Part shown: one piece after another, positions 1 to 64,000 of the stretch
Numbering within the stretch: position 1 is the stretch's first letter
Layout of the letters: every line of letters starts with the position of its first letter
Source of the DNA: an uncultured Flavobacteriaceae bacterium
GTDB lineage: Bacteria; Bacteroidota; Bacteroidia; Flavobacteriales; Flavobacteriaceae
Assembly (NCBI GenBank): GCA_947501625.1
Contig: CANMWN010000002.1
Coordinates: forward strand, 124,001-188,000
Direction: 5' to 3'
DNA length: 64,000 nucleotides
Position numbers and translations under genes: made by a program
Notes under the pieces: generated by a model
Told to the model about the DNA's origin: nothing
What the model saw: only the letters and a program-made list of their open reading frames with translations
Databases searched by the model: none

Positions 1-1544
1 TATTCTAATATTGCTGATGGGAATAATTTATTTATATCAATATTTTGCTCAATACTTTGGTTTAAGTACTCAGTAGTAGCTTTAGAAAATTCTCCTCTTA
101 TTCCGGCACCAGCATAAAACTTTCCTTTTTGATATTCATAATCTATATATGCTCCATGAATATTTTCAGTATAGTTGATATTTTTATTAGGCGTACTATT
201 TCTAAAAGGAACTTTACCGAGCACACCATTATACCCTATGGTATAAGTAGAGGTTTTGGAAAAAGGATTGACATACTTTATATTAAATTCAGTATTTATT
301 ATTTTGTTATTCTGAGTAAAAATTTCATCTGTAAAACTTGAGTTTGAATTCATTACATTGTTGGTAATTGATTCAACATCATTAGTATGTTGTATTGAAG
401 CACTAAAACTTTTACCGTTATCATTAAATTGATGTTCAGTTTCAACAACAAATTCTGCAATATCATCTTTAAAATCTCTTAGGTTTTTTCTATTGTTTGT
501 TGAGACTAGATTTCGAGATGCATCTAAAATATCACTATCAGTATTAGTAATACTATTGTAGTTTAAGTTCGAGTAATTGATATAAGTTGTAAGTGTTGTT
601 TTTTTTGACAATTCAAAATCTGCACCAACAGTTGTGTATAATCCATTTTTATTATTATCAAATATCAAATCTTCATTTAAGAATGAAGAACTCATACCAC
701 TCGTAAAATATTGATTATTGAATTTACTTAGTTCAATTTCGTTTTTATGGCTGTATGAAGTATTTGTGAAAAAATTTACACCTTTGGTTTTATAATTTAC
801 AGATAGTAAACCACCATATATTTCACGATGACCAAATGAACCAGTAATTGATGCATTCAGCCCTTCATCTTTTCCTTTTTTTAAGATAATATTTATAATT
901 GAGTTATATGATGCTTTATACTGTGCTCCTGGATTGGTAATAACTTCAATTTTTTCAACCGTACCTGCAGGTAATGATTTTAGTGCATCTTCTTTGGTAA
1001 GTGATGATGTTTTTCCATTAATCATGACAGTAGCTATCTGGCCGCGAATTACTGCATTGCCATCTTGCACTGAAACTGATGGGACATTGTTTAAAACATC
1101 CATAATCATACTTCCCTCAGCAGCAATATCTTTAGTGACATTATAAACAAGTTTTTTTGGTTTTATTTCTACAGTTTTCTTTTCAGCAACTATCTCAATA
1201 TCTTCAAGTAATTCAGTATCTTCACTTAATTCTATTGAGCCGTAATGAACATTGTTTGTAATATCTTGAGATTTAAAAGTGATAGTTTTGTAAGCTAAAT
1301 ATTCTACAGTTACATTATATTTTCCGCTAGGAACAATGATTTCAAATTTCCCTTTTCTATCTGTTACACCTCCAATTATACCAGAATTTCCTTTGGCTTT
1401 AAATGTTACTGTAGCATATTCCAGAGGCTCTTTAGTTATTGCATCAATAACTTTGCCCTTAATAGTATGTGCATTTTCTTCTTGAGAGTAGGTAAATGAT
1501 ATACCGATAAGCAAGAAGAGTAGTATAAAAACTAATTTCTTCAT
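1..1544 (-). CDS. Outer-membrane beta-barrel receptor of the TonB-dependent type, C-terminal part beyond the window
   Basis: About 514 codons of a gene that runs off the left edge; the start is the ATG whose complement is at 1542-1544. The protein opens with a lysine-plus-hydrophobic signal peptide (MKKLVFILLFLLIG). A carboxypeptidase-regulatory-like domain follows at about residues 25-105 (GKVIDAITKEPLEYATV), then a plug-like segment at about 130-210 with NVPSVSVQDGNAVIRG, VMINGK and IEVITNPGAQYKA. The rest is alternating polar/aromatic beta strands. This is the pattern of the Bacteroidota outer membrane beta-barrel family (OMP_b-brl_3) related to TonB receptors; ligand unknown. No SusD partner is visible on the side seen. 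Its promoter (-7 at 1599-1606, repeats at 1627-1677) closely matches that of the LRR gene at 40263. Family assignment is firm, substrate unknown. Confidence 0.88.
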   Translation of the reverse strand, partial: MKKLVFILLFLLIGISFTYSQEENAHTIKGKVIDAITKEPLEYATVTFKAKGNSGIIGGVTDRKGKFEIIVPSGKYNVTVEYLAYKTITFKSQDITNNVHYGSIELSEDTELLEDIEIVAEKKTVEIKPKKLVYNVTKDIAAEGSMIMDVLNNVPSVSVQDGNAVIRGQIATVMINGKTSSLTKEDALKSLPAGTVEKIEVITNPGAQYKASYNSIINIILKKGKDEGLNASITGSFGHREIYGGLLSVNYKTKGVNFFTNTSYSHKNEIELSKFNNQYFTSGMSSSFLNEDLIFDNNKNGLYTTVGADFELSKKTTLTTYINYSNLNYNSITNTDSDILDASRNLVSTNNRKNLRDFKDDIAEFVVETEHQFNDNGKSFSASIQHTNDVESITNNVMNSNSSFTDEIFTQNNKIINTEFNIKYVNPFSKTSTYTIGYNGVLGKVPFRNSTPNKNINYTENIHGAYIDYEYQKGKFYAGAGIRGEFSKATTEYLNQSIEQNIDINKLFPSAILE

Positions 1545-1598
1545 ATGTTTATAGTAGGTGGTAACTTTATTCTTAGCAATTTAAATTTTCCACAGCAA

Positions 1599-1606
1599 CA
1601 AATATA
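1599..1606 (-). promoter_or_regulatory. Bacteroidota -7 promoter element of the beta-barrel receptor gene
   Basis: On the minus strand this reads TATATTTG, a full match to the TAnnTTTG -7 consensus, 54 bases upstream of the ATG at 1544. No TTG -33 element lies 17-23 bases further upstream; that position is occupied by the 21-bp repeats, which fits an activator-dependent promoter. Confidence 0.6.
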
Positions 1607-1626
1607 AATAAATTTATAAAAAAGAC

Positions 1627-1677
1627 GCCGTTTATTATAAAAAACTTACCGTTTATTATAAAAAACTTACCGTTTAT
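1627..1677 (-). promoter_or_regulatory. Three-copy 21-bp direct repeat, probable LytTR-regulator operator
   Basis: Copies of (A/G)CCGTTTAT begin at 1627, 1648 and 1669, an exact 21-base period; the first two 21-mers differ only in their first base. The copies starting at 1648 and 1669 match the published LytTR-type site, 9-bp direct repeats of form [TA][AC][CA]GTTN[AT][TG] separated by about 12 bp. The array lies just upstream of the -7 element of the receptor gene. The same motif, period and distance recur before the LRR gene at 40263. No LytTR regulator is encoded in the window, so the identity of the binding protein is inference. Confidence 0.6.
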
Positions 1678-1706
1678 TTGCTTTAGTAGAGTTAATATGC
1701 TGTAAG

Positions 1707-2324
1707 TCAATAAGTAATGTTGAGTTTTTTTAAATCGTTTTTTAACTGTGCAGGAGATGTAAAATGTATAGCCTGTATTTCATTCCTTTTTGCAGCAATG
1801 GTATTTTCAAAATTATCATCTATAAAAATTGCTTTTTCTGGAATAATCGAGTAGCGTTTTATGATTAATTGGTAAATATCATCAAAAGGTTTTCGTGTAT
1901 TTTCTTGACCTGAAACTATTACTCCTTCAAAATCATTAAAGAAAGGAAATAACTCTTTCCCTTTTTCCCATTTCTCAGCACTCCAATTGGTAAGTGCATA
2001 GACACGATAATTAGGATTTGCTATAAATTTTTGTTGTATTTCTACAGTTTCAGAAATTGGGACTTTAAACATTTCATCCCAACGTTCATAAAATAGTTTA
2101 ATCTCATTTTTATATGCTGGAAACTCAGCAATTTTAAGAGCATTGGCTTCAGCTATAGTTCTACCAGCATCTTGTTCTTCGTTCCATTCTGGAGTGCAAA
2201 CGTTGTTCAGGAACCATTCAACTTGCTCGTTGGTGTCAAAGATTTTTTTATATAAGTTTCTTGGGTTCCAGTCTACTAAAACACCTCCTAAATCAAAAAT
2301 TATAGTATCTATTTTAGAGTTCAT
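1707..2324 (-). CDS. HAD-family phosphatase (YihX-like, HAD-IA)
   Basis: A 205-residue HAD hydrolase. Motif I is [14 protein letters not shown] at residues 9-22, with the nucleophile and general-acid aspartates in DLGGVLVD; the GG form is typical of YihX-like sugar-phosphate phosphatases. Motif II is YALTNWS, the motif III lysine lies in [10 protein letters not shown], and motif IV is [12 protein letters not shown] near residue 165. A helical cap between motifs I and II makes it a C1-cap enzyme. The start overlaps the prfB 3' end by 11 bases, so the two are probably co-transcribed, with this gene second. Substrate cannot be read from sequence; sugar phosphates or FMN are known for relatives. 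Confidence 0.88.
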
Positions 2325-3420
2325 TTGTTTCTTCTTTTTGACCGTTGAGCATCAAAAATGCTTTTAAAAATTCATCAATATCACCATTCATAACTGCATC
2401 AACATTTCCAGTTTCATGAGCAGTTCGAACATCTTTAACCAATTTATAAGGGTGCATCACATAATTTCTTATTTGACTTCCCCATTCAATTTTCATTTTA
2501 TTGGCCTCAATTTCACCTCTTGCTTCTTGACGTTTTTGTAACTCTATTTCATATAGTTGAGACTTTAACATTTGCATGGCTCGATCTCTATTCTCATGTT
2601 GCGATCGAGTTTCTGAACATTGAATTTGAATTCCAGAAGGTTTATGAGTCAATTGAACTTTAGTTTCAACTTTATTTACGTTTTGCCCACCTGCTCCACT
2701 AGAACGAGCAGTTGTTATTTCTATGTCAGCAGGATTTATTTTAATTTCAATACTATCATCAACCAAAGGATATACATATACTGACGCGAAACTTGTATGA
2801 CGTTTGGCATTACTATCAAATGGTGAAATTCTAACCAATCTATGAACACCATTTTCTCCTTTTAAATATCCAAAAGCAAATTCGCCGTCAATTTCTAAAG
2901 TAACTGTTTTTATACCAGCAGTATCTCCTTCTTGATAATTTAGTTCTCTTAATTTAAAACCTTGTTTTTCTGCCCACATCATGTACATACGCATCAACAT
3001 TGATGCCCAATCACAACTTTCTGTCCCGCCAGCACCAGCAGTAATTTGAAGTACTGCGCTTAAATTATCACCTTCTTCTGATAACATATTTCTAAACTCT
3101 ATATCTTCCAAGAGTTTAATAGTTTTTACATAGCGCTCCATAACTTCGTCATTGGAAGCTAATTCATCTCGGTAAAATTCAAAAATGACTTCAAGATCGT
3201 CTCTAAAAGTTGATACTGTATTGTAATCTTCTACCCACTTTTTCTTGCCTCTCAATACTTTCATGAAAGCTTCAGCCTCTTTTGGGTTTGACCAAAAATT
3301 AGGATTAGCAGTTTGCTCTTCATCATTAGAAATTTCTATGAGTTTTTTATCAATTGATAGATAAACTTTTAGTTTGTCAATTCGTTCAGAAATATCTTTT
3401 ATGTGGTCATTTGTAATCAT
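2314..3420 (-). CDS. prfB: Peptide chain release factor 2
   Basis: A 368-residue class I release factor that terminates translation at UGA and UAA. The tripeptide anticodon is the RF2 form SPF (residues 199-201, in [11 protein letters not shown]). The catalytic GGQ is at residues 244-246 in [15 protein letters not shown]. Length and the C-terminal helix ([24 protein letters not shown], cited here only as position about 325-348) are standard. Unlike the Escherichia coli gene, the reading frame is continuous from ATG: the region where RF2 genes often carry an in-frame UGA (around KVYLSIDKK) has none, so no programmed frameshift is needed. A possible -7 element (TATTTTTG, minus strand) lies at 3425-3432. 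The gene overlaps the HAD gene downstream. Confidence 0.97.
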
Positions 3421-3512
3421 AAAACAAAAATAGAATAAATTATTAGTTAGTTATTTTATTATCTGCCTAAAATGTCAATCGAATTTTATAGTTTTATACA
3501 AACTTTTAGATA

Positions 3513-5903
3513 ATGAAAAAAATTACATTCCTACTGATTTTATTACTTGTAGTTTCTAATTCTTACGCACAATTTTTTAAAGACAAAGATGGGATAACCA
3601 AGTATAATGGTTATTTCTCATTTTACTACGATGATAATCAAGATAAAATTTTTCTTGAAATCGATAAATTGAATCACGAATTCTTATATGTTAGATCGCT
3701 TTCCGAAGGTTTAGGTTCTAATGATATTGGACTTGATAGAGGACAATTAGGTGATGGAGTTGTGGTAAAATTTAAAAAAGCAGGGAATAAGTTATTATTG
3801 GTTCAGCCAAATCAAAAATACAGAGCAATTACCAATAATGCTGAAGAAAAGCAGTCAGTTGAAGAGGCGTTTGCAAAATCTATTTTACACGGATTTATAA
3901 TAAAAGAGCATAAGAATGGAAAATACTTAGTTGATGCGACTAGTTTTTTTATACGTGATGCTCATGGCGTTGCGAACAGATTGTTAAATAACAAGCAAGG
4001 GAAATACAAATTAGACGTATCACGAAGTGCTTTTAATATGGAGCGTACCAAAGCATTTCCAAAGAATGTAGAGTTTGATGTCGCTTTAACTTTTAGTGGA
4101 ATTCCTAAAGGAAAAAACATAAAAAGTGTAGTTCCAGATGCTAATTCAGCAACGGTATATCAACACCATTCATTTGTTGAATTACCTGATGATAATTATA
4201 AAAAAAGAAAATTTGATACGCGTTCTGGTTCGTATGCAATGTCTTATTTAGATTATGCAACACCTGTAAATCAGTCAATAGTTAAAAGATATATTTATAG
4301 ACATAGATTGGAAAAGAAAAATCCAAATGCTGCAGTAAGTGAGGCGAAAGAACCAATTATTTACTATTTAGATAGGGGAGCACCAGAACCTGTTCGTTCG
4401 GCTCTGTTAGACGGCGCAAGATGGTGGAATCAAGCGTTTGAAGCAATAGGTTACAAAGATGCATTTCAAGTAAAAATGTTACCTGAGGGTGCAGATCCAT
4501 TAGACTTGAGATATAATGTCATTCAATGGGTGCATCGTTCAACAAGAGGATGGAGTTATGGCGGAAGTATTTCTGATCCAAGAACTGGAGAAATTATTAA
4601 AGGTCATGTGAGTTTAGGTTCTCTGCGAATCCGTCAAGATTTTATGATTGCTCAAGCATTGCAAGCACCTTATGCGAATAATGATACAGATGATAATTTT
4701 GCACTAAAAATGGCTTTGGCTAGAATTAGACAATTATCTGCTCATGAAGTTGGTCACACACTTGGTTTTGCGCATAATTTTTCAGCAAGTACTACTAATA
4801 GAGCCTCTGTGATGGATTATCCGCATCCTCAAATAACATTAAAAAATGGAAAGATTGATTTTTCTAATGCTTATGCAGTTGGTATTGGTGATTGGGATAA
4901 AGTTACTGTTGCCTATTCGTATCAAGAGTTTACTGATAATGAAGAAAAGCAACTAAATAAAATTTTGGATGATGCTTTTAAAAGCGGATTGAAATATCTT
5001 TCTGATGCCGATGCAAGGCCAAAAGGTAGCGCAAGTGTTACTGCACATTTATGGGACAATGGTGATGATGTGTCTGCGGAATTAGAAAATGTTTTGGCGG
5101 TCCGTAGAACGGCAATTAATAATTTTTCTGCTAATAATATCAAGTCTTTTGAGCCATATTCGGTTTTAGAAGACGTATTTGTACCGTTATATTTCTTTCA
5201 CCGTTATCAAACGGAAGCGGTTTCTAAACTAATTGGTGGATTAGATTATAACTATGCAGTGAAAGGAGGAGTTCAAACAATTGTAAAGAGAATTGATGGA
5301 AAAACAGAGCGTAAAGCATTAAATGCAATCTTAAAAACAATTGATGTAAATACAATTGCTATTCCAAAAAGCAAGTTGAGTTTATTCCCTCCAAGAGCTA
5401 TGGGATATAGTCGTTCTCGAGAATCTTTTAAAAGCAAAAATGGTGTGGCTTTTGACCCTTATGGTGCAGTTGATACGGCTTCAGAAATGACGTTGTCATT
5501 GTTATTGAACCCTCAAAGAGCATCTCGTTTAGTTCAGTATAAAAGTTTAAATAACAGTCAATTAGGATTAGTAGAGTTAATTGACACTTTAATAAATAAT
5601 TCCTTTAAAAAGAATCATAAAGACTCGTATTATCAAGAATTGCAAAATGTAGTTAATGCTCAAGTGCTAAATCAATTATTTTATTTAGCAGCGAATGAAA
5701 ATAATTATATGCAAGTGACTGCAATTGCAAATAGTAAACTAGATGAGATTGCACAATTACTGAAGTATAATGCAAGTGGAATTCAGCAAATATATAATAA
5801 TCAATTATTAAAAAAGATTGAGAGTTTTAAAGAGAACTTATCTAATTATAAAAAAGTAAAAGCACCAAAAATTCCTGATGGTTCACCAATTGGAATGCAC
5901 TAA
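3513..5903 (+). CDS. Secreted zinc metalloprotease (DUF5117/DUF4953-type, metzincin motif)
   Basis: A 796-residue exported protein with a clear signal peptide (MKKITFLLILLLVVSNSYAQ). The zinc site is HEVGHTLGFAH at residues 411-421, a complete HExxHxxGxxH metzincin motif, followed by a Met-turn-like SVMDYPHPQ. The N-terminal 200 residues and the C-terminal helical half match the architecture of Bacteroidota proteins with DUF5118, DUF5117 and DUF4953 domains. It probably acts in the periplasm or at the surface; substrate unknown. It is divergent from prfB and its stop lies 6 bases before the threonine aldolase start, so the two form a likely transcript although no functional link is obvious. 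Confidence 0.88.
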   Translation: MKKITFLLILLLVVSNSYAQFFKDKDGITKYNGYFSFYYDDNQDKIFLEIDKLNHEFLYVRSLSEGLGSNDIGLDRGQLGDGVVVKFKKAGNKLLLVQPNQKYRAITNNAEEKQSVEEAFAKSILHGFIIKEHKNGKYLVDATSFFIRDAHGVANRLLNNKQGKYKLDVSRSAFNMERTKAFPKNVEFDVALTFSGIPKGKNIKSVVPDANSATVYQHHSFVELPDDNYKKRKFDTRSGSYAMSYLDYATPVNQSIVKRYIYRHRLEKKNPNAAVSEAKEPIIYYLDRGAPEPVRSALLDGARWWNQAFEAIGYKDAFQVKMLPEGADPLDLRYNVIQWVHRSTRGWSYGGSISDPRTGEIIKGHVSLGSLRIRQDFMIAQALQAPYANNDTDDNFALKMALARIRQLSAHEVGHTLGFAHNFSASTTNRASVMDYPHPQITLKNGKIDFSNAYAVGIGDWDKVTVAYSYQEFTDNEEKQLNKILDDAFKSGLKYLSDADARPKGSASVTAHLWDNGDDVSAELENVLAVRRTAINNFSANNIKSFEPYSVLEDVFVPLYFFHRYQTEAVSKLIGGLDYNYAVKGGVQTIVKRIDGKTERKALNAILKTIDVNTIAIPKSKLSLFPPRAMGYSRSRESFKSKNGVAFDPYGAVDTASEMTLSLLLNPQRASRLVQYKSLNNSQLGLVELIDTLINNSFKKNHKDSYYQELQNVVNAQVLNQLFYLAANENNYMQVTAIANSKLDEIAQLLKYNASGIQQIYNNQLLKKIESFKENLSNYKKVKAPKIPDGSPIGMH

Positions 5904-5909
5904 AATAGT

Positions 5910-6935
5910 ATGATAGTTAATTTAATAAGTGATACGGTTACAAAACCAACTCCTGAAATGCTGGAGTATATGATGAATGCCGAAGTTGGTGATGATGTTT
6001 TTAAACACGATCCAACTGTAAACAAACTTCAAGAGAAAGTAGCACGAATGTTTGGAAAAGAAGATTCCTTATTTTTTCCTTCTGGGACTATGGCAAACCA
6101 AGCAGCAATAAAATTGCATACAAATCCTGGAGATAAAATGTTTTGCGATAAATGGGCGCATGTATTTAATTATGAGGGAGGAGGAGCAGCCTTTAATTCT
6201 GGTGTTTCAAGCCATTTAATTGACGGTCATCGAGGAATGTTTACTGCAGAGCAATTGGAAAAAGCAATTTCTGGTCGTGCCGATATTCATGTTCCTTACT
6301 CTAGATTGGTATGTATTGAAAATACAACTAATAAAGGAGGTGGCGCTTGTTGGGATATTAATGAACTCAAAAAGATACAAAAATTAACGGTTGATAATAA
6401 TTTGGCTTATCATTTAGATGGTGCAAGATTGTTTAACGCATTGGTTGCCAAAGATGAAACTCCAGTACAATACGGTGAGTTGTTTGATACTATTTCAATA
6501 TGTATGTCTAAAGGATTAGGAGCACCAATTGGCTCGTTATTAGTTGGTTCTAAAGAGCATATTGCGAAAGCACTGCGCATTCGTAAATTGTTTGGCGGCG
6601 CAATGCGACAAGTGGGTTATATGGCTGCGGCTGTTGATTATGCACTCGACAACCATGTTGAAAGATTGGCTGAAGACCATAACAGAGCAAAACATTTGGG
6701 TGAAGCATTGGAAAATTCTCCACTAATTAAAAAAGTGGAGCCAATAGAAACCAATATTGTTATTTTTTATGTCGCTGATGGAGTTGATGAAAATGAGTTT
6801 GTCAACAAACTTGCAGCAAAAGATATTCTACTTATTTCTATGGGTGAGGGTAAGCTGCGAATGGTTACACATCTTGATTTTACGGATGATATGTTAGAAA
6901 AAACAGTTAGTGAGATTGGGAAATTGAAACTGTGA
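5910..6935 (+). CDS. ltaE: Low-specificity L-threonine aldolase
   Basis: A 341-residue PLP enzyme of the aspartate aminotransferase fold (beta-eliminating lyase group) that splits L-threonine or allo-threonine into glycine and acetaldehyde. It begins with the family signature NLISDTVTKPTPEML and has GDDVFKHDPTVNKLQ, SGTMANQAA and LDGARLFNA. The Schiff-base lysine is K201 in CMSKGLGAPIG, followed by the expected FGGAMRQ. Full length. It begins 6 bases after the metalloprotease stop. A low-specificity type is likely because no secondary determinant of stereospecificity can be judged from sequence alone. Confidence 0.93.
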   Translation: MIVNLISDTVTKPTPEMLEYMMNAEVGDDVFKHDPTVNKLQEKVARMFGKEDSLFFPSGTMANQAAIKLHTNPGDKMFCDKWAHVFNYEGGGAAFNSGVSSHLIDGHRGMFTAEQLEKAISGRADIHVPYSRLVCIENTTNKGGGACWDINELKKIQKLTVDNNLAYHLDGARLFNALVAKDETPVQYGELFDTISICMSKGLGAPIGSLLVGSKEHIAKALRIRKLFGGAMRQVGYMAAAVDYALDNHVERLAEDHNRAKHLGEALENSPLIKKVEPIETNIVIFYVADGVDENEFVNKLAAKDILLISMGEGKLRMVTHLDFTDDMLEKTVSEIGKLKL

Positions 6936-6960
6936 TTTTTGAGTTGCGCTTGTCGGTATT

Positions 6961-7068
6961 GTGTATGGTTTGTTGCGGTCTAGTGCGTAATTATTTTTCC
7001 GCCATAACCGAAAGATAGTGAATTGCATTGAATTCCGATTAGGAATTCAGCCGCAATGAGTTATACAC
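6961..7068. repeat. Long imperfect inverted repeat with nested hairpin, cassette-boundary-like
   Basis: The outer arms are 6961-6978 and 7051-7068; the second arm reverse-complemented matches the first at 13 of 18 positions and all five differences are transitions. An inner perfect hairpin sits between them: an 8-base stem TGAATTCC at 7029-7036 and its complement at 7042-7049, loop of 5. The right end runs into the last codons and stop of the orphan gene at 7061, in the context ACAACGTGTATAAC (minus strand). The architecture resembles an attC-like or transposon-end structure, but no integrase or transposase is nearby, so the mobility role is inference. Confidence 0.55.
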
Positions 7069-7624
7069 GTTGTTGTAACACGTTTTTTATTCCGCTAAAT
7101 ATTTTATTCAGTTTTATCTCTCGTTTTTCAATTCCGTCCATTTTGTCAATTTTTTTTCCAAATAGTTTTTTCCAAAAATTCCGTTCAGTAAAATCATAAC
7201 TGTAATTAAATCTTGGGTCAGATTCAAGGACATATAATTTTGATTTTAAAATCTTGCCGTTTTTCACGAATTGGGTTTCTTTTCCTGTCAATCCTTTTTG
7301 CAGAATTGATAAAATTCCATTACGATTCATTTCGTTAAATTCCAATGCTGGGTCTCCGTAAGAATTATTTTCTTTAAAGTCATTAGCGTAAAAATAAATT
7401 CCCTCAACATACTTGTTGTAACCTGGAACTGTTGGATTAGTGAAATTAAAATAAATCAGTCTGTCATTCAGATAGCCAACTTCAAGTTCCGTTTGCGGAT
7501 TTTTTTTAAATGTAAAAAATTCAGTTTCTGTTTGGTTTTTGAGTTTCCGTTTTGGTTTTTCAAATTCTCCACTGTCAATTAAAACTTGGTTAATAAACTC
7601 TTTCCAATCTTTAAATTCCTGCAT
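7061..7624 (-). CDS. Orphan hypothetical protein of atypical codon usage
   Basis: A 187-residue soluble protein with no signal peptide and no motif I recognise. The start chosen is the ATG at 7624 (MQEFKDWKEF); the frame stays open to a TTG at 7678, which I consider less likely. It is rich in aromatic and charged residues (TEFFTFKKNPQTELEVGYLN, EGIYFYANDFKEN) and could be an alpha/beta immunity-like or SMI1-like small protein, but nothing is diagnostic. Codons such as CCG, TCC and CGG and frequent AATTCCG strings set it apart from its neighbours. Its stop codon lies inside the inverted repeat at 6961-7068. It is isolated between ltaE and msrA on the opposite strand, which suggests a recent insertion. 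Confidence 0.65.
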   Translation of the reverse strand: MQEFKDWKEFINQVLIDSGEFEKPKRKLKNQTETEFFTFKKNPQTELEVGYLNDRLIYFNFTNPTVPGYNKYVEGIYFYANDFKENNSYGDPALEFNEMNRNGILSILQKGLTGKETQFVKNGKILKSKLYVLESDPRFNYSYDFTERNFWKKLFGKKIDKMDGIEKREIKLNKIFSGIKNVLQQRV

Positions 7625-7697
7625 TTTCTTGATTTGGTCAAATATGTTACAACTTCTTAATGATATGAATAGTTTCAATGATTTATATCGGACTATA

Positions 7698-7714
7698 CTG
7701 AAACAAGTTCAGCA
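7698..7714 (-). repeat. Partial inverted copy of the dispersed repeat found downstream of msrA
   Basis: These 17 bases are the exact reverse complement of 8520-8536, the core of the element at 8515-8581. The two copies flank msrA in opposite orientation, about 820 bases apart. Confidence 0.6.
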
Positions 7715-7825
7715 CTGGTAAGCGAAGTTAGTATTTTAAAACTAAAAGTCAAGTATATAAATTTTGTTTTAATAAATTTGTAATCAAACAAAAAAAGGAA
7801 CGACCTAAAGTGAAAATATGATATA

Positions 7826-8473
7826 ATGAAACAGTTAGGAATATTTATTTTAGGTTTGGTAACCATGTCTTGTACAACACAAGCACAAAAACAACAAGAA
7901 AAATCAATAAAAAAGGAAATAGTAATGAATAATGATAATTTAGAATTTGCAACATTTGGGAATGGGTGTTTTTGGTGTACAGAAGCCATTTTTGAGCAAC
8001 TAGAAGGAGTGCATAAAGTAGAATCAGGTTATTCAGGAGGTCATGTTAAAAATCCTGGTTATAAAGCAGTTACTACTGGAAGGACAGGACATGCAGAAGT
8101 TATTCATATCGCATTTGACCCTAAAGTTATATCATTTAATGAATTGTTAGACGTATTTTTCAACACACACAACCCAACTACTTTAAACCGTCAAGGTGCT
8201 GATGTTGGTACTCAATATCGTTCTGCAGTTTTTTATCATAATGATGCCCAAAGAGATGCGACAAACAATATGATAAATGCCTTAGATGAAAGCGGTGCAT
8301 TTGAAGATAAAATAGTTACTGAAGTTACTGAGTTTGACAAATTCTACGTAGCAGAAAACTATCATCAAAACTATTATGAAAATAATTCGACGCAAGGTTA
8401 CTGTCAAGTTGTAATAAATCCTAAATTGGAGAAGTTTCAAAAAATGTACAAGGAGAAATTAAAGAAACAATAA
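7826..8473 (+). CDS. msrA: Peptide-methionine (S)-S-oxide reductase, probable lipoprotein
   Basis: A 215-residue MsrA that reduces methionine-S-sulfoxide in proteins. The catalytic motif GCFWC is at residues 47-51, with the nucleophile Cys48. VESGYSGGH, HAEV, DVGTQYRS and ENYHQNYYENN are the usual substrate-pocket blocks. The N-terminus is hydrophobic with a cysteine at 16 (LVTMSC), so the enzyme is probably exported and lipid-anchored and would repair envelope proteins. A second methionine at residue 34 could give a cytoplasmic form. A -7-like TAAATTTG lies at 7773-7780. The gene is transcribed alone and is flanked by inverted copies of a repeat. Confidence 0.95.
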   Translation: MKQLGIFILGLVTMSCTTQAQKQQEKSIKKEIVMNNDNLEFATFGNGCFWCTEAIFEQLEGVHKVESGYSGGHVKNPGYKAVTTGRTGHAEVIHIAFDPKVISFNELLDVFFNTHNPTTLNRQGADVGTQYRSAVFYHNDAQRDATNNMINALDESGAFEDKIVTEVTEFDKFYVAENYHQNYYENNSTQGYCQVVINPKLEKFQKMYKEKLKKQ

Positions 8474-8514
8474 TGGCACTTTATTTGTTATATACTAATT
8501 AAAATTATCCGTTT

Positions 8515-8581
8515 CGTCATGCTGAACTTGTTTCAGCATCTCATAACAAAATGATGAGACTCTGAATGGTTCGAAATGACG
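8515..8581. repeat. Dispersed REP-like palindromic repeat
   Basis: A 67-base element bounded by CGTCAT (8515-8520) and ATGACG (8576-8581). It contains the small hairpin GCTGAA/TTCAGC (8521-8537) and an inner pair TCTCAT/ATGAGA. Sequences of the type CGTCATxCTGAACTTGTTTCAG are familiar as interspersed repeats in Bacteroidota genomes. It lies between msrA and the small membrane-protein gene; it could act as an attenuating hairpin, though no long T run follows directly. Confidence 0.6.
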
Positions 8582-8623
8582 CAATTTTTTTTTGGATATT
8601 TACTTTTAACTTAAATTATATAA

Positions 8624-8902
8624 ATGAATAAAAAATATAAAAAATTATTTCTTGGTTTATTGTTTGACGCACTTGGCTATGTGTCTTTCGTATTTCCACC
8701 ATTCGATTTTGTTTGGGCGCCATTATCAGCCTATTTAATGACCAAATTGTATAAAGGAAGGAAGGGTAAAATTGCTGCGGCTATAACATTTGTTGAAGAG
8801 GCATTGCCAATGTTAGATGTTGTACCAACATTCACTTTGATGTGGCTATACACCTATGTATTTGAGTCTAAAAAAGTAACTACAATCTTAGATGTAGATT
8901 AG
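8624..8902 (+). CDS. Small membrane protein of unknown function
   Basis: A 92-residue protein with two or three hydrophobic segments (about residues 8-40 and 66-82) and a basic loop KLYKGRKGKIAAA between them. I do not recognise a domain with a known function. The residue pattern LFLGLLFDALGYVSFVFPPF, with a proline pair after the first helix, resembles short conserved flavobacterial inner-membrane proteins. The gene converges on the DUF6787-like gene and their ends overlap by 4 bases. Coding status is supported by its clean ATG start and neighbour-like codon use. Confidence 0.7.
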   Translation: MNKKYKKLFLGLLFDALGYVSFVFPPFDFVWAPLSAYLMTKLYKGRKGKIAAAITFVEEALPMLDVVPTFTLMWLYTYVFESKKVTTILDVD

Positions 8903-9204
8903 TCATTAAAAAATCGTTTAAAACCGATGCGACTCAACATCTTTTTTTCAATATTCCAAAAGAATTTGAATTGACCAAATAACCACCCAAAAAACACGAG
9001 CATTATTTGGTAGAAAATAAAACTGATTATGACATAGAGAATCCAATATACTGTTATATTGAGGTTCTCTTTTGTTATTCCAATAAATTTTATAATTGGT
9101 TTTGCAACAAATAGAGAAGAAGAGCCTGTAATACTAAACACAAATAATATAATTAGTATTTGCCAATTTGATGTAATTTCCCAACGTTCTTTTAAACTAG
9201 CCAT
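8899..9204 (-). CDS. DUF6787-like small membrane protein
   Basis: A 101-residue protein beginning MASLKERWEITSNWQ, a signature I associate with the flavobacterial DUF6787 family. It has two transmembrane helices at about residues 15-38 and 48-76, and an FFGWLFGQFKFFWNIEKKM block near the C-terminus. Function unknown. It lies alone on the minus strand after the terminator of the DUF937 gene; a -7-like TATTTTTG (minus) is at 9225-9232. The family name is from memory and only moderately sure. Confidence 0.7.
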   Translation of the reverse strand: MASLKERWEITSNWQILIILFVFSITGSSSLFVAKPIIKFIGITKENLNITVYWILYVIISFIFYQIMLVFFGWLFGQFKFFWNIEKKMLSRIGFKRFFND

Positions 9205-9244
9205 CTTTTAGATAAATTTGCTTGCAAAAATACGAATTCAAATA

Positions 9245-9273
9245 AAAAAGGCTGGACAACGTCCAGCCTTTTT
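9245..9273 (-). terminator. Rho-independent terminator of the DUF937 gene
   Basis: A perfect stem AGGCTGGAC/GTCCAGCCT with a 3-base loop, flanked by A and T runs on both sides. It lies 19 bases after the stop of the leftward gene at 9292 and would work in either direction. Confidence 0.85.
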
Positions 9274-9291
9274 TTAATGATCTACAGTAAT

Positions 9292-9936
9292 TTATCTTTT
9301 TCCAAACAGTCCTCCCAAAAGTCCTCCTAAACCACTTTTTTTCTTTCCGCCACCGCTTAAAAGCATTCCAGCAACATCATCAATGATGCTTCCGTCACCA
9401 TCGGCATCTAAAAGACGGTTTACAAGACTTTGTTCTTGTTGACCTCCGCCACCAAGCATTCCTCCAAGTAGATTTCCTAAATCTCCTTGACTAGATACTT
9501 GTTTTTCTCTTTTTTGCTTTCCTAAATATCCCATAACTAATGGTCCAGCAATTTTTAAAATATTCATTGCACTTCCTAAATCAATTCCACTTGATTTACT
9601 TACTGCTTGTGCAACATTTTGTTCTTTACCACCAAAAACGTGACCTAATATCCCAGCACCATCATCCAATACATCTTGATCAATTCCGCCTCCTCCTAAG
9701 ATGCTTCCAAGATTATCCAAAATTCCTCCACTATGGCGGTCGTTTCCTAATGCTTTTAATAAACCTGCTGCTCCATCAGAAGTAGAAGCATTATTTTTCA
9801 TAGCACCTAATATCAATGGTAATGCAGTGCTTAATGCAGATTGTGTTTGTTGTTTTCCTTGTCCTAATTGTTGACTTGCACCGTTAATAAGTGTTTTTCC
9901 AATTGGACTATTTAAGAGGTCTAAAATTCCGCTCAT
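9292..9936 (-). CDS. DUF937 domain protein, glycine-rich
   Basis: A 214-residue protein. The N-terminal half (MSGILDLLNSPIGKTLINGA, then LSTALPLILGAMKNNA) is the helical DUF937 domain found in many Bacteroidota. The C-terminal half is low-complexity glycine (GGGKKKSGLGGLLGGLFG) with a calcium-loop-like DADGDGSIIDD at about residues 179-189. No signal peptide or membrane span. Function unknown; some DUF937 relatives are DNA-mimic or assembly-like proteins but nothing here decides that. Transcribed alone leftward with its own terminator. Confidence 0.85.
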   Translation of the reverse strand: MSGILDLLNSPIGKTLINGASQQLGQGKQQTQSALSTALPLILGAMKNNASTSDGAAGLLKALGNDRHSGGILDNLGSILGGGGIDQDVLDDGAGILGHVFGGKEQNVAQAVSKSSGIDLGSAMNILKIAGPLVMGYLGKQKREKQVSSQGDLGNLLGGMLGGGGQQEQSLVNRLLDADGDGSIIDDVAGMLLSGGGKKKSGLGGLLGGLFGKR

Positions 9937-10035
9937 GGTAATAATTTTTTAGTGTTAAGTGTTAATACATAGTATAGGACACAATATATGAAAAAAAGTC
10001 ACATGATTTAACTGTATTTTTTTAATTATATCAAT

Positions 10036-11496
10036 CTATATTTTTAATAGTTTATTAATTATTGAAGTTTTTTCTTTCATCACTTTATTGTTTACTGATG
10101 AATATCCTAAAACTAAACCATCTTTTTTTTGCTTAGTTATATAATAATTACTGAGAGGATAAGCAATAACATTCTGATCTTGAAGTTTTTTAAATGCTTC
10201 AATATCCGGAATGTTACTTTTAATTTTGGCAATTAAATGTAAACCTTCATTGGATTTATTAATATCCAAAGTTTTTTTAGTCAATTCAATAAATAAATTT
10301 CTTCGCTCATTAGAAGTTTTAATTACATTCCTTAAATGCTTATTTAAATGTTCGTTACTTATAAACTCACTCATTATTGCTTGTGTAGATGAAGGTACAA
10401 ACCTGCTTGATTGTTCATAGATGGCTTTAATTGACTCGATAAGATAGTTTGGAACAATCATATAGCCAAGCCTCAATGATGGATGTAAAAGTTTATTAAA
10501 AGTTCCTTGATAAATTACTCTGTTTTGGGTGTCTAAACTAAAAATTGAAGGTATGGGTTTTTCCCAATTACTAAATTCATGATCATAATCATCTTCGATA
10601 ATTAATGAATTTTGATTTTTTGCCCAATCTAATAATTCTAAACGTCTTTGGTGACTCATTTTCACTCCTGACGGATATTGATTTGATGGAGTTGTATAAA
10701 TTAATTTTGTTTTTTCTTTAGGAATTGAGTCAATATTTATACCCTCAGTATCTAAATCACATGCAATAATGTTGGCTTTTAAACTTTTAAAAAGATTGTG
10801 AGCTCTTGGAAATGTTGGATTCTCCATCACAATTCTATCACCCTTATTGATAATGCTATTTCCAATTAAATAAAGTGAATGTAACGAGCCAGATACTATG
10901 ATAATTTGTTTATGATCACAATTAATATTTCTATATATTTTTAAGTACGTTGCTATATTGACCCTCAAAGTTTCTAACCCTTCTGAAGGAGCGTATGATA
11001 GGTTTGTTGGAGTTGATTCTCTCCAATATTTATTAGAAATAGTTTTCCATGTTTTTACTGGGAATAAATCAAGAGGAGGTAATCCTGGTCTAAATGCAAC
11101 GCTATCTTTTGAATAATTATCGGTTGAAATATATCGATATTTAGAAAATAATTTTGCTCTTTTAGAAATTGTTGGGTATTTATATTTTTTTTCTGAATTA
11201 GTATCTGCAGTAATTTTTTCTAGTTCATTTTTTTTGGGTAGTATATAGTATCCAGCACCTTGTTTTGAAATTATATGCTTTTCCAATAATAATAGTTCAT
11301 AAACTTTATTGACTGTGCTCCTAGAAATGTTTAAATCTTTAGCTAATTTTCTTGTTGCTGGTAATTTTAAATTTTCTGGCGCACCATTCGTAATAATTTC
11401 ATTTTTTAAAATTTTATATAAGTTTTGATAAATAGGTATATTGTCATTTTTCCATTGATTACTTGTTGTTATGATATTTTTAATATTGTAGTACAA
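10036..11496 (-). CDS. MocR-family PLP-dependent transcriptional regulator (GntR HTH plus aminotransferase)
   Basis: A 486-residue fusion. Residues about 20-90 are a GntR winged helix (PATRKLAKDLNISRSTVNKVYELL, seen in two parts). From about 130 onward it is a class I aminotransferase fold with SYAPSEGLETLR, IEDDYDHEF and the PLP lysine in QGTFNKLLHPSLRLGY. MocR proteins such as GabR, TauR and PdxR sense an amine or amino acid through PLP and usually control the divergent operon. Here the divergent operon is the peptide/D-amino-acid run starting at 11581. The only plausible start is TTG at 11496; no in-frame ATG precedes the HTH. The start overlaps one of two direct repeats likely to be its operator. 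Confidence 0.93.
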   Translation of the reverse strand: MYYNIKNIITTSNQWKNDNIPIYQNLYKILKNEIITNGAPENLKLPATRKLAKDLNISRSTVNKVYELLLLEKHIISKQGAGYYILPKKNELEKITADTNSEKKYKYPTISKRAKLFSKYRYISTDNYSKDSVAFRPGLPPLDLFPVKTWKTISNKYWRESTPTNLSYAPSEGLETLRVNIATYLKIYRNINCDHKQIIIVSGSLHSLYLIGNSIINKGDRIVMENPTFPRAHNLFKSLKANIIACDLDTEGINIDSIPKEKTKLIYTTPSNQYPSGVKMSHQRRLELLDWAKNQNSLIIEDDYDHEFSNWEKPIPSIFSLDTQNRVIYQGTFNKLLHPSLRLGYMIVPNYLIESIKAIYEQSSRFVPSSTQAIMSEFISNEHLNKHLRNVIKTSNERRNLFIELTKKTLDINKSNEGLHLIAKIKSNIPDIEAFKKLQDQNVIAYPLSNYYITKQKKDGLVLGYSSVNNKVMKEKTSIINKLLKI

Positions 11497-11530
11497 ATTG
11501 GTATGGTTTGAAAAATTAAATTGGTAGGTG
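11495..11530. promoter_or_regulatory. Direct repeat AAATTGGTA x2, candidate MocR operator
   Basis: AAATTGGTA occurs at 11495-11503 and again at 11518-11526, 23 bases apart in direct orientation, in the short divergent region between the MocR gene and the peptidase operon. The reverse complement of its core is TACCA. MocR proteins of the GabR type are known to bind spaced direct repeats containing ATACCA. Both position and half-site fit; binding is inferred. Confidence 0.5.
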
Positions 11531-11580
11531 CAATATAGTATATTATTGAATTAGTTTTAACAATATTTTTTAAAGTAAGA

Positions 11581-12819
11581 ATGAAGTTAATAGCTAAACA
11601 AATTATTCCATTTATTCATCTTCTTATTATCAGTCTATTAATTGGCTGTAATAGTTTAAAAACTGTCTCATTCAAAACTCCAGTCGATACAACAACAAAA
11701 AAGATACATATACTCGAAAAGCAAGTGTTTGAAGTGGAAGATATGGGTGTGTTTGCTAGTAATGATTTTGATGCTGCACATTTAAATGACATTAAAAAAG
11801 TTAATGATAGTACTTTGTTAATTTCTATAAAACCAGAAAACACTCCAATTAACAATAGCGCTTATTATGCCTTTAAAACTTGGTCTAGTATTCCTAAAAC
11901 TGTTTATTATACATTTAACTACCCAAAAGGCTTTAAACATCGTTATATTCCAAAATTGAAAAAGAATAAAGAATGGTATGTAATTGATTCTTCAAATTTT
12001 TTCAAAAAAGATTCTATTATTACTATAAAAGTAGAATTGGATGATAAACCTTTAATAATTGCTGCTCAAGAAATCCAATCATCTAAAGATGTAAAAAATT
12101 GGTATTCTAATTTAATAAAGGGTAAAGAAGAATATGTGCATTTTCAAAATTTTGGAAAATCTATTTTGGGTAGAGATTTACCAGTACTAGATATTTATAA
12201 GGGCGAAAAGAAAAATAAGCCAATAATAGTTTTGTTAACACGTCAACATCCGCCTGAAGTAACTGGCTATTTTGCATTTCAAGAATTTATACAAACTATA
12301 CTGAATGAATCAAAATTGTCTCAAGATTTTTTAAATAAATATAGAGTATTGGCTTTTCCAATTATGAATCCTGACGGTGTCGATTTAGGTCATTGGAGAC
12401 ATAATGCTGGAGGTGTAGATACCAATAGAGATTGGTCGGTTTATAATCAGCCAGAAGTAAGACAAACAGTTAAGTTTATTACTAAACAATCTAAAAAATC
12501 AGATTCAAAAATTATTTTAGGAATAGATTTCCATTCTACTTGGTATGATGTGTTTTATACCAATAAAAAGAGAATTGGTACAACATTGCCTAACTTTATA
12601 GATGATTGGTTTGAAGCATTAGAAAAGAATATCGAAAATTATAAAGTAAACGAAAAACCTGGAAATAGTAATAAGCCTGTGTCTAAAGGTTGGTTTTTAT
12701 ATGGACAAAATGCTACAGGAATTACTTATGAAATTGGAGATGCAACACCAAAAGAGAAAATTAAAATTATCGGTAGAGTTACTGCCGAGCAAATGATGAA
12801 TATTTTACTAAACAATTAA
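11581..12819 (+). CDS. M14 zinc carboxypeptidase, CCP-like, lipoprotein
   Basis: A 412-residue exported protein with a lipobox cysteine at 23 (LLIGC). Residues about 55-160 form a beta-sandwich-like domain (FDAAHLNDIKK, YYAFKT, KTVYYTFNY) resembling the N-domain that precedes the catalytic domain of cytosolic carboxypeptidases (M14B). The catalytic zinc ligands are H223 and E226 in RQHPPEVTG (the CCP form is RxHPGE) and H318 in DFHSTW. NPDGV and the substrate-carboxylate residues in HWRHNAGGVDTNRDW are present, and E384 in GITYEIGD is the general base. CCP-type enzymes often remove C-terminal or side-chain glutamate, so a glutamate-directed role fits its neighbours but is inference. First gene of the operon divergent from the MocR regulator. 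Confidence 0.88.
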   Translation: MKLIAKQIIPFIHLLIISLLIGCNSLKTVSFKTPVDTTTKKIHILEKQVFEVEDMGVFASNDFDAAHLNDIKKVNDSTLLISIKPENTPINNSAYYAFKTWSSIPKTVYYTFNYPKGFKHRYIPKLKKNKEWYVIDSSNFFKKDSIITIKVELDDKPLIIAAQEIQSSKDVKNWYSNLIKGKEEYVHFQNFGKSILGRDLPVLDIYKGEKKNKPIIVLLTRQHPPEVTGYFAFQEFIQTILNESKLSQDFLNKYRVLAFPIMNPDGVDLGHWRHNAGGVDTNRDWSVYNQPEVRQTVKFITKQSKKSDSKIILGIDFHSTWYDVFYTNKKRIGTTLPNFIDDWFEALEKNIENYKVNEKPGNSNKPVSKGWFLYGQNATGITYEIGDATPKEKIKIIGRVTAEQMMNILLNN

Positions 12820-12848
12820 TATTATTAACTAAACACAAATTTTAAAAC

Positions 12849-15800
12849 ATGATTAGGAAATTATTTTTATGTCTTTGTGCACTGCTACTGTCTAGCAATT
12901 TGTTTGCACAGATAACAGTTACAGGGACAGTAAGCGACAGCACAGGACCATTACCTGGTGCTTCTGTTATTGAAAAAGGAACCACTAATGGTATCGAAAC
13001 AGACTTTGATGGAAATTATTCCATTACAGTATCTGACGGTGCAACTTTAGTGATTAGTTTCATTGGCTACACCAATAAAGAAGTTATTGTAAATGGTCAA
13101 ACTCAAATTAATGTATTACTTGAAGAAGATGCACAAGCATTAGAAGAAGTAGTAGTTACTGCGCAAGGTATTAAGAAATCTAAAAAAGCTTTAGGTTATG
13201 CAATTACTAAATTAGATTCAGAAGATCTTGAAAAACGACCTGAAGCCAATTTAGCAAAAACAATGCAAGGTAAAATTGCAGGAGTTAACATTGCAACTAC
13301 ATCTGGTCAAAGTGGATCTGGCTCTAGTGTTGTAATTAGAGGAACAGTTTCAATAAATCAATCAAATGATCCTTTGATTGTCGTTAACAATGTGCCTTTT
13401 AACGGTCAATTAGCTGACATCAATCCAAACGACATTCAAAGCATGAATGTTTTGAAAGGTTTAAATGCAGCAGTATTATATGGTAGTGAAGGTAGAAATG
13501 GTGTGATCTTGATTCAGACTAAAAGTGGAAATGCAAATTTAGGAGAGCCAAGTATTTCAACTTCGTATTCTACCACCGTATATACAAATACGATTTCTCA
13601 ATTACCAAATTTTCAAAATACCTATGGTCAAGGACAAGAAGGGAATTTTATCCCTAGTTTTTTATCGGTTTGGGGACCTAGTTTTTCTTCTTTAGATGAA
13701 GTTTCGCATCCGTATGCAAATCTTGGAAGTATTTTTCCTGAATACGATGGATTGATGATTCCTTATACTGCTAAGCCTGATAATGTAAAGAATTTCTTTA
13801 ATACAGGTTCTGGTACTATTCACTCACTTTCTTTTTCTTCATCTCAAGAAAAAACAGGATTTAACCTTTCAGCAGGCTATACTGATGAAGAAGGTGTTGT
13901 TGCTAATAATAATTTAAAACGCTTTAATATTGGTATTGGAGGTAATGCTCAAGTAAGTGATAAGTTAAATGTTTCAGCAACGTTAAACTATTCTACACGT
14001 AAATTTAATTTTGTGTTATCACAATCTAGTACAAATAGAATTTTCTATTTGCCTAGAAATATTGATTTAACAGAAATGCCTTATCAAAATCCATTAACTG
14101 GAGAATCGGTATATTATAGAAATGATACAAATCCTTTATGGATTCTAAACAATTCTGGAATTGAAAATGATGTAGTTCGTGTTTTCGGAACATTTAATAC
14201 CAATTATAAGTTTAATGATAATTTAAATGTAACTTATAGAGTTGGTTTGGATAGTGAAACTAGAGAGCGTTTTAGTTATTCTAATAAAGGAGGATTTAGC
14301 GGAGATTTTTTAACTGGTTATCTTAACATAGATGAAGTTAAAGAAGTTATTGTTGATCAAACATTAATGTTGGGTTATAATAAAGATATAACTGATGATT
14401 TGAATTTTGAAGCCCAAATAGGTGCAAATTCTAAATTAACCAATGGTCAGGTGCTATCATCTGATTCTGATGGACAAATTGTTTATGGTTTTCTAAGACC
14501 TAGTAATTATACAACAACGGAATCATTATATGAAAAAAGTAGAGTGAATTTAGCCGGTGTTTTCGGTCAATTACAATTTGCCTATAAGAATTATTTATAT
14601 GCTACTGTATCTGGTAGAAATGATTGGGGAAGTACTGTTGAAAGTGAAAACCAATCTTTATTTTATCCTGGAACATCTATTTCATTTATTCCTACATCAG
14701 CATTTGATTTTGGAACAGATAAAATTAATTACTTAAAGTTGAGAGCAGCTTATGCAACATCTTCAGGTTTTCCCGATCCATATAATACAAGAAATACTTT
14801 GATAATTGACGCTTTACGTTTTGCATCAGCTGATGGTGCATTGCCAGTAACAAATAGATTTTCAACTGTTTTTGCTAACCCAGATTTAAGACCTGAATTG
14901 CATAAAGAATTTGAAATAGGTGTTGAAGCAAAATTATTTAATAACAGAGTTACTTTAGAAACATCATTATATAAGAGAATTTCTGAAGATCAAATCGTAA
15001 ACACTCCTGTAGCTCCTTCAACCGGATTTAGCACGCAATTTGTAAATTTAGGTAGAATTGACAACGAAGGTATTGAAGTTGATTTAGGTATCGATGTTAT
15101 TAAAAATGATAATTTTAAATGGAATTTAAGGAATATTTTTACTGCTGATGAATCGTTAGTAGTTGAAACACTTGGAGGAGCAAGAGTTCCATTAACTGCA
15201 GATAGATTTGCAGTTGAGGGATATCCGTTTGGAGCAATAGTTGGAGATTATGCATTAAGAGATGATAATGGAAATTTATTAATAGCTGCAACAAATGCTG
15301 GTAGTACAAGAGTAGGAGAGGTGATTGTGAGTTCAGATATTGGATTGCAAGATGAGGTTATTGGAGATCCAAATCCAGATTGGAAATGGACTACCATTAA
15401 TAGTTTAAAGTATAAAAACTTTACACTTTCAACTCAATTTGAGTATACGCATGGAGGGGAAATTTCTTCAAGTGCTGTTGAAGATTTATTGGAAAGAGGT
15501 GTAACTAGAGATACAGAAAATAGAGATGGCTCTTTTGTGATTCCAGGATTTTTAGCTGATAATGATACTGGAGAGATACTTTTAGATGCCAATGGTAATC
15601 AAATACCAAATAATATTCAACTAAATGGATTGAGAACAGTATTTTCTAATTATTATAATGCTAATGATTTAAGAATGTTTGACGCTTCTGTTTTTAGAAT
15701 TAGAGAAATTGCATTGGGATATACGTATAATCGAAAAGAAGGGCAAAAATTGCCTTTTAATTCAATTAGTTTTTCATTGACTGGAAGAAATTTATGGTAT

Positions 15801-15917
15801 AAAGCACCTAATTTCCCAGAGCATATAAATTTTGATCCTGAAAGCGATGGCGGTTTAGGTAGAAATACAATTCCAACCAACAAGCGTTTTGCTTTAGGTA
15901 TATCAGCAACATTTTAA
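12849..15917 (+). CDS. SusC/RagA-family TonB-linked outer-membrane transporter
   Basis: A 1022-residue TonB-dependent importer. Signal peptide at residues 1-21, carboxypeptidase-regulatory domain at about 23-110 (TVTGTVSDSTGPLPGASVIE), TonB-box-like linker ALEEVVVTAQG, plug domain to about 225 (NLAKTMQGKIAGVNI, VVIRGTVSI, DIQSMNVLKG, YGSEGRNGVILIQT), then a 22-strand-type barrel ending in the canonical phenylalanine (GISATF). It pairs with the SusD-like gene 20 bases downstream. SusCD pairs import glycans or peptides; the absence of glycoside hydrolases and presence of peptidase, D-aminoacylase and racemase genes point to a peptide or acyl-amino-acid ligand. Confidence 0.96.
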   Translation: MIRKLFLCLCALLLSSNLFAQITVTGTVSDSTGPLPGASVIEKGTTNGIETDFDGNYSITVSDGATLVISFIGYTNKEVIVNGQTQINVLLEEDAQALEEVVVTAQGIKKSKKALGYAITKLDSEDLEKRPEANLAKTMQGKIAGVNIATTSGQSGSGSSVVIRGTVSINQSNDPLIVVNNVPFNGQLADINPNDIQSMNVLKGLNAAVLYGSEGRNGVILIQTKSGNANLGEPSISTSYSTTVYTNTISQLPNFQNTYGQGQEGNFIPSFLSVWGPSFSSLDEVSHPYANLGSIFPEYDGLMIPYTAKPDNVKNFFNTGSGTIHSLSFSSSQEKTGFNLSAGYTDEEGVVANNNLKRFNIGIGGNAQVSDKLNVSATLNYSTRKFNFVLSQSSTNRIFYLPRNIDLTEMPYQNPLTGESVYYRNDTNPLWILNNSGIENDVVRVFGTFNTNYKFNDNLNVTYRVGLDSETRERFSYSNKGGFSGDFLTGYLNIDEVKEVIVDQTLMLGYNKDITDDLNFEAQIGANSKLTNGQVLSSDSDGQIVYGFLRPSNYTTTESLYEKSRVNLAGVFGQLQFAYKNYLYATVSGRNDWGSTVESENQSLFYPGTSISFIPTSAFDFGTDKINYLKLRAAYATSSGFPDPYNTRNTLIIDALRFASADGALPVTNRFSTVFANPDLRPELHKEFEIGVEAKLFNNRVTLETSLYKRISEDQIVNTPVAPSTGFSTQFVNLGRIDNEGIEVDLGIDVIKNDNFKWNLRNIFTADESLVVETLGGARVPLTADRFAVEGYPFGAIVGDYALRDDNGNLLIAATNAGSTRVGEVIVSSDIGLQDEVIGDPNPDWKWTTINSLKYKNFTLSTQFEYTHGGEISSSAVEDLLERGVTRDTENRDGSFVIPGFLADNDTGEILLDANGNQIPNNIQLNGLRTVFSNYYNANDLRMFDASVFRIREIALGYTYNRKEGQKLPFNSISFSLTGRNLWYKAPNFPEHINFDPESDGGLGRNTIPTNKRFALGISATF

Positions 15918-15936
15918 TTAAATAAAAAATATAAAA

Positions 15937-17538
15937 ATGAAAAATATATATAAATACTGTAGTTTAAGTCTACTTATTTCAGTTTTCTTTTACTCATGTG
16001 AAGTGACCGATTTTGATTTGCAGGATAATCCAAATCGATTAAATCCTGAAAGTGCGAATCCTGAATTTTTAATAAATGAAGTTCAGTATCTGTTTCAAGA
16101 TATTATGCAAGATTTTATTCTCAATACTGATGATGTAATGAGATATGAAGCAATGACGGATACTTATGGAGATGTAGTTGATACAGATGTATTGGATATT
16201 GAATGGACACGCTACTATAGAGCACTGACAATTTCTAGAGCTATAGATAATTTAGCTGCTACTGATGAAAAATTATTATTTCATAATGGAATTAATAAAT
16301 TATTAATGGGCTATTTAACAGCAACATTTGTTGATTATACTGGTAAAATACCATATTCTGAAGCTACACAGCCTAATGAATTTCCAAACCCTAATCTAGA
16401 TGAAGGAAATACACTTTATAGCATGGTACTTGATAATATTGATCAAGCTATTGTTGATATTAACGCTGCTACTTTTGGCGTAGATTCTGATTTGTTTTAT
16501 GATAGTGATAAAGCAAAATGGATAGCTTTTGCTAATTCACTAAAATTGAGATTATTAATCCAAACAAGATTGGCAAGTGGTGAAATAGGCGTTACTAATT
16601 TAAATGCCGAAATAAATTCATTATTAGGGATGGATATAATTGATTCTGAAGCTGAAGATTTTGTTTATAATTTTTCGGCAGTTGAAGAGCCTGAAAGTAG
16701 ACACCCATATTTTCAAAGAGGGTATGTTAGTGGTTTTTCTCAATATATAGGAAATTATTTCATGTGGATGCTTAAAGATTCTAAAGCTAATATTGATCCA
16801 AGAATAAGATATTATTTGTATAGACAATCTGATGTAGATCCATTTAGCGGACCACCTTACTTGGCTTGCCAAGGTGATCCTGATGTAGATTATTGTTATG
16901 TTGGTGACCAATATTGGGGCTTAGATCATGGAGAAACAAGAACAGGTAGAGGAGATAATTTGTTAAGAACTGTTTATGGAATTTATCCTGCAGGAGGAAC
17001 TTTTGATGAAGATCAATTTGAAGGTGCTCCGAGTACTGCTAGTTTAGGTGGAACAGGCTTTTTGCCATTATTGACTTCTTCTTATATTAAATTTTTGAGT
17101 GCCGAAGCTGCTTTAGTTTTAGGAACAAATGGAAATCCAGCCGTATTATTGGAAGAAGCAATTAGAGCCTCAATAGGTAAGGTGTTAAATTATGGTGGTG
17201 TTTCATCTTCGTTTGCTTCATCTTCTTCTGATGTTGATGCTTATGTTGCTGAAGTGATTAATAATTATAATAACGCAGCTGATAATGATGAACGATTAGA
17301 TATAATAATGACTGAATACTATTTGGCATCTTTTGGAAACTCAATTGAGTCTTATAATGCTTACAGAAGAACAGGTTATCCATCTAATATGCAAATACCA
17401 ATTGATAATGACAACCCAACATTTCCACGTAGTTTTCCTTATTCGGAAAATGCTGTAGATGTAAATACATCACTAATTCAAAAATCAAATAGTGATAAGG
17501 TATTCTGGGATACTAATCCAGATTCATTTATTAAATAA
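15937..17538 (+). CDS. SusD/RagB-family nutrient-binding lipoprotein (SusD-like_2 type)
   Basis: A 533-residue surface lipoprotein with a lipobox cysteine at 21 (VFFYSC). DNPNRLNPESANPEFLINE near residues 28-46 and the TPR-like helices with ALTISRAIDN, NKLLMGYLTATF and FANSLKLRLLIQTRLA are the SusD-like_2 (RagB) pattern. FVDYTGKIPYSEA and the C-terminal YLASFGNSIESYNAYRRTGYP are also typical. It acts as the lid and binding partner of the SusC gene immediately upstream. Full length with no anomaly. Binding pocket residues cannot be assigned from sequence. Confidence 0.95.
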   Translation: MKNIYKYCSLSLLISVFFYSCEVTDFDLQDNPNRLNPESANPEFLINEVQYLFQDIMQDFILNTDDVMRYEAMTDTYGDVVDTDVLDIEWTRYYRALTISRAIDNLAATDEKLLFHNGINKLLMGYLTATFVDYTGKIPYSEATQPNEFPNPNLDEGNTLYSMVLDNIDQAIVDINAATFGVDSDLFYDSDKAKWIAFANSLKLRLLIQTRLASGEIGVTNLNAEINSLLGMDIIDSEAEDFVYNFSAVEEPESRHPYFQRGYVSGFSQYIGNYFMWMLKDSKANIDPRIRYYLYRQSDVDPFSGPPYLACQGDPDVDYCYVGDQYWGLDHGETRTGRGDNLLRTVYGIYPAGGTFDEDQFEGAPSTASLGGTGFLPLLTSSYIKFLSAEAALVLGTNGNPAVLLEEAIRASIGKVLNYGGVSSSFASSSSDVDAYVAEVINNYNNAADNDERLDIIMTEYYLASFGNSIESYNAYRRTGYPSNMQIPIDNDNPTFPRSFPYSENAVDVNTSLIQKSNSDKVFWDTNPDSFIK

Positions 17539-17556
17539 ACTAAACAATTTATAATT

Positions 17557-18708
17557 ATGAAAAATATATTAAAAATATTTATTTGCTACCTTTTAGTTGT
17601 TGGTTGTAGTAGTGATGACAACAACTTATTAGAAGATATAGCAATAAGAGGAGGCTTTGTGCAATTTACAGAGGCACCTACAACATTAGACATAAATATA
17701 CTTGATTTGGATACAGCAAGTATAACAGAAGGGTTAATTGATCCTAATGAGAATATTATTAGTTATTCCTTAAATCTTTTTTATGAAGATCAGGTAATTA
17801 CAGATTTTTTAGTACTAAACTCATTTCCTAATAATTTAAATATCCCAATTTCTGATATACTTTCAGCATTAGGATTAACAAATGATGATGTGAGTTTGAG
17901 TACTGAATTTACTTTTATTGCACTAATAAATACTACAACAGGAACTTTCTCTGGAGAATCTCCAAACTTCGATAGTAATGGAGTGAATTTAGGAGGAGAT
18001 TCTACAGTAAGATTAAAATCTAATGGTTTAAGAGATGCTATTGAGTTTGATGTAACCTTTTTCCAACCACCTGCAAAAACAATTAAAGGAACTTCTTTTG
18101 AAGAAGTACCAGTTGGTGACGAAAATGCAGAGTTTGTAAATAATTTAGGTGTTAATGTAGATGGTAATTTAGTTAATGGTGCGAATCCACCATTTGTAAA
18201 TTTCGTTTCTGCTGGAGGTGAAATCGGATTCAGTTCTGAGTTTGTTGGTGTATCAGGAATCAGTAGTTCTAGTCTTGGATTTAGTTCAGAGCGTATTGGA
18301 GTTACAACTGCTTTAGAAGATGTAGACCCTTTTCCAGACGGAACACATGCATTTCATATTGAAGATCCTGATGGTGCAATAAGAATTACATTTGATACTG
18401 TTGATGTTCCTGCAGGTCAAGAAAAATCAGGAGTTTCTTTTCAATATTTTTTAAGAACTACAAGTTGGGAAACTTTAGATGGTATTATTGCTTACGCTAA
18501 TATAACAACTGATACTGGAAATGATGTAGTTCAAATTTTACACGCTTTAGATGACGATGCTGAAGATGCAGAAGGTATTTGGAATACTGCAAACACTGGT
18601 TTTTTAACAGGTGTAAGATCATATCAATTAGTAATTGAAATGCAATCAGGTCACGACACTGAAGATATTTATATAGACAATATCATTGTATATGAACCTG
18701 AACCATAA
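17557..18708 (+). CDS. Outer-membrane lipoprotein accompanying the SusCD pair
   Basis: A 383-residue lipoprotein: signal ending LVVGC with the acceptor cysteine at 17, followed by SSDDNN, an acidic lipoprotein export signal of the flavobacterial kind. The body is beta-rich, with about residues 30-130 an Ig-like part and about 170-383 a jelly-roll-like part containing TSFEEVP, FHIEDPDGAIRITFDTVDVP and IYIDNIIVYEP, the last resembling carbohydrate-binding-like or MAM-type folds. No enzymatic motif seen. Position directly after SusD suggests a SusE/SusF-like accessory binding protein. I do not recognise a named family. Confidence 0.78.
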   Translation: MKNILKIFICYLLVVGCSSDDNNLLEDIAIRGGFVQFTEAPTTLDINILDLDTASITEGLIDPNENIISYSLNLFYEDQVITDFLVLNSFPNNLNIPISDILSALGLTNDDVSLSTEFTFIALINTTTGTFSGESPNFDSNGVNLGGDSTVRLKSNGLRDAIEFDVTFFQPPAKTIKGTSFEEVPVGDENAEFVNNLGVNVDGNLVNGANPPFVNFVSAGGEIGFSSEFVGVSGISSSSLGFSSERIGVTTALEDVDPFPDGTHAFHIEDPDGAIRITFDTVDVPAGQEKSGVSFQYFLRTTSWETLDGIIAYANITTDTGNDVVQILHALDDDAEDAEGIWNTANTGFLTGVRSYQLVIEMQSGHDTEDIYIDNIIVYEPEP

Positions 18709-18753
18709 AATTTAATCGAATTTGAATTTAAATTAAATTTTGTTTAGTTATTT

Positions 18754-18784
18754 GAGGTTGTTCGATATCTTTTTGAGCAGCCTC
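18754..18784 (+). other. Hairpin in the intergenic gap within the operon
   Basis: A 10-base stem, GAGGTTGTTC at 18754-18763 with GAGCAGCCTC at 18775-18784, pairs with two G-U wobbles in RNA around an 11-base loop. No T run follows, so it is not a normal terminator. It sits in the only sizeable gap (94 bases) of the operon, between the binding lipoprotein and the D-aminoacylase. It may protect mRNA ends or mark a processing point. Confidence 0.4.
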
Positions 18785-18802
18785 ATTTAAAATATATTGT
18801 AA

Positions 18803-20365
18803 ATGAAATATTTGAAATTAAAAATATTATTTCTTTTCTCATTGCCGTTCTTTTCTTGTACTAAAGAAAAAATTGACGCTGATATTTTAATAAAAAATGG
18901 AATAGTTTATAACGGTGTTGATAAAACTTCAACCAATAATACTATCGCCATTAAAGATGATAAAATTGTTTTTGTAGGTAATGAAAATTCTGTGTCAATT
19001 ACAGCAAATAAAATAATTGATGCTAAAGGATTAATTGTTTCTCCTGGATTTATAGATCCCCACACACATGCAGATAGAGATTTAAAAAACCCCAAAAACT
19101 CACATAATAAACCGTTTTTATTTCAAGGGATAACAACGGTAATTACAGGAAATGATGGTAATAGTTTTTATCCAACTTCAAAATATGTTGACTTATATAA
19201 TAGTCACAAAATAGGCACTAACGCTGTTCCTTTAGTTGGTCACGGAACGGTTAGAGAACAAGTAATGGGTAAAAGTGATAGAAAAGCAACCGCTGATGAA
19301 ATTTCTAAAATGCAAAACCTTGTGCAACAAGAAATGGACGCTGGTGCTTTTGGTATTTCTACAGGTTTGTTTTATTCTCCTGGAAGTTATTCTAATACTG
19401 AAGAAGTAATTGCACTTGCAAAAACTGTTGCTAAAAACGATGGAGTTTATGATACGCATTTACGTGACGAAAGTTCGTATACAGTAGGTCTAATTCCAGC
19501 CATTGAAGAAGCTATAGAAATTGGGAGACAAGCAAAATTACCTATTCATATTTCTCACATAAAATGTTTAGGTGTTGATGTATGGCGTCAAAGTGATTCA
19601 ATTGTAAAAATAGTTGAGGATGCTCAAAAAGAAGGAGTCAAAGTTTCCGCAAATCAGTATCCATATGATGCTTCTGCAACAGGATTAAAATCAGCAGTGG
19701 CACCGCGTTGGGCAGAGAGTGGAGGAAAAGATTCATTGTTTATACGTTATAAAGACCCGAAATTAACTCAGAGAATTTTAGAAGACACTAAAAAGAATAT
19801 TACTCGTCGTGGAGGACCTGACAAACTGTTAATTGTGAAATCAGAAGAGTCAAAATTTGTTGGGAAAAACTTATTTGAAATTTCAAAAATGTTGAATGTT
19901 TCTCCAGAAGTTGCTGTGTTTAAAGCGTTAGAAACGGGTTATGTAAGAGTGGCTTCTTTTAATATGAATTCTTACGATATTCATAATTTTATGAAACAAG
20001 ATTGGGTTGTCACTGGTTCTGACGGAAATACAGGTCATCCAAGAAAATATGGTTCTTTCCCTAGAAAATACCATAAATATGTACAGCAAGAAAAAGTATT
20101 AGATATAGCTTCATTTATCAATGGAAGCACTTCAAAAACTGCTGATATTTTCAAAATTAGAAACAGAGGAAAACTGCTTGAAGGCTATTTTGCCGACATT
20201 ATCATTTTTAATCCAAAGACCTTTAAAGATCTTGCAGATTATACAGATGCATTTCAGCTATCAGAAGGTTTAGAATATAGTATTATCAACGGGAAAATTT
20301 CAGTTGAAAACGGAAAATTTACAGAAAAATTAAATGGAAAAGTTTTAAATAAATCATCATTATGA
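18803..20365 (+). CDS. N-acyl-D-amino-acid deacylase (D-aminoacylase family), lipoprotein
   Basis: A 520-residue amidohydrolase with a lipobox-like N-terminus (FFSC, cysteine 19), so it acts in the periplasm or on a membrane face. The metal site is DPHTHAD (H87, H89), H219 in YDTHLRDES, H252 in IHISHIKC and D407 in VTGSDG. In the well-studied Alcaligenes D-aminoacylase the block GVTTVVxGNCG supplies a metal-binding cysteine; here the aligned residue is D118 (TGNDGN). The family releases D-amino acids from N-acyl forms. The stop overlaps the start of the racemase (ATGA), implying tight co-translation and a shared pathway. Exact acyl group and side chain are unknown. Confidence 0.9.
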   Translation: MKYLKLKILFLFSLPFFSCTKEKIDADILIKNGIVYNGVDKTSTNNTIAIKDDKIVFVGNENSVSITANKIIDAKGLIVSPGFIDPHTHADRDLKNPKNSHNKPFLFQGITTVITGNDGNSFYPTSKYVDLYNSHKIGTNAVPLVGHGTVREQVMGKSDRKATADEISKMQNLVQQEMDAGAFGISTGLFYSPGSYSNTEEVIALAKTVAKNDGVYDTHLRDESSYTVGLIPAIEEAIEIGRQAKLPIHISHIKCLGVDVWRQSDSIVKIVEDAQKEGVKVSANQYPYDASATGLKSAVAPRWAESGGKDSLFIRYKDPKLTQRILEDTKKNITRRGGPDKLLIVKSEESKFVGKNLFEISKMLNVSPEVAVFKALETGYVRVASFNMNSYDIHNFMKQDWVVTGSDGNTGHPRKYGSFPRKYHKYVQQEKVLDIASFINGSTSKTADIFKIRNRGKLLEGYFADIIIFNPKTFKDLADYTDAFQLSEGLEYSIINGKISVENGKFTEKLNGKVLNKSSL

Positions 20366-21897
20366 AAAAAAATAGACTAATAATTTCATTTTTTACACTA
20401 CTGTTTTTAGTGAGTTGTAAAGAAAATTCGAAGAAAAATGAAGTAGCAATTAATAATTCTACGGACATTGTTTCAACAATTATTAACGATTCGGATAGTT
20501 TTTATCATATTGATATGGCTAATTACCCAAGTGCTGATAAATCATTACCAATTGGTGTTTTTGATTCAGGAACTGGAGGGTTAACCGTTTTAAAAGCCAT
20601 TGTAAATTATGATCAAAATACAAATGAATCTCATGAAAAAGGAAGTGATGGACAGTTAGATTTTGACAAGGAATCTTTTATTTATCTTGGAGATCAAGCC
20701 AATATGCCTTATGGAAACTATTCAAAAGAAAACAAAGTTGATTTATTGAAAGAACACATTATTAAAGATGCGCAATTTTTAATGGGAAATAAATACTATT
20801 CCGATGTAAACGACAATTCTGTAAATATAGATAAAAAACCAGTTAAAGCCTTGGTAATTGCTTGTAACACTGCAACTGCCTATGGAAAAGAATATATTGA
20901 GGATTTTTTAAAGAAAGCCAATTCTAATTTAAAAGTAATCGGCGTTATTGATGCTGGAGTTCGCGGTACTTTAGCGAGTATTAAAAAAGATGAAGATGCT
21001 ATTATTGGTGTATTGGCAACTGCTGGAACGGTGGCTTCAAAAGGGTATAGTAATACCATTTTGAAAATGAAAGATGAGTTGGATTATACAGGAAGTATTG
21101 AAGTGTTTTCTCAAGGTGGCGTTGGTATAGCTGAAGCGGTGGATGAAGATCCAAATTATTTTAATAAAAATTTAAAAAAACCTCGTAAAGATTATAAAGG
21201 TCCTAGTTTAAATGGCGATGTTCAAATTGATAAAACCTTGTTTGATGTTTATAACTTTGATTTTGAAGATAGCAAAATGCTCTGTGATACCGAAAAATCT
21301 GATGATTGCTCTATTTTGCAAATAAATGACGCCAAAAACTATGTGCGTTATCATTTAGTTACGCTAATGGAACAAATTCGTTTGTCAAAAACTAAAAACA
21401 AATTAAAATCTATTATTTTGGGTTGCACACATTATCCTTATATGACAGATGAAATTGATGCTATATTAAAAGAATTATATAGTTATAAAGATAAAAATGG
21501 AAAGTATTTATATCGTGATTTTATGGTAGAAAATGTGCAGTTAATTGATCCAGCAGTTGATACTGCTAAAGAGTTACACGAGTATTTGAAGCAAGAAAAA
21601 TTATTCAATCCTAATGGAAATATAAAAGATAGCGAGTTTTATATTAGTGTAGCAAATAAAGATAATCCAAATAATAAAATAGATAGCGATGGACGTTTTC
21701 CTTATGATTACAAATATGGAAGAAATGTAAATGAAATACAAGAATACGTAAAGGTAGTTCCTTTTAGTAGAGATAATATTTCTTATGATATATTAACTCG
21801 TTTTCAAAAACAAATTCCTTATGTCTATCAGTTGATGCAAAATTTTAATCAGCATAGTGAAAAAACAACTCATCTTGAAACTAAACAAAAGATTTAA
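20362..21897 (+). CDS. Exported lipoprotein of the glutamate/aspartate racemase family
   Basis: A 511-residue protein with a lipoprotein signal (LFLVSC, cysteine 19) followed by a MurI-like domain. The racemase residues are present: VFDSGTGGLTVL (D68, S69), ACNTATAYG (C168) and GCTHYPY (C355, H357), so both catalytic cysteines are kept. MurI enzymes are about 265 residues and cytoplasmic; this one has insertions at about 85-105, 140-160 and 260-320 and a C-terminal extension after about 400 (YKYGRNVNEIQEYVKVVPF). Coupled to the D-aminoacylase by an ATGA overlap, it probably converts the released D-Glu or D-Asp to the L form outside the cytoplasm. It is unlikely to be the cell-wall MurI. Racemase activity of the extended form is inference. 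Confidence 0.85.
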   Translation: MKKNRLIISFFTLLFLVSCKENSKKNEVAINNSTDIVSTIINDSDSFYHIDMANYPSADKSLPIGVFDSGTGGLTVLKAIVNYDQNTNESHEKGSDGQLDFDKESFIYLGDQANMPYGNYSKENKVDLLKEHIIKDAQFLMGNKYYSDVNDNSVNIDKKPVKALVIACNTATAYGKEYIEDFLKKANSNLKVIGVIDAGVRGTLASIKKDEDAIIGVLATAGTVASKGYSNTILKMKDELDYTGSIEVFSQGGVGIAEAVDEDPNYFNKNLKKPRKDYKGPSLNGDVQIDKTLFDVYNFDFEDSKMLCDTEKSDDCSILQINDAKNYVRYHLVTLMEQIRLSKTKNKLKSIILGCTHYPYMTDEIDAILKELYSYKDKNGKYLYRDFMVENVQLIDPAVDTAKELHEYLKQEKLFNPNGNIKDSEFYISVANKDNPNNKIDSDGRFPYDYKYGRNVNEIQEYVKVVPFSRDNISYDILTRFQKQIPYVYQLMQNFNQHSEKTTHLETKQKI

Positions 21898-21902
21898 AAG
21901 TT

Positions 21903-23207
21903 ATGATAACAAATAAAAAAGCATTTATAATAATAGTTATTCTTTGCTCATTTTTAGTATTTAATTGCTCATCAGGAGGTGGAGACGATGAAGAAATTGA
22001 TATATCAGCACCAACAATTCCAACAAACCTTCAAGCAACAAATATTACACAAACTACAGTGAATTTATCTTGGTCTGCATCAACCGATAATGTTGGAGTT
22101 TCCAGTTATTCTATTTATAACAATAATACAGCCTTAGTTAGTTCAGTAAATACATCTACTACCATAAGTGGTCTTACTGAAGACACTACTTACAATTTTA
22201 AAGTTACTGCAAGAGATGCTGCAGGTAATGTGTCTAATTTTAGTAGCACATTGAGTGTAACTACCGAAGCTGATAATAGTACTTTGTTAACAGCATCTGG
22301 AGATATTGAAAACTATATTGGTAATTTAATAGATACTTTCCCAGGAAATTCAGGCAATGAATATTCTGCACCATTACTCACCGAATTAAATACTTGGAAT
22401 ACGGTTATTGATAATATATTGCAAGAAAATCTTACAAATGCTGTTGCTGATGCTGGAAGTTTAGGTTATCAAATAACCGAATATACCGATACAACTATTA
22501 GTCCTAATCAAATATTTTATATTCTTGAAAAAAAATCGAGCCAATCAAATTATTGGGGCACTTATGTTTTTAGCAAAACACCAACAAGAGATAACTTGGT
22601 TTTAATGGCTCCGCATTCAAAATATGACACTAATACTGGTAAAGAAGCAGTATATTGTTTTAAAAATACGCTTGCTAAAGCATTATTTATTAACGGTACT
22701 CACAGATGTAATAGTAGCGAAGCATCTTCTTGTTCAGGTTCAACAAGTGCTTGTGGTTCAAGCGCATCATACAGAATTTCTGACTTGGCACATACTACTA
22801 CTTCAGCATATCAAAAAACTACCGAAAATTTATTTAATAATGTTAGTAATTCTGTTTTTGTTCAATTGCATGGTTTTGCTATGCAGCCAACAGATCCTTA
22901 TGTAATTATGAGTAATGGTACTAGAGAGACACCAACAACAGATTATGCAACTTTACTTAAAGATGCTTTATTTGCCGAAGATAATATGTTGACTTTTAAA
23001 TTAGCACATATTGATACAGATTGGGATAGATTGATAGGTTTTACTAATACTCAAGGCAGACTAATAAATAATTCGGTAAATCATTGTAGTAGTTCAGCAA
23101 CAACTACTTCAGGAAGGTTTATCCATGTAGAGCAAGAACGAACAAGATTAAGAGAGAATGAGAGTGGGTGGATTAAAATGAGTAATGCACTGAAAAATGT
23201 TTTTTAA
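21903..23207 (+). CDS. Fn3-domain lipoprotein with a putative zinc hydrolase domain
   Basis: A 434-residue lipoprotein (cysteine 22, FNCSSGGGDDEE). One fibronectin type III domain spans about residues 36-121 (PTIPTNLQATNITQTTVNLS, in the standard Fn3 form). From about 225 a second domain has APHSKYDTNTGKEAV (H238, E248), FVQLHGF (H323) and HVEQER (E410, E412). The order His...Glu...His...Glu recalls N-formylglutamate amidohydrolase and poly-gamma-glutamate hydrolase/M14-type folds. A cysteine- and serine-rich loop at 269-287 and C395 may be disulfide-bonded. Last gene of the operon, 5 bases after the racemase and before the terminator at 23235. Hydrolase role is inference from motif order and context. 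Confidence 0.7.
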   Translation: MITNKKAFIIIVILCSFLVFNCSSGGGDDEEIDISAPTIPTNLQATNITQTTVNLSWSASTDNVGVSSYSIYNNNTALVSSVNTSTTISGLTEDTTYNFKVTARDAAGNVSNFSSTLSVTTEADNSTLLTASGDIENYIGNLIDTFPGNSGNEYSAPLLTELNTWNTVIDNILQENLTNAVADAGSLGYQITEYTDTTISPNQIFYILEKKSSQSNYWGTYVFSKTPTRDNLVLMAPHSKYDTNTGKEAVYCFKNTLAKALFINGTHRCNSSEASSCSGSTSACGSSASYRISDLAHTTTSAYQKTTENLFNNVSNSVFVQLHGFAMQPTDPYVIMSNGTRETPTTDYATLLKDALFAEDNMLTFKLAHIDTDWDRLIGFTNTQGRLINNSVNHCSSSATTTSGRFIHVEQERTRLRENESGWIKMSNALKNVF

Positions 23208-23234
23208 GTTCCTAATTATTTTTATTTAATTGTT

Positions 23235-23266
23235 AAAAAACCGAGTGAATTCACTCGGTTTTTTTT
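23235..23266 (+). terminator. Terminator ending the peptide/D-amino-acid operon
   Basis: A perfect palindromic stem AACCGAGTG/CACTCGGTT with loop AATT, flanked by A and T runs, 28 bases after the stop of the Fn3 lipoprotein. It separates that operon from the symporter gene. Confidence 0.9.
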
Positions 23267-23303
23267 ATCTTTCCACTTCAATTAATTTAAAAGAAACTAA
23301 CAC

Positions 23304-24611
23304 ATGAAAAAACTAGCACTACATTGGAAAATTTTATTAGGAATGCTCTTTGGAGTTATTGTTGGTATTATTATGACCAATTTTGATTGGGGAATGAAAT
23401 TTGTGCAAGATTGGATAAAACCATTTGGGAAAATTTTCATTAACTCTTTAAAATTAATTGCGATTCCATTGATTCTAGCTGCATTAATAAAAGGAGTTTC
23501 TGATTTGAAAGATATTTCTAAACTTTCGTTAATGGGAGGTAGAACAATAGGGATTTATATTTCAACAACTATAATTGCAGTAAGTATAGGTTTATTACTG
23601 GTAAATTTAGTTGATCCTGGAAACTCTATTTCTGAGAAGACTAGAACTGAAATGGTTAAAAATTATAGTGGAGATACTACTAAATATAAGGAAACTGCAA
23701 AAAAGCAAAAGGAAAGTGGCCCTTTGCAAGCGCTTGAAGATATTGTACCTCAAAATATTTTTTCATCAGCAACTAGTAATAGAAATATGTTGCAAGTAAT
23801 ATTTTTTGCTGTCTTTTTTGGAGTGGCTCTAATTTTAATTCCTGAAGAAAAAGGTAGAACAGTCAAAGATTTTTTTGATGGGCTCAACGAAGTCATTTTA
23901 AAAATGGTAGATTTAATAATGTTGGCTGCTCCTTATGGTGTTTTTGCATTATTGGCAGCGCTAGTTGTAGAGTCTCCAAGTATAGATTTATTTAAAGCGC
24001 TTGGTTGGTATGCATTGACAGTTGTTTTAGGATTAATTGCAATGATTGGAGTTTATATTATGTTGGTGAAAATATTTACAAAAAAGAACCCAAAGTTTTT
24101 TGTAAACGGAATTTCACCTGCACAATTGTTAGCGTTTTCTACTAGTTCTAGTGCGGCTACATTACCAGTTACAATGGAAAGAGTAACTGAACATTTAGGT
24201 GTTGAAGAAGAAGTCGCAAGTTTTGTATTACCTATTGGAGCGACAATTAACATGGACGGAACAAGTTTATATCAAGCTGTAGCTGCTGTGTTTATTGCAC
24301 AAGCATTTGGAATGGACTTAACTTTTGGTACTCAATTGGGAATTATAGCTACAGCTACATTAGCATCAATTGGTTCGGCGGCAGTTCCAGGTGCAGGAAT
24401 GGTTATGTTAGTTGGTGTTTTGGGTTATGCTGGGATTCCTGAAGCTGGATTGGCATTGATTTTTGCAGTTGATAGACCATTAGATATGTGTAGAACGACT
24501 GTGAATGTAACTGGAGATGCAGCTGTTTCGATGATTGTTGCAAAATCGGTAGGGAAACTTGGCGAACCTCATGTGAAAAATTGGGATGATCATTATGATG
24601 AAGTAAAGTAA
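23304..24611 (+). CDS. Dicarboxylate/amino acid:cation symporter (SLC1/DAACS family, glutamate-type)
   Basis: A 435-residue inner-membrane transporter with about eight membrane segments and two hairpins. The family signatures are TSSSAATLPVT near residue 280 (first hairpin tip), NMDGTSLYQ at about 315-323 (TM7 sodium and substrate site) and DRPLDMCRTTVNVTGDAA near the C-terminus (TM8; the DxxxDxxRTxxNV block). The conserved TM8 arginine in MCRTTVN is the residue that binds the side-chain carboxylate in glutamate/aspartate carriers, so an acidic substrate is likely. Placed straight after the D-amino-acid operon, it would import the released L-Glu or L-Asp, though it has its own transcription start after the terminator. 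Confidence 0.94.
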   Translation: MKKLALHWKILLGMLFGVIVGIIMTNFDWGMKFVQDWIKPFGKIFINSLKLIAIPLILAALIKGVSDLKDISKLSLMGGRTIGIYISTTIIAVSIGLLLVNLVDPGNSISEKTRTEMVKNYSGDTTKYKETAKKQKESGPLQALEDIVPQNIFSSATSNRNMLQVIFFAVFFGVALILIPEEKGRTVKDFFDGLNEVILKMVDLIMLAAPYGVFALLAALVVESPSIDLFKALGWYALTVVLGLIAMIGVYIMLVKIFTKKNPKFFVNGISPAQLLAFSTSSSAATLPVTMERVTEHLGVEEEVASFVLPIGATINMDGTSLYQAVAAVFIAQAFGMDLTFGTQLGIIATATLASIGSAAVPGAGMVMLVGVLGYAGIPEAGLALIFAVDRPLDMCRTTVNVTGDAAVSMIVAKSVGKLGEPHVKNWDDHYDEVK

Positions 24612-24633
24612 ATTATAACTAAACAAACTTAAT

Positions 24634-25668
24634 ATGAATATCTGTTTTTTGATGTATCCTTGGGAAGATATTAAATCTCCCGAAAATGATACTAGTTTAG
24701 CATTGATTCATGAATGTGCTAAACGTGGTCATGGTGTAGCGATCTGTACACCAGCAAATTTGACAATTAGAAATAGTATTACAAATGCATTTTGTACCAT
24801 TATTGAGCGAATGGAAAAAATTCCAGGTTCAATTAAATCTTATTATAAAAAAGCGACAACTAGAGAAGAAATGTTACCGCTTGCTGGTTTTGATGCTATT
24901 TTTATGCGTGCTGAACCGCCTCTAGATCCGTTAATGCTCAATTTTCTGGATTCTGTAAAAGATGATGTGTTTATTATCAATTCTGTTAGAGGAATGCGTG
25001 AAGCAAATAATAAATTATATACAGCAGTTTTTGAAGATCCTAATAATGAAATAATCCCTGTAACTCATGTGTCAAAGAACAAAAATTATTTGATTAGAAT
25101 GATTGAAGAATCTAATTCTGACAAAATGATTTTGAAACCATTAAACGGTTTTGGAGGTTCAGGAGTTATATTGATAGAAAAATCTGCAATGGGAAATATT
25201 AATTCTTTATTAGATTTTTATATCAGTAAACAGGATGGAAATTCTGATTATGTAATTTTGCAAGAGTATATTGAAGGAGCAGATAAAGGAGATGTGAGAG
25301 TTTTAATGCTAAATGGTATTCCAATTGGAGCTATGAAACGTGTTCCAGGTGATAAAGATCATCGTTCAAATGTCTCGGCAGGAGGAAGAGTAGAAAAGCA
25401 TAGACTTACTGCTCAAGAAAAATTACTATGTAAAAAAATTGGGCCTAAGTTGATAAAAGATGGTTTGTACTTTGTTGGAATTGATGTAATAGGAGGTAAA
25501 TTGGTAGAGGTCAATGTTATGAGTCCTGGAGGTATAACTTACATAAACAAAGTTTATAAAGTAAAACTACAAGAAAAAGTTATCGACTTTTTAGAAAGCA
25601 AGATTTTAGAAAGAAGTGCTTCTTTTAGAAGAGTTAGTGACTTAAAACGAAGAGTAGAAGAAGCATAG
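24634..25668 (+). CDS. gshB: Glutathione-synthetase-type ATP-grasp ligase
   Basis: A 344-residue ATP-grasp enzyme. The GshB blocks are all visible: MNICFLMYPWEDIKSPEND, FMRAEPPLDP, INSVRGMREANNKLY, ILKPLNGFGGSGV, LQEYIEGADKGDVRVLM, NVSAGGRVEKHRLTA and VEVNVMSPGGI. GshB joins glycine to gamma-glutamylcysteine. No gshA is in the window, and the gene heads a tight cluster with a sulfurtransferase, an N-formylglutamate-amidohydrolase-like protein and a QEGLA metallopeptidase. In such clusters the ligase may act on a different gamma-glutamyl or peptide substrate, so the symbol reflects sequence family, not proven reaction. It ends 6 bases before the next gene. Confidence 0.85.
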   Translation: MNICFLMYPWEDIKSPENDTSLALIHECAKRGHGVAICTPANLTIRNSITNAFCTIIERMEKIPGSIKSYYKKATTREEMLPLAGFDAIFMRAEPPLDPLMLNFLDSVKDDVFIINSVRGMREANNKLYTAVFEDPNNEIIPVTHVSKNKNYLIRMIEESNSDKMILKPLNGFGGSGVILIEKSAMGNINSLLDFYISKQDGNSDYVILQEYIEGADKGDVRVLMLNGIPIGAMKRVPGDKDHRSNVSAGGRVEKHRLTAQEKLLCKKIGPKLIKDGLYFVGIDVIGGKLVEVNVMSPGGITYINKVYKVKLQEKVIDFLESKILERSASFRRVSDLKRRVEEA

Positions 25669-25674
25669 TATATA

Positions 25675-26514
25675 ATGGTTTTGTCAAAGTCTCTCGTTAC
25701 ACCTGAGTTTTTATTTGAAAGTTTAGACAATCAAAAATTAATAATTTTTGATGCTACTCTAAATAAAGTTAGTTTAAATCAGCAAGTAGAAAAAAAGCAA
25801 AAATATCAAATTAAAAATGCTATATTTTTTGATATTAAAAATGCTTTTTCTGAAACTGATGCTCAATTTCCAAATACAATTTTAACTCCTGAAAAGTTTC
25901 AAGAAAAAGCTCGAAATTTAGGTGTAAATAAAGATAGTTCTATCATAGTTTATGATGACTATGGTATCTATTCATCTGCAAGAGTTTGGTGGATGTTTAA
26001 ATTATTCGGGTTTGATAATATAGCCGTTTTAGAAGGAGGTTTGCCATTATGGATTAGTAAAGATTATCCAACAGAATTAAAACAACAAAACAGTTTACCA
26101 AAAGGTAATTTCATTTCTCGTTATAATTATAAACTGATTAGATTTAAAGAAGATATTTTGTTTAATATTGAAATAAAAAAAGAACTATTAATAGATGCTC
26201 GGTCTGAAGAAAGATTTATGTCTAAGACTCCTGAACCAAGAAAAAATATTAGAAGCGGGCATATACCAAACTCTAAAAGTTTGCCATATTCATTAGTTTT
26301 AGATAAAGGTAGACTTAAAAGTAAGGAAGAGTTGAATAAGATTTTTGAAAAAATGAATCCAGATAATAAAAAATTAATATTCTCCTGTGGTTCTGGAATA
26401 ACGGCATGTGTTTTAGCATTAGCAGCTGAAATTACTGAGAAATATAATTTTGCAATATATGATGGTTCATGGACTGAATGGGGAAGTTTAAACGAGTTGC
26501 CAATTAATAATTAA
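25675..26514 (+). CDS. sseA: 3-Mercaptopyruvate/thiosulfate sulfurtransferase (two rhodanese domains)
   Basis: A 279-residue tandem rhodanese protein. The N-terminal inactive domain has SSIIVYDDYGIYSSARVWWM and the FGFDNIAVLEGG block. The C-terminal domain has DARSEERF, RSGHIPNSKSLPY and the active-site loop SCGSGITAC, whose cysteine carries the persulfide. The loop form CGSGxTA is that of mercaptopyruvate sulfurtransferases rather than the CRKGVTA of rhodanese proper. Cytoplasmic, no signal. Lies between the GshB-like ligase and the amidohydrolase with 6- and 11-base gaps, so it is part of the same transcript, perhaps linking thiol metabolism to it. Confidence 0.92.
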   Translation: MVLSKSLVTPEFLFESLDNQKLIIFDATLNKVSLNQQVEKKQKYQIKNAIFFDIKNAFSETDAQFPNTILTPEKFQEKARNLGVNKDSSIIVYDDYGIYSSARVWWMFKLFGFDNIAVLEGGLPLWISKDYPTELKQQNSLPKGNFISRYNYKLIRFKEDILFNIEIKKELLIDARSEERFMSKTPEPRKNIRSGHIPNSKSLPYSLVLDKGRLKSKEELNKIFEKMNPDNKKLIFSCGSGITACVLALAAEITEKYNFAIYDGSWTEWGSLNELPINN

Positions 26515-26525
26515 TTTAAAATAAA

Positions 26526-27356
26526 ATGTTACGTCTATCGGTTAATCAAATAATTAATAAAATTCAAGCTGAAGAAACTTTTGAAGCAGTTTCTGAAGAT
26601 TATTCATTTACTTTAAAAATAGAGGGATATGTTCCTCATATTTGCGGTGCAGTTCATGACGGACATCAATTTAGAAAGTCTTTATGGAATAATTGCTTGC
26701 ATTCGGAATATGATAGATGGTTTGAAGAAGATCCAAATACTAAAGAAATGGTACAAACATTTCCAATTGTAATTGCTGGTTGTGATTCTCGATTTGAATA
26801 TGACTTAAATAGAGCGCCAGAATCTGCAATTTATGAAGATGCATGGGGAAAAAAATTGTGGAAAAAACCATTAACTAAAAATGAGTATGAATTAAGTTTG
26901 AGTAAACATCATAGCTTTTATAAGGTTGTACACGCTCTTGTAAATAAAATCGAAGATAAGTTTGGTGTGTCAGTAGTTTATGATATGCATTCTTATAATT
27001 GGAAGCGCTGGGATAGAGAAGTACCAACTTTTAATATTGGCGCAATGAATGTTGATGTTTTGAGATTTGGCGATGCAGTTGAGGATTGGAGAAAAGCACT
27101 TTCTGAAATTAAATTGCCACACAGAATTAAAAGTACCTCTTTGATTAACGATACATTTAGAGGAAACGGATATTTTTTAAAATATATTACTTCAAATTTC
27201 AAAAATACTTTAGTTTTGGCAACCGAAGTTAAGAAAATTTATTGCGACGAGTATAAACAAGTAATATATCCTGAAGTTGTTAGAGCAATTGAAATACAAT
27301 TAAAAGATATTTTACTGAATCACGCAACAAACTTCTACAAGACTCATAAAAAATAA
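26526..27356 (+). CDS. N-formylglutamate amidohydrolase-like protein (COG3931 type)
   Basis: A 276-residue predicted zinc amidohydrolase without signal peptide. Candidate ligands are in VPHICGAVHDGHQFR (H38, H44, H47), the ESAIYEDAWGKKLWKKPLT block and VVYDMHSYNWKRW; TEVKKIYCDEY near the end supplies the late acidic position. HutG-type enzymes release formate from N-formyl-L-glutamate, but proteins of this subgroup sit beside DUF1704 genes and may hydrolyse other glutamyl amides. The gene is 1 base from the DUF1704 gene. The window also carries ftcD, but far away at 61-63 kb, so a place in histidine breakdown is not supported by context. Confidence 0.85.
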   Translation: MLRLSVNQIINKIQAEETFEAVSEDYSFTLKIEGYVPHICGAVHDGHQFRKSLWNNCLHSEYDRWFEEDPNTKEMVQTFPIVIAGCDSRFEYDLNRAPESAIYEDAWGKKLWKKPLTKNEYELSLSKHHSFYKVVHALVNKIEDKFGVSVVYDMHSYNWKRWDREVPTFNIGAMNVDVLRFGDAVEDWRKALSEIKLPHRIKSTSLINDTFRGNGYFLKYITSNFKNTLVLATEVKKIYCDEYKQVIYPEVVRAIEIQLKDILLNHATNFYKTHKK

Positions 27357-27357
27357 T

Positions 27358-28500
27358 ATGAAGATAATTAAAGATTCTTTATTGCAAGATATTGATAGTC
27401 AGATTGATTTGCTGGTCAAGCAAATTGAGTTACTCAATTATATCAATCCTACAAATATTGAAAAGCAGCGAAAAAAATTCTTTAAGTCTAAATATACTTT
27501 AGAACCCAATTTCAAATACCCAAAAATAGACTTTGACACATTTGAATTACAGCGTGAGTTATTTGCAATAAATATTAATGATATTGATGACCCAATAATT
27601 AGAAAATTATATGAAGATATTATTTATGAATATTCGGGTTTAATTGAGTGTATTGACACTATTGGTCAAGGAAAAAAATTCTATTACAATAGTTTAAGAT
27701 GTTTTGGAACTCCAACAGAAAAAGATGTTGAAAATGCAAAATTTATCCTACACTTTGAGGATCAAGACGATGACAGGCTAATTCCTCAGTATTCTAATAT
27801 AGAAACCGAACAATTTTTTAGAGAATATTCAAAACGATATGAATTTACCTATACTATTAGACATTCTGATAAGTTATCGTCTATTGCTATGGTTTTGAAT
27901 AACGAGCAAACCTTGGTTCTTAATTCAAATTACACCTATTCACAGGCAGATATTGATATATTGACTAACCATGAAATTGGAGTTCATATGGTTACGACTA
28001 TGAATGGATTGTTAAATCCGTTAAAAATATTTTCTCACGGATTCCCAAATAATACTGAAACACAAGAAGGATTGGCAGTGTATGCAGAACATATGTCTAA
28101 CAGTTTGAATTTGAAAAGATTAAAAAGAATTGCTTATCGTGTTTTAGCTGTAGATTCTCTTGCGAAAGGGTATAGTTTCTCGCAAACATTTAGAATGCTT
28201 CGAAATTATGGAATGAAAAAGAATGATGCTTTTTCTGTGTCAGTACGTGTTCATAGAGGAGGAGGTTTTACCAAAGATTATTTGTATTTAACAGGTTTAA
28301 AGAAAATTTACAATTATCATAATAAAGAAGGTGATTTAACAGCATTATTAACTGGTAAAGTAACTTTAGAATATAAAGACTCAATAGACTATTTGATTTC
28401 TAAAAACTATGCTGTATTACCAAAACACTTGACTGATTCTTATCAAAAAAATGATAATGAAAATGAAACAATTTCTTTTATTTTAGAAAACTTGAAATAG
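27358..28500 (+). CDS. Flavohemoglobin expression-modulating QEGLA motif protein (DUF1704 metallopeptidase)
   Basis: A 380-residue protein with the family tag TQEGLAVYAEHM (QEGLA at 236-240) and a zinc motif LTNHEIGVHMV, HExxxH at residues 205-210. The same HExxxH plus distal glutamate arrangement is found in the eukaryotic MATCAP tubulin-trimming carboxypeptidases, which belong to this DUF1704 family. The bacterial role is unknown. It is last in the gshB-like cluster, 1 base after the amidohydrolase, and converges on the DCC gene with one intervening base. Peptide or glutamyl-peptide trimming is the most reasonable guess, by inference. Confidence 0.9.
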   Translation: MKIIKDSLLQDIDSQIDLLVKQIELLNYINPTNIEKQRKKFFKSKYTLEPNFKYPKIDFDTFELQRELFAININDIDDPIIRKLYEDIIYEYSGLIECIDTIGQGKKFYYNSLRCFGTPTEKDVENAKFILHFEDQDDDRLIPQYSNIETEQFFREYSKRYEFTYTIRHSDKLSSIAMVLNNEQTLVLNSNYTYSQADIDILTNHEIGVHMVTTMNGLLNPLKIFSHGFPNNTETQEGLAVYAEHMSNSLNLKRLKRIAYRVLAVDSLAKGYSFSQTFRMLRNYGMKKNDAFSVSVRVHRGGGFTKDYLYLTGLKKIYNYHNKEGDLTALLTGKVTLEYKDSIDYLISKNYAVLPKHLTDSYQKNDNENETISFILENLK

Positions 28501-28501
28501 T

Positions 28502-28912
28502 TTATTCAATAAATTTATTTTTAAGTTCGGGAGTTGGAATCATACAACTTTCTTTTTTGCCAAACCATTTATAACGATTCTTTGCAATAATTTGATAGAT
28601 GTAATCCCTTATAGGTTTTGGTATAATCCAAAAAATTAAGAAAACTTTATAAATTCCACCTAATAGCTTCAATATCTCAATAATAGCTGAAGATTCCGAA
28701 TATAATTTATTGTTATTTAGGACAATTATTGATTTTAAATCAACTTTTTCTACTCCAAATTGTAACAAAATTTGTTTTGCTGCGTCTGATTGTAATGAAG
28801 CGAACTTCAAAATGTTCTTTTTGTCTCTTTTGATAAAATAATTTACCGATGAGTTGCATAGATTGCAAACACCGTCAAAAAAAATTACAGGTTGATGAAC
28901 ATTGTTTTTCAT
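28502..28912 (-). CDS. DCC-family thiol-disulfide oxidoreductase-like protein (DUF393)
   Basis: A 136-residue protein starting with the family signature VIFFDGVCNLCNSSVNYF: a DxxCxxC motif with C16 and C19, which gives the family its name. FASLQSDAA and the later ESSAIIEILKLLGG and YRYKWFGKK-like YKWFGKKESC blocks follow. A hydrophobic stretch near 90-110 could be membrane-associated. Predicted redox protein of unknown partner. Transcribed alone, divergent from the ABC export operon with 99 bases between. Confidence 0.9.
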   Translation of the reverse strand: MKNNVHQPVIFFDGVCNLCNSSVNYFIKRDKKNILKFASLQSDAAKQILLQFGVEKVDLKSIIVLNNNKLYSESSAIIEILKLLGGIYKVFLIFWIIPKPIRDYIYQIIAKNRYKWFGKKESCMIPTPELKNKFIE

Positions 28913-29011
28913 AATTCAAAGTTACAAAATGAATTGAAATTCGTCTTTTAACAAAATCTTAATATTAGTTAAAAAGCTAATTATTAATTTCGTTTAAAAT
29001 TAACAAACCAA

Positions 29012-29719
29012 ATGATAGAGTTTAAAAAACTTCACAAATCTTATCCAATAGGAAAAAAGGATTCATTGCATGTATTAAAAGGACTTGACTTAAAAATTAA
29101 TGAAGGCGAGTTTGTTTCCATTATGGGATCTTCGGGTTCAGGAAAATCTACATTATTAAATATAGTTGGTTTATTGGATACGCATGACGAAGGCGAGTAT
29201 TTTTTGAATGAACAGAAAATTGAAAAATTGGATGAGAAAAAAGCGGCAATTCTAAGAAATAAATTTTTAGGGTTTGTTTTTCAATCATTTAATTTAATTG
29301 GATATAAAACAGCACTAGAAAATGTTGCATTGCCATTGTATTACAAGGGTGTTGGTCGTAAAGAACGCCAAGAAACAGCTTTAAAATACTTAGACAAAGT
29401 TGGATTAAAAAATTGGGCAACACATTTGCCAAATGAATTGTCAGGTGGTCAAAAGCAACGTGTGGCAATTGCTAGAGCTTTGGTTACCAATCCTAAAGTA
29501 GTACTAGCCGATGAGCCAACAGGAGCATTAGATTCTACAACTACAGATTCTGTAATGGAATTGTTGACAGATATTAATAATGAAGGAATGACCGTATTTG
29601 TTATTACACACGAAGAAGAAGTTGCAGAGCAAACAGATAGAGTTGTTCGTTTAAAAGATGGTGTAATTATTAGCGATGAGATTACTGAAAAGGGTAAATT
29701 AACTGGAAGATATGTTTGA
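29012..29719 (+). CDS. ABC transporter ATP-binding protein (MacB/LolD type)
   Basis: A 235-residue nucleotide-binding subunit: Walker A GSSGSGKST at 39-47, Q-loop VFQSFNLIGYKTALENV, signature LSGGQKQRVAIARAL and Walker B VVLADEPTGALDS, then the H-loop VITHEEE. The MacB/LolD subgroup is indicated by the FNLI and DEPTGALD forms. It overlaps the first permease gene by 8 bases. With two MacB-like permeases and a periplasmic adaptor it makes a MacAB-type mechanotransmission exporter; the outer-membrane component is not in the window. Confidence 0.95.
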   Translation: MIEFKKLHKSYPIGKKDSLHVLKGLDLKINEGEFVSIMGSSGSGKSTLLNIVGLLDTHDEGEYFLNEQKIEKLDEKKAAILRNKFLGFVFQSFNLIGYKTALENVALPLYYKGVGRKERQETALKYLDKVGLKNWATHLPNELSGGQKQRVAIARALVTNPKVVLADEPTGALDSTTTDSVMELLTDINNEGMTVFVITHEEEVAEQTDRVVRLKDGVIISDEITEKGKLTGRYV

Positions 29720-30944
29720 TTTAGATCGTTGGCAGGAAATTTTTCAAACACTTAGTAAGAACAAATTAAGAACAGTTCTTTCTGGGTTTACAATTGCATT
29801 CGCCATATTGTTGTTTACTTTATTATTTGGAATAGGTAATGGTTTAAAAAATACTTTTGCTCAACAATTTGCTGGTGACTCTGACAAGTCAGTATATATA
29901 CGCGGAGGAAGAACAACAAAACCATTTAAAGGTCTTCAAAGTGGACGAAGAATTCAATTTAAAAATGATGATTCAAAATTTATCAATGAAAATTTTGAAA
30001 ACGAAATAGAATTTTTTAGTCCTAATGTTGAGAGATTTAATGTTTTAACTATATATAAAGGAGAACAAAATAGATATGTTGTAAGAGGAGTTTATCCCGA
30101 TTACCAACCATTGGAGTCTGCAGTAATTGAACAAGGGCGATTTTTAAGTTATTTGGATTTAGAAAAAAAATCCAAGGTAGTTGCTATTGGTAGAATGGTG
30201 GAGAAAGACTTGTTTGGTAAGTTTAGTGCATTGGGTAAAAATATCACTATGGATGGAATTTCTTATAAGGTTATAGGTGTTTTTAGTGATCCAGGAGGTG
30301 ATAGAGATGAACGTTTTATTTATACGCCATTTACAACTGCTCAAGGAATGTATAGAACCAATGACTATTTAGATAGGTTTGGCTTAACATATAATCCCAA
30401 CCTAAGTGTTGATGAAGCATTAGCATTTTCATCGCAACTAACTAAACTGTTGAAAGAAAAACATAATATTCATCCAAGAGACCAAGCGGCAATACGAGTT
30501 CAGAACTATGCTGAAGGAACAAGAAATGTTCAACAGTTTATGGGTGTATTAAATGTTATTATTTTATTCATTGGTATTGGTACTTTGGTTGCTGGTATTA
30601 TTGGTATAAGTAATATTATGGTATATATAGTTAAAGAGCGTACCAAGGAATTAGGAATTAGAAAATCTTTAGGAGCAACTCCAAGATCTATTATTGGAAT
30701 GATTATGACTGAGTCAATTTTTATTACAGCGCTGGCTGGATATGCTGGATTGATGATAGGAATATTTTCTTTAAAAGCTATTGGTTCTTCATTAGAAGAT
30801 TATTTTATTGTAAATCCAAGTGTTGAAACTTATGTTGTAGTTGGTGCTACTATAGTACTAATTATTGCAGGAACTATTGCTGGATATATTCCTGCTAAAA
30901 GAGCAGCGAAAATTAAACCTATTGAAGCCTTAAACGCAAATTAG
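29712..30944 (+). CDS. MacB-like ABC permease (first of two)
   Basis: A 410-residue FtsX-superfamily permease: one N-terminal membrane helix (TVLSGFTIAFAILLFTLLFGI), a periplasmic MacB-PCD domain at about 50-280, then three helices from about 282, ending with the usual PAKRAAKIKPIEAL. The conserved VKERTKELGIRKSLGATP loop, which couples to the ATPase, lies at about 311-328. Together with the next gene it likely forms a heterodimeric transmembrane part. Exported substrate unknown. Confidence 0.93.
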   Translation: MFDLDRWQEIFQTLSKNKLRTVLSGFTIAFAILLFTLLFGIGNGLKNTFAQQFAGDSDKSVYIRGGRTTKPFKGLQSGRRIQFKNDDSKFINENFENEIEFFSPNVERFNVLTIYKGEQNRYVVRGVYPDYQPLESAVIEQGRFLSYLDLEKKSKVVAIGRMVEKDLFGKFSALGKNITMDGISYKVIGVFSDPGGDRDERFIYTPFTTAQGMYRTNDYLDRFGLTYNPNLSVDEALAFSSQLTKLLKEKHNIHPRDQAAIRVQNYAEGTRNVQQFMGVLNVIILFIGIGTLVAGIIGISNIMVYIVKERTKELGIRKSLGATPRSIIGMIMTESIFITALAGYAGLMIGIFSLKAIGSSLEDYFIVNPSVETYVVVGATIVLIIAGTIAGYIPAKRAAKIKPIEALNAN

Positions 30945-30945
30945 T

Positions 30946-32190
30946 ATGAAGTTTTTATTTGACAAAGATACATGGCAAGAAATTTATAGCAGTATTCGTA
31001 AGAATAAATTGCGTACTGGTATTACTATTATTGGTGTAATGTGGGGAATATTTTTACTTGTAGTTTTACTTGGTGCTGCTAGAGGAGTAGAAAATAATTT
31101 TAATAGACTATTTGGAAATTTTGCTACCAATAGTGTTTTTGTTTGGGCACAATCTACAAGTAAACCTTTTAAAGGGTTTCAAGAAGGGAAAGGCTTACGG
31201 CTTAAAATGTCTGATTTAGATGCTATTAACAGAGAAATTGAAGGGTTGGAATTTGTAGTGCCTCGCCATCAAGGTCAAGCACAAGCAGTTCATAACTTTA
31301 AATACGGAAATTTTGGAGTGTTTGGAGATTACCCAATGTTAGATAAAGTTCAGAAGAAAGATTTGGTATATGGTCGTTTTATAAACGAAAATGATATGAA
31401 AGACCGTAAAAAAGTCTGTGTAATTGAAGAAGAAATTTATAAGCAACTATTTGATGCTGATGTTTATCCTATTGGAGCATATATAAAATTAAATGATATT
31501 AATTTCCAAATTGTTGGAATGTATAAAGAAGGTGCGATTGGAACAGGAGGTCCTCAAGGTGCAATCCACATACCATTTACAACTTTCCAACAAGTATATA
31601 ATAGAGGTGATAGTGTAGGATGGTTTATGATTACTGGAAAAAAAGAATATGATATTAAACAGATTGAGGCTGATGTAAAATTATTGCTGAGAAACTTGCA
31701 TAGTGTGCATCCACAAGATGAAAGAGCATTTGGAAGTTTTAATCTAGGTGAAGCTTTTGGGAAATTTATGGGCTTTTTAAAAGGTATGCAGTTTTTAACT
31801 TGGTTTGTTGGTATCGCAACCTTGATAGCAGGTGTTTTTGCAATTGGAAATATACTCTTAATTACAGTTAAAGAACGTACTAAAGAGATAGGTATTAGAA
31901 GAGCCATTGGAGCAAAGCCTTGGGAGATAAAACGTCAGATAATTTTAGAGTCAGTTTTCTTGACAACATTGGCAGGTGCCTTAGGAATTATATTTGGAGG
32001 ATTAATTTTAATGTTAATTGATTCCACTGTTGGTAGTGGACCAGAAGCAACATTAACTAATCCAACTGTGGACATTCCTGTTGTTTTAATAGCTGCTGTA
32101 GCTTTAATAGTTTTTGGGACATTAATTGGATTAATTCCTGCCCAAACCGCAGTGAGTATTAGACCTATTGAGGCATTAAGAGAAGAGTAA
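30946..32190 (+). CDS. MacB-like ABC permease (second of two)
   Basis: A 414-residue paralogue of the preceding gene with the same plan: an N-terminal helix (ITIIGVMWGIFLLVVLLGA), a periplasmic domain, and three C-terminal helices. VKERTKEIGIRRAIGAKPWE is the coupling loop and IPAQTAVSIRPIEALREE the tail. It starts one base after the previous stop. Both permeases share KPFKG followed by Q.G in the periplasmic part, supporting descent from a duplication. Substrate unknown. Confidence 0.93.
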   Translation: MKFLFDKDTWQEIYSSIRKNKLRTGITIIGVMWGIFLLVVLLGAARGVENNFNRLFGNFATNSVFVWAQSTSKPFKGFQEGKGLRLKMSDLDAINREIEGLEFVVPRHQGQAQAVHNFKYGNFGVFGDYPMLDKVQKKDLVYGRFINENDMKDRKKVCVIEEEIYKQLFDADVYPIGAYIKLNDINFQIVGMYKEGAIGTGGPQGAIHIPFTTFQQVYNRGDSVGWFMITGKKEYDIKQIEADVKLLLRNLHSVHPQDERAFGSFNLGEAFGKFMGFLKGMQFLTWFVGIATLIAGVFAIGNILLITVKERTKEIGIRRAIGAKPWEIKRQIILESVFLTTLAGALGIIFGGLILMLIDSTVGSGPEATLTNPTVDIPVVLIAAVALIVFGTLIGLIPAQTAVSIRPIEALREE

Positions 32191-32240
32191 TAAAAATATA
32201 GAAATAAAAGAAATAACCAACTTGAATAATAAATAAAGAA

Positions 32241-33350
32241 ATGAAGAAAAAAATAATTTTTGGTAGTATAGCAGTAGCTTTAATAGCAGTTTTGTTATGG
32301 TTTGGATCTAAAAACAAAGAGTCTGTTGAGGAATTTGAAACAGACAAACCATTCAAAGCAACAATTGTTACGAAAACTGTAGCGACAGGTAAAGTTACTC
32401 CATTAGAAGAAGTTGAAATTAAGCCTCAAATTTCTGGAATTATTGATAAAATTTATCTTGAAGAAGGTGAGATTGTTAAAAAAGGTGACTTAATTGCAAC
32501 TGTTCGAGTTGTGCCTAACGAACAAAATTTGATTAGTGCTAGAGGTAATGTAAGTAACTTACAATTGACTGTAAATAACTCAAAAATCAGTTATGATAGA
32601 AACAAAGCATTGTTTGAAAAAGGAGTTATTGCTCGTCAAGAATTTGAAAATGCTGAGTTGGCTTACAATCAAGCAAAACAGAATTTAAGGAATGCACAAA
32701 ATAATTATCAAATTATTAGAAAAGGATCGACAAATTCTTCAGGATCTGCGAATACCAATATTCGCGCAACAACTTCTGGAATGATTTTAGAAATTCCAGT
32801 TAAAGAAGGTTATCAAGTAATTCAAAGTAATAACTTTAATGCTGGTACTACAATTGCTTCAATTGCCGATATGAGTAAGATGATTTTTGAAGGACAAGTT
32901 GATGAAGCTGAAGTTGGTAAATTAAAAGAAGGAAGAGAGATTGAAGTTTCATTAGGAGCTATTGAAAAAAAGAAGTTTCCTGCTAAATTAAACTTCATTG
33001 CACCAAAAGGAACTGAGCAAAATGGTGCTGTACAATTTAAAATTAAAGGTGATGTTACCTTGGATGAAAATTACTTTGTAAGAGCTGGTTACAGTGCAAA
33101 TGCCGAGATAGTATTGGAGAAAAAAGATAGTGTTTTATCTATCAAAGAATCTTTATTATTGTTTGATAAGAAAGAAGAAACACCTTATGTTGAGGTTAAA
33201 ATAGGTGAGCAGGAGTTTGAAAGAAGAGATGTTGAATTAGGAATTTCTGACGGAATCAATGTGGAAATTTTAGATGGAATTACTGCTGATGATGAAATAA
33301 AAATTTGGAATAAAACTTCTAAGAAAGATAAAGAACCTGGAGATAACTAG
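32241..33350 (+). CDS. Periplasmic adaptor of a MacAB-type exporter (HlyD/RND-MFP family)
   Basis: A 369-residue membrane-fusion protein. A single N-terminal anchor (IIFGSIAVALIAVLLWFG) is followed by a split biotinyl-lipoyl domain (EVEIKPQISGIIDKIYLEEG and the returning IRATTSGMILEIPVKEG), a helical hairpin at about 100-165 (NAELAYNQAKQNLRNAQNN) and beta-barrel domains. It lies 50 bases after the second permease and ends the operon before the terminator at 33374. In Bacteroidota such adaptors usually precede or follow MacB pairs and work with a TolC-like protein encoded elsewhere. Confidence 0.92.
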   Translation: MKKKIIFGSIAVALIAVLLWFGSKNKESVEEFETDKPFKATIVTKTVATGKVTPLEEVEIKPQISGIIDKIYLEEGEIVKKGDLIATVRVVPNEQNLISARGNVSNLQLTVNNSKISYDRNKALFEKGVIARQEFENAELAYNQAKQNLRNAQNNYQIIRKGSTNSSGSANTNIRATTSGMILEIPVKEGYQVIQSNNFNAGTTIASIADMSKMIFEGQVDEAEVGKLKEGREIEVSLGAIEKKKFPAKLNFIAPKGTEQNGAVQFKIKGDVTLDENYFVRAGYSANAEIVLEKKDSVLSIKESLLLFDKKEETPYVEVKIGEQEFERRDVELGISDGINVEILDGITADDEIKIWNKTSKKDKEPGDN

Positions 33351-33373
33351 ATTGCATATTAAGTTAATAGTAC

Positions 33374-33409
33374 AAAAAAAGACCAAATCTATAAATTTGG
33401 TCTTTTTTT
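33374..33409. terminator. Bidirectional terminator between the exporter operon and the dehydrogenase gene
   Basis: Stem GACCAAAT/ATTTGGTC with a 6-base loop, flanked by a 7-A run and a 7-T run, between convergent genes ending at 33350 and 33426. Confidence 0.88.
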
Positions 33410-33425
33410 GTATTAGGTTTTAGTT

Positions 33426-34313
33426 TTAAGAAAACTGTTTCGAAACTTTTTCTGCTTTTCTACTTTCAGAATAATCATAAAAGCCTTCACCAGATTTTAC
33501 TCCAAGTTTCCCTGCTCTTACCATATTTACTAACAATGGACAAGGAGCGTATTTTGGATTTTTAAACCCATCATACATTACGTTTAATATTGATAAACAA
33601 ACATCAAGTCCAATGAAATCGGCTAATTGAAGTGGTCCCATTGGATGTGCCATCCCAAGTTTCATTACTGTATCAATTTCTTGAACGCCAGCTACACCAT
33701 TATATAATGTTTCTATGGATTCATTTAGCATAGGCATTAAAATTCTATTTGCTACAAATCCTGGATAATCATTTACTTCTACCGGAATTTTACCTATTTT
33801 TTTAGATAAATCCATGGTGAATGTTGTTACTTCGTCTGAAGTATTATAACCTCTAATGATTTCGACCAATTTCATTATTGGAACTGGATTCATAAAGTGC
33901 ATACCAATTACATGTTCTGGTCTGTTAGTAACAGCAGCAATTTGTGTAATTGAAATTGATGAGGTGTTGGTTGCTAAAATGGTATCTTCTGGACAAATTT
34001 CATCTAATTGCTTGAAAATTTTTAGTTTTAACTCAACATTTTCAGTAGCAGCTTCTACCACTAAACTAGCATATTTTACTCCTTCATTTACCGATGTGTA
34101 AGTTGTAATATTTGATAGTGTATTATTTTTATCTTCTTCAGAAATTTTTTCTTTTGCAACCATTCTATCTAAGTTTTTAGTGATAGTTGCCATTCCTTTA
34201 TCTAAAGAATTTTGCGATATATCAATCAATTGGACATTGTATCCAAATTGAGCAAATGTGTGCGCTATGCCATTTCCCATAGTCCCTGCACCAATTACTG
34301 CAATATTTTTCAT
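33426..34313 (-). CDS. 3-Hydroxyacyl-CoA (3-hydroxybutyryl-CoA) dehydrogenase
   Basis: A 295-residue NAD-dependent dehydrogenase. The Rossmann fingerprint is VIGAGTMGNGIAHTFAQ at residues 5-21, and ATNTSSISI and HFMNPVPIMKLVEII carry the catalytic His region. NDYPGFVANRILMPMLNE and DTVMKLGMAHPMGPLQLADFIGLD form the C-terminal dimerisation domain. It oxidises 3-hydroxyacyl-CoA to 3-oxoacyl-CoA, in butanoate or short-chain fatty-acid metabolism. Stand-alone form (not fused to a hydratase). Co-directional with the Gfo/Idh gene upstream, 24 bases apart. Confidence 0.95.
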   Translation of the reverse strand: MKNIAVIGAGTMGNGIAHTFAQFGYNVQLIDISQNSLDKGMATITKNLDRMVAKEKISEEDKNNTLSNITTYTSVNEGVKYASLVVEAATENVELKLKIFKQLDEICPEDTILATNTSSISITQIAAVTNRPEHVIGMHFMNPVPIMKLVEIIRGYNTSDEVTTFTMDLSKKIGKIPVEVNDYPGFVANRILMPMLNESIETLYNGVAGVQEIDTVMKLGMAHPMGPLQLADFIGLDVCLSILNVMYDGFKNPKYAPCPLLVNMVRAGKLGVKSGEGFYDYSESRKAEKVSKQFS

Positions 34314-34337
34314 GTAGTATGTTTTAATTTATTTTAT

Positions 34338-35297
34338 TTAAAAAGAATTTATTATTTGATGGGCTACTCTTAAAGCTTTGGTTCCATCTCCAAGTGTAAC
34401 AATAGGAGTAGTGTTATTCTCAATAGCTTCAGCAAAAGTTTCTAACTCATCTAAAATTGCATTATTCGCTTCAACAGTTGGGTTTTCAAAATAAATTTGT
34501 TTTTTGATACCTTCAGCATTTTGAAGTATCATAGCAAATTCATCAGGATTTTCTGGTACATCTTTCATTTTAACCACTTCACTTTTCTTTTCATAGAAAT
34601 CTACTGAGATATATGCATCTTTTTGAAAGAAACGTGTTTTGCGCATATTTTTTAGTGAAATTCTGCTTGCAGTCAAGTTTGCAACACATCCGTTTTCAAA
34701 CTCAATTCTGGCATTTGCAATATCTGGTGTTTCAGAAATTACAGAAACGCCACTTGCACTAACATTACTTACTTTAGAATTAACTACACTTAAAATAATA
34801 TCAATATCATGAATCATTAAATCTAGTACAACTGGTACATCAGTACCTCTTGGATTAAATTCAGCTAATCTATGACACTCAATAAACATTGGGTTGTCAA
34901 TTACATCTTTTACTGCAGTAAATGCTGGATTAAATCGCTCAACATGTCCTACTTGACCTTTTACATGATTTTGACTTACCAATGTTCTTAAGGCTTCCGC
35001 TTCTTCAAGTGTATTGGTAATAGGTTTTTCAATAAAAACGTGTTTACCTGCTAGTATTGCCTCTCTTGCACAGTCAAAATGAGAAAGGGTAGGAGTTACA
35101 ATATCAACGACATCAACACTATTAATTAAATCACTTACATCTTTGAATAGTTTATATCCAAATTCATCAGCAACTTTTTGTGCATTTTCTGCAAATGGAT
35201 CAAAAAAGCCAACTAATTCATATTTAGTCGATTGATTTAATAATTTTAAATGAATTTTTCCAAGATGACCTGCACCTAAAACCCCAACTTTAAGCAT
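34338..35297 (-). CDS. Gfo/Idh/MocA-family NAD(P)-dependent oxidoreductase
   Basis: A 319-residue oxidoreductase. The N-terminal Rossmann domain begins KVGVLGAGHLGKIHLKLL, and the family motif EKP is at VFIEKPITNTLEEA. The region VGHVERFNPAF carries the expected substrate-binding positions, and DLMIHDIDIILS the conserved Asp/His pair. The C-terminal half is the alpha/beta substrate domain. Substrate unknown; most likely a sugar or cyclitol derivative. Likely transcribed together with the acyl-CoA dehydrogenase gene; it diverges from pcm. Confidence 0.9.
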   Translation of the reverse strand: MLKVGVLGAGHLGKIHLKLLNQSTKYELVGFFDPFAENAQKVADEFGYKLFKDVSDLINSVDVVDIVTPTLSHFDCAREAILAGKHVFIEKPITNTLEEAEALRTLVSQNHVKGQVGHVERFNPAFTAVKDVIDNPMFIECHRLAEFNPRGTDVPVVLDLMIHDIDIILSVVNSKVSNVSASGVSVISETPDIANARIEFENGCVANLTASRISLKNMRKTRFFQKDAYISVDFYEKKSEVVKMKDVPENPDEFAMILQNAEGIKKQIYFENPTVEANNAILDELETFAEAIENNTTPIVTLGDGTKALRVAHQIINSF

Positions 35298-35370
35298 AAT
35301 TTAAGTTTTTTCAAAAATAATAATTTTTTGTTGGTAATTTGTTATTTTTAGACTTCTAAATTTTATGTAA

Positions 35371-36012
35371 TTGAGAGATACTTTAAAGCATCAAGGGCTG
35401 CGAAATAGACTAGTTAATACTTTGATAAATAAAGGAATAAAAAATGAAGGTGTTTTAACAGCAATCAAAAAAATCCCTAGACATTTATTTATGGATTCTA
35501 GTTTTGAAGACTTTGCTTATCAAGATAAAGCGTTTCCAATTGCTGCAAATCAAACAATTTCTCAGCCATATACTGTTGCTTTTCAATCGGAGTTGTTGGA
35601 AGTAAAGCCAACTGCAAATATTTTGGAAATTGGTACAGGTTCTGGTTATCAAACTGCTGTTTTGTTAGAGTTAGGAGCAAAAGTGTATTCTATTGAGCGT
35701 CAAAAGGAATTGTATAGAAAAACAAGTAGTTTTTTACCAAAGTTAGGGTATAAACCAAAATCTTTGATTTTTGGAGATGGATATAAAGGTATGGAAGAGA
35801 AAGCCCCTTTTGATGGTATTATTGTAACTGCTGGTGCGCCATTTGTTCCAAAACCATTGTTAAGTCAACTAAAAGTAGGCGGTAGATTAGTTATTCCTGT
35901 AGGCGAAGAAAAACAGATAATGACACTATTTATTAGAAAATCAGAAAAAGAATTTGAGAAACATGAATTTGGGGATTTTCGATTTGTGCCAATGCTTAAA
36001 GAAAAGAATTAA
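35371..36012 (+). CDS. pcm: Protein-L-isoaspartate O-methyltransferase
   Basis: A 213-residue SAM-dependent methyltransferase that repairs isoaspartyl residues in aged proteins. It has FMDSSFEDFAYQDKAFPI, QTISQPYTVAFQSELLE, the SAM-binding motif I ILEIGTGSGYQTAVLLELGA and post-motif YSIERQKELY. The start is TTG at 35371 (TTGAGAGATACT reads as MRDT), which aligns with the MKDT start of relatives. The codon pair immediately before it is ATG-TAA, in frame, so the nearest ATG cannot be used. It converges on the hypothetical gene at 36009 with a 4-base overlap. Confidence 0.93.
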   Translation: MRDTLKHQGLRNRLVNTLINKGIKNEGVLTAIKKIPRHLFMDSSFEDFAYQDKAFPIAANQTISQPYTVAFQSELLEVKPTANILEIGTGSGYQTAVLLELGAKVYSIERQKELYRKTSSFLPKLGYKPKSLIFGDGYKGMEEKAPFDGIIVTAGAPFVPKPLLSQLKVGGRLVIPVGEEKQIMTLFIRKSEKEFEKHEFGDFRFVPMLKEKN

Positions 36013-36470
36013 TCTCCCCATCTACTTCTTGGAATTTTACCAATAATAAATACTTTATTTCTAAACTGCCAAGCATTAATTGCATAAGGTTTATCTTTCT
36101 TGTGTTCAATAAATTTCTTTTTGGTATTGAAATTTTCTAACATATAATTTACTGCTTGCTCTTCATTATCAAACCTTAACTCAACTTCAATGAGTTTCAA
36201 TAAGTTAATGTCAAACTTGTAAAAAACACTTTTGTAAGGTTTATTAGCGACACTTATAACAAAAGTAGTTTTACTTTTATTAGAATTATGATTAATATTA
36301 TTTTCAATCATAAATTTATTAAATGTGTTTGCCATTAATCCAAAACCAATATTAGTTATTTCTGCAGGTAAAAATTTTCCATAGTGTACAGATTCGTTAT
36401 TTTCAACTTTTTGACTATAAGTGAAAATTGAAACGATTAAAAGGGCGAAAAGTATTAATTTAGTTTTCAT
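36009..36470 (-). CDS. Exported hypothetical protein
   Basis: A 153-residue protein with a signal peptide (MKTKLILFALLIVSIFTYSQ). The rest is a mixed alpha/beta region rich in Lys and Asn (NNINHNSNKSKTTFVISVANK). It has one pair of aromatic blocks, YKSVFYKFDINLL and INAWQFRNKVFIIG. No family recognised. It lies 10 bases after the sulfotransferase gene and is the last of the four-gene leftward operon, so it could assist the same pathway or be a passenger. Confidence 0.65.
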   Translation of the reverse strand: MKTKLILFALLIVSIFTYSQKVENNESVHYGKFLPAEITNIGFGLMANTFNKFMIENNINHNSNKSKTTFVISVANKPYKSVFYKFDINLLKLIEVELRFDNEEQAVNYMLENFNTKKKFIEHKKDKPYAINAWQFRNKVFIIGKIPRSRWGD

Positions 36471-36480
36471 ATTTATGTTT

Positions 36481-37308
36481 TTATTTAATAATTTGATAAT
36501 TAAAATAATCTAATAACTCTTTTTCTTTTTCAAAAACAGTATTGATTATTTTTAATTCTTCTTTGGTAATAAGTTTAATCTTTTGATTATTTAAATTAGT
36601 AATCTTCATTTTACTATTCAATAAATTGTGAGCAGAAAACTTCTTTTCAATATCAATATCGTTTAATTCAGGTAATAAGGTTGATATTTTTGATACCAAT
36701 TTTGATGGATCATTTGTAAATTCTTCATAAGATATAACAATTGAATTGTCTAAAGTTTCTATGTTATGTTTTTGAAACTTCAAACATTTAATTGTAAACT
36801 CTGCAGCACTTTTGGGAGTATACATATTATCTCTTCTCATTAAACTTTCATAGTGAGCATAAGGGTTTCGATAAGAAATAATAAAATAACTAGGTGAAAA
36901 TACCTTTTTAATATCTTGGGCTCTTAATAAATTAGGCGGGCTTTTTTCCAACAAAATAGGTTTTCTTAAATCCCAATATTTCATCCATATTTTTTTTATG
37001 TATTTCCAATCATATTTTACTGATTCATCCCAGCGATTATCTTTAAACATTACTTCACGTACTTTTGGGATTTGTTGCCCTTCTCTAGTTAAGTTGTGGT
37101 TGTTTTCAGAAACAGATTTTGAGGTGCAAATTACCTGATTCATCAAAGTAGTACCACAAAATTTAGAGCAGAGAATAAATAGAAATTTGTGATCTTTTTT
37201 AGAGTTAAAAAGGTTATTAATTTTGTTTTTAACAAGTTGTTTTACAAATCCTGCATAAGTTGGAAAAAAAAATTGAATTGTTTTATATTTAAATTGCTGT
37301 AATCCCAT
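36481..37308 (-). CDS. Sulfotransferase-family protein
   Basis: A 275-residue PAPS-dependent sulfotransferase-like protein. The 5' phosphosulfate loop is FILCSKFCGTTLMNQVI at about residues 44-60, in place of the usual SxxRSGST form. The 3' phosphate block is FIISYRNPYAHYESLMRR at about 137-154. ILLEKSPPNLLRA matches the catalytic/structural LxEKxP pattern of this family. C-terminal helices EKKFSAHNLLN and VFEKEKELLDYFNY are typical. Acceptor unknown; capsule or exopolysaccharide sugars are common targets. It follows the KdsC-like phosphatase by 3 bases, where many flavobacteria carry maf instead. Confidence 0.85.
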   Translation of the reverse strand: MGLQQFKYKTIQFFFPTYAGFVKQLVKNKINNLFNSKKDHKFLFILCSKFCGTTLMNQVICTSKSVSENNHNLTREGQQIPKVREVMFKDNRWDESVKYDWKYIKKIWMKYWDLRKPILLEKSPPNLLRAQDIKKVFSPSYFIISYRNPYAHYESLMRRDNMYTPKSAAEFTIKCLKFQKHNIETLDNSIVISYEEFTNDPSKLVSKISTLLPELNDIDIEKKFSAHNLLNSKMKITNLNNQKIKLITKEELKIINTVFEKEKELLDYFNYQIIK

Positions 37309-37311
37309 TTT

Positions 37312-37839
37312 TTAGTCGTACTTGGAATTAAAATTTCCATTCCATTTCTCTTGTACTTTTAGCACCTGTTCAATAACATCTCTTGCACAGCCTTTCCCAC
37401 CTTTTTTTTGAGAAATATATTTTGAAATGTTTTGAATCTCAGGAGCAGCGTCTTTTGGGCAGCATGGTAAACCAACTTTTTGCATTACAGGATAATCTGG
37501 AATATCATCTCCCATATATAAAACATTGGTAAGATTTAAGTCATACATATCTTTTAATTCGTACAATTGTTCAATTTTATTATGTGCACCTAAATAGATA
37601 TCAGTTAAGCCTAATCTCTCTAATCTTTTTCTTACACCTTCATTACTTCCGCCAGAAATAATACAAACTCTAAATCCAGCATCTACTGCGGTTTTAAGAG
37701 CATAGCCATCTTTTATATTCATTTGTCGTACTAGTTCACCATTTTCGAATACATGTACAATACCATCTGTTAAAACGCCATCTACATCAAAAATTAAAGT
37801 GTCGATTTGTGGCATTATTTCTTTATAACTCTTTTCCAT
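37312..37839 (-). CDS. KdsC-like HAD phosphatase (3-deoxy-manno-octulosonate-8-phosphate type)
   Basis: A 175-residue capless HAD enzyme. DTLIFDVDGVLTDG holds the two catalytic Asp, IISGGSN is motif II, and LYMGDDIPDYPVMQKVGL carries motif IV. GLPCCPKDAAPEI and KGGKGCARDVIE are the KdsC signatures. KdsC dephosphorylates Kdo-8-phosphate in lipopolysaccharide core synthesis and acts as a tetramer of such short subunits. ATG at 37839; a start at codon 9 (MPQIDTLIFD) is also possible. Its start overlaps the end of the DUF2520 gene by one base. Confidence 0.9.
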   Translation of the reverse strand: MEKSYKEIMPQIDTLIFDVDGVLTDGIVHVFENGELVRQMNIKDGYALKTAVDAGFRVCIISGGSNEGVRKRLERLGLTDIYLGAHNKIEQLYELKDMYDLNLTNVLYMGDDIPDYPVMQKVGLPCCPKDAAPEIQNISKYISQKKGGKGCARDVIEQVLKVQEKWNGNFNSKYD

Positions 37840-38594
37840 TAATTATTATAAGTTTTTAAAATTGAATCTGTTAAAACGCTATATATTTCTTTTTGACTGT
37901 TAGTTAATTGCATCAATTGATGATTAATTGTTTTTCTATCATTCCTTATCGCAGGGCCTGTTTGAGCATCCTTTGGATTTAATTTTTTGATTTTTTTTGA
38001 AGTTTCAATAATAAGCGGGTATAAAATCTCAAAAGGAATCTTATTTTCTTTACATATGCCATCAGCAATATGATAAAGATGGTTTACAAAATTATTTACG
38101 AAAACTGCACTTAAATGTAGTTTTTCGCGCTGTTTTGAATCTATAATGTAAACGTTTTTAGAAATTGAAGAGGCAATTTCTTCAAGTTTAGGCAAATCAT
38201 TATCAACTTCAGTTTCTATACAGATGGGAACTTTTTTAAAGTTCACTTTCTGACCTTTAGTAAATGTCTGTAGAGGATAAAAAACTCCTTTATTAAAATC
38301 ACCATTCAGAGCGTTCATTGCAATACTTCCTGATGTATGAACTACCAATTTACCGTTTAACAATAATTTTTGGGAAAATTCATGTATGGCATCATCAGTT
38401 ATTGAAATGATATATAAATCGGCATCTTTTAAGTCTGATAAATTATCAGTAATTGCTGTTTTCTTTTTTATTGATTTAAGATTCCCAATATTTCTATTAT
38501 ACATTTGAATCAAGTTGATTTTTTTTGACTTGATAAATGCTTTGGCTAAATGCAATGCTAAATTTCCTCCTCCTAGAATTATTACTGAGTTCAT
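37839..38594 (-). CDS. Rossmann-fold DUF2520 domain protein
   Basis: A 251-residue protein. The N-terminal Rossmann motif is VIILGGGNLALHLAKAF, followed by NADP-domain blocks ADLYIISITDDAI and GKLVVHTSGSIAM. The C-terminal DUF2520 helical domain has HLSAVFVNNFVNHLYHIAD and GPAIRNDRKTI. Pantoate or F420-type reductase relatives share the fold; reaction unknown. In flavobacteria this gene regularly precedes the KdsC-like phosphatase, and it is first of the operon running to 36009. Confidence 0.9.
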   Translation of the reverse strand: MNSVIILGGGNLALHLAKAFIKSKKINLIQMYNRNIGNLKSIKKKTAITDNLSDLKDADLYIISITDDAIHEFSQKLLLNGKLVVHTSGSIAMNALNGDFNKGVFYPLQTFTKGQKVNFKKVPICIETEVDNDLPKLEEIASSISKNVYIIDSKQREKLHLSAVFVNNFVNHLYHIADGICKENKIPFEILYPLIIETSKKIKKLNPKDAQTGPAIRNDRKTINHQLMQLTNSQKEIYSVLTDSILKTYNN

Positions 38595-38676
38595 AAGGCG
38601 AATATACTCATATTCTATTATTTTTCTTTCTAACTATTGAAATTTGTATTTTTGTTGTTATAAAAATTAAATAAGA

Positions 38677-39267
38677 ATGAAAAAATTAATTGCAGTTTTT
38701 AGCATACTTTTATTAGTGTCTAGTTGTAAATCAGAAAAAAAAGAAAAAAAAGTAATTGATAAAGATGAACTAAAAAAAGAAGTTGTGAAAGGTAATATAT
38801 ATGATTATAAAGTATTTAATTTAGTAGGAAAGGAGTTTGATTTTTCAGTATTGAAAGGAAAAAAAGTGATGATTGTAAATACTGCTTCTAAATGTGGTTT
38901 AACACCACAATACAAACAATTGCAGGAATTGTATAATAATTATAAAGAGAATGATTTTGTAATTGTTGGTTTTCCAGCAAATAATTTTATGAGTCAAGAA
39001 CCAGGCACAAATGAGGAAATTGCTGCATTCTGTCAAGAGAATTATGGTGTTACTTTTCCAATGATGAGTAAAATATCGGTAAAAGGAAAGGATATGCATG
39101 AAATTTATAAATTCCTTACCGAAAAACAGTTGAATGGAGTTGAAGATTCGCAAGTATCTTGGAATTTTCAAAAATATTTAATAAATGAGTCAGGTGAACT
39201 CGAAAGAGTAGTAAGCCCTCAAACTTTACCAAATGATGAATCTATAATAAATTGGATAAAAGGTTAA
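38677..39267 (+). CDS. Glutathione peroxidase-family protein, lipoprotein
   Basis: A 196-residue thiol peroxidase with a lipobox (LLLVSSC, cysteine 17) and a lysine-rich linker. The peroxidatic Cys73 is in NTASKCGLTPQYKQLQ. The catalytic glutamine lies in the FPANNFMSQEPG block and the tryptophan in SWNFQKYLI. It is the Cys (not selenocysteine) type and most such bacterial enzymes use thioredoxin rather than glutathione. The anchor places it in the periplasm or outer membrane. A -7-like TATTTTTG lies at 38647-38654, and a terminator follows at 39273. Confidence 0.92.
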   Translation: MKKLIAVFSILLLVSSCKSEKKEKKVIDKDELKKEVVKGNIYDYKVFNLVGKEFDFSVLKGKKVMIVNTASKCGLTPQYKQLQELYNNYKENDFVIVGFPANNFMSQEPGTNEEIAAFCQENYGVTFPMMSKISVKGKDMHEIYKFLTEKQLNGVEDSQVSWNFQKYLINESGELERVVSPQTLPNDESIINWIKG

Positions 39268-39272
39268 AAAAA

Positions 39273-39310
39273 GAATCCGTAAAGAAGAACACTTTACGGA
39301 TTCATTTTTT
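39273..39310 (+). terminator. Terminator of the glutathione peroxidase gene
   Basis: A perfect 12-base stem, 39273-39284 with 39292-39303, and a 7-base loop, followed by a T-rich run; begins 6 bases after the stop. Confidence 0.88.
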
Positions 39311-39345
39311 GATTAAAAAAATTGCTAGATAGATAACTACCGTTT

Positions 39346-40263
39346 TTAATCAGACACAATAGCATTATTTATGCTCATGGTCGCTTTTATCCTTGGGGAC
39401 GATATAAATTTAAAATCTACTAACGTTGGGATTTGTGCGATTCTTACATCAATGTCGGGATCTAAATCATTGTTGTTTAACATTAATGTAACTAAGTTGT
39501 TAAGGTTTGCAATTTCAGAAGGAACTGTACCTTCAAAAGAGTTGCTAGCCAATGATAATTCTGATAATTGAGTTAAATTTCCAATTTCTGAAGGGATCTC
39601 ACCATTCATATTATTATCATATACACTCAATGTTTCTAATTGAGTTAAATTTTTTATTTCAGTAGGGATTGCACCAACTAACTGATTACTGCTTAAATGT
39701 AATGTTTTTAGTTTTGTCAAGTTTCCAATTGACTTTGGTAATTCGCCTGATATATTATTATTAAATAAAGTTAATTCTTTTAAATTTTCAAGATTACCAA
39801 TTTCTTCAGGCAATTCACCTTCAATTCTGTTCATAAACAGCACAATGCTCTCAAGTGATTTAATATCAAATACACTTTTTGGTAATTCACCTTCTATTTG
39901 ATTAAATGAAAGATTTAACTCTTTTAAATCTTCAATTTCACCAACACTCTTAGGGATTTTACCTTGTACAGCATTCATGTGTAAATTAAGTACTTGTAGA
40001 TTTTTTAAGTTACCTAAACTTTTAGGTAATTCACCAGTTAAATTGTTGAAACTTAAATCTAATTCAACAATAGTGTTGTTAATTACTGTAACACCATACC
40101 AAGATTCTACTGGTTGATTTAAATCCCATTTTTGATTCCAATTTTCTCCATTAGTCGAATTATAAAAATCGATTAATACGTCTTTTTCAGACTTAGAAAC
40201 AGAAGAAAAACAAAGTGTTGAAAATGCTAAAAATAGCGGTAGGAATACTTTTAAAGTTTTCAT
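39346..40263 (-). CDS. Secreted leucine-rich-repeat protein (plant-type LRR)
   Basis: A 305-residue exported protein: signal peptide (MKTLKVFLPLFLAFSTLCFS), then a capping segment with LIDFYNSTNGENWNQKW, then nine LRRs each exactly 24 residues long. The unit is LxxLxLxxNxLxGxIPxxIxNLxx (for example LQVLNLHMNAVQGKIP), the plant-like GxIP class. A short non-repeat tail ends the protein; no Por secretion (T9SS) C-terminal domain or lipobox is visible, so its surface display is unclear. Function is probably protein-protein binding. The promoter carries 21-bp-period repeats like those before the receptor gene at 1544. Confidence 0.9.
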   Translation of the reverse strand: MKTLKVFLPLFLAFSTLCFSSVSKSEKDVLIDFYNSTNGENWNQKWDLNQPVESWYGVTVINNTIVELDLSFNNLTGELPKSLGNLKNLQVLNLHMNAVQGKIPKSVGEIEDLKELNLSFNQIEGELPKSVFDIKSLESIVLFMNRIEGELPEEIGNLENLKELTLFNNNISGELPKSIGNLTKLKTLHLSSNQLVGAIPTEIKNLTQLETLSVYDNNMNGEIPSEIGNLTQLSELSLASNSFEGTVPSEIANLNNLVTLMLNNNDLDPDIDVRIAQIPTLVDFKFISSPRIKATMSINNAIVSD

Positions 40264-40305
40264 CGTTGTGGGGTTTTTGTTATTAATGACTACTTAAATA
40301 CGTTA

Positions 40306-40313
40306 CAAATATA
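40306..40313 (-). promoter_or_regulatory. -7 promoter element of the LRR gene
   Basis: Minus strand TATATTTG, a full TAnnTTTG match, 42 bases upstream of the ATG at 40263. No -33 TTG is found at the usual distance. The first downstream repeat copy begins 43 bases from the element's outer end, almost the same as for the 1599-1606 promoter (42 bases). Confidence 0.6.
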
Positions 40314-40355
40314 TACAAGAAATCCAAATAACCAAATAATTTTGCAAAAAACTTT

Positions 40356-40385
40356 ACCATTTATTTAAGTTTTTATACCATTTGT
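40356..40385 (-). promoter_or_regulatory. Two-copy 21-bp direct repeat, probable LytTR-regulator operator
   Basis: ACCATTTAT at 40356-40364 and ACCATTTGT at 40377-40385, an exact 21-base period, lie upstream of the LRR gene. The flank TTGCTTTxGTAG after the outer copy is shared with the array at 1627-1677. It resembles LytTR 9+12-bp sites with one base off the published consensus (A for the G). The bshB1 promoter begins 20 bases further right, so it could also be affected. Confidence 0.55.
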
Positions 40386-40404
40386 TGCTTTTGTAGGCTT
40401 TATC

Positions 40405-40432
40405 TTGTTGCTTGTTAATTTTAGTATATTTG
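40405..40432 (+). promoter_or_regulatory. Promoter of bshB1
   Basis: TTG (-33) at 40405-40407, 17-base spacer, TATATTTG (-7) at 40425-40432; the ATG follows 16 bases later. Matches the Bacteroidota housekeeping promoter pattern. Confidence 0.6.
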
Positions 40433-40448
40433 TTTAAAATTTTGATAA

Positions 40449-41165
40449 ATGAAATTAGACATACTTGCTTTTGGTGCTCATCCAGATGATGTTGAATTAG
40501 GCTGTGGTGCTACTATTGCTAAAGAAATTTCTCTTGGTAAAAAAGTTGGACTAGTTGACTTGACTAGAGGTGAATTAGGCACTAGAGGTTCTGCTGAAAT
40601 AAGAGCTGAAGAAGCAAAAAATGCTGCAAAAATTTTAAAAGTTTCTGTTAGAGAAAATTTAGGTTTTGCTGATGGATTTTTTGCAAATGATAAAGAACAT
40701 CAACTAAAAATAATTGAGGTTTTAAGAAAATATCAACCAGAAATTGTGTTATGTAATGCTATTGATGATAGGCATATTGATCACGGAAAAGGTAGTAAAT
40801 TGGTATCTGATGCCTGTTTTTTGAGTGGTTTAAGAAGAATAGAGACTCAAATTAATGGTAAAAATCAAAATGCATGGCGCCCAAAAGTAGTTTATCATTA
40901 TATACAGTGGAAAAACTTAACTCCTGACTTTGTTGTTGATGTTAGTGGCCATGTAGATAAAAAGTTAGAAGCGGTAAAAGCATATGCTTCGCAGTTTTAT
41001 GACCCAAATAGTAAAGAACCGGTTTCGCCTATAACTAGTAAAAACTTTATTGATAGTATAGTTTATAGGGCGCAAGATTTAGGTAGATTGATAGGAGTAG
41101 AGGCTGCAGAAGGTTTTAATGTAGAGCGTTTTGTTGCTGTTGATAGTTTGGATGATTTGAAATAA
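40449..41165 (+). CDS. bshB1: Bacillithiol biosynthesis deacetylase BshB1
   Basis: A 238-residue LmbE-type zinc deacetylase that converts GlcNAc-malate to GlcN-malate in bacillithiol synthesis. The zinc motif is GAHPDDVELGCG (H11, D14) and the second His lies in DDRHIDHGKGSKLV. GELGTRGSAEIRAEEA, NLGFADGFF and YHYIQWKNLTPDFVVD are the BshB1-type blocks. Full length with a good promoter. Bacillithiol production is known in Flavobacteriaceae. The tRNA-His gene follows 64 bases later in the same orientation and may be read through. Confidence 0.95.
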   Translation: MKLDILAFGAHPDDVELGCGATIAKEISLGKKVGLVDLTRGELGTRGSAEIRAEEAKNAAKILKVSVRENLGFADGFFANDKEHQLKIIEVLRKYQPEIVLCNAIDDRHIDHGKGSKLVSDACFLSGLRRIETQINGKNQNAWRPKVVYHYIQWKNLTPDFVVDVSGHVDKKLEAVKAYASQFYDPNSKEPVSPITSKNFIDSIVYRAQDLGRLIGVEAAEGFNVERFVAVDSLDDLK

Positions 41166-41229
41166 TTTTTTCAAAAAAAGCCTTGTAAAAATTTAGAAAT
41201 AGATTACATTTGCATCCGCAAGTTACATG

Positions 41230-41303
41230 GTGGTTGTAGCTCAGTTGGTTAGAGCATCGGTTTGTGGTACCGAGGGTCGTGGGTTCGAGCCCCATCTTCC
41301 ACC
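41230..41303 (+). tRNA. tRNA-His (anticodon GTG)
   Basis: Cloverleaf: acceptor 41230-41236 with 41296-41302, D arm GCTC/GAGC at 41239-41255, anticodon arm TCGGT/ACCGA with loop TTGTGGT (anticodon GTG at 41264-41266), T arm with TTCGAGC. A G at 41229 and C at 41303 give the G-1:C73 pair typical of tRNA-His. CCA is not encoded. Acceptor pairs 5:68 and 6:67 are T opposite T. Confidence 0.95.
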
Positions 41304-41312
41304 CAAAAGACA

Positions 41313-41342
41313 AAGCCTTCTCATTATGAGAAGGCTTTTTTT
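41313..41342 (+). terminator. Terminator after tRNA-His, bidirectional
   Basis: Stem AAGCCTTCTC/GAGAAGGCTT with a 5-base loop followed by a T run; it lies between tRNA-His and the leftward aldehyde dehydrogenase gene, so it probably serves both. Confidence 0.88.
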
Positions 41343-41346
41343 GTTT

Positions 41347-42714
41347 TTATGAAGAAATTCTAAACAATGTTTTAATCATTTTCATTTTTTTCTTTGTTAA
41401 AGGATAATATTTCAATTTCAGTTCAAACCATGTTGGTCTTTCTAAAATGCTCTTGAAATGTGTAAACGCTCTAAATCCTGCAATTCCATGGTACGAACCA
41501 ATACCACTGCTACCAACACCTCCAAAACTAAAATGACTATTGGAAATATGCATTACAGCATCATTTATGCATCCTCCTCCGAAAGAAATTTCTGTTAAAA
41601 CTTTATTTTTTAGTTGAGCATTTTTTCCGAAATAGTAACAAGATAAAGGTCTTGGGTTTGATTTAATATAAGCTATTGTATCTTCAATATTTTTATAAGA
41701 GATAACAGGTAAAATAGGTCCAAATATCTCTTCTTGCATCACTTTGTCTTCTAATGATACATTATTTAATATAGTTGGTTCAATAATCCTTTCATGTATG
41801 TTATAATTTCCTCCAAAATATATATTGTCTTTATCTATTAGTGAAATTAGTCTGTCAAAATTCTTTTGATCAATAATTTGCACAAAATTATTATTCTTTG
41901 GGTTGTAATTTGAGTTTTCAATCTCCTTTTTTAAAGCACTCAATAATTCATTTTCAAACCCTTTTTCAACCAATATGTAATCTGGTGCTAAACATGTTTG
42001 TCCAGCATTGATGAATTTTGACCAAACCAGTCGTTTGGCTACAATTTTTAAATTACAGTCTGATGAGATTATTGCTGGACATTTCCCTCCCAATTCTAAT
42101 GTTACAGGAGTTAAATGTTTTGCTGCTGCTTGATAAACTATTTTTCCAACAGTAGTACTTCCGGTAAAAAATATTTTATCAAACTTTTCATTCAACAGAG
42201 CAGTAGTTTCAGGGATTCCACCTTCAACAACCTTAAAATAATTGGCCTCAAAATTTTCATTTACAATTTTAGCAATTGCTGAACTAGTATTTGTTGGAAC
42301 TTCGCTAGGTTTTAGAATAATAGTACAACCCGCAACCATTGCTGAAATAACAGGAGCAAAAGATAATAAATATGGATAGTTCCAAGCACCAATAATTAAT
42401 GACACACCCAAGGGTTCAGCAAAAACATAACTTTTTCCTGGCTGATTAATTAAATTGGTTCTTTTCCTTCTTTTTCTAGACCATTTTTTGACGCTTTTTT
42501 TGGCTTCTTTTATATCGTTGTAAATCAGTGCTAATTCAGTGGTGAAAGTTTCAAATTCCGATTTTTTGAAATCCTTATAGATAGCATCATACATCAATTG
42601 TTCATTGGCCTTTAAGACATTTTCAAACTTTTGAAGTTGCTGCTTTCGGTAATTAATATCTTTAGTGGTATTGGTTTTAAAAAAATCTCTTTGAGATTGA
42701 ATGATTTGTTGCAT
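41347..42714 (-). CDS. Aldehyde dehydrogenase, ALDH3-like
   Basis: A 455-residue NAD(P)-dependent aldehyde dehydrogenase. GAWNYPYLLSFAPV, TGSTTVGKIVYQAA, LELGGKCPAII (catalytic Glu) and AGQTCLAPDYILV (catalytic Cys) are the ALDH3-type blocks, and EEIFGPILPV and FGGVGSSGIGSYHG follow. The short length and LAPDY after the cysteine place it with class 3 fatty or aromatic aldehyde dehydrogenases. The C-terminus is basic and hydrophobic (FELKLKYYPLTKKKMKM), perhaps membrane-associated as in fatty aldehyde enzymes. Transcribed alone, divergent from the bestrophin gene. Confidence 0.95.
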   Translation of the reverse strand: MQQIIQSQRDFFKTNTTKDINYRKQQLQKFENVLKANEQLMYDAIYKDFKKSEFETFTTELALIYNDIKEAKKSVKKWSRKRRKRTNLINQPGKSYVFAEPLGVSLIIGAWNYPYLLSFAPVISAMVAGCTIILKPSEVPTNTSSAIAKIVNENFEANYFKVVEGGIPETTALLNEKFDKIFFTGSTTVGKIVYQAAAKHLTPVTLELGGKCPAIISSDCNLKIVAKRLVWSKFINAGQTCLAPDYILVEKGFENELLSALKKEIENSNYNPKNNNFVQIIDQKNFDRLISLIDKDNIYFGGNYNIHERIIEPTILNNVSLEDKVMQEEIFGPILPVISYKNIEDTIAYIKSNPRPLSCYYFGKNAQLKNKVLTEISFGGGCINDAVMHISNSHFSFGGVGSSGIGSYHGIAGFRAFTHFKSILERPTWFELKLKYYPLTKKKMKMIKTLFRISS

Positions 42715-42821
42715 AGTTTAATATGAGGAAATTTGAAGCAATTTACGATAAAAATAAAAATATAGTTGCTGTAAAATATATTTATTAACTTGGCTTTTAT
42801 AATATAACTATTACATAAACT

Positions 42822-43877
42822 ATGTACACTAAAAAAACCTTTACTACTTTTCAAATGGCAACGTGGACACGTTATGAAACGTTTTTATTTTTTGCCATCA
42901 TTATTGCTTGTGTTTCAGCCTATTTCTTTTTTGAATTATCGTGGCTCAAGATACCTTGGACACCATTGGCACTTATTGGTACTGCTGTTGCTTTTGTAAT
43001 TGGGTTTCAAAATAATGCTGCATATGGAAGGATATGGGAAGCAAGAAAAATTTGGGGAGGAATTGTAAATACTTCTAGAACTTTTGGTATGTATGTTCAA
43101 GATATGGTTACTAATGAGCATGCTGATAAGCCTGTTAATCAGGCTTCACTAGATAAAGAAATTAAGACATTAACTTATCGACATATTGCATGGATGACTG
43201 CGTTAAGACATTCCATGAGAGCTCCAAAACCTTGGGAAACTACTTCGGCACATAAGACAAATACCGAATGGGATGTACGTCCACCAGAAAAAGATACTAC
43301 TTTAGAAAATGATTTGAAGCCTTATATTTCTGATGAAGATTTTAATTATGTGATGAGTAAAAATAATAAGCAGACGGCCTTATTGTATTTACAATCTCAT
43401 CATTTAAGAAAACTGAAAGAAAAAGGAATTATATGGGAGTTTTCATTTTTAGAATTAGAAGGAATTATTGAAGAATTATTTACACTACAAGGAAAAAGTG
43501 AACGTATTAAAAACTTCCCTTACCCAAGGCATTTCGCAACGTTAAATCACTTGTTTATGTGGGCATTTGTTTTGTTATTGCCTTTGGCATTGGTACCTCA
43601 ATTTGCTGAAATAGGTATTGGTCTTCTAGATAATCATCCATTTATAGGTAAATATTTTGTTTGGCTCACGGTTCCTTTTTATGTAATTGTGGCTTGGATT
43701 TTTCATACAATGGAGCGTATTGGTAGAACTGGAGAGAATCCTTTTGAAGGAACAGCAAATGATGTGCCTATTTCTACCATTGCAAGAGGTATAGAAATTG
43801 ATTTACGTCAAAACCTAGGTGAAACTGATGAAGAAATTCCAGAACAATTTCCTATGCGATTGAATACGCAGTTTTAA
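42822..43877 (+). CDS. Bestrophin-family anion channel-like protein
   Basis: A 351-residue membrane protein. Helices lie at about residues 22-42 and 50-68, then two more at about 240-262 and 280-300, the bestrophin arrangement. The signature GFQNNAAYGRIWEARKIWGGIVNTSR matches the family's FRxNxAYxRxWEAR block (quoted in part: NNAAYGRIWEARKIWG). PFEGTANDVPIS near the C-terminus is the PFExxxxDxP motif. Bacterial bestrophins form pentameric ion channels. A long cytosolic segment at about 80-225 is typical. No regulatory site seen. Confidence 0.9.
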   Translation: MYTKKTFTTFQMATWTRYETFLFFAIIIACVSAYFFFELSWLKIPWTPLALIGTAVAFVIGFQNNAAYGRIWEARKIWGGIVNTSRTFGMYVQDMVTNEHADKPVNQASLDKEIKTLTYRHIAWMTALRHSMRAPKPWETTSAHKTNTEWDVRPPEKDTTLENDLKPYISDEDFNYVMSKNNKQTALLYLQSHHLRKLKEKGIIWEFSFLELEGIIEELFTLQGKSERIKNFPYPRHFATLNHLFMWAFVLLLPLALVPQFAEIGIGLLDNHPFIGKYFVWLTVPFYVIVAWIFHTMERIGRTGENPFEGTANDVPISTIARGIEIDLRQNLGETDEEIPEQFPMRLNTQF

Positions 43878-43900
43878 GAGTTTATATATATAAAGACAAA

Positions 43901-44695
43901 ATGTTTAAAACGATATTTGAAATTACCAAAATGGATTGTCCTTCAGAGGAAAATCTAATCCGAATGAAATTGGACGGAATTTCAAGTATTGCGAATTTGG
44001 ACTTTGATATTCCAAACCGAAAACTGACCGTTTTTCACTGCGGACAAATTGACCAAATCGAAAAGTCCGTTATCGAACTGAATTTAGGCGGAAAAAAAAT
44101 CTCAACGGAACAAACCGACCAAACGGAATTTAAAGAAAACGAAAATCAGAAAAAACTACTTTGGTCTGTCCTTGCCATAAATTTTGCGTTTTTCATTATC
44201 GAAATGACGACAGGAATTATCTCAAAATCTATGGGACTTGTTGCCGATAGTTTGGATATGCTTGCCGACAGTTTTGTGTACGGAATTAGTTTGTTTGCGG
44301 TTGGCGGAACTTTAATTAAGAAAAAACGAATTGCCAAACTTGCTGGATATTTTCAAATAATACTTGCGATTATTGGGTTTGTGGAAGTTTTGAGAAGATT
44401 TTTCGGAGCCGAGAAACTTCCTGATTTTTCGACTATGATTATCGTTTCGATTTTTGCACTTATCGCAAACGGAATTTGTCTTTACATTTTGCAAAAGTCA
44501 AAAAGCAAAGAAGAAGCACATATGAAAGCGAGTATGATTTTCACTTCTAATGATGTCATTATAAATTTGGGAGTAATAATCGCTGGAATTTTAGTAAATT
44601 GGTTGAATTCAAATAAGCCTGATTTGATTATCGGAACAATCGTTTTTGCATTGGTTGTTCAAGGAGCATTTCGGATTTTGAAATTAAGCAAATAA
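43901..44695 (+). CDS. Cation diffusion facilitator-like transporter with N-terminal metal-binding domain
   Basis: A 264-residue protein. Residues 1-70 are an HMA-like ferredoxin fold with one cysteine in ITKMDCPSEENLIRMKLDG. Membrane helices start near residue 84 (LLWSVLAINFAFFIIEMTTG), with the CDF block GLVADSLDMLADSFVYGIS and a second metal-site candidate SNDVIINLGVI. It ends right after the sixth helix, so the usual cytosolic C-terminal CDF domain is missing. Codon use (CCG, GGA, ATC, CGA) differs from the neighbours and resembles the orphan gene at 7061, a sign of transfer. Metal unknown; heavy-metal export is likely. Confidence 0.82.
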   Translation: MFKTIFEITKMDCPSEENLIRMKLDGISSIANLDFDIPNRKLTVFHCGQIDQIEKSVIELNLGGKKISTEQTDQTEFKENENQKKLLWSVLAINFAFFIIEMTTGIISKSMGLVADSLDMLADSFVYGISLFAVGGTLIKKKRIAKLAGYFQIILAIIGFVEVLRRFFGAEKLPDFSTMIIVSIFALIANGICLYILQKSKSKEEAHMKASMIFTSNDVIINLGVIIAGILVNWLNSNKPDLIIGTIVFALVVQGAFRILKLSK

Positions 44696-44698
44696 ATT

Positions 44699-47500
44699 CT
44701 ACAACTTCTCTTTCAAATAACTCGCCGTAAAACTATCTTTGTTTTTTGCTAATTCTTCTGGAGTTCCTTGAAATAATAGTTCACCACCTTTTTTCCCACC
44801 TTCTAAACCAAGATCAATAATATAATCGGCACACTTTATGAGTTCAATATTATGCTCAATCACAATAATTGAATGTCCGTTTTTAATCAAGGCATCAAAA
44901 GAGGCTAATAGTTTTTTAATATCGTGGAAATGAAGTCCTGTTGTAGGTTCATCAAAAATGAATAAAGACTTACTTTGTCTAGAGCCTTTAACTAAAAATG
45001 AGGCTAACTTTATTCGCTGTGCTTCACCACCAGAAAGAGTAGAAGAGGATTGTCCTAAAGTTACATAACCCAATCCAACATCTTGCAATGGTTGTAATTT
45101 TCTCGCAATTTTTGTTTCGTTATGCTCTTTAAAAAATGCAATAGCATCATCAATTGTTGAATTTAAAATATCGTTTATGTTTTTATCGTAAAACTTAACT
45201 TCCAATATTTCTTTTTTGAAACGCTTTCCTTTACATGTATCACATTGTAAGTGAACATCGGCCATGAATTGCATTTCAATCGTTACTTCACCATCACCTT
45301 TACAAGTTTCACAACGACCACCCTCAACATTAAAAGAAAAGTGTTTTGGCTTGTAATTTCTGATGACAGATAATTTTTGTGTAGAAAATAGACTTCTAAT
45401 ATCATCATACACTTTGATATACGTCACTGGATTTGAACGACTAGATCTTCCTATCGGATTTTGATTGATAAACTCTACGTGCTCTATTTTATCAAAATTC
45501 CCTTTCAATTCTGTAAACTGACCTGCCTTTTCTCCATAACCATTTATTTTTTTTTGCAATGCAGGAAATAGAATTTTGCTTATCAAGGTACTTTTTCCAC
45601 TACCAGAAACTCCAGTTACTACTGTTAGTGAATTCAATGGAAACTTCACATCAATGTTTTTCAAGTTATTTTGGCGTGCACCCAAAACCTCTACATAGTT
45701 TTTTGTTGCTCTCCTTTTTTTTGGTACAGCAATTTCTTGCTTACCATTGAGGTATTGAGCAGTTAGAGAATTGGATTTTAAAATTTCTTTAAATGAGCCT
45801 TCAGCAACTACATTTCCTCCAAATGTTCCTGCTTCTGGACCAATATCTATAATCATATCAGCGGCTTTCATGATATCTTCATCATGTTCTACAACAATGA
45901 CCGTGTTTCCTAAATCACGTAGATTTTTTAATACACTAATTAGGCGTTCAGTATCTTTAGGGTGTAACCCAATACTTGGTTCATCCAAAATATACATTGA
46001 ACCAACCAAACTACTTCCAAGAGATGTAGCCAAATTTATTCGCTGACTTTCTCCTCCTGAGAGCGTATTTGAAGTTCTATTGAGCGTTAAATAGTTCAGT
46101 CCAACATTTGTCAAAAACGCTAGTCGATTATTGATTTCAATCAATAATCTTTTCGCAATACTTTGTTCGTGCTCAGTGAGTTGTATTTCTTTAAAAAAAT
46201 CTGAAAGTTCATCTAGCGGTAAATCAACCAGTTCGGATATGTTTTTACCATTAACTTTAATATAATCAGTCTCTTTCCGCAATCTTTTTCCGTTACAAGT
46301 TGTACATTTTGTTTTGCCTCTGTAGCGAGAAAGCATTACTCTATACTGAATTTTATAACTTTTAGATTCAAGATATTTAAAGAAAGCATGCAAGCCTTCA
46401 AAATATTGATTTCCATTCCATAACATTTCTTTCTGCTCCTCGGTCAGTTCAAAGTATGGTCGATGGATAGGAAAATCAAACTTATAGGCATTGTCAATCA
46501 AATTACTTTTGAATTCCAAAAAACTATCAGATTTCCAAGGCAATATGGCATTTTCAAAGATTGATAAGCCAGTATTTGGGATGACTAAATCTTTATCGAT
46601 ACCAATTGTGTTTCCATAGCCTTCACACACAGGACAAGCGCCATAAGGATTGTTGAAACTAAATAAATGTGTGTTTGGTTCTAAAAACTGCAAACCATCT
46701 AATTCAAACGAATTACTAAATACTTTGGAACTAGGTTTAGTAATATTTTCTAGTGTACAACTGCCTTTTCCTTCAAAGAATGCAATTTGGACAGCATCAG
46801 CTAATCTGTTGTAAAAATCTTCATCATGGCTAACTACAATCCTGTCAACAACCAATTCAAAATCATCAATAAATTCTTCTTTAGCAATCTTAACTGTTTT
46901 GACAAAATCTTCAATTCTGATAATTTTATCATTGTATTTTATCCTTGCATACCCTTGTTGCGATAATATGGATAATGTTTTATCAAGACTTCTCTCTTTT
47001 GGTATTTCTACAGATGCTAATAGTAATAATTTTGTTTTCTCTTCTAATGTTTTTACATAGTTAATTACATCAGTAACTGTATCTTTTTTGACTTCGTCAC
47101 CAGAAATAGGAGAGTAGGTGCGTCCAATTCTTGCATATAACAATTTTAAATAATCATAAATCTCAGTAGTTGTTCCAACCGTAGAACGAGGATTTGTACT
47201 ATTTACTTTTTGTTCAATGGCAATTGCTGGAGCTATACCTTTAATATAATCAACCTTTGGTTTGTTGAGTCTTCCTAAAAACTGTCTAGCATATGAAGAA
47301 AGACTTTCAACATATCTACGTTGCCCTTCGGCATATAAAGTATCAAAGGCTAAACTTGATTTTCCCGAACCTGAAAGACCAGTAATTACAACTAACTTAT
47401 TTCTTGGAATAGCAACGTCAATATCTTTTAAATTATGAAGTTTAGCACCTTTTATTAAGATATTTTCTTTCGGATTTAATGTAGCAATATTTTGAGTCAT
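44699..47500 (-). CDS. uvrA: Excinuclease ABC subunit A
   Basis: A 933-residue nucleotide-excision-repair ATPase that finds bulky DNA lesions and loads UvrB. It has two ABC modules: Walker A GLSGSGKSSLAFDT and GVSGSGKSTLISK, and signatures LSGGESQRINLATSLG and LSGGEAQRIKLASFL with Walker B ILDEPSIGLHP and IFDEPTTGLHF. Zinc modules CPVCEGYG, CTTCNGKRL and CETCKGDG...CDTCKGKR are complete. Normal length. A -7-like TATCTTTG (minus) lies at 47526-47533. It diverges from the sigma factor gene. Confidence 0.97.
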   Translation of the reverse strand: MTQNIATLNPKENILIKGAKLHNLKDIDVAIPRNKLVVITGLSGSGKSSLAFDTLYAEGQRRYVESLSSYARQFLGRLNKPKVDYIKGIAPAIAIEQKVNSTNPRSTVGTTTEIYDYLKLLYARIGRTYSPISGDEVKKDTVTDVINYVKTLEEKTKLLLLASVEIPKERSLDKTLSILSQQGYARIKYNDKIIRIEDFVKTVKIAKEEFIDDFELVVDRIVVSHDEDFYNRLADAVQIAFFEGKGSCTLENITKPSSKVFSNSFELDGLQFLEPNTHLFSFNNPYGACPVCEGYGNTIGIDKDLVIPNTGLSIFENAILPWKSDSFLEFKSNLIDNAYKFDFPIHRPYFELTEEQKEMLWNGNQYFEGLHAFFKYLESKSYKIQYRVMLSRYRGKTKCTTCNGKRLRKETDYIKVNGKNISELVDLPLDELSDFFKEIQLTEHEQSIAKRLLIEINNRLAFLTNVGLNYLTLNRTSNTLSGGESQRINLATSLGSSLVGSMYILDEPSIGLHPKDTERLISVLKNLRDLGNTVIVVEHDEDIMKAADMIIDIGPEAGTFGGNVVAEGSFKEILKSNSLTAQYLNGKQEIAVPKKRRATKNYVEVLGARQNNLKNIDVKFPLNSLTVVTGVSGSGKSTLISKILFPALQKKINGYGEKAGQFTELKGNFDKIEHVEFINQNPIGRSSRSNPVTYIKVYDDIRSLFSTQKLSVIRNYKPKHFSFNVEGGRCETCKGDGEVTIEMQFMADVHLQCDTCKGKRFKKEILEVKFYDKNINDILNSTIDDAIAFFKEHNETKIARKLQPLQDVGLGYVTLGQSSSTLSGGEAQRIKLASFLVKGSRQSKSLFIFDEPTTGLHFHDIKKLLASFDALIKNGHSIIVIEHNIELIKCADYIIDLGLEGGKKGGELLFQGTPEELAKNKDSFTASYLKEKL

Positions 47501-47763
47501 TGTGGTGCTAAAAATTGAATAACTACAAAGATAAAAATAAAGAATTTGAATTCACTCTTAGGCTTATAATAAATTAATAGTTTTTTCCGCATAACAGAAA
47601 AAATCAAAAAATATTGTTAAACAATTTGGTTATTACATAAATAATATACATATTTGTTGCTTACTTATAATACTTATACCCTATTACATACTATTACTTT
47701 TAAAAATTTAACGTTTAATTCTGGCTTATAGCCCAGTATTTCTTGTTTTTTAAATTTATAGTT

Positions 47764-48348
47764 ATGGATAAATTAAAGGTATTAGACAGCACACTCGTTT
47801 CAAACTACATTAAGGGTGATGAACAATGTTTTGAAGTATTAGTTACAAGACACAAGCAAAGAGTTTACAATTTTATTTTCTCAAAAGTTTTGGATAGGGA
47901 TGTCACAGAAGACATTTTTCAAGATACTTTTATTAAAGTTATTAATACTTTAAAAAGAGGGAAATATAATGAAGAAGGAAAGTTTTTACCTTGGGTAATG
48001 CGTATTGCACATAACTTAGTTATTGATTATTTCAGGAAAAATAATCGTATGCCTACGTTTAAAAACACGGATGAGTTTGATATTTTTTCTATTTTAGGTG
48101 ACGGACAGTTAAATGCTGAAAATCAATTAATTAAAGAGCAAATTCTATCTGATGTGCGTAGATTGGTTGATGACTTACCTGAAGATCAAAAAGAAGTTTT
48201 GATAATGCGTATGTACAAGGACATGAGTTTTAAAGAAATATCTGAAACAACAGGTGTAAGTATCAATACTGCGCTAGGAAGAATGCGTTATGCATTGATT
48301 AACATGAGGAAATTAATAGAGAAATACAATATAATTTTGGTGAACTAA
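47764..48348 (+). CDS. RNA polymerase sigma factor, ECF-like sigma-70 family
   Basis: A 194-residue sigma factor. Region 2 has DEQCFEVLVTRHKQRVYNFI, VTEDIFQDTFIKVI and FLPWVMRIAHNLVIDYFRK; region 4 has LPEDQKEVLIMRMYKDMSFK and the helix-turn-helix EISETTGVSINTALGRMRYA. The start taken is the ATG at 47764 (MDKLKVLDS), because region 2 then begins normally; the frame extends 7 codons upstream to 47743. No anti-sigma gene is adjacent. A 46-residue gene follows 60 bases downstream. The long 5' region has a small hairpin with CTGGCTTATAGCCCAG at 47720-47735. Confidence 0.93.
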   Translation: MDKLKVLDSTLVSNYIKGDEQCFEVLVTRHKQRVYNFIFSKVLDRDVTEDIFQDTFIKVINTLKRGKYNEEGKFLPWVMRIAHNLVIDYFRKNNRMPTFKNTDEFDIFSILGDGQLNAENQLIKEQILSDVRRLVDDLPEDQKEVLIMRMYKDMSFKEISETTGVSINTALGRMRYALINMRKLIEKYNIILVN

Positions 48349-48408
48349 CAATAATAAGTTTAAAGTTGCGTTATATAACCAATTACTAACATCTAAAAAT
48401 TGGGGTTT

Positions 48409-48549
48409 ATGATGAAACTTTACACAGAAAAGTCTTCTGAAAAGAAGCAACCAAAAAAAGAAACAATTCAATTCTTACTCAACTATTCGAAGGCGCTGAA
48501 GGTAATTAAAACTGAGAGTAATAACTACATTGAATTGCATTTGAATTAA
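48409..48549 (+). CDS. Small protein downstream of the sigma factor
   Basis: A 46-residue frame starting ATGATGAAA and ending at TAA before a terminator. It is charged at the N-terminus (MMKLYTEKSSEKKQPKKE), then has a short amphipathic helix (TIQFLLNYSKALKVIK) and a polar tail (TESNNYIELHLN). Similar short proteins, with EKS...KKET..FLL..SKAL, are a recurrent companion of this sigma gene in flavobacteria as far as I recall. Function unknown. Its place between a sigma gene and a terminator and the intact frame support it as a real gene. Confidence 0.6.
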   Translation: MMKLYTEKSSEKKQPKKETIQFLLNYSKALKVIKTESNNYIELHLN

Positions 48550-48552
48550 GGG

Positions 48553-48587
48553 AAAAAAAGGCTTATTAAAAAATAAGCCTTTTTTTA
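48553..48587. terminator. Bidirectional terminator after the sigma/small-protein operon
   Basis: Stem GGCTTATT/AATAAGCC with a 4-base loop, flanked by 7 A and 7 T. It also overlaps the 3' end of the leftward nth gene. Confidence 0.85.
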
Positions 48588-49220
48588 TTTCTTTAAATTT
48601 TTTCTTCCAATAGTTTTATAGATAATATCATTTTCAATATTCCAATTTCTTGCAGTAGAATATTCACGGCCGTAATAGATGATTTGAAGGTGTAGTTTAT
48701 TCCATAGTTCTTTAGGAAATAACCTTTTTGCATCTTTTTCAGTTTGAACGACATTTTTTCCATTAGTTAATCCCCAACGATACATTAATCGATGAATATG
48801 AGTGTCTACTGGAAACGCAGGAATGCCAAATGCTTGACTCATTACAACACTTGCTGTTTTATGCCCAACTGCAGGTAATGCTTCTAAAGCTGTAAAGTCC
48901 TGTGGAACTTCACCATTGTGTTTTTCAATTAATATTTTTGATAACCCATAAATACCTTTTGATTTCATTGGTGATAATCCACAAGGTCTAATAATTTCTT
49001 TTATTTCCTCAACCGATAATTTTATCATATCGTAAGGATTATCAGCTCTTGAAAATAGAAGAGGAGTAATGGTGTTCACACGTACATCAGTACATTGAGC
49101 AGATAGTAAAACGGCTATTAATAAGGTATATGGATCCTTATGATCCAAAGGTATTGGTGTTTCAGGATATATATTTTCTAAAGTGTCAATAACAAATTGA
49201 ACTTTCTCTTTTTTAGTCAT
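48585..49220 (-). CDS. nth: Endonuclease III-like DNA glycosylase without [4Fe-4S] cysteines
   Basis: A 211-residue base-excision-repair glycosylase/AP-lyase for oxidised pyrimidines. The helix-hairpin-helix is LEALPAVGHKTASVVM with the catalytic Lys121, and the catalytic Asp139 is in FPVDTHIHRL. LSAQCTDVRVNTITPLLF and ELWNKLHLQIIYYGREYS are typical blocks. The standard C-terminal C-x6-C-x2-C-x5-C cluster is absent: the region after YYGREYSTAR has no cysteine and ends YKTIGRKNLKK. All catalytic residues are intact, so a cluster-free but functional enzyme is likely. Divergent from bcp. Confidence 0.92.
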   Translation of the reverse strand: MTKKEKVQFVIDTLENIYPETPIPLDHKDPYTLLIAVLLSAQCTDVRVNTITPLLFSRADNPYDMIKLSVEEIKEIIRPCGLSPMKSKGIYGLSKILIEKHNGEVPQDFTALEALPAVGHKTASVVMSQAFGIPAFPVDTHIHRLMYRWGLTNGKNVVQTEKDAKRLFPKELWNKLHLQIIYYGREYSTARNWNIENDIIYKTIGRKNLKK

Positions 49221-49257
49221 CTTTTTGATGTATTTTTACTTTACAAAAATAAGAAAT

Positions 49258-49710
49258 ATGACTACACTAAAAATAGGAGATAAGGCTCCAGATTTTAAAT
49301 GTTTTGATAATGCTGGAAATGAATTGCAATTAACTGATTTTAAAGGAAATAAACTAGTTTTATTTTTTTATCCTAAGGCAAGTACTCCAGGATGTACCAC
49401 GCAAGCATGTAATTTGCGTGATAATTACCATGCCTTTCTAGCCAAAGGCTATAAAGTTCTTGGAGTGAGTGCAGATTCTCAAAAGAGGCAACAAAACTTT
49501 ATTAATAAGTATGAGTTTCCTTTTCCATTATTGGCTGATGAAGATAAAAAGGTTATCAATGCTTATGGTGTTTGGGGGCCAAAGAAGTTTATGGGACGTG
49601 TGTTTGATGGAATCCACAGAACTACCTTTGTAATTGATGAAAATGGTGTTATTGAAGATATTATACTGAAAGTAAAAACGAAAGAGCATACTGCTCAAAT
49701 ATTGAAATAA
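49258..49710 (+). CDS. bcp: Thioredoxin-dependent thiol peroxidase (peroxiredoxin Q/Bcp)
   Basis: A 150-residue peroxiredoxin that reduces hydroperoxides. The catalytic block is FYPKASTPGCTTQACNLRD, with peroxidatic Cys46 and resolving Cys51, the atypical 2-Cys BCP form. The start is the ATG at 49258 (MTTLKIGDKAPDF); an upstream in-frame ATG at 49225 would add a non-conserved 11-residue extension. YGVWGPKKFMG and GIHRTTFVIDENG are standard. Short gap to nth, divergent. Ends at a terminator. Confidence 0.95.
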   Translation: MTTLKIGDKAPDFKCFDNAGNELQLTDFKGNKLVLFFYPKASTPGCTTQACNLRDNYHAFLAKGYKVLGVSADSQKRQQNFINKYEFPFPLLADEDKKVINAYGVWGPKKFMGRVFDGIHRTTFVIDENGVIEDIILKVKTKEHTAQILK

Positions 49711-49740
49711 AAAAAGGCTCTAATACAGAGCCTTTTTTTA
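49709..49740. terminator. Terminator after bcp
   Basis: Stem GGCTCT/AGAGCC with a 5-base loop, flanked by A and T runs, starting immediately after the bcp stop. Confidence 0.82.
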
Positions 49741-49759
49741 TTATTTATAAAGAAGTTTA

Positions 49760-50113
49760 TTATTCTATTTCCTCTAATTCTTCATCCAACTCCTCTTCAA
49801 GTTCTTCTAATTCTTTTACAGCATCCTCTTCAGATTGTTCTGTTTTTTCAATAAACTCAGTATCATTTTCTACTTTGTCTTCAAACAATAATTGTTTCCC
49901 TGTTAAAATAATGATTGCCAAAAGCGATAATAGGACTACAATTCTTGGAAATGATGTGTTTCCATTCTTTTTCTTGGTAGATAAGTAGGCAATCAAACCT
50001 AAAATAAACCCAATAACTGCAGGAAATATTGCTAAGTTACTTATGGGTAAAAAAGAGATGATTAACCCCAAAATTGCTCCAATAATTCCTAAAATTGATA
50101 AAAACTTATTCAT
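49760..50113 (-). CDS. Small membrane protein with acidic C-terminal tail
   Basis: A 117-residue protein with three hydrophobic segments (about residues 4-22, 26-44 and 58-75). A Glu-rich tail follows (EDAVKELEELEEELDEELEE) that may form a coiled coil. No family recognised. It follows the DUF3108 gene by 4 bases on the same strand, so they are probably co-transcribed. Function unknown. Confidence 0.72.
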   Translation of the reverse strand: MNKFLSILGIIGAILGLIISFLPISNLAIFPAVIGFILGLIAYLSTKKKNGNTSFPRIVVLLSLLAIIILTGKQLLFEDKVENDTEFIEKTEQSEEDAVKELEELEEELDEELEEIE

Positions 50114-50117
50114 AATA

Positions 50118-50894
50118 TTATTTGTTATAATTAGTTAATCTAATTTGAATGTTTCCAACAGGTACACTTGCTTTTATTAAAGCTGGCAATCTATCATTAT
50201 CTGCTGTAATCCAAATGTATTTACCGCCTTTTACATTTTTTAACCCTGCACCAACACCAACCGAGAGTTTGTAACATGTTTTAGTACCATATTTTCCAAC
50301 TTTGATATCTTCTTTACCTAAATATTTTACTGTAACTGTTTCTACTTTTGAATCTACAACCAATTGTTTGGTAACTCGTTTTCCAATATTAAAACTTTCA
50401 AAATCAAGTGTTCTGATTGAATAAATTGCCGAAACAATATCCATAGTATTATAATCAATTGGAACATTGGTTTTAAAATTTACACGCCCTTTCTTGTTTA
50501 ATGTAGAAATTGCAACTTTCGACTTACGCTTGAATAAATATTTTAATTCTTTTTTATAAGTTCCTTCTTCAATATTTCTTTTAAATAATGATGGTATTAA
50601 AGTTTCTGGATTTACGTATGATTCATATAAATCACGAACTCTGAAGTAAGAGTCAAATTTTGCATAAGTTGATGCCGTACACTTTAACCTTAGCAACTCT
50701 CTTGTTTTTGTTTTAACTGTTGATGTTTGCATTTTTACTTCTGCTACATCGGTCATAATCCCTGAAACATTAAATGATGCTGTAAACGTTAAGTTTTCGC
50801 CACTTTTAATGTATTTGTTTTCAACTGAAGTTGATGAAGTTGAAAATAAACCTACTCCTATGAATAAACTGATATATAGTATTTTTTGAAACAT
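50118..50894 (-). CDS. DUF3108 domain exported protein
   Basis: A 258-residue protein with a signal peptide (MFQKILYISLFIGVGLFS) and a beta-rich body. GENLTFTASFNVSGIMTDVAEVKM opens the domain (given here as residues about 32-55) and YRVRDLYESYVNPETLIPS-like FRVRDLYESYVNPETL and KYIWITADNDRLPALI are the DUF3108 blocks. In Bacteroidota it is a periplasmic protein of unknown function. It lies between the TonB receptor/M23 genes and the small membrane protein on the same strand. Confidence 0.85.
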   Translation of the reverse strand: MFQKILYISLFIGVGLFSTSSTSVENKYIKSGENLTFTASFNVSGIMTDVAEVKMQTSTVKTKTRELLRLKCTASTYAKFDSYFRVRDLYESYVNPETLIPSLFKRNIEEGTYKKELKYLFKRKSKVAISTLNKKGRVNFKTNVPIDYNTMDIVSAIYSIRTLDFESFNIGKRVTKQLVVDSKVETVTVKYLGKEDIKVGKYGTKTCYKLSVGVGAGLKNVKGGKYIWITADNDRLPALIKASVPVGNIQIRLTNYNK

Positions 50895-50949
50895 AAGTAC
50901 CTAAATTTTGTTTTATAACGAAATAGTTTTTCAATAAGTGTGCCAATCA

Positions 50950-53403
50950 CTAAAATTTCATATCTAGTTTTAAATTTAACGTTCTTGGAGTCATATAATT
51001 TGGTATTCCATAGGACCTTTTAGTATATACATCTCTTACCCATGTATTGGTTATTGAGTTTTGTATATCAAACATGTTATACAGTTCTACACCAATTGAA
51101 AACTCTTTAAAGTTTTTAAGAAAACCAGTATCAATTTGTTTGTTAGCATCAGTAAATACATAAGAAACACCTAAATCTGCACGCTTATAAGCATTTAATC
51201 TGCTTTGAAATCTATAAGGGTCAGCATATGCTGGTGAACCGCCAGGAATTCCAGAATTATAAACTAAATTTAAATACATCTTCATATCTGGAATTGTAGG
51301 AACATAATCTTGAAATAAAATTGCTAATTTAAATCTTTGGTCAGTTGGTCGGGCAATATTTCCTTGATTGTCAATATTCTCTTCGGTTTTCATTAATCCA
51401 AGACTCACCCAACTTTCAGTGCCAGGAACAAACTCTCCATTTAAGCGCATATCCAATCCAGCAGCATAAGCTGTAGCATTATTATTTGCTGCATATCGAA
51501 TTCTTACATTATCTACTGTATATGGATTTACGTTTGTTAAGTTCTTATAATAGACTTCACTCACCAGTTTAAATGGTCTATCCCACATTTTAAAACTATA
51601 ATCATTACCCAATACAAAGTGCAATGATTTCTGTGCTTTTACATTTGGCTGCACAACACCATTAAAATCTCTTAACTCTTTATAAAATGGAGGTTGATAA
51701 TAAAAACCAGTAGAAAAACGGAAAAGCATATCTTTTTCCCAATTAGGTTTTATAGCAAACTGTGCTCTTGGACTTATAACTGTTTGACTTTTACTGTTAG
51801 TAATTCCATCGCCTTTAACATTCCAGTTATGTGCTCTCAAACCAATATTATACCATACTTGATGCTCATTCCATTCGTCTTTTTTACTCCATTGTAAGAA
51901 CCCAGTAAATCGATTTATTTTGACATTGTTTCTTGCTCTTACATCCTGAAAAGGTACGATGTCACCTTCATAAGGGTCGTAAGGCTGATTGTTTGATGAA
52001 TGACCTGGAGGTCTTATTGAAAACCCTACTGAATCAATTACTTCCCATTCAATCAATCGATCTCTAATATCTTCAACTTGGTATTTTAGTCCAGCATCAA
52101 ATTGGTTATTTCGGACTTTATATGTCGCTCTTAAATTTAGATTGCTAATTAATGCATCTAAATCGTTTCTTGCATGGTTTAATTGAGATCCAATTCCTTG
52201 AGAAAATTCTACTTCACCAAAAGTTTCAGAACCTAAATTTGAATCAACTTCACCAAGACTATAAGAGGCTAAAATGTCAAAATACTCTGCTTCTTTGGTG
52301 TTATAAGTCGATGTTGTTAAACTGACTTGTAAGCTATCATTAACTTGGTAAGTTCCTTTTAATGCTCCAAAAGCAGTAGTGTAACGGTCTCTTTCTTGTC
52401 CGTCATAAAATACAATTAGTTCAAGAGGCTCAGCAATAGTACCAAATTTTGTTCTCCTGCTTACAGGTGTATAGTTGTATTTATTAAGCGAAAAATTACC
52501 TAAAAAGTCTAATTTGAATTTTTCATTAACATCATAAGATAAGAATGATTGGATGTCAGAAAACTGTGGATTGTAATTAGTCTCAATATCTTTTCTATTG
52601 ACTAATAAACTATTGTCTCTATGCCTTATCCCTACTATTGCTGATAACTTATCTTTAAACAGTTTCCCTTCAACAGTTGCACTACCTCCCAAAAGACTTA
52701 AACCAACATTTGCTGAGAATTTTTGAGGAGTTTTATAAGCAATATCAAGAACTGAAGAAAGTTTATCCCCATACTTTGCTTGAAAACCACCGGCAGAAAA
52801 TTTTACATTTTGTGTCATATCAATATTTACAAAACTCAAACCTTCTTGTTGACCTGAGCGAACTAAAAAGGGTCTATAAACTTCAATACCATTGACATAG
52901 ACTAAATTCTCATCAAAATTTCCACCTCTTACATTATACTGTGTGCTCAATTCGTTGTTATTATTAACACCGCCAAAAGTCATTAGGATATTTTCAACAC
53001 CAGCATTAGCGCCTGGAATTTTCTTTACTTCATTTACATTAATTTTAACTGTTCCTTGTGCATCATCTTTTCTATTTTCAACAACTACCTCTTTAATTTC
53101 TTCAGTTTTAGGCTTAAGCCTTGGTGAGAAACGAACAGTTTTTCCATTTGGGACATCAAATGTTTTGCTGATTGCAGTAAAAGATATATGGCTAAAAGTA
53201 ATTCTCACTTTTTTCTTTGTAGGAATAGAGATGCTGTAACTTCCAATCGAATCAGTAGTTGAACCTTTATCTTCAAATGTTATAGATACATTTTCTATGG
53301 GATTACCATTATTATCTTTGACTGTTCCTTTGACTGTTGCCTTTTGTGCAAAGCCTAACAAAGAAAACAATAGTATAAAAGCGGTTATTAATTTAATTTT
53401 CAA
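50950..53403 (-). CDS. TonB-dependent receptor with carboxypeptidase-regulatory domain
   Basis: An 817-residue outer-membrane receptor. Signal peptide (ILLFSLLGFAQ), regulatory domain TVKGTVKDNNGNPIENVSI at about 22-105, plug with IPGANAGVENILMTFGGVN and NVRGGNFDENLVYVNGIEVY, then a barrel ending LKLDMKF. The start is a TTG at 53403; the in-frame stop four codons further upstream leaves no ATG. It lies 21 bases after the M23 peptidase gene, so they share a transcript. No SusD partner; ligand unknown (siderophore-like or cofactor uptake is possible). Confidence 0.93.
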   Translation of the reverse strand: MKIKLITAFILLFSLLGFAQKATVKGTVKDNNGNPIENVSITFEDKGSTTDSIGSYSISIPTKKKVRITFSHISFTAISKTFDVPNGKTVRFSPRLKPKTEEIKEVVVENRKDDAQGTVKINVNEVKKIPGANAGVENILMTFGGVNNNNELSTQYNVRGGNFDENLVYVNGIEVYRPFLVRSGQQEGLSFVNIDMTQNVKFSAGGFQAKYGDKLSSVLDIAYKTPQKFSANVGLSLLGGSATVEGKLFKDKLSAIVGIRHRDNSLLVNRKDIETNYNPQFSDIQSFLSYDVNEKFKLDFLGNFSLNKYNYTPVSRRTKFGTIAEPLELIVFYDGQERDRYTTAFGALKGTYQVNDSLQVSLTTSTYNTKEAEYFDILASYSLGEVDSNLGSETFGEVEFSQGIGSQLNHARNDLDALISNLNLRATYKVRNNQFDAGLKYQVEDIRDRLIEWEVIDSVGFSIRPPGHSSNNQPYDPYEGDIVPFQDVRARNNVKINRFTGFLQWSKKDEWNEHQVWYNIGLRAHNWNVKGDGITNSKSQTVISPRAQFAIKPNWEKDMLFRFSTGFYYQPPFYKELRDFNGVVQPNVKAQKSLHFVLGNDYSFKMWDRPFKLVSEVYYKNLTNVNPYTVDNVRIRYAANNNATAYAAGLDMRLNGEFVPGTESWVSLGLMKTEENIDNQGNIARPTDQRFKLAILFQDYVPTIPDMKMYLNLVYNSGIPGGSPAYADPYRFQSRLNAYKRADLGVSYVFTDANKQIDTGFLKNFKEFSIGVELYNMFDIQNSITNTWVRDVYTKRSYGIPNYMTPRTLNLKLDMKF

Positions 53404-53424
53404 CTTTTGATTAATTTAATAAGA

Positions 53425-55128
53425 TTAGTTATCTTTTCTATAAAACGTTGTTTCTAATGTATTCGTATTTCCTACATTGTCTTCAACTATAACTTTTAGT
53501 TTGTGTTTAGAGCCTACTAATTTTTTGTCAGAAAAATCATAAGTTAACGTTCCATATTTTGGATTGTATTCTAGCAATATCCATTCATTATCAATTTCTC
53601 CTCTATAGGATTTAATTCCAGATAAATTGTCAGAAGTTTTTAATACAAGTTTTTTATAATTCGTTACCCATTGCTCGTTTTTAATGTTTTTTAATTTCAA
53701 TTTAGGTTTTTCATTATCAGTTAACAAAGTGTATTCACCTAATTTTTTAGTAGAAGTATAAAAAGTATTTTCTTTTTTCACAGTTTTACTATAAGATGGG
53801 TATCCTTTACTGTTATAACTCGCAATAAATAAGTTTTTTCTTGCTTCTTTTGGATAGTTTGAAACATCAAAAGTTAACGTATATTTTTTATGTAAAGGCT
53901 TGGTTTTTTCATGTACAAGTACTTCATTATTTTCAACTTTAAAATCTAAAAAGAAATCATCATAAAAAGTGTTTTTAGGAAAAGCAATAGTAACACCATC
54001 CTTTGAAAATTTATTGAACTCCTTGTGTTTAATGAAATAGGGTGTTTTTTTAATGCTTTTTTCAATTCTTATTGTGTCGTTTTTCCCTTGAATAGGTATA
54101 ATTAGTTTTTTGGTATTTCCAACAAAATCCTTTGCTATAATTTCGACATTATACGAATTACCATCTTTAATATCTATATAACCTTTTGAAGGATTTTGAT
54201 TATAGATGCTTAACTTACTTTCTGGATGAATAAAACACTGTTGAATACGTTGTTTAAGATTTGCATTTCGCTCATAATCAATCAGTAAGTTGATATATTT
54301 TGATTCGGCAAAAGAAAATTTCTCAACTTCGTGTTTGTAATATTGCTTACCATTTACCAGCATTTCTAAACTATAAATACCATTTTTGTTTAATGCTCCA
54401 TTCAATCTGTCAAAAACATTAATACCAAAGCCAATTTTGCCTGAAGCACTAATTTTATTGGCAAGTAAGTTGCCGTTATTCAATTTTTTGAAAGGTAATT
54501 GTAACGCAGCATTGGATTTATTGACTTGTGATGAACTATCAATAGGGTAAACCATTAATGTATTTATACTAGGTTTTATATCATCCTTAACAGTAATACC
54601 AAAATACATCGGATTTATAGGTCTTGATTGGTTATCTCTAATTTCAAAATGTAGGTGAGGTCCTACAAAACCTCCAGTGCTACCTGTATATGCTATTACT
54701 TCTCCTTTAGTTAATTGTAATTCTGTAGTATTTGGATACAATTGAATCTCAAAACTTTCCTTTTTATACTGATGTTTTTTTATGTAAGCCTCAAGTTTAG
54801 GGCTAAATTTTTTTAAATGTGCATATACCGATGTATAACCATTAAAATGAGTAATATAAACAGCCTTACCGTAGCCCCAATGTGAGATTTTAATTCTAGA
54901 AACATAACCATCGGCAATTGAAAAAACTTTAAAACCTTCTTTTTGTTGGGTTTTAATATCTAAGCCAGAATGAAAATGATTTGAACGTAATTCGCCAAAA
55001 GTTCCTGATAATAATAAAGGAATGTCTAAAGGGCTTTGAAAATAGTCTTTTGGATAATTTTTTTGAGAGAAAGTACTCGTAAAAATGAAGAAAAATATAC
55101 TAAAAATTCGTAAGTTCAATGTTTTCAT
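53425..55128 (-). CDS. M23-family zinc endopeptidase, exported
   Basis: A 567-residue protein with a signal peptide and an N-terminal peptidase domain. Zinc ligands are H53 and D57 in SNHFHSGLDIK, and the HxH motif is H158/H160 in GPHLHFEIRD, with the catalytic His near GYTSVYAHLK. The remaining 400 residues are beta-rich repeats (SGKIGFGINVFDRLNGA, DFVGNTKKL) with no known motif. M23 enzymes cleave peptidoglycan cross-links; such long forms may be envelope-localised. First gene of the leftward operon with the TonB receptor. Confidence 0.92.
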   Translation of the reverse strand: MKTLNLRIFSIFFFIFTSTFSQKNYPKDYFQSPLDIPLLLSGTFGELRSNHFHSGLDIKTQQKEGFKVFSIADGYVSRIKISHWGYGKAVYITHFNGYTSVYAHLKKFSPKLEAYIKKHQYKKESFEIQLYPNTTELQLTKGEVIAYTGSTGGFVGPHLHFEIRDNQSRPINPMYFGITVKDDIKPSINTLMVYPIDSSSQVNKSNAALQLPFKKLNNGNLLANKISASGKIGFGINVFDRLNGALNKNGIYSLEMLVNGKQYYKHEVEKFSFAESKYINLLIDYERNANLKQRIQQCFIHPESKLSIYNQNPSKGYIDIKDGNSYNVEIIAKDFVGNTKKLIIPIQGKNDTIRIEKSIKKTPYFIKHKEFNKFSKDGVTIAFPKNTFYDDFFLDFKVENNEVLVHEKTKPLHKKYTLTFDVSNYPKEARKNLFIASYNSKGYPSYSKTVKKENTFYTSTKKLGEYTLLTDNEKPKLKLKNIKNEQWVTNYKKLVLKTSDNLSGIKSYRGEIDNEWILLEYNPKYGTLTYDFSDKKLVGSKHKLKVIVEDNVGNTNTLETTFYRKDN

Positions 55129-55232
55129 AATTTTGTGCTAAAATAGGAATAATAACTTGATATCACAATGAGTTATTATATTGTTGTAAGTAAATGTTTT
55201 AACCAATTTTATGCCAAAAAAGAGTAAAAGAG

Positions 55233-55263
55233 TTGTTTTATTAAGATAACTATGTTAAATTTG
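55233..55263 (+). promoter_or_regulatory. Promoter of the division locus (coiled-coil ORF - zapA)
   Basis: TTG (-33) at 55233-55235, 20-base spacer, TAAATTTG (-7) at 55256-55263; the ATG at 55294 follows 30 bases later. Confidence 0.62.
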
Positions 55264-55293
55264 ATGCATAGTTTTGATATTTTGATAAAATAG

Positions 55294-55584
55294 ATGAGTA
55301 AAATAATCGAAGTAACTAATTTACTGGAAGATAAACTCGAAACACTTTTAGAAGCATATACATTTTTAAAAGAAGAAAATGATTTCTTACATCATAAATT
55401 AGTAGATTTAGAAACTAAATTATCAAAAAGTAAAGAGCAATTGATTGAAAAGGAAGAATCATATCAATTACTTAAAGTAGCCAAAACTATCGAAGGCAGT
55501 AATGAAAGTACAAGAGAAACAAAACTCAAAATAAATGCTTTAATTCGTGATATTGATAAATGTATAGTTCAATTAAGCGAATAA
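55294..55584 (+). CDS. Short coiled-coil protein upstream of zapA
   Basis: A 96-residue, almost entirely helical protein with heptad-like leucines (LEDKLETLLEAYTFLKEEND and LVDLETKLSKSKEQLIEKEE). No signal peptide. It is not recognisable as a named family. Its size, coiled coil and position 16 bases before zapA recall the ZapB-type partners of ZapA, but sequence similarity to ZapB is not evident, so that is a hypothesis. Both this gene and zapA are followed by the same 17-base direct repeat. Confidence 0.78.
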   Translation: MSKIIEVTNLLEDKLETLLEAYTFLKEENDFLHHKLVDLETKLSKSKEQLIEKEESYQLLKVAKTIEGSNESTRETKLKINALIRDIDKCIVQLSE

Positions 55585-55910
55585 GTTCTTTAAAATTAGT
55601 ATGAATCAAAAACTCAAAATAAAAATTTCTATTGGCGGTCGTGTTTACCCATTAAGTGTAAGTGGAGAAGCCGAAGAAGAAGGTATGAGAAAAGCAGCGA
55701 ATAAAATCAACGCTTTAATTAGCCAGTTTGAGCAAAATTATGCTGTAAGTGACAAGCAAGATGTATTGGCTATGTGTGCATTACAATTTGCTTCGCAAGC
55801 AGAAATTCATTCTATTACTAATAACGAAGATTTAGAAAAAGCAACAAAAAAAATTAATGCAATTAATGATAAGTTAACTGCGTTATTACAATAAATAAGT
55901 TCTTTAAAAT
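55580..55910 (+). repeat. 17-base direct repeat after two genes (55580-55596 and 55894-55910)
   Basis: AATAAGTTCTTTAAAAT occurs exactly twice, just at the end of the coiled-coil ORF and just after zapA, 314 bases apart. It may mark processing sites, promoter duplication upstream of the 6S-type RNA, or a gene-duplication scar. Confidence 0.5.
55601..55894 (+). CDS. zapA: Cell division protein ZapA
   Basis: A 97-residue protein. LKIKISIGGRVYPLSVSGEAE begins the family's N-terminal beta hairpin (positions 4-24), and AANKINALISQFEQNYAVSDKQD plus the helical tail LEKATKKINAINDKL form the coiled coil. ZapA binds FtsZ and stabilises the Z ring. It is the second gene of the locus, and the 6S-type RNA lies directly downstream, the same zapA - 6S order as in Escherichia coli. 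Confidence 0.93.
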   Translation: MNQKLKIKISIGGRVYPLSVSGEAEEEGMRKAANKINALISQFEQNYAVSDKQDVLAMCALQFASQAEIHSITNNEDLEKATKKINAINDKLTALLQ

Positions 55911-55925
55911 AAATATTTAATAATA

Positions 55926-56092
55926 CTGCCTACATTAGTCATTGTTCGTCAAACTCAACAGGAATAAATTCTGAAGGATGAGTCGTAATAGTTAAAGCAA
56001 GCCGTCTTGAACGGATCCTTGATCTATTAGTTAATCCTATTTATGTTAAAATTGGAGTTTGCAGAAACTTCACTAATGTGGGCTTTTTTTAT
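55926..56092 (+). ncRNA. ssrS: 6S RNA (6S-Flavo type)
   Basis: The region between zapA and rny codes no protein and folds on itself. The closing helix pairs GCCTACATTAGT (55928-55939) with ACTAATGTGGGC (56072-56083), 12 pairs with one G-U, and a T run follows at 56084-56090. The interior contains asymmetric bulge sequence, as expected for 6S RNA, which mimics an open promoter and binds RNA polymerase. The zapA-adjacent location matches known 6S genes. The 6S-Flavo family is established in flavobacteria; my boundaries are read from the helix ends. Confidence 0.8.
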
Positions 56093-56108
56093 ACTTAAAC
56101 CTAACCTA

Positions 56109-57677
56109 ATGGAAGATATGATGTTGCCAATAATAATTGGTGTAATTATAGGCGTAGCAGTTGGATTTTTAATTGCTAAATCTATAGAAAAAAAGAAGGC
56201 TTCAGGTACAATAAAGCGTGCTAATAAATCAGCATCAGCTTTATTGAAAACTGCCAAGGCAGACGCAGAAGCATTTAAAAAAGATAAAATATTACAAGCG
56301 AAAGAAAAGTTTATAGAGTTAAAAGCGGAGCATGAGAAAGTAATATTATCTAGAGAAAAGAAAATAAACGAATTAGAAAAGAAAAGTAAAGACAAAGAAA
56401 GTCAAGCACATAATGAATTAGAAAAAACTAAGCGTCTAAACCAGCAATTGGAAAAGAAAAATGCGGATTTAGATTATAAACTAGACTTCATTGAGCGTCG
56501 CGAAAATGAAATAGAAAAACTGCATAAAAAGCAAGTTGAAAACCTAGAAGTAATTTCTGGTTTATCAGCTGATGATGCTAAAGAAGAACTGGTTAAATCT
56601 CTAAAAGAAGAAGCCAAAACTGATGCTATGGCATTTATTCAAGAAACTTTAGAGGAAGCCAAGTTAACTGCCGATCAAGAAGCAAGAAAAATTGTTTTAA
56701 GCACTATTCAAAGAGTAGGAGTTGAACAAACGGTTGAAAATTGTGTATCGGTATTCAATCTTGAATCTGATGATGTTAAAGGTAGAATTATTGGTAGAGA
56801 AGGGCGAAATATACGTGCATTGGAATCGGCGACAGGCGTAGAGATAATAGTGGATGATACTCCTGAAGCAATTATCTTATCTTGTTTTGATCCTGTACGC
56901 CGTGAAGTTGCTAGATTGTCATTACATAATTTAGTGACCGATGGGAGAATTCATCCAGCAAGAATTGAAGAAGTAGTTAAGAAAACTGAAAAGAAAATTA
57001 ATCAAGAGATAATTGAAGTAGGAAAGCGTACGGTTATTGATTTAGGAATTCATGGTTTACATCCTGAACTAATAAAAACTGTTGGGCGTATGAAATTCCG
57101 TTCTTCATATGGTCAAAACTTACTACAACACTCTAGAGAAGTAGCAAATTTATGTGGTATTATGGCTTCCGAATTAGGTCTAAACCCTAAAGTTGCTAAG
57201 CGCGCTGGTTTATTACATGATATTGGTAAAGTTCCAGATACTGAAAGTGAATTGCCACACGCATTGTTAGGTATGGAATGGGCTCAAAAGTATGGTGAAA
57301 AGCCTGATGTTTGTAACGCCATAGGAGCGCACCATGATGAAATAGAAATGAAATCAATGATTTCTCCTATAGTTCAAGTGTGTGATGCAATTTCTGGTGC
57401 AAGACCAGGAGCAAGACGCCAAGTGTTAGATTCTTATATACAACGTTTGAAAGACTTAGAAGATGTTGCATTTGGATTCTCTGGTGTACAAAAAGCTTAT
57501 GCTATACAAGCAGGAAGAGAATTGAGAGTAATTGTAGAAAGCGAAAAGGTGAATGATATGAAAGCTGCTGAGCTTTCGTTTAATATCTCTCAAAAAATTC
57601 AAAACGACATGACCTATCCAGGACAAGTAAGAGTAACGGTAATTCGTGAGACTCGTGCTGTGAATGTTGCGAAGTAA
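56109..57677 (+). CDS. rny: Ribonuclease Y
   Basis: A 522-residue membrane-anchored endoribonuclease that initiates mRNA decay. N-terminal helix [16 protein letters not shown], long coiled coil to about 180, KH domain with [19 protein letters not shown], and HD domain with the metal-binding [10 protein letters not shown] (H370, D371). The start is the ATG at 56109 (MEDMMLPII); the frame continues upstream to 56043, but that would overlap the 6S RNA and add no conserved residues. Ends at a terminator shared with xerD. Confidence 0.94.
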
Positions 57678-57698
57678 AGAAACGTAATTTTATAATTT

Positions 57699-57724
57699 AA
57701 AGCATCCTTATAGGATGCTTTTTT
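57699..57724. terminator. Bidirectional terminator between rny and xerD
   Basis: Stem AGCATCCT/AGGATGCT with a 3-base loop, flanked by A and T runs, between the convergent rny and xerD genes; it overlaps the xerD stop region by 2 bases. Confidence 0.85.
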
Positions 57725-58619
57725 ATTTTCTAGGATGAAATTGTTCCATCACATTTCTTAAATGACTTTTGTCTAAGTGCATATATATTTCGGTAGTAGT
57801 AATACTCTCATGACCCAACATTTGTTGGATAGAGCGTAAATCAGCGCCATTTTCTAATAGGTGAGTAGCAAATGAATGCCTAAAAGTATGTGGACTGATA
57901 TTTTTTTTGATTCCTGCCTTTATCGTTGCATTTTTAACAATAGTAAATATCATTACTCTCGTTAACTGTTTTCCTCTACGGTTTAAAAACAAAGTGTCTT
58001 CAAACCCTTTTTGAATCTTAATATGACGTCGGATATCATCTATATAAAAAGTAATATATTTTTGAGTTTTTAAATTTATAGGAATAAGTCGTTGTTTATT
58101 TCCTTTTCCAATGACTCTTATAAACCCTTCGTCAAAAAATAAATCAGAAATTTTTAGCGTTATCAATTCCGAAACGCGTAAGCCACAACTATACAAAGTC
58201 TCTAATATTGTTCTATTTCTTTCACCTTGAGGTTTACTTAAGTCAATGGTAGAGATAATTTTATCAATATCAATTATTGAAAGTGTGTCTGGTAGTTTTC
58301 TACCAATTTTTGGAAATTCAAGTAAATCTGTTGGGTTAGTAGTTCTGTAGTTTTCAAATATTAGATAATCAAAAAAACTTCGCAATCCTGAAATTAATCT
58401 TGCTTGCGTACGCGCATTGATATTTTTTGAAACATCATATATAAACTGTTGAATGGTATCATTAGTAATTTTAATTGGCGATACAAGTATTGAATTACCT
58501 TCTAAGAAAAGTGTTAGTTTTTTAATGTCCCTTGCGTAACTATCAATAGAATTTTGAGATAAACCGCGCTCTATTTTTAGATGAAGTTTGTAGTCATGTA
58601 TCGCTTGTTGCCATTTCAT
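57723..58619 (-). CDS. xerD: Tyrosine recombinase XerD
   Basis: A 298-residue site-specific recombinase that resolves chromosome dimers at dif with XerC. The six catalytic residues are R148 (CGLRVSEL), K172 (GKGNKQR), H244 and R247 (HTFRHSF), H270 (MLGHES) and the nucleophile Y279 (EIYMH). The N-terminal SAM-like core-binding domain covers about residues 1-100. The tail VMEQFHPR is the XerD type. Single housekeeping copy with no integration signature nearby. Confidence 0.94.
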   Translation of the reverse strand: MKWQQAIHDYKLHLKIERGLSQNSIDSYARDIKKLTLFLEGNSILVSPIKITNDTIQQFIYDVSKNINARTQARLISGLRSFFDYLIFENYRTTNPTDLLEFPKIGRKLPDTLSIIDIDKIISTIDLSKPQGERNRTILETLYSCGLRVSELITLKISDLFFDEGFIRVIGKGNKQRLIPINLKTQKYITFYIDDIRRHIKIQKGFEDTLFLNRRGKQLTRVMIFTIVKNATIKAGIKKNISPHTFRHSFATHLLENGADLRSIQQMLGHESITTTEIYMHLDKSHLRNVMEQFHPRK

Positions 58620-58636
58620 AGTGTAAATATAAAAAA

Positions 58637-58668
58637 TAAAAAAGCCACCAAAATGGTGACTTTTTTTA
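58637..58668 (-). terminator. Terminator of the small beta-barrel gene
   Basis: Stem CACCA/TGGTG with 3-base loop, extended by a G-C pair and A/T flanks after one mismatch, followed by T runs; 17 bases downstream of the gene at 58686. Confidence 0.7.
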
Positions 58669-58685
58669 TTATATATTGATAATAA

Positions 58686-59156
58686 TTACCATGCATAACC
58701 TAATGATACACCAAGTCCTATAGTTGTATTATTTACATTTAAGTTATCTGCTTTGCTTGCTGCTACAGCAACTCCTGCAAAAACATCTAATGCAAAATGT
58801 TCACCAAAGATCCATTGATGACCAACTTCACCACCTACATTAAAAACACTACCAGAATTGTCAAATTCATCTTCAAGAGAAAAATAACCAATGCTTGGTC
58901 CAGCATGCCATCCTTTTAGAGCAGTATCACTAAAATAAAACCTATACTCTGCACCAGCTCCAAAACCTGATATTGAAGAGCGATCATAGTATAAACCAGC
59001 GATTGTAACAGTTTGCTTGTCGTTCACTGAGAATTCGTAACCAGCATTTGCTACTCCAAACGCAATTCCTATTGGATTGACTTTAACTGCATTGTTTTGA
59101 GCTTGTGAAAATGTGATTGATAATACTGCAATAGCAGCAAAAAGTAATTTTTTCAT
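58686..59156 (-). CDS. Small outer-membrane beta-barrel protein
   Basis: A 156-residue exported protein: signal peptide (MKKLLFAAIAVLSITFSQAQ) then alternating beta strands (VNPIGIAFGVANAGYEFSV, AGLYYDRSSI, GAGAEYRFYF, HAGPSIGYFSL) ending in an aromatic residue (LGYAW). This is an eight-strand-like barrel of DUF3575-type or OmpW-like appearance. Function unknown. Monocistronic leftward, divergent from aroQ. Confidence 0.82.
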   Translation of the reverse strand: MKKLLFAAIAVLSITFSQAQNNAVKVNPIGIAFGVANAGYEFSVNDKQTVTIAGLYYDRSSISGFGAGAEYRFYFSDTALKGWHAGPSIGYFSLEDEFDNSGSVFNVGGEVGHQWIFGEHFALDVFAGVAVAASKADNLNVNNTTIGLGVSLGYAW

Positions 59157-59170
59157 AAATTTAATTTTAA

Positions 59171-59203
59171 TTGATTATTAATCAAACATAATGAATATAT
59201 TTG
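59171..59203 (+). promoter_or_regulatory. Promoter of aroQ
   Basis: TTG at 59171-59173, 22-base spacer, TATATTTG at 59196-59203; the aroQ ATG is at 59240. Confidence 0.5.
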
Positions 59204-59239
59204 GATATTAGTTGTCTAAAATTTTATTTTTTTGCTTTA

Positions 59240-59659
59240 ATGGAGTTACTAATTTTAAATGGGCCAAACCTTAACTTGTTAGGTAGAAGAGAACCAGAAA
59301 CTTACGGGAATACTTCTTTTGATGATTATCTAGAATCTTTGAAAAAGAAGTATGGAAATATTGATTTTACTTATTATCAATCTAATATTGAAGGCGAGAT
59401 TATTGATAAATTACATGAAGTTGGTTTTTCATATGATGGAATTATTCTAAATGCTGGAGCGTATACGCACACTTCAATTGGAATCGGTGATGCTGTAAAA
59501 GCAATTGAAACACCAACTATCGAAGTTCATATTTCTAATGTATATAACAGAGAAGAATATAGACACCACTCTTATGTTTCCAAAAATGCTGCAGGAATTA
59601 TAGTTGGATTTGGTTTAAAAGGTTACGAACTTGCTGTACAAAGTTTTTTAAAATCTTAA
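59240..59659 (+). CDS. aroQ: Type II 3-dehydroquinate dehydratase
   Basis: A 139-residue enzyme of the shikimate pathway that dehydrates 3-dehydroquinate. LLILNGPNLNLLGRREPETYG contains the conserved lid arginines and Y22, ILNAGAYTHTSI has N71 and H77, and VEVHISNVYNREEYRHHS-type VHISNVYNREEYRHHS has H97. The start is the ATG at 59240; the frame extends upstream to 59201 but MELLILNGPN is the normal start. Normal length for the dodecameric type II enzyme. The end overlaps the convergent MarR-GNAT gene by 12 bases. Confidence 0.95.
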   Translation: MELLILNGPNLNLLGRREPETYGNTSFDDYLESLKKKYGNIDFTYYQSNIEGEIIDKLHEVGFSYDGIILNAGAYTHTSIGIGDAVKAIETPTIEVHISNVYNREEYRHHSYVSKNAAGIIVGFGLKGYELAVQSFLKS

Positions 59660-60580
59660 AATCATTTTTATATCACTTCTTTCATAAGGGCTGTCCTTTT
59701 CTAATTCAACTTCCATAAAACCATATTTTCTATAAATATAAATGGCGTTTTCAAGTTTTTTATTAGAGTAGAGTAGTAGTTTGTTCCAATTTTTATTTTT
59801 TGCAAATTCAATACAATGGTCCATCATTTTTTGCCCAATTTTTAGTCCTCTGTATTTTGGAGAAACTGCCATTTTACTTAATTCATAGCCTTCAGGTTCA
59901 TTCATAAGTGCAACAGTGCCAACAATTTCATTCTGATACTTTGCATAAAAAATATAACCGTTATTGTCAATAATATATGACTTTGGATTACTTAAAACTT
60001 CTTTGTCGTGATCTTCTACATAAAAATATGTTTCTAGCCATTCGATATTCAAATCATGAAAAAGGGAATCGTATTTTGAATTATACTCAATAATTTCTAC
60101 TTGTTTTTTCTGATGCTCTATGATTCTTTTATATAATGAGTTCTCTTTTTGTTTCTCCTCTGTTAATTTTAAATGATTCATAAATGTTGTTGATTCATTA
60201 GTAATCAAGTCAGTTAATTGATTTCCTATAACTTCCCAAATAGGAATTAGTTTATCAATCATAATTAGACCTTTATTTGATAACTGTACAATCTTCTTTC
60301 TTTTATCCAATTTATTAGTTACAATACTTATTAACCCTTTTTTCTGTAATGCATTTACAAATTGTGTTATTGCTGGCTGACTTAACTCTAAAAATTCTGA
60401 TAGTTTACCAATATTTACTTGCTTTTCTTCATATATAGTTTTGAATACTGGAAAGTGTGTTGGTTCAAAATCTATATAAAGATCTTTATACACTTGCTTA
60501 ACATCTTTCATTAATACATCGCTCAATCTTTTTATTCTTGATCCAAATGCTAATTCTCCAAATTGATATAATTTATCCAT
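59648..60580 (-). CDS. MarR-family regulator fused to a GNAT acetyltransferase
   Basis: A 310-residue two-domain protein. Residues about 1-140 are a MarR winged helix (HFPVFKTIYEEKQVNIGKLS, LSQPAITQFVNALQKKGLI, DKRKKIVQLSNKG). Residues about 165-310 are a GNAT domain with the acetyl-CoA loop SPKYRGLKIGQKMMDH and AVSPKYRG beta-bulge region. The fusion is a known flavobacterial architecture of bifunctional regulator/acetyltransferases. Targets unknown. A 14-base palindrome at 60594-60607, between the -7 element (60608-60615) and the ATG, suggests autorepression. Confidence 0.9.
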   Translation of the reverse strand: MDKLYQFGELAFGSRIKRLSDVLMKDVKQVYKDLYIDFEPTHFPVFKTIYEEKQVNIGKLSEFLELSQPAITQFVNALQKKGLISIVTNKLDKRKKIVQLSNKGLIMIDKLIPIWEVIGNQLTDLITNESTTFMNHLKLTEEKQKENSLYKRIIEHQKKQVEIIEYNSKYDSLFHDLNIEWLETYFYVEDHDKEVLSNPKSYIIDNNGYIFYAKYQNEIVGTVALMNEPEGYELSKMAVSPKYRGLKIGQKMMDHCIEFAKNKNWNKLLLYSNKKLENAIYIYRKYGFMEVELEKDSPYERSDIKMILRF

Positions 60581-60593
60581 ACATAATTATTTA

Positions 60594-60607
60594 TATAAGT
60601 ACTTATA
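60594..60607. promoter_or_regulatory. Perfect palindrome TATAAGTACTTATA, candidate MarR operator
   Basis: A 14-base perfect inverted repeat 13 bases upstream of the MarR-GNAT start. It adjoins the -7 element TATCTTTG (minus strand) at 60608-60615, so a bound dimer would block the start region. MarR dimers bind palindromes of this size; the pairing with this regulator is inferred from position. Confidence 0.55.
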
Positions 60608-60723
60608 CAAAGATAATATTTTTACCTTAATTTTATAATATTTGAATTGGAAAATTTATAACTATTTGGTTGTTAGAGTATTATTTACTATATTTATCTC
60701 ACTAACTATAAAAATTTACAATT

Positions 60724-61227
60724 ATGAAGAAATTTATTTATTTGATGGTTATTGTTTTTTTGTCATCTTGTGTTACTCCTAAAGCAGGTTTTACTTCAGT
60801 TAAGTTGTGTCAAAAAAATTATATGGGAGATGATTGGAACAGTTTTAGTGAATCAGGATTTTATGCAGGTTTAGAATTTGATGATTTAGACCTTGGTCTA
60901 GGTGAAATCAAGTTGCAACCAAGTATAGTTTATCTAGGTGGAGTACGAGATTTAAGTCAGGTACATGCACCTATTCAATTTAATTACCCAATTAGTGAAG
61001 ATTTCCAAATTAAAGCAGGACCAAGTGTTGGGTTTTTGACTGAAAAACCAATGTATTATAAGTCACTTAATCTTGGATTTGATACAGGGTTGTCTTATAA
61101 AATTTCTGATAAAATTAAATTGGAAAGCGATTATTCATTTGGTTTATCAAATTTATCCGATAATGAAGCAGTTTATCGAGATATAAAAGTAAATAACCTT
61201 AGAATAGGTTTGTCCTATTCATTTTAA
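60724..61227 (+). CDS. Small beta-barrel lipoprotein
   Basis: A 167-residue protein with a lipobox-like signal (VFLSSC, cysteine 16) and alternating strands (SGFYAGLEFDDLDLGLGEIK, FQIKAGPSVGFL, LGFDTGLSYKIS, LRIGLSYSF) ending in phenylalanine. The barrel pattern with a lipid anchor is unusual; the cysteine could alternatively be a signal-peptidase I product. Function unknown. Monocistronic with a terminator at 61234. Confidence 0.75.
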   Translation: MKKFIYLMVIVFLSSCVTPKAGFTSVKLCQKNYMGDDWNSFSESGFYAGLEFDDLDLGLGEIKLQPSIVYLGGVRDLSQVHAPIQFNYPISEDFQIKAGPSVGFLTEKPMYYKSLNLGFDTGLSYKISDKIKLESDYSFGLSNLSDNEAVYRDIKVNNLRIGLSYSF

Positions 61228-61233
61228 CTCATA

Positions 61234-61266
61234 AAAAAGCGAAAGTTGAAACTTTCGCTTTTTTTT
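61234..61266. terminator. Bidirectional terminator between the beta-barrel gene and ftcD
   Basis: Stem GCGAAAGT/ACTTTCGC with a 4-base loop and long A and T flanks, just after the stop at 61227 and overlapping the end of ftcD. Confidence 0.85.
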
Positions 61267-62956
61267 AGATTTTACTATCAATATATTCAATTACATTTTT
61301 TTCTTTATCAATCGTTTTTTGATAGATTTCTTTTGCTTCTGTTAAAATACGATTAACAAATTGTTGGTCTTTTATATCTTTAGCGTTAATGCGAACATTA
61401 AAATAGCCTCCTAATACTGCCGAACGAGCACAAAGAACACCAACTCCTGCATCGGATAGCGAACTCTCCATACCTTCTTTTAGCATTGCTTCCATAACTT
61501 CAATAGAGTTATAGGCAGTTTTCATTACTTCTAGTGGAATTTCAGTAGCGTATTTTGTTGCATCTTGAATTGCTTTTTGTCTAATTTCTTTTTCCTCAGG
61601 AGTAGATTTAGGCATTCTAAACCCGTTGATAATTCTATTAAAAGCATTTGTATCTTCATCAACCAAGAAAAGTAATTTGTCTTTATATGCTTGACCTTTC
61701 TCAGCCCATTTTGAATAAAATTCCCATTTATCATCCCATCCTGCTTTATGTGCAGATAGGTTTGCAACCATTGTTCCCAAAGAAACCCCTAAACTTCCAA
61801 CATAAGCAGAAATTGAGCCGCCTCCTGGAGCCATAGACTCGCCAGCGGTTTCATCAGCAAAATCAGTTAATGTTAAATCAACCAATTTTTTGGAATCACT
61901 ATCTAAAAGATATTCGATAATTTTTTCTTGCGGATTAAATGATTTCAAATCATCTAATCCAAGAGATTTAACTGCAATTTTAATTTTTTCACTTTCCGAT
62001 ACTCCTAAAGAACGTTGTTGTTTGATTAAAAAATAATCTGCTGCATCTAACATTGCTTGTAATGGAATTAATCCAATTAATTCCGATCCTGTAACTCTAA
62101 GTCCTCTTTTTGTTGCCGATTTAACAGTTTCGTCAAAGGCTTCATGCATTGAGGTTATGCTAATATTAGTGAGATTATATGAAATTTGAGCAATTCCATA
62201 CTCTTCAATATACCATCCTATTCCTTTGACTGCTTTTAATTTTCCAGGAATTCTAACTGGCTCACCATTTTCATCTAGTACTTTCTTTCCTGTTATTGGA
62301 TTTCCTTCTCTTTTAACTCTTCCACCTTCTCTAATATCAAAAGCGATAGCATTTGCCCTTCTAGTTGAAGTAGTATTCAAATTGATATTATATGCAATTA
62401 AAAAATCTCTTGCTGAGATTGCTGTCGCTCCTGTTTTTTGTACAGAATTGTTGAATTCTGCTGGACCAAAATCTGGTTTCCAATTTGAATCTACTAATTT
62501 TTCTTTCAAACCTTCATATTCTCCAGACCTACAGTTTGCAAGGTTTTTTCTTTTTTCTTCTTGTGCCGCATTTTCATAAAGATAAACCGGAATGTCTAAT
62601 TCATTACCAACTCTTTCTCCTAATTTTTTTGCATATACTGCAGTTTCATCAAGTGAAATTCCAGAAATAGGAACTAGAGGACAAACATCTGTTGCGCCAA
62701 ACCTAGGATGCTCACCAGAATGTTTACTCATGTCAATTAATTCAGCAGCCTTTTTAATAAGTCTAAATGCAGCCTCAATTACATTGTTTGGCTCACCAAC
62801 AAAAGTAATAACAGTTCTATTGGTTGCTTTTCCAGGATCAACATCTAATAATTTAACGCCTTCAACTGTTTCAACAATTTTAGCAATTGTATTTATTTTT
62901 GCTAAATCTTTTCCTTCGCTTATATTAGGAACACACTCTATTAATTGTTTTTTCAT
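61265..62956 (-). CDS. ftcD: Glutamate formimidoyltransferase fused to formimidoyl-THF cyclodeaminase
   Basis: A 563-residue bifunctional enzyme. Residues 1-330 are the transferase (IECVPNISEGKD, LDVDPGKATNRTVITFVG, HSGEHPRFGATDVCPLVPI, and ITGKKVLDENGEP region) that moves the formimino group from formiminoglutamate to tetrahydrofolate, giving glutamate. Residues about 350-563 are the cyclodeaminase (MAPGGGSISAYVGSLGVSLG, MVANLSAHK, DEDTNAFNRI), which releases ammonia. It is the last step of histidine breakdown to glutamate. Full-length fusion as in animals and many Bacteroidota. hut genes are not adjacent. Its promoter is TTG-N19-TACATTTG (minus) at 62979-63008. Confidence 0.95.
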   Translation of the reverse strand: MKKQLIECVPNISEGKDLAKINTIAKIVETVEGVKLLDVDPGKATNRTVITFVGEPNNVIEAAFRLIKKAAELIDMSKHSGEHPRFGATDVCPLVPISGISLDETAVYAKKLGERVGNELDIPVYLYENAAQEEKRKNLANCRSGEYEGLKEKLVDSNWKPDFGPAEFNNSVQKTGATAISARDFLIAYNINLNTTSTRRANAIAFDIREGGRVKREGNPITGKKVLDENGEPVRIPGKLKAVKGIGWYIEEYGIAQISYNLTNISITSMHEAFDETVKSATKRGLRVTGSELIGLIPLQAMLDAADYFLIKQQRSLGVSESEKIKIAVKSLGLDDLKSFNPQEKIIEYLLDSDSKKLVDLTLTDFADETAGESMAPGGGSISAYVGSLGVSLGTMVANLSAHKAGWDDKWEFYSKWAEKGQAYKDKLLFLVDEDTNAFNRIINGFRMPKSTPEEKEIRQKAIQDATKYATEIPLEVMKTAYNSIEVMEAMLKEGMESSLSDAGVGVLCARSAVLGGYFNVRINAKDIKDQQFVNRILTEAKEIYQKTIDKEKNVIEYIDSKI

Positions 62957-62978
62957 TCTTACATTTATTTTTACAAAT

Positions 62979-63008
62979 CAAATGTATAAAGTTTAAGTAT
63001 TCCGACAA
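62979..63008 (-). promoter_or_regulatory. Promoter of ftcD
   Basis: Minus strand: TTG (-33) at 63006-63008, a 19-base spacer and TACATTTG (-7) at 62979-62986. The ATG at 62956 lies 22 bases downstream. Confidence 0.6.
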
Positions 63009-63109
63009 TAATTTTTTATCAATAAATTGTTTAAAACTTCGTTAAATTATTAGTTGAATAAAAGAGTATTTTCTTTATTTAATTTTAAATTTGCTTTAAC
63101 CGAAAAGAA

Positions 63110-64000
63110 ATGAAAGAAACTAAGATTGCAATTATTGGTTTAGGCTATGTTGGATTACCACTTGCTGTAGAATTTGCAAAAAAATATAAAGTTATTGGTT
63201 TTGATATTGATAATTTTAGAATTGACGATTTAAATAAAGGTAAAGACTACACTCTAGAAGTTGATGAAAATTCATTAAATGATGTGTTGTTTAATAAAAC
63301 CCTTTATCTAACTAGTAATATAGAAGATTTAGGAGACGCTAATTTTTATATAATTACAGTTCCTACACCAATTGATGAACAAAAAAAGCCAGACTTAAAA
63401 CCTCTTTTTAGCGCTAGTGAAACTGTTGGAAACGTTTTAAAGAAAGGAGATGTTGTTGTTTATGAGTCAACGGTTTATCCAGGAGCTACTGAAGAAGAAT
63501 GTGTTCCTATTTTAGAATCTGCATCAAATTTAGTTTTTAATACCGATTTTTATGTTGGGTATTCCCCTGAAAGAATAAATCCAGGCGATAAAGAAAAAAC
63601 CGTAACTAAGATATTGAAAGTAACTTCTGGATCAACTCCAGAAATTGCCAATAAAATTGATGAAGTGTATGCTTCAATAATTGATGCTGGAACTCATAAA
63701 GCACCTTCAATAAAAGTTGCTGAAGCTGCGAAAGTGATTGAAAATGCCCAAAGAGATATTAATATTGCATTTGTAAATGAATTATCTAAGATATTTAGAC
63801 TTATGGATATTGATACTAATGAAGTTTTAGAAGCAGCAGGCACTAAATGGAATTTCCTTCCATTTAAGCCTGGATTAGTAGGAGGGCACTGTATAGGTGT
63901 TGATCCATATTATTTGGCTCAAAAAGCAATAAGTCTTGGATACAATCCAGAAATAATTCTATCTGGTAGAAGGCTTAATGATAGTATGGGTAAATTTGTA
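63110..64000 (+). CDS. Nucleotide-sugar dehydrogenase (UDP-sugar 6-dehydrogenase, WbpA/TviB type), truncated by window end
   Basis: The first 297 codons of a UDP-glucose/GDP-mannose dehydrogenase-family protein. The Rossmann motif is [18 protein letters not shown], followed by [30 protein letters not shown] and [32 protein letters not shown] supplies the conserved Lys-region helix, and [16 protein letters not shown] holds the catalytic cysteine. The [12 protein letters not shown] form and YSPERINPG point to UDP-N-acetylhexosamine (WbpA/TviB) enzymes, used for capsule or O-antigen uronic acids. -7-like TAAATTTG at 63086-63093. The C-terminal domain is outside the window. Confidence 0.92.

Follow-up and report, generated by a model that had tools for sequence, protein, structure and literature searches.

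The genes described here lie in a 64,000-nucleotide stretch of DNA from an uncultured Flavobacteriaceae bacterium (the window) and form what we regard, with about equal belief and doubt, as a locus that acquires gamma-D-glutamyl peptides as nutrients, in all likelihood the stem peptides of peptidoglycan; its substrate, locations, flow direction and activities are what we infer. Gene order, recurrence, protein families and the conservation of the catalytic residues of the racemase and the M14 peptidase are directly supported, and the domain fold of the Fn3 protein is predicted. The Fn3 hydrolase would cut the substrate at or near the surface, and the fragments would be imported through SusCD and its lipoprotein. 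In the periplasm the M14 peptidase would trim them and the acylase-like enzyme would free D-Glu, which the lipoprotein racemase would convert to L-Glu for import by the SLC1 symporter. An amino-acid signal, the kind usually sensed by the MocR family, would be perceived by the regulator. A sequence-only reading of the window had already proposed a peptide locus of the Sus type that serves to obtain glutamate and has its racemase, a lipoprotein, outside the cytoplasm, and the recurring gene order together with gamma-glutamyl and peptidoglycan-salvage-like contexts in relatives speaks for that proposal.

Organization of the locus

All nine open reading frames were recovered in the order of that reading, in which a divergent MocR gene precedes genes for M14, SusC, SusD, a lipoprotein, the acylase-like protein, the racemase and the Fn3 protein, then a terminator and SLC1 (Table 1). 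The 4-base overlap of acylase and racemase genes was likewise found, as were the lipobox cysteines in M14, SusD, the 383-residue lipoprotein (LP383), acylase, racemase and Fn3 protein.

Table 1. Features of the locus, numbered from the first base of the window
Feature	Coordinates	Strand	Evidence
MocR-type regulator (GntR HTH + aminotransferase-like domain)	10036..11496	-	NF052282 PdxR 391.2 bits, above cut-off 320
M14 lipoprotein carboxypeptidase, CCP-like	11581..12819	+	PF00246 5.3e-20
SusC/RagA TonB-linked outer-membrane protein	12849..15917	+	TIGR04056 570.2 bits, over cut-off
SusD-like_2 lipoprotein	15937..17538	+	PF12771 8e-40; acidic residues after lipid cysteine
Accessory lipoprotein LP383 (383 aa)	17557..18708	+	Family-less in Pfam/NCBIfam
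Lipoprotein amidohydrolase, nearest to D-aminoacylases	18803..20365	+	Amidohydro_3; PDB 1m7j 1.2e-60
Lipoprotein MurI-type glutamate racemase with insertions	20362..21897	+	TIGR00067 7.7e-31, 107.4 bits, below cut-off 146.65
Lipoprotein, Fn3 + zinc-hydrolase-like domain (22269-23204)	21903..23207	+	fn3 2.3e-12; predicted fold
Intrinsic-terminator-like stem closing the run	23235..23264	+	13-pair stem, T tail
SLC1 (Glu/Asp-type) symporter	23304..24611	+	PF00375 5.9e-127

The run had also been called terminator-bounded. This holds downstream and fails on the MocR side, where the other strong stem (9244-9274, minus strand) does not adjoin MocR, an ORF (9292-9936) lying in between. Between positions 8000 and 26000 ten terminator-like sites were found against 6.4 expected; a promoter scan was uninformative (92 sites against 98.5 expected). 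Because the terminator-like stem parts the Fn3 gene from SLC1, the latter is probably a separate transcript. A Pfam scan matched no glycoside hydrolase domain in the run, in line with the earlier claim, and none occurs among the assigned genes of the SusC-bearing blocks, few unassigned flanking genes being included in the scan. A glycan-utilization reading is rejected for the window on this basis.

SusC and SusD are adjacent, and LP383, with no match in Pfam or NCBIfam, follows the SusD type of the window in 5/5 loci. Like SusCD/RagAB-type nutrient loci of Bacteroidota, the locus brings together SusC, SusD, an accessory lipoprotein and hydrolases that are themselves lipoproteins in a single run, but has a peptidase, an acylase and a racemase in place of glycan enzymes, and a MocR regulator. 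A divergent MocR gene adjoins M14 also in loci L009, L014, L016 and L021. Sequence matches of the M14 protein in the PDB are 3l2n (5.5e-13) and CCP5 (3.8e-6, over a short stretch); the HxxE...H zinc site and catalytic Glu of M14 carboxypeptidases are present in 19/19 aligned rows, as are the motifs HPPE, NRDW, DFHS and TYEIGD. SLC1 matches the aspartate transporter 9bgz in the PDB (8.1e-98), and its best NCBIfam model is GltP, with a score below the cut-off. Residues after the lipid cysteine, read by the sorting rule for surface and periplasm in the part of PMC5080379 consulted, suggest that SusD is at the surface and that M14, acylase and racemase face the periplasm.

The lipoprotein racemase is distinct from MurI

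Judged by the conservation of their catalytic cysteines and their separation in the tree, the lipoprotein racemases form a genuine family. The Cys pair (ACNT and GCTH motifs) is kept in all 38 full-length rows, with the ACNTA and GCTHY stretches intact in each; the alignment behind this count was made without rows M_L090, M_L093 and M_L101, and the fragments L025 (contig end) and L052/G006 (broken remnant) cannot show both cysteines. The family separates from MurI in a tree that carries a long-branch warning, in which M_L101, at a guess a partial sequence, has a very long branch and which holds no row for the MurI loci L091 and L094 or the third homologues L112-L114. Shared with MurI are the Cys pair, FDSG, PxG, ACNTA and GCTHY, whereas lipid anchoring, a length of about 510 aa with insertions and the separate placement set the lipoprotein racemases apart. 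A simple lipobox pattern occurs in 29/34 rows (absent in L010, L048, L053, L056 and fragment L025), and by sequence these proteins do not fit the description of MurI as cytoplasmic and free of a signal peptide. Moreover, the window racemase does not reach the glutamate racemase cut-off (TIGR00067, Table 1), and a Glu invariant in 15 MurI rows is Glu in 0/38 lipoprotein racemases (Asp in the 5 rows displayed).

A MurI scoring over the cut-off coexists with the lipoprotein racemase in 20/21 carrier genomes, and the latter is therefore an additional copy there. A misannotated cytosolic MurI is rejected, as the MurI of the window's genome sits on another contig, and a dead racemase is disfavoured given the conservation of catalytic residues.

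Recurrence and gene contexts in relatives

We collected 40 loci with a lipoprotein racemase, two of them fragments; the racemase tree defines a clade of 27 loci including the window and leaves 13 others. Hyunsoonleella aestuarii is one of the carriers. The acylase gene lies directly upstream of the racemase gene in 22/40 loci, all within the 27 of the window's clade. SusC likewise occurs in 22/40 loci and in 22/27 of the clade, with SusC and SusD both present in 21/27, and SLC1 in 11/27. The search for the same gene order that the sequence-only reading had suggested thus found the block in other genomes, and the arrangement is therefore not due to chance.

In relatives, genes for a BadF-family kinase and an AmpG-like permease are found repeatedly close to the racemase gene. 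Among the 13 loci outside the clade, seven have an AmpG-like permease nearby and eight an AmpG-like permease or a GH3-beta-lactamase; L054, L056 and L058 have no related context. The L050 racemase is nested among SusC-type racemases, and its neighbours are GH3, GH18, NagB and an FAD oxidase. These contexts are peptidoglycan-salvage-like by gene content. None of the AmpG-like, GH3 and kinase assignments reaches its NCBIfam cut-off (160.1 and 171.7 bits against 350 for two permeases with TIGR00901, AmpG still being the best NCBIfam match), and the permease matches the PDB AmpG 8zgz at 2e-17. Gamma-glutamyl enzymes (GGT, C26, FGase) are also found in relatives' loci.

The Fn3 protein and the question of substrate

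A first structure prediction of the whole Fn3 protein gave a catalytic part with a mean pLDDT of 63.2 and a search dominated by Fn3 matches. The second, of the catalytic domain alone with 31 sequences, gave an AF2 model with a pLDDT of 93.3; at least five weaker matches with partial domain cover (G484, G511, the second of G542, G625 and G636) were left out. The model has the predicted M14/FGase/PGA-hydrolase/Amidase_3 fold. Foldseek matches 2q7s at 2.8e-6 with TM-scores of only about 0.4, and VIA comparison gives Z 13.1 (rmsd 2.3, 168/312 residues aligned) for this FGase and Z 11.6 for the PGA hydrolase 3a9l. While the predicted fold is that of FGase, poly-gamma-glutamate hydrolase and Amidase_3, the domain has no sequence-family match: it matches neither PF05908 nor any other Pfam family up to E 1, and its profile found nothing among PDB sequences (best E 1.1). 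An exoglucanase model of NCBIfam aligns solely to the Fn3 region, with 84 of 1950 bits.

It is unlikely, though worth weighing, that the locus in truth serves to use poly-gamma-glutamate or another gamma-glutamyl polymer, with the Fn3 protein as surface depolymerase, M14 and acylase trimming the oligomers, and Glu as the sole product of every enzyme in the window. The domain fold matches the PGA hydrolases 3a9l, 21dc and 5onj, a GGT gene is close to those for acylase and racemase in L007, L020 and L022, and C26 occurs in L023. However, FGase and murein amidases match the fold equally well or better, the same racemase family occurs in AmpG/GH3-type loci that PGA leaves unexplained, and the genome of the window has no PF05908 match, a weak negative as the model detects 1/14 controls. 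Poly-gamma-glutamate papers among the matches listed, as far as their titles and abstract openings tell, mostly concern biosynthesis.

The acylase-like protein

The sequence-only reading had named this protein a D-aminoacylase. The name stands for its nearest relatives, with PDB sequence matches to 1m7j (Table 1) and the N-acyl-D-Glu deacylase 3gip (1.3e-43), and falters at two positions. Relative to AfDam/BbDam and OngB, as described in the part of PMC12017989 consulted, HxH, two His, Lys, the catalytic Asp and the carboxylate-binding Arg are kept in every row that spans the motif concerned (24 rows, or 23 for motifs that the truncated L052 lacks), but the bridging metal ligand is Asp for Cys in 24/24 rows, in place of the subtype V Cys/His/His metal site. 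The same source reports this Cys and a Ser as strictly conserved among D-aminoacylases; the Ser is missing in the window and variable among our rows. An insertion-domain Arg is present in 22/24 rows, its alignment to the gamma-carboxylate-binding Arg295 of BbDam not being confident. An OngB-type GlcNAc1A deacetylase is disfavoured, with Thr at OngB Ser292 and no assigned chitin gene in the run.

Discussion

Several lines of evidence point to salvage of gamma-D-glutamyl peptides: the acylase-racemase pairing, the racemase catalytic residues and the MurI that carriers have besides this racemase, the AmpG/GH3 contexts, the L050 neighbours and GGT, C26 and FGase in relatives, and a modelled domain whose fold resembles those of FGase, murein amidases and PGA hydrolases. 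The window's own genome has no AmpG match at E 0.001 (the model detects 5/14 controls), in keeping with periplasmic dismantling. Against it count an acylase without the Cys ligand and, in the window's copy, without the conserved Ser, a racemase scoring below the MurI cut-off in a family without the MurI-invariant Glu, the context-free loci and sub-cut-off scores among relatives, the position of SLC1 beyond a terminator, and the lack, in the window run, of any enzyme dedicated to D-Ala, DAP or the sugars of muropeptides.

Recycling of the cell's own wall turnover products instead of foraging is improbable. The AmpG/BadF/GH3 contexts of relatives resemble recycling, and the missing AmpG match in the window's own genome fits as well. 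SusCD systems, however, import from outside, and presence is patchy (14/397 genomes of the family, one of the 14 a fragment). A similarly slim chance attaches to general N-acyl or peptide hydrolysis that yields L-Glu or a different acidic product, with a racemase that serves a minor branch or acts on another substrate: the acylase active site is altered and relatives' loci hold M20, penicillin-amidase, S9 and beta-lactamase-family hydrolases, but ACNTA and GCTHY are invariant and the symporter is of the Glu/Asp type. It is highly improbable that the racemase, racemases being reversible, supplies D-Glu outside the cell to modify the envelope or to act as a signal, its companions being hydrolases and importers.

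Salvage of gamma-D-glutamyl peptides has a partial counterpart in Tannerella forsythia, whose MurNAc/muropeptide salvage (murTKQ, AmpG) recovers sugars according to the parts of PMC7670621 and PMC5790795 consulted. The BadF-family kinase and AmpG-like permease near the racemase in relatives recall it, whereas the locus in the window has no enzymes for the sugars and has glutamate as its presumed target. Titles and abstract openings disclosed no lipoprotein or periplasmic glutamate racemase of Bacteroidetes, and searches on secreted or periplasmic glutamate racemase, or combining peptidoglycan, PUL, TonB, D-amino acid and Flavobacteria, found nothing. Topics among the matches listed, as given by the same parts of the papers, include growth on D-Glu and the use of DAP in marine settings and of peptidoglycan in the deep sea.

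Bacterial walls hold much nitrogen and carbon in the form of D-glutamate. With rather more doubt than belief, we propose an undescribed, extracytoplasmic family of membrane-anchored MurI-type racemases through which Bacteroidota and a MAG labelled Calditrichota may feed on D-glutamate from peptidoglycan or from gamma-D-glutamyl polymers: entry would be by SusCD, dismantling periplasmic, and only L-Glu would cross the inner membrane, so that AmpG and D-amino-acid dehydrogenases would be unneeded. For annotation, where a lipoprotein labelled 'glutamate racemase' and some 510 aa long is encoded beside a D-aminoacylase-like gene, it is probably catabolic and not a cell-wall MurI. If the proposal is true, glutamate racemization would be placed outside the cytoplasm, and marine Bacteroidota would have a route to wall D-glutamate in a Sus-type locus whose racemase is anchored in the envelope.

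Results

The ORFs of the run were confirmed at the positions assigned in the sequence-only reading, with successive intergenic gaps of 29, 19, 18, 94, -4 and 5 bases from the M14 to the Fn3 gene. The run had also been called terminator-bounded; only the downstream boundary is clear, because the upstream stem sits past a further ORF. The SLC1 gene starts 96 bases past the end of the Fn3 gene. LP383, the accessory 383-residue lipoprotein, is without a family match and follows the same SusD type in 5/5 loci. Downstream of the run lie genes for a glutathione-synthetase-like ATP-grasp protein, a rhodanese, an FGase (PF05013) and a homologue of MATCAP (tyrosine carboxypeptidase family), with counterparts after SLC1 in locus L006.

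Positions of features in the window and in homologous loci
Feature	Sequence	Positions
LP383	window	17557-18708
Acylase	window	18803-20365
Racemase	window	20362-21897
Fn3 protein	window	21903-23207
Terminator-like stem after Fn3 gene	window	23235-23264
Downstream cluster	window	24634-28500
Dehydrogenase	L005	6203-7198
Phage-type integrase	L005	13169-14467
Decayed acylase-racemase pair	L052 (genome G006)	8314-9614

Both catalytic cysteines and the motifs FDSG, ACNTA and GCTHY are present in all 38 full-length racemase sequences, and a simple pattern detects a lipobox in 29 of 34 racemase rows. Relative to the MurI of its own genome, the racemase carries insertions of 17, 16, 56 and 19 residues and a longer C-terminus. 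Position 150 of this MurI, which we take to be the active-site Glu, is invariantly Glu in 15 MurI sequences and Glu in none of the 38 lipoprotein racemases; it is Asp in the five sequences listed. A tree separates the 38 from 18 MurI sequences (support 100/100, with a long-branch warning). MurI scores over its cut-off in 20/21 racemase carriers, counting G006 with a racemase fragment only; in genome G655 (99% complete; locus L053) only the lipoprotein copy is seen, with MurI giving no match above the cut-off.

Scanning genome contigs with the racemase yielded 21 loci. Genome searches, own genome counted, found it in 14/397 genomes of the family (one a fragment with stops) and 8/395 of the phylum sample, and in 11/79 genomes of the family of G444 (one partial); the congeners G113 and G310 lack it in the search of 397. 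Together with extra stretches, racemases or fragments occur in 40 loci, window included. In one genome (L005) a phage-type integrase gene immediately past the locus is consistent with the patchy distribution.

The window's clade comprises 27 loci: 25 tree rows (support 95/99) and the fragments L025 and L052, assigned by context and identity. The gene order recurs in other genomes, the acylase lying immediately upstream of the racemase in 22/27. It is immediately downstream in L053, a few genes downstream in L051 and absent next to the racemase in L008 and L050; L025 is cut off by its contig end. In L052 a truncated acylase and a racemase reduced to its C-terminus precede SLC1. A SusC-type gene occurs in 22/27 loci and both SusC and SusD are assigned in 21 (L053 has no assigned SusD), alongside M14a (the CCP-like M14 lipoprotein; 20), Fn3 hydrolase (14), SLC1 (11), a DAP_DH_C-type dehydrogenase (8), divergent MocR (5), GGT (4) and M20 (3), all lower bounds since several loci end before MocR or M14a. 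The same acylase-racemase pair occurs with three dissimilar SusC/SusD types: the porin is exchanged while the enzymes are retained. The dehydrogenase, which is 2,4-diaminopentanoate/dihydrodipicolinate-reductase-like, may point to a substrate that contains a diamino acid, for example DAP.

The L050 racemase is nested in this clade beside L014/L012 (support 100/95); its neighbours are GH3, GH18, NagB-PIG-L and an FAD oxidase. By NCBIfam, NagB scores above its cut-off, and GH3 and the oxidase below theirs, the latter matching D-2-hydroxyglutarate dehydrogenase best rather than a D-lactate enzyme. Besides racemase, acylase and SLC1, L051 carries GGT, two PF05013 FGases, a penicillin amidase, and beta-lactamase-family and S9 hydrolases.

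In the other 13 loci (L023, L024, L054-L059, L130-L134), genes near but not always adjacent to the racemase encode an AmpG-like permease in seven (L055, L057, L059, L131-L134), a BadF kinase in six and a GH3-beta-lactamase in four (L057, L059, L130, L131); permease or GH3-beta-lactamase occurs in eight. L023 has C26 and L024 GGT, and no related gene lies near the racemase in L054, L056 and L058. For two permeases scanned, the best NCBIfam model is AmpG, below its cut-off; that of L059 matches AmpG structures at 2e-17. The L059 GH3 part reaches 158.7 of 207 bits against a beta-N-acetylhexosaminidase model, and its kinase 117.6 of 370 against N-acetylglucosamine kinase. A BadF-family kinase and an AmpG(-like) permease are shared with Tannerella forsythia, where the MurNAc kinase MurK is of this family and AmpG imports wall disaccharides (PMC5790795, PMC7670621).

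The acylase had been read as a D-aminoacylase. Its nearest solved relatives are D-aminoacylases, and it retains HxH, both His, the Lys, the catalytic Asp and the HPR Arg. In 24/24 sequences Asp replaces the Cys ligand, which PMC12017989 describes, like the other binding residues, as strictly conserved, and a conserved Ser position, as we read the alignment, varies among A, G, S, R and N; we therefore do not class the enzyme as a D-aminoacylase. It may still cleave N-acyl-D-Glu. An insertion-domain Arg (22/24) is a candidate gamma-carboxylate contact by analogy with Arg295 of BbDam (same source).

The C-terminal domain of the window's Fn3 protein has no Pfam match. A phylum search gave matches in 77/395 genomes, most listed rows spanning the Fn3 part only; the catalytic-domain alignment comprised the window, 12 orthologues and the best 18 rows spanning that domain. 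With the predicted domain model (pLDDT 93.3, pTM 0.93), Foldseek ranked FGase 2q7s first and M14 relatives next (TM-scores ~0.4). VIA-align gave Z 13.1 and 12.8 for FGases 2q7s and 2odf, 12.4, 12.3 and lower for murein amidases (12.8 for the integrative model 9a7d), 11.6, 11.3 and 10.3 for poly-gamma-glutamate (PGA) hydrolases and ~10 to 11 for carboxypeptidases. The modelled domain has a zinc-amidase fold, compatible alike with FGase, murein amidase, PGA hydrolase or carboxypeptidase activity.

Location was judged from the number of acidic residues at positions +2 to +6. The means are 1.8, 2.1 and 1.1 for the SusD types (one L020 row mis-set), 0.35 for M14a, 0.79 for the racemase and 0.81 for the acylase; Lys is frequent there in the latter two. 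Read by the export-signal rule of PMC5080379, these counts suggest a surface position for SusD and a periplasm-facing one for M14, the acylase and the racemase. The Fn3 protein is ambiguous by this rule, with a mean of 0.6 and acidic residues slightly further on.

Discussion

A Sus-type uptake locus is of a known kind; to our knowledge, its cargo and lipoprotein racemase are undescribed so far. A literature search covering few subscription papers turned up neither an extracytoplasmic MurI-type racemase nor a locus of such make-up. PGA is the main rival substrate, because all the window's enzymes could act on it, but peptidoglycan is favoured since the same racemase family occurs in salvage-like loci. 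D-glutamate released in the envelope would require racemisation or a D-specific route, and the locus would provide the racemase plus, past the terminator, a Glu/Asp-type symporter.
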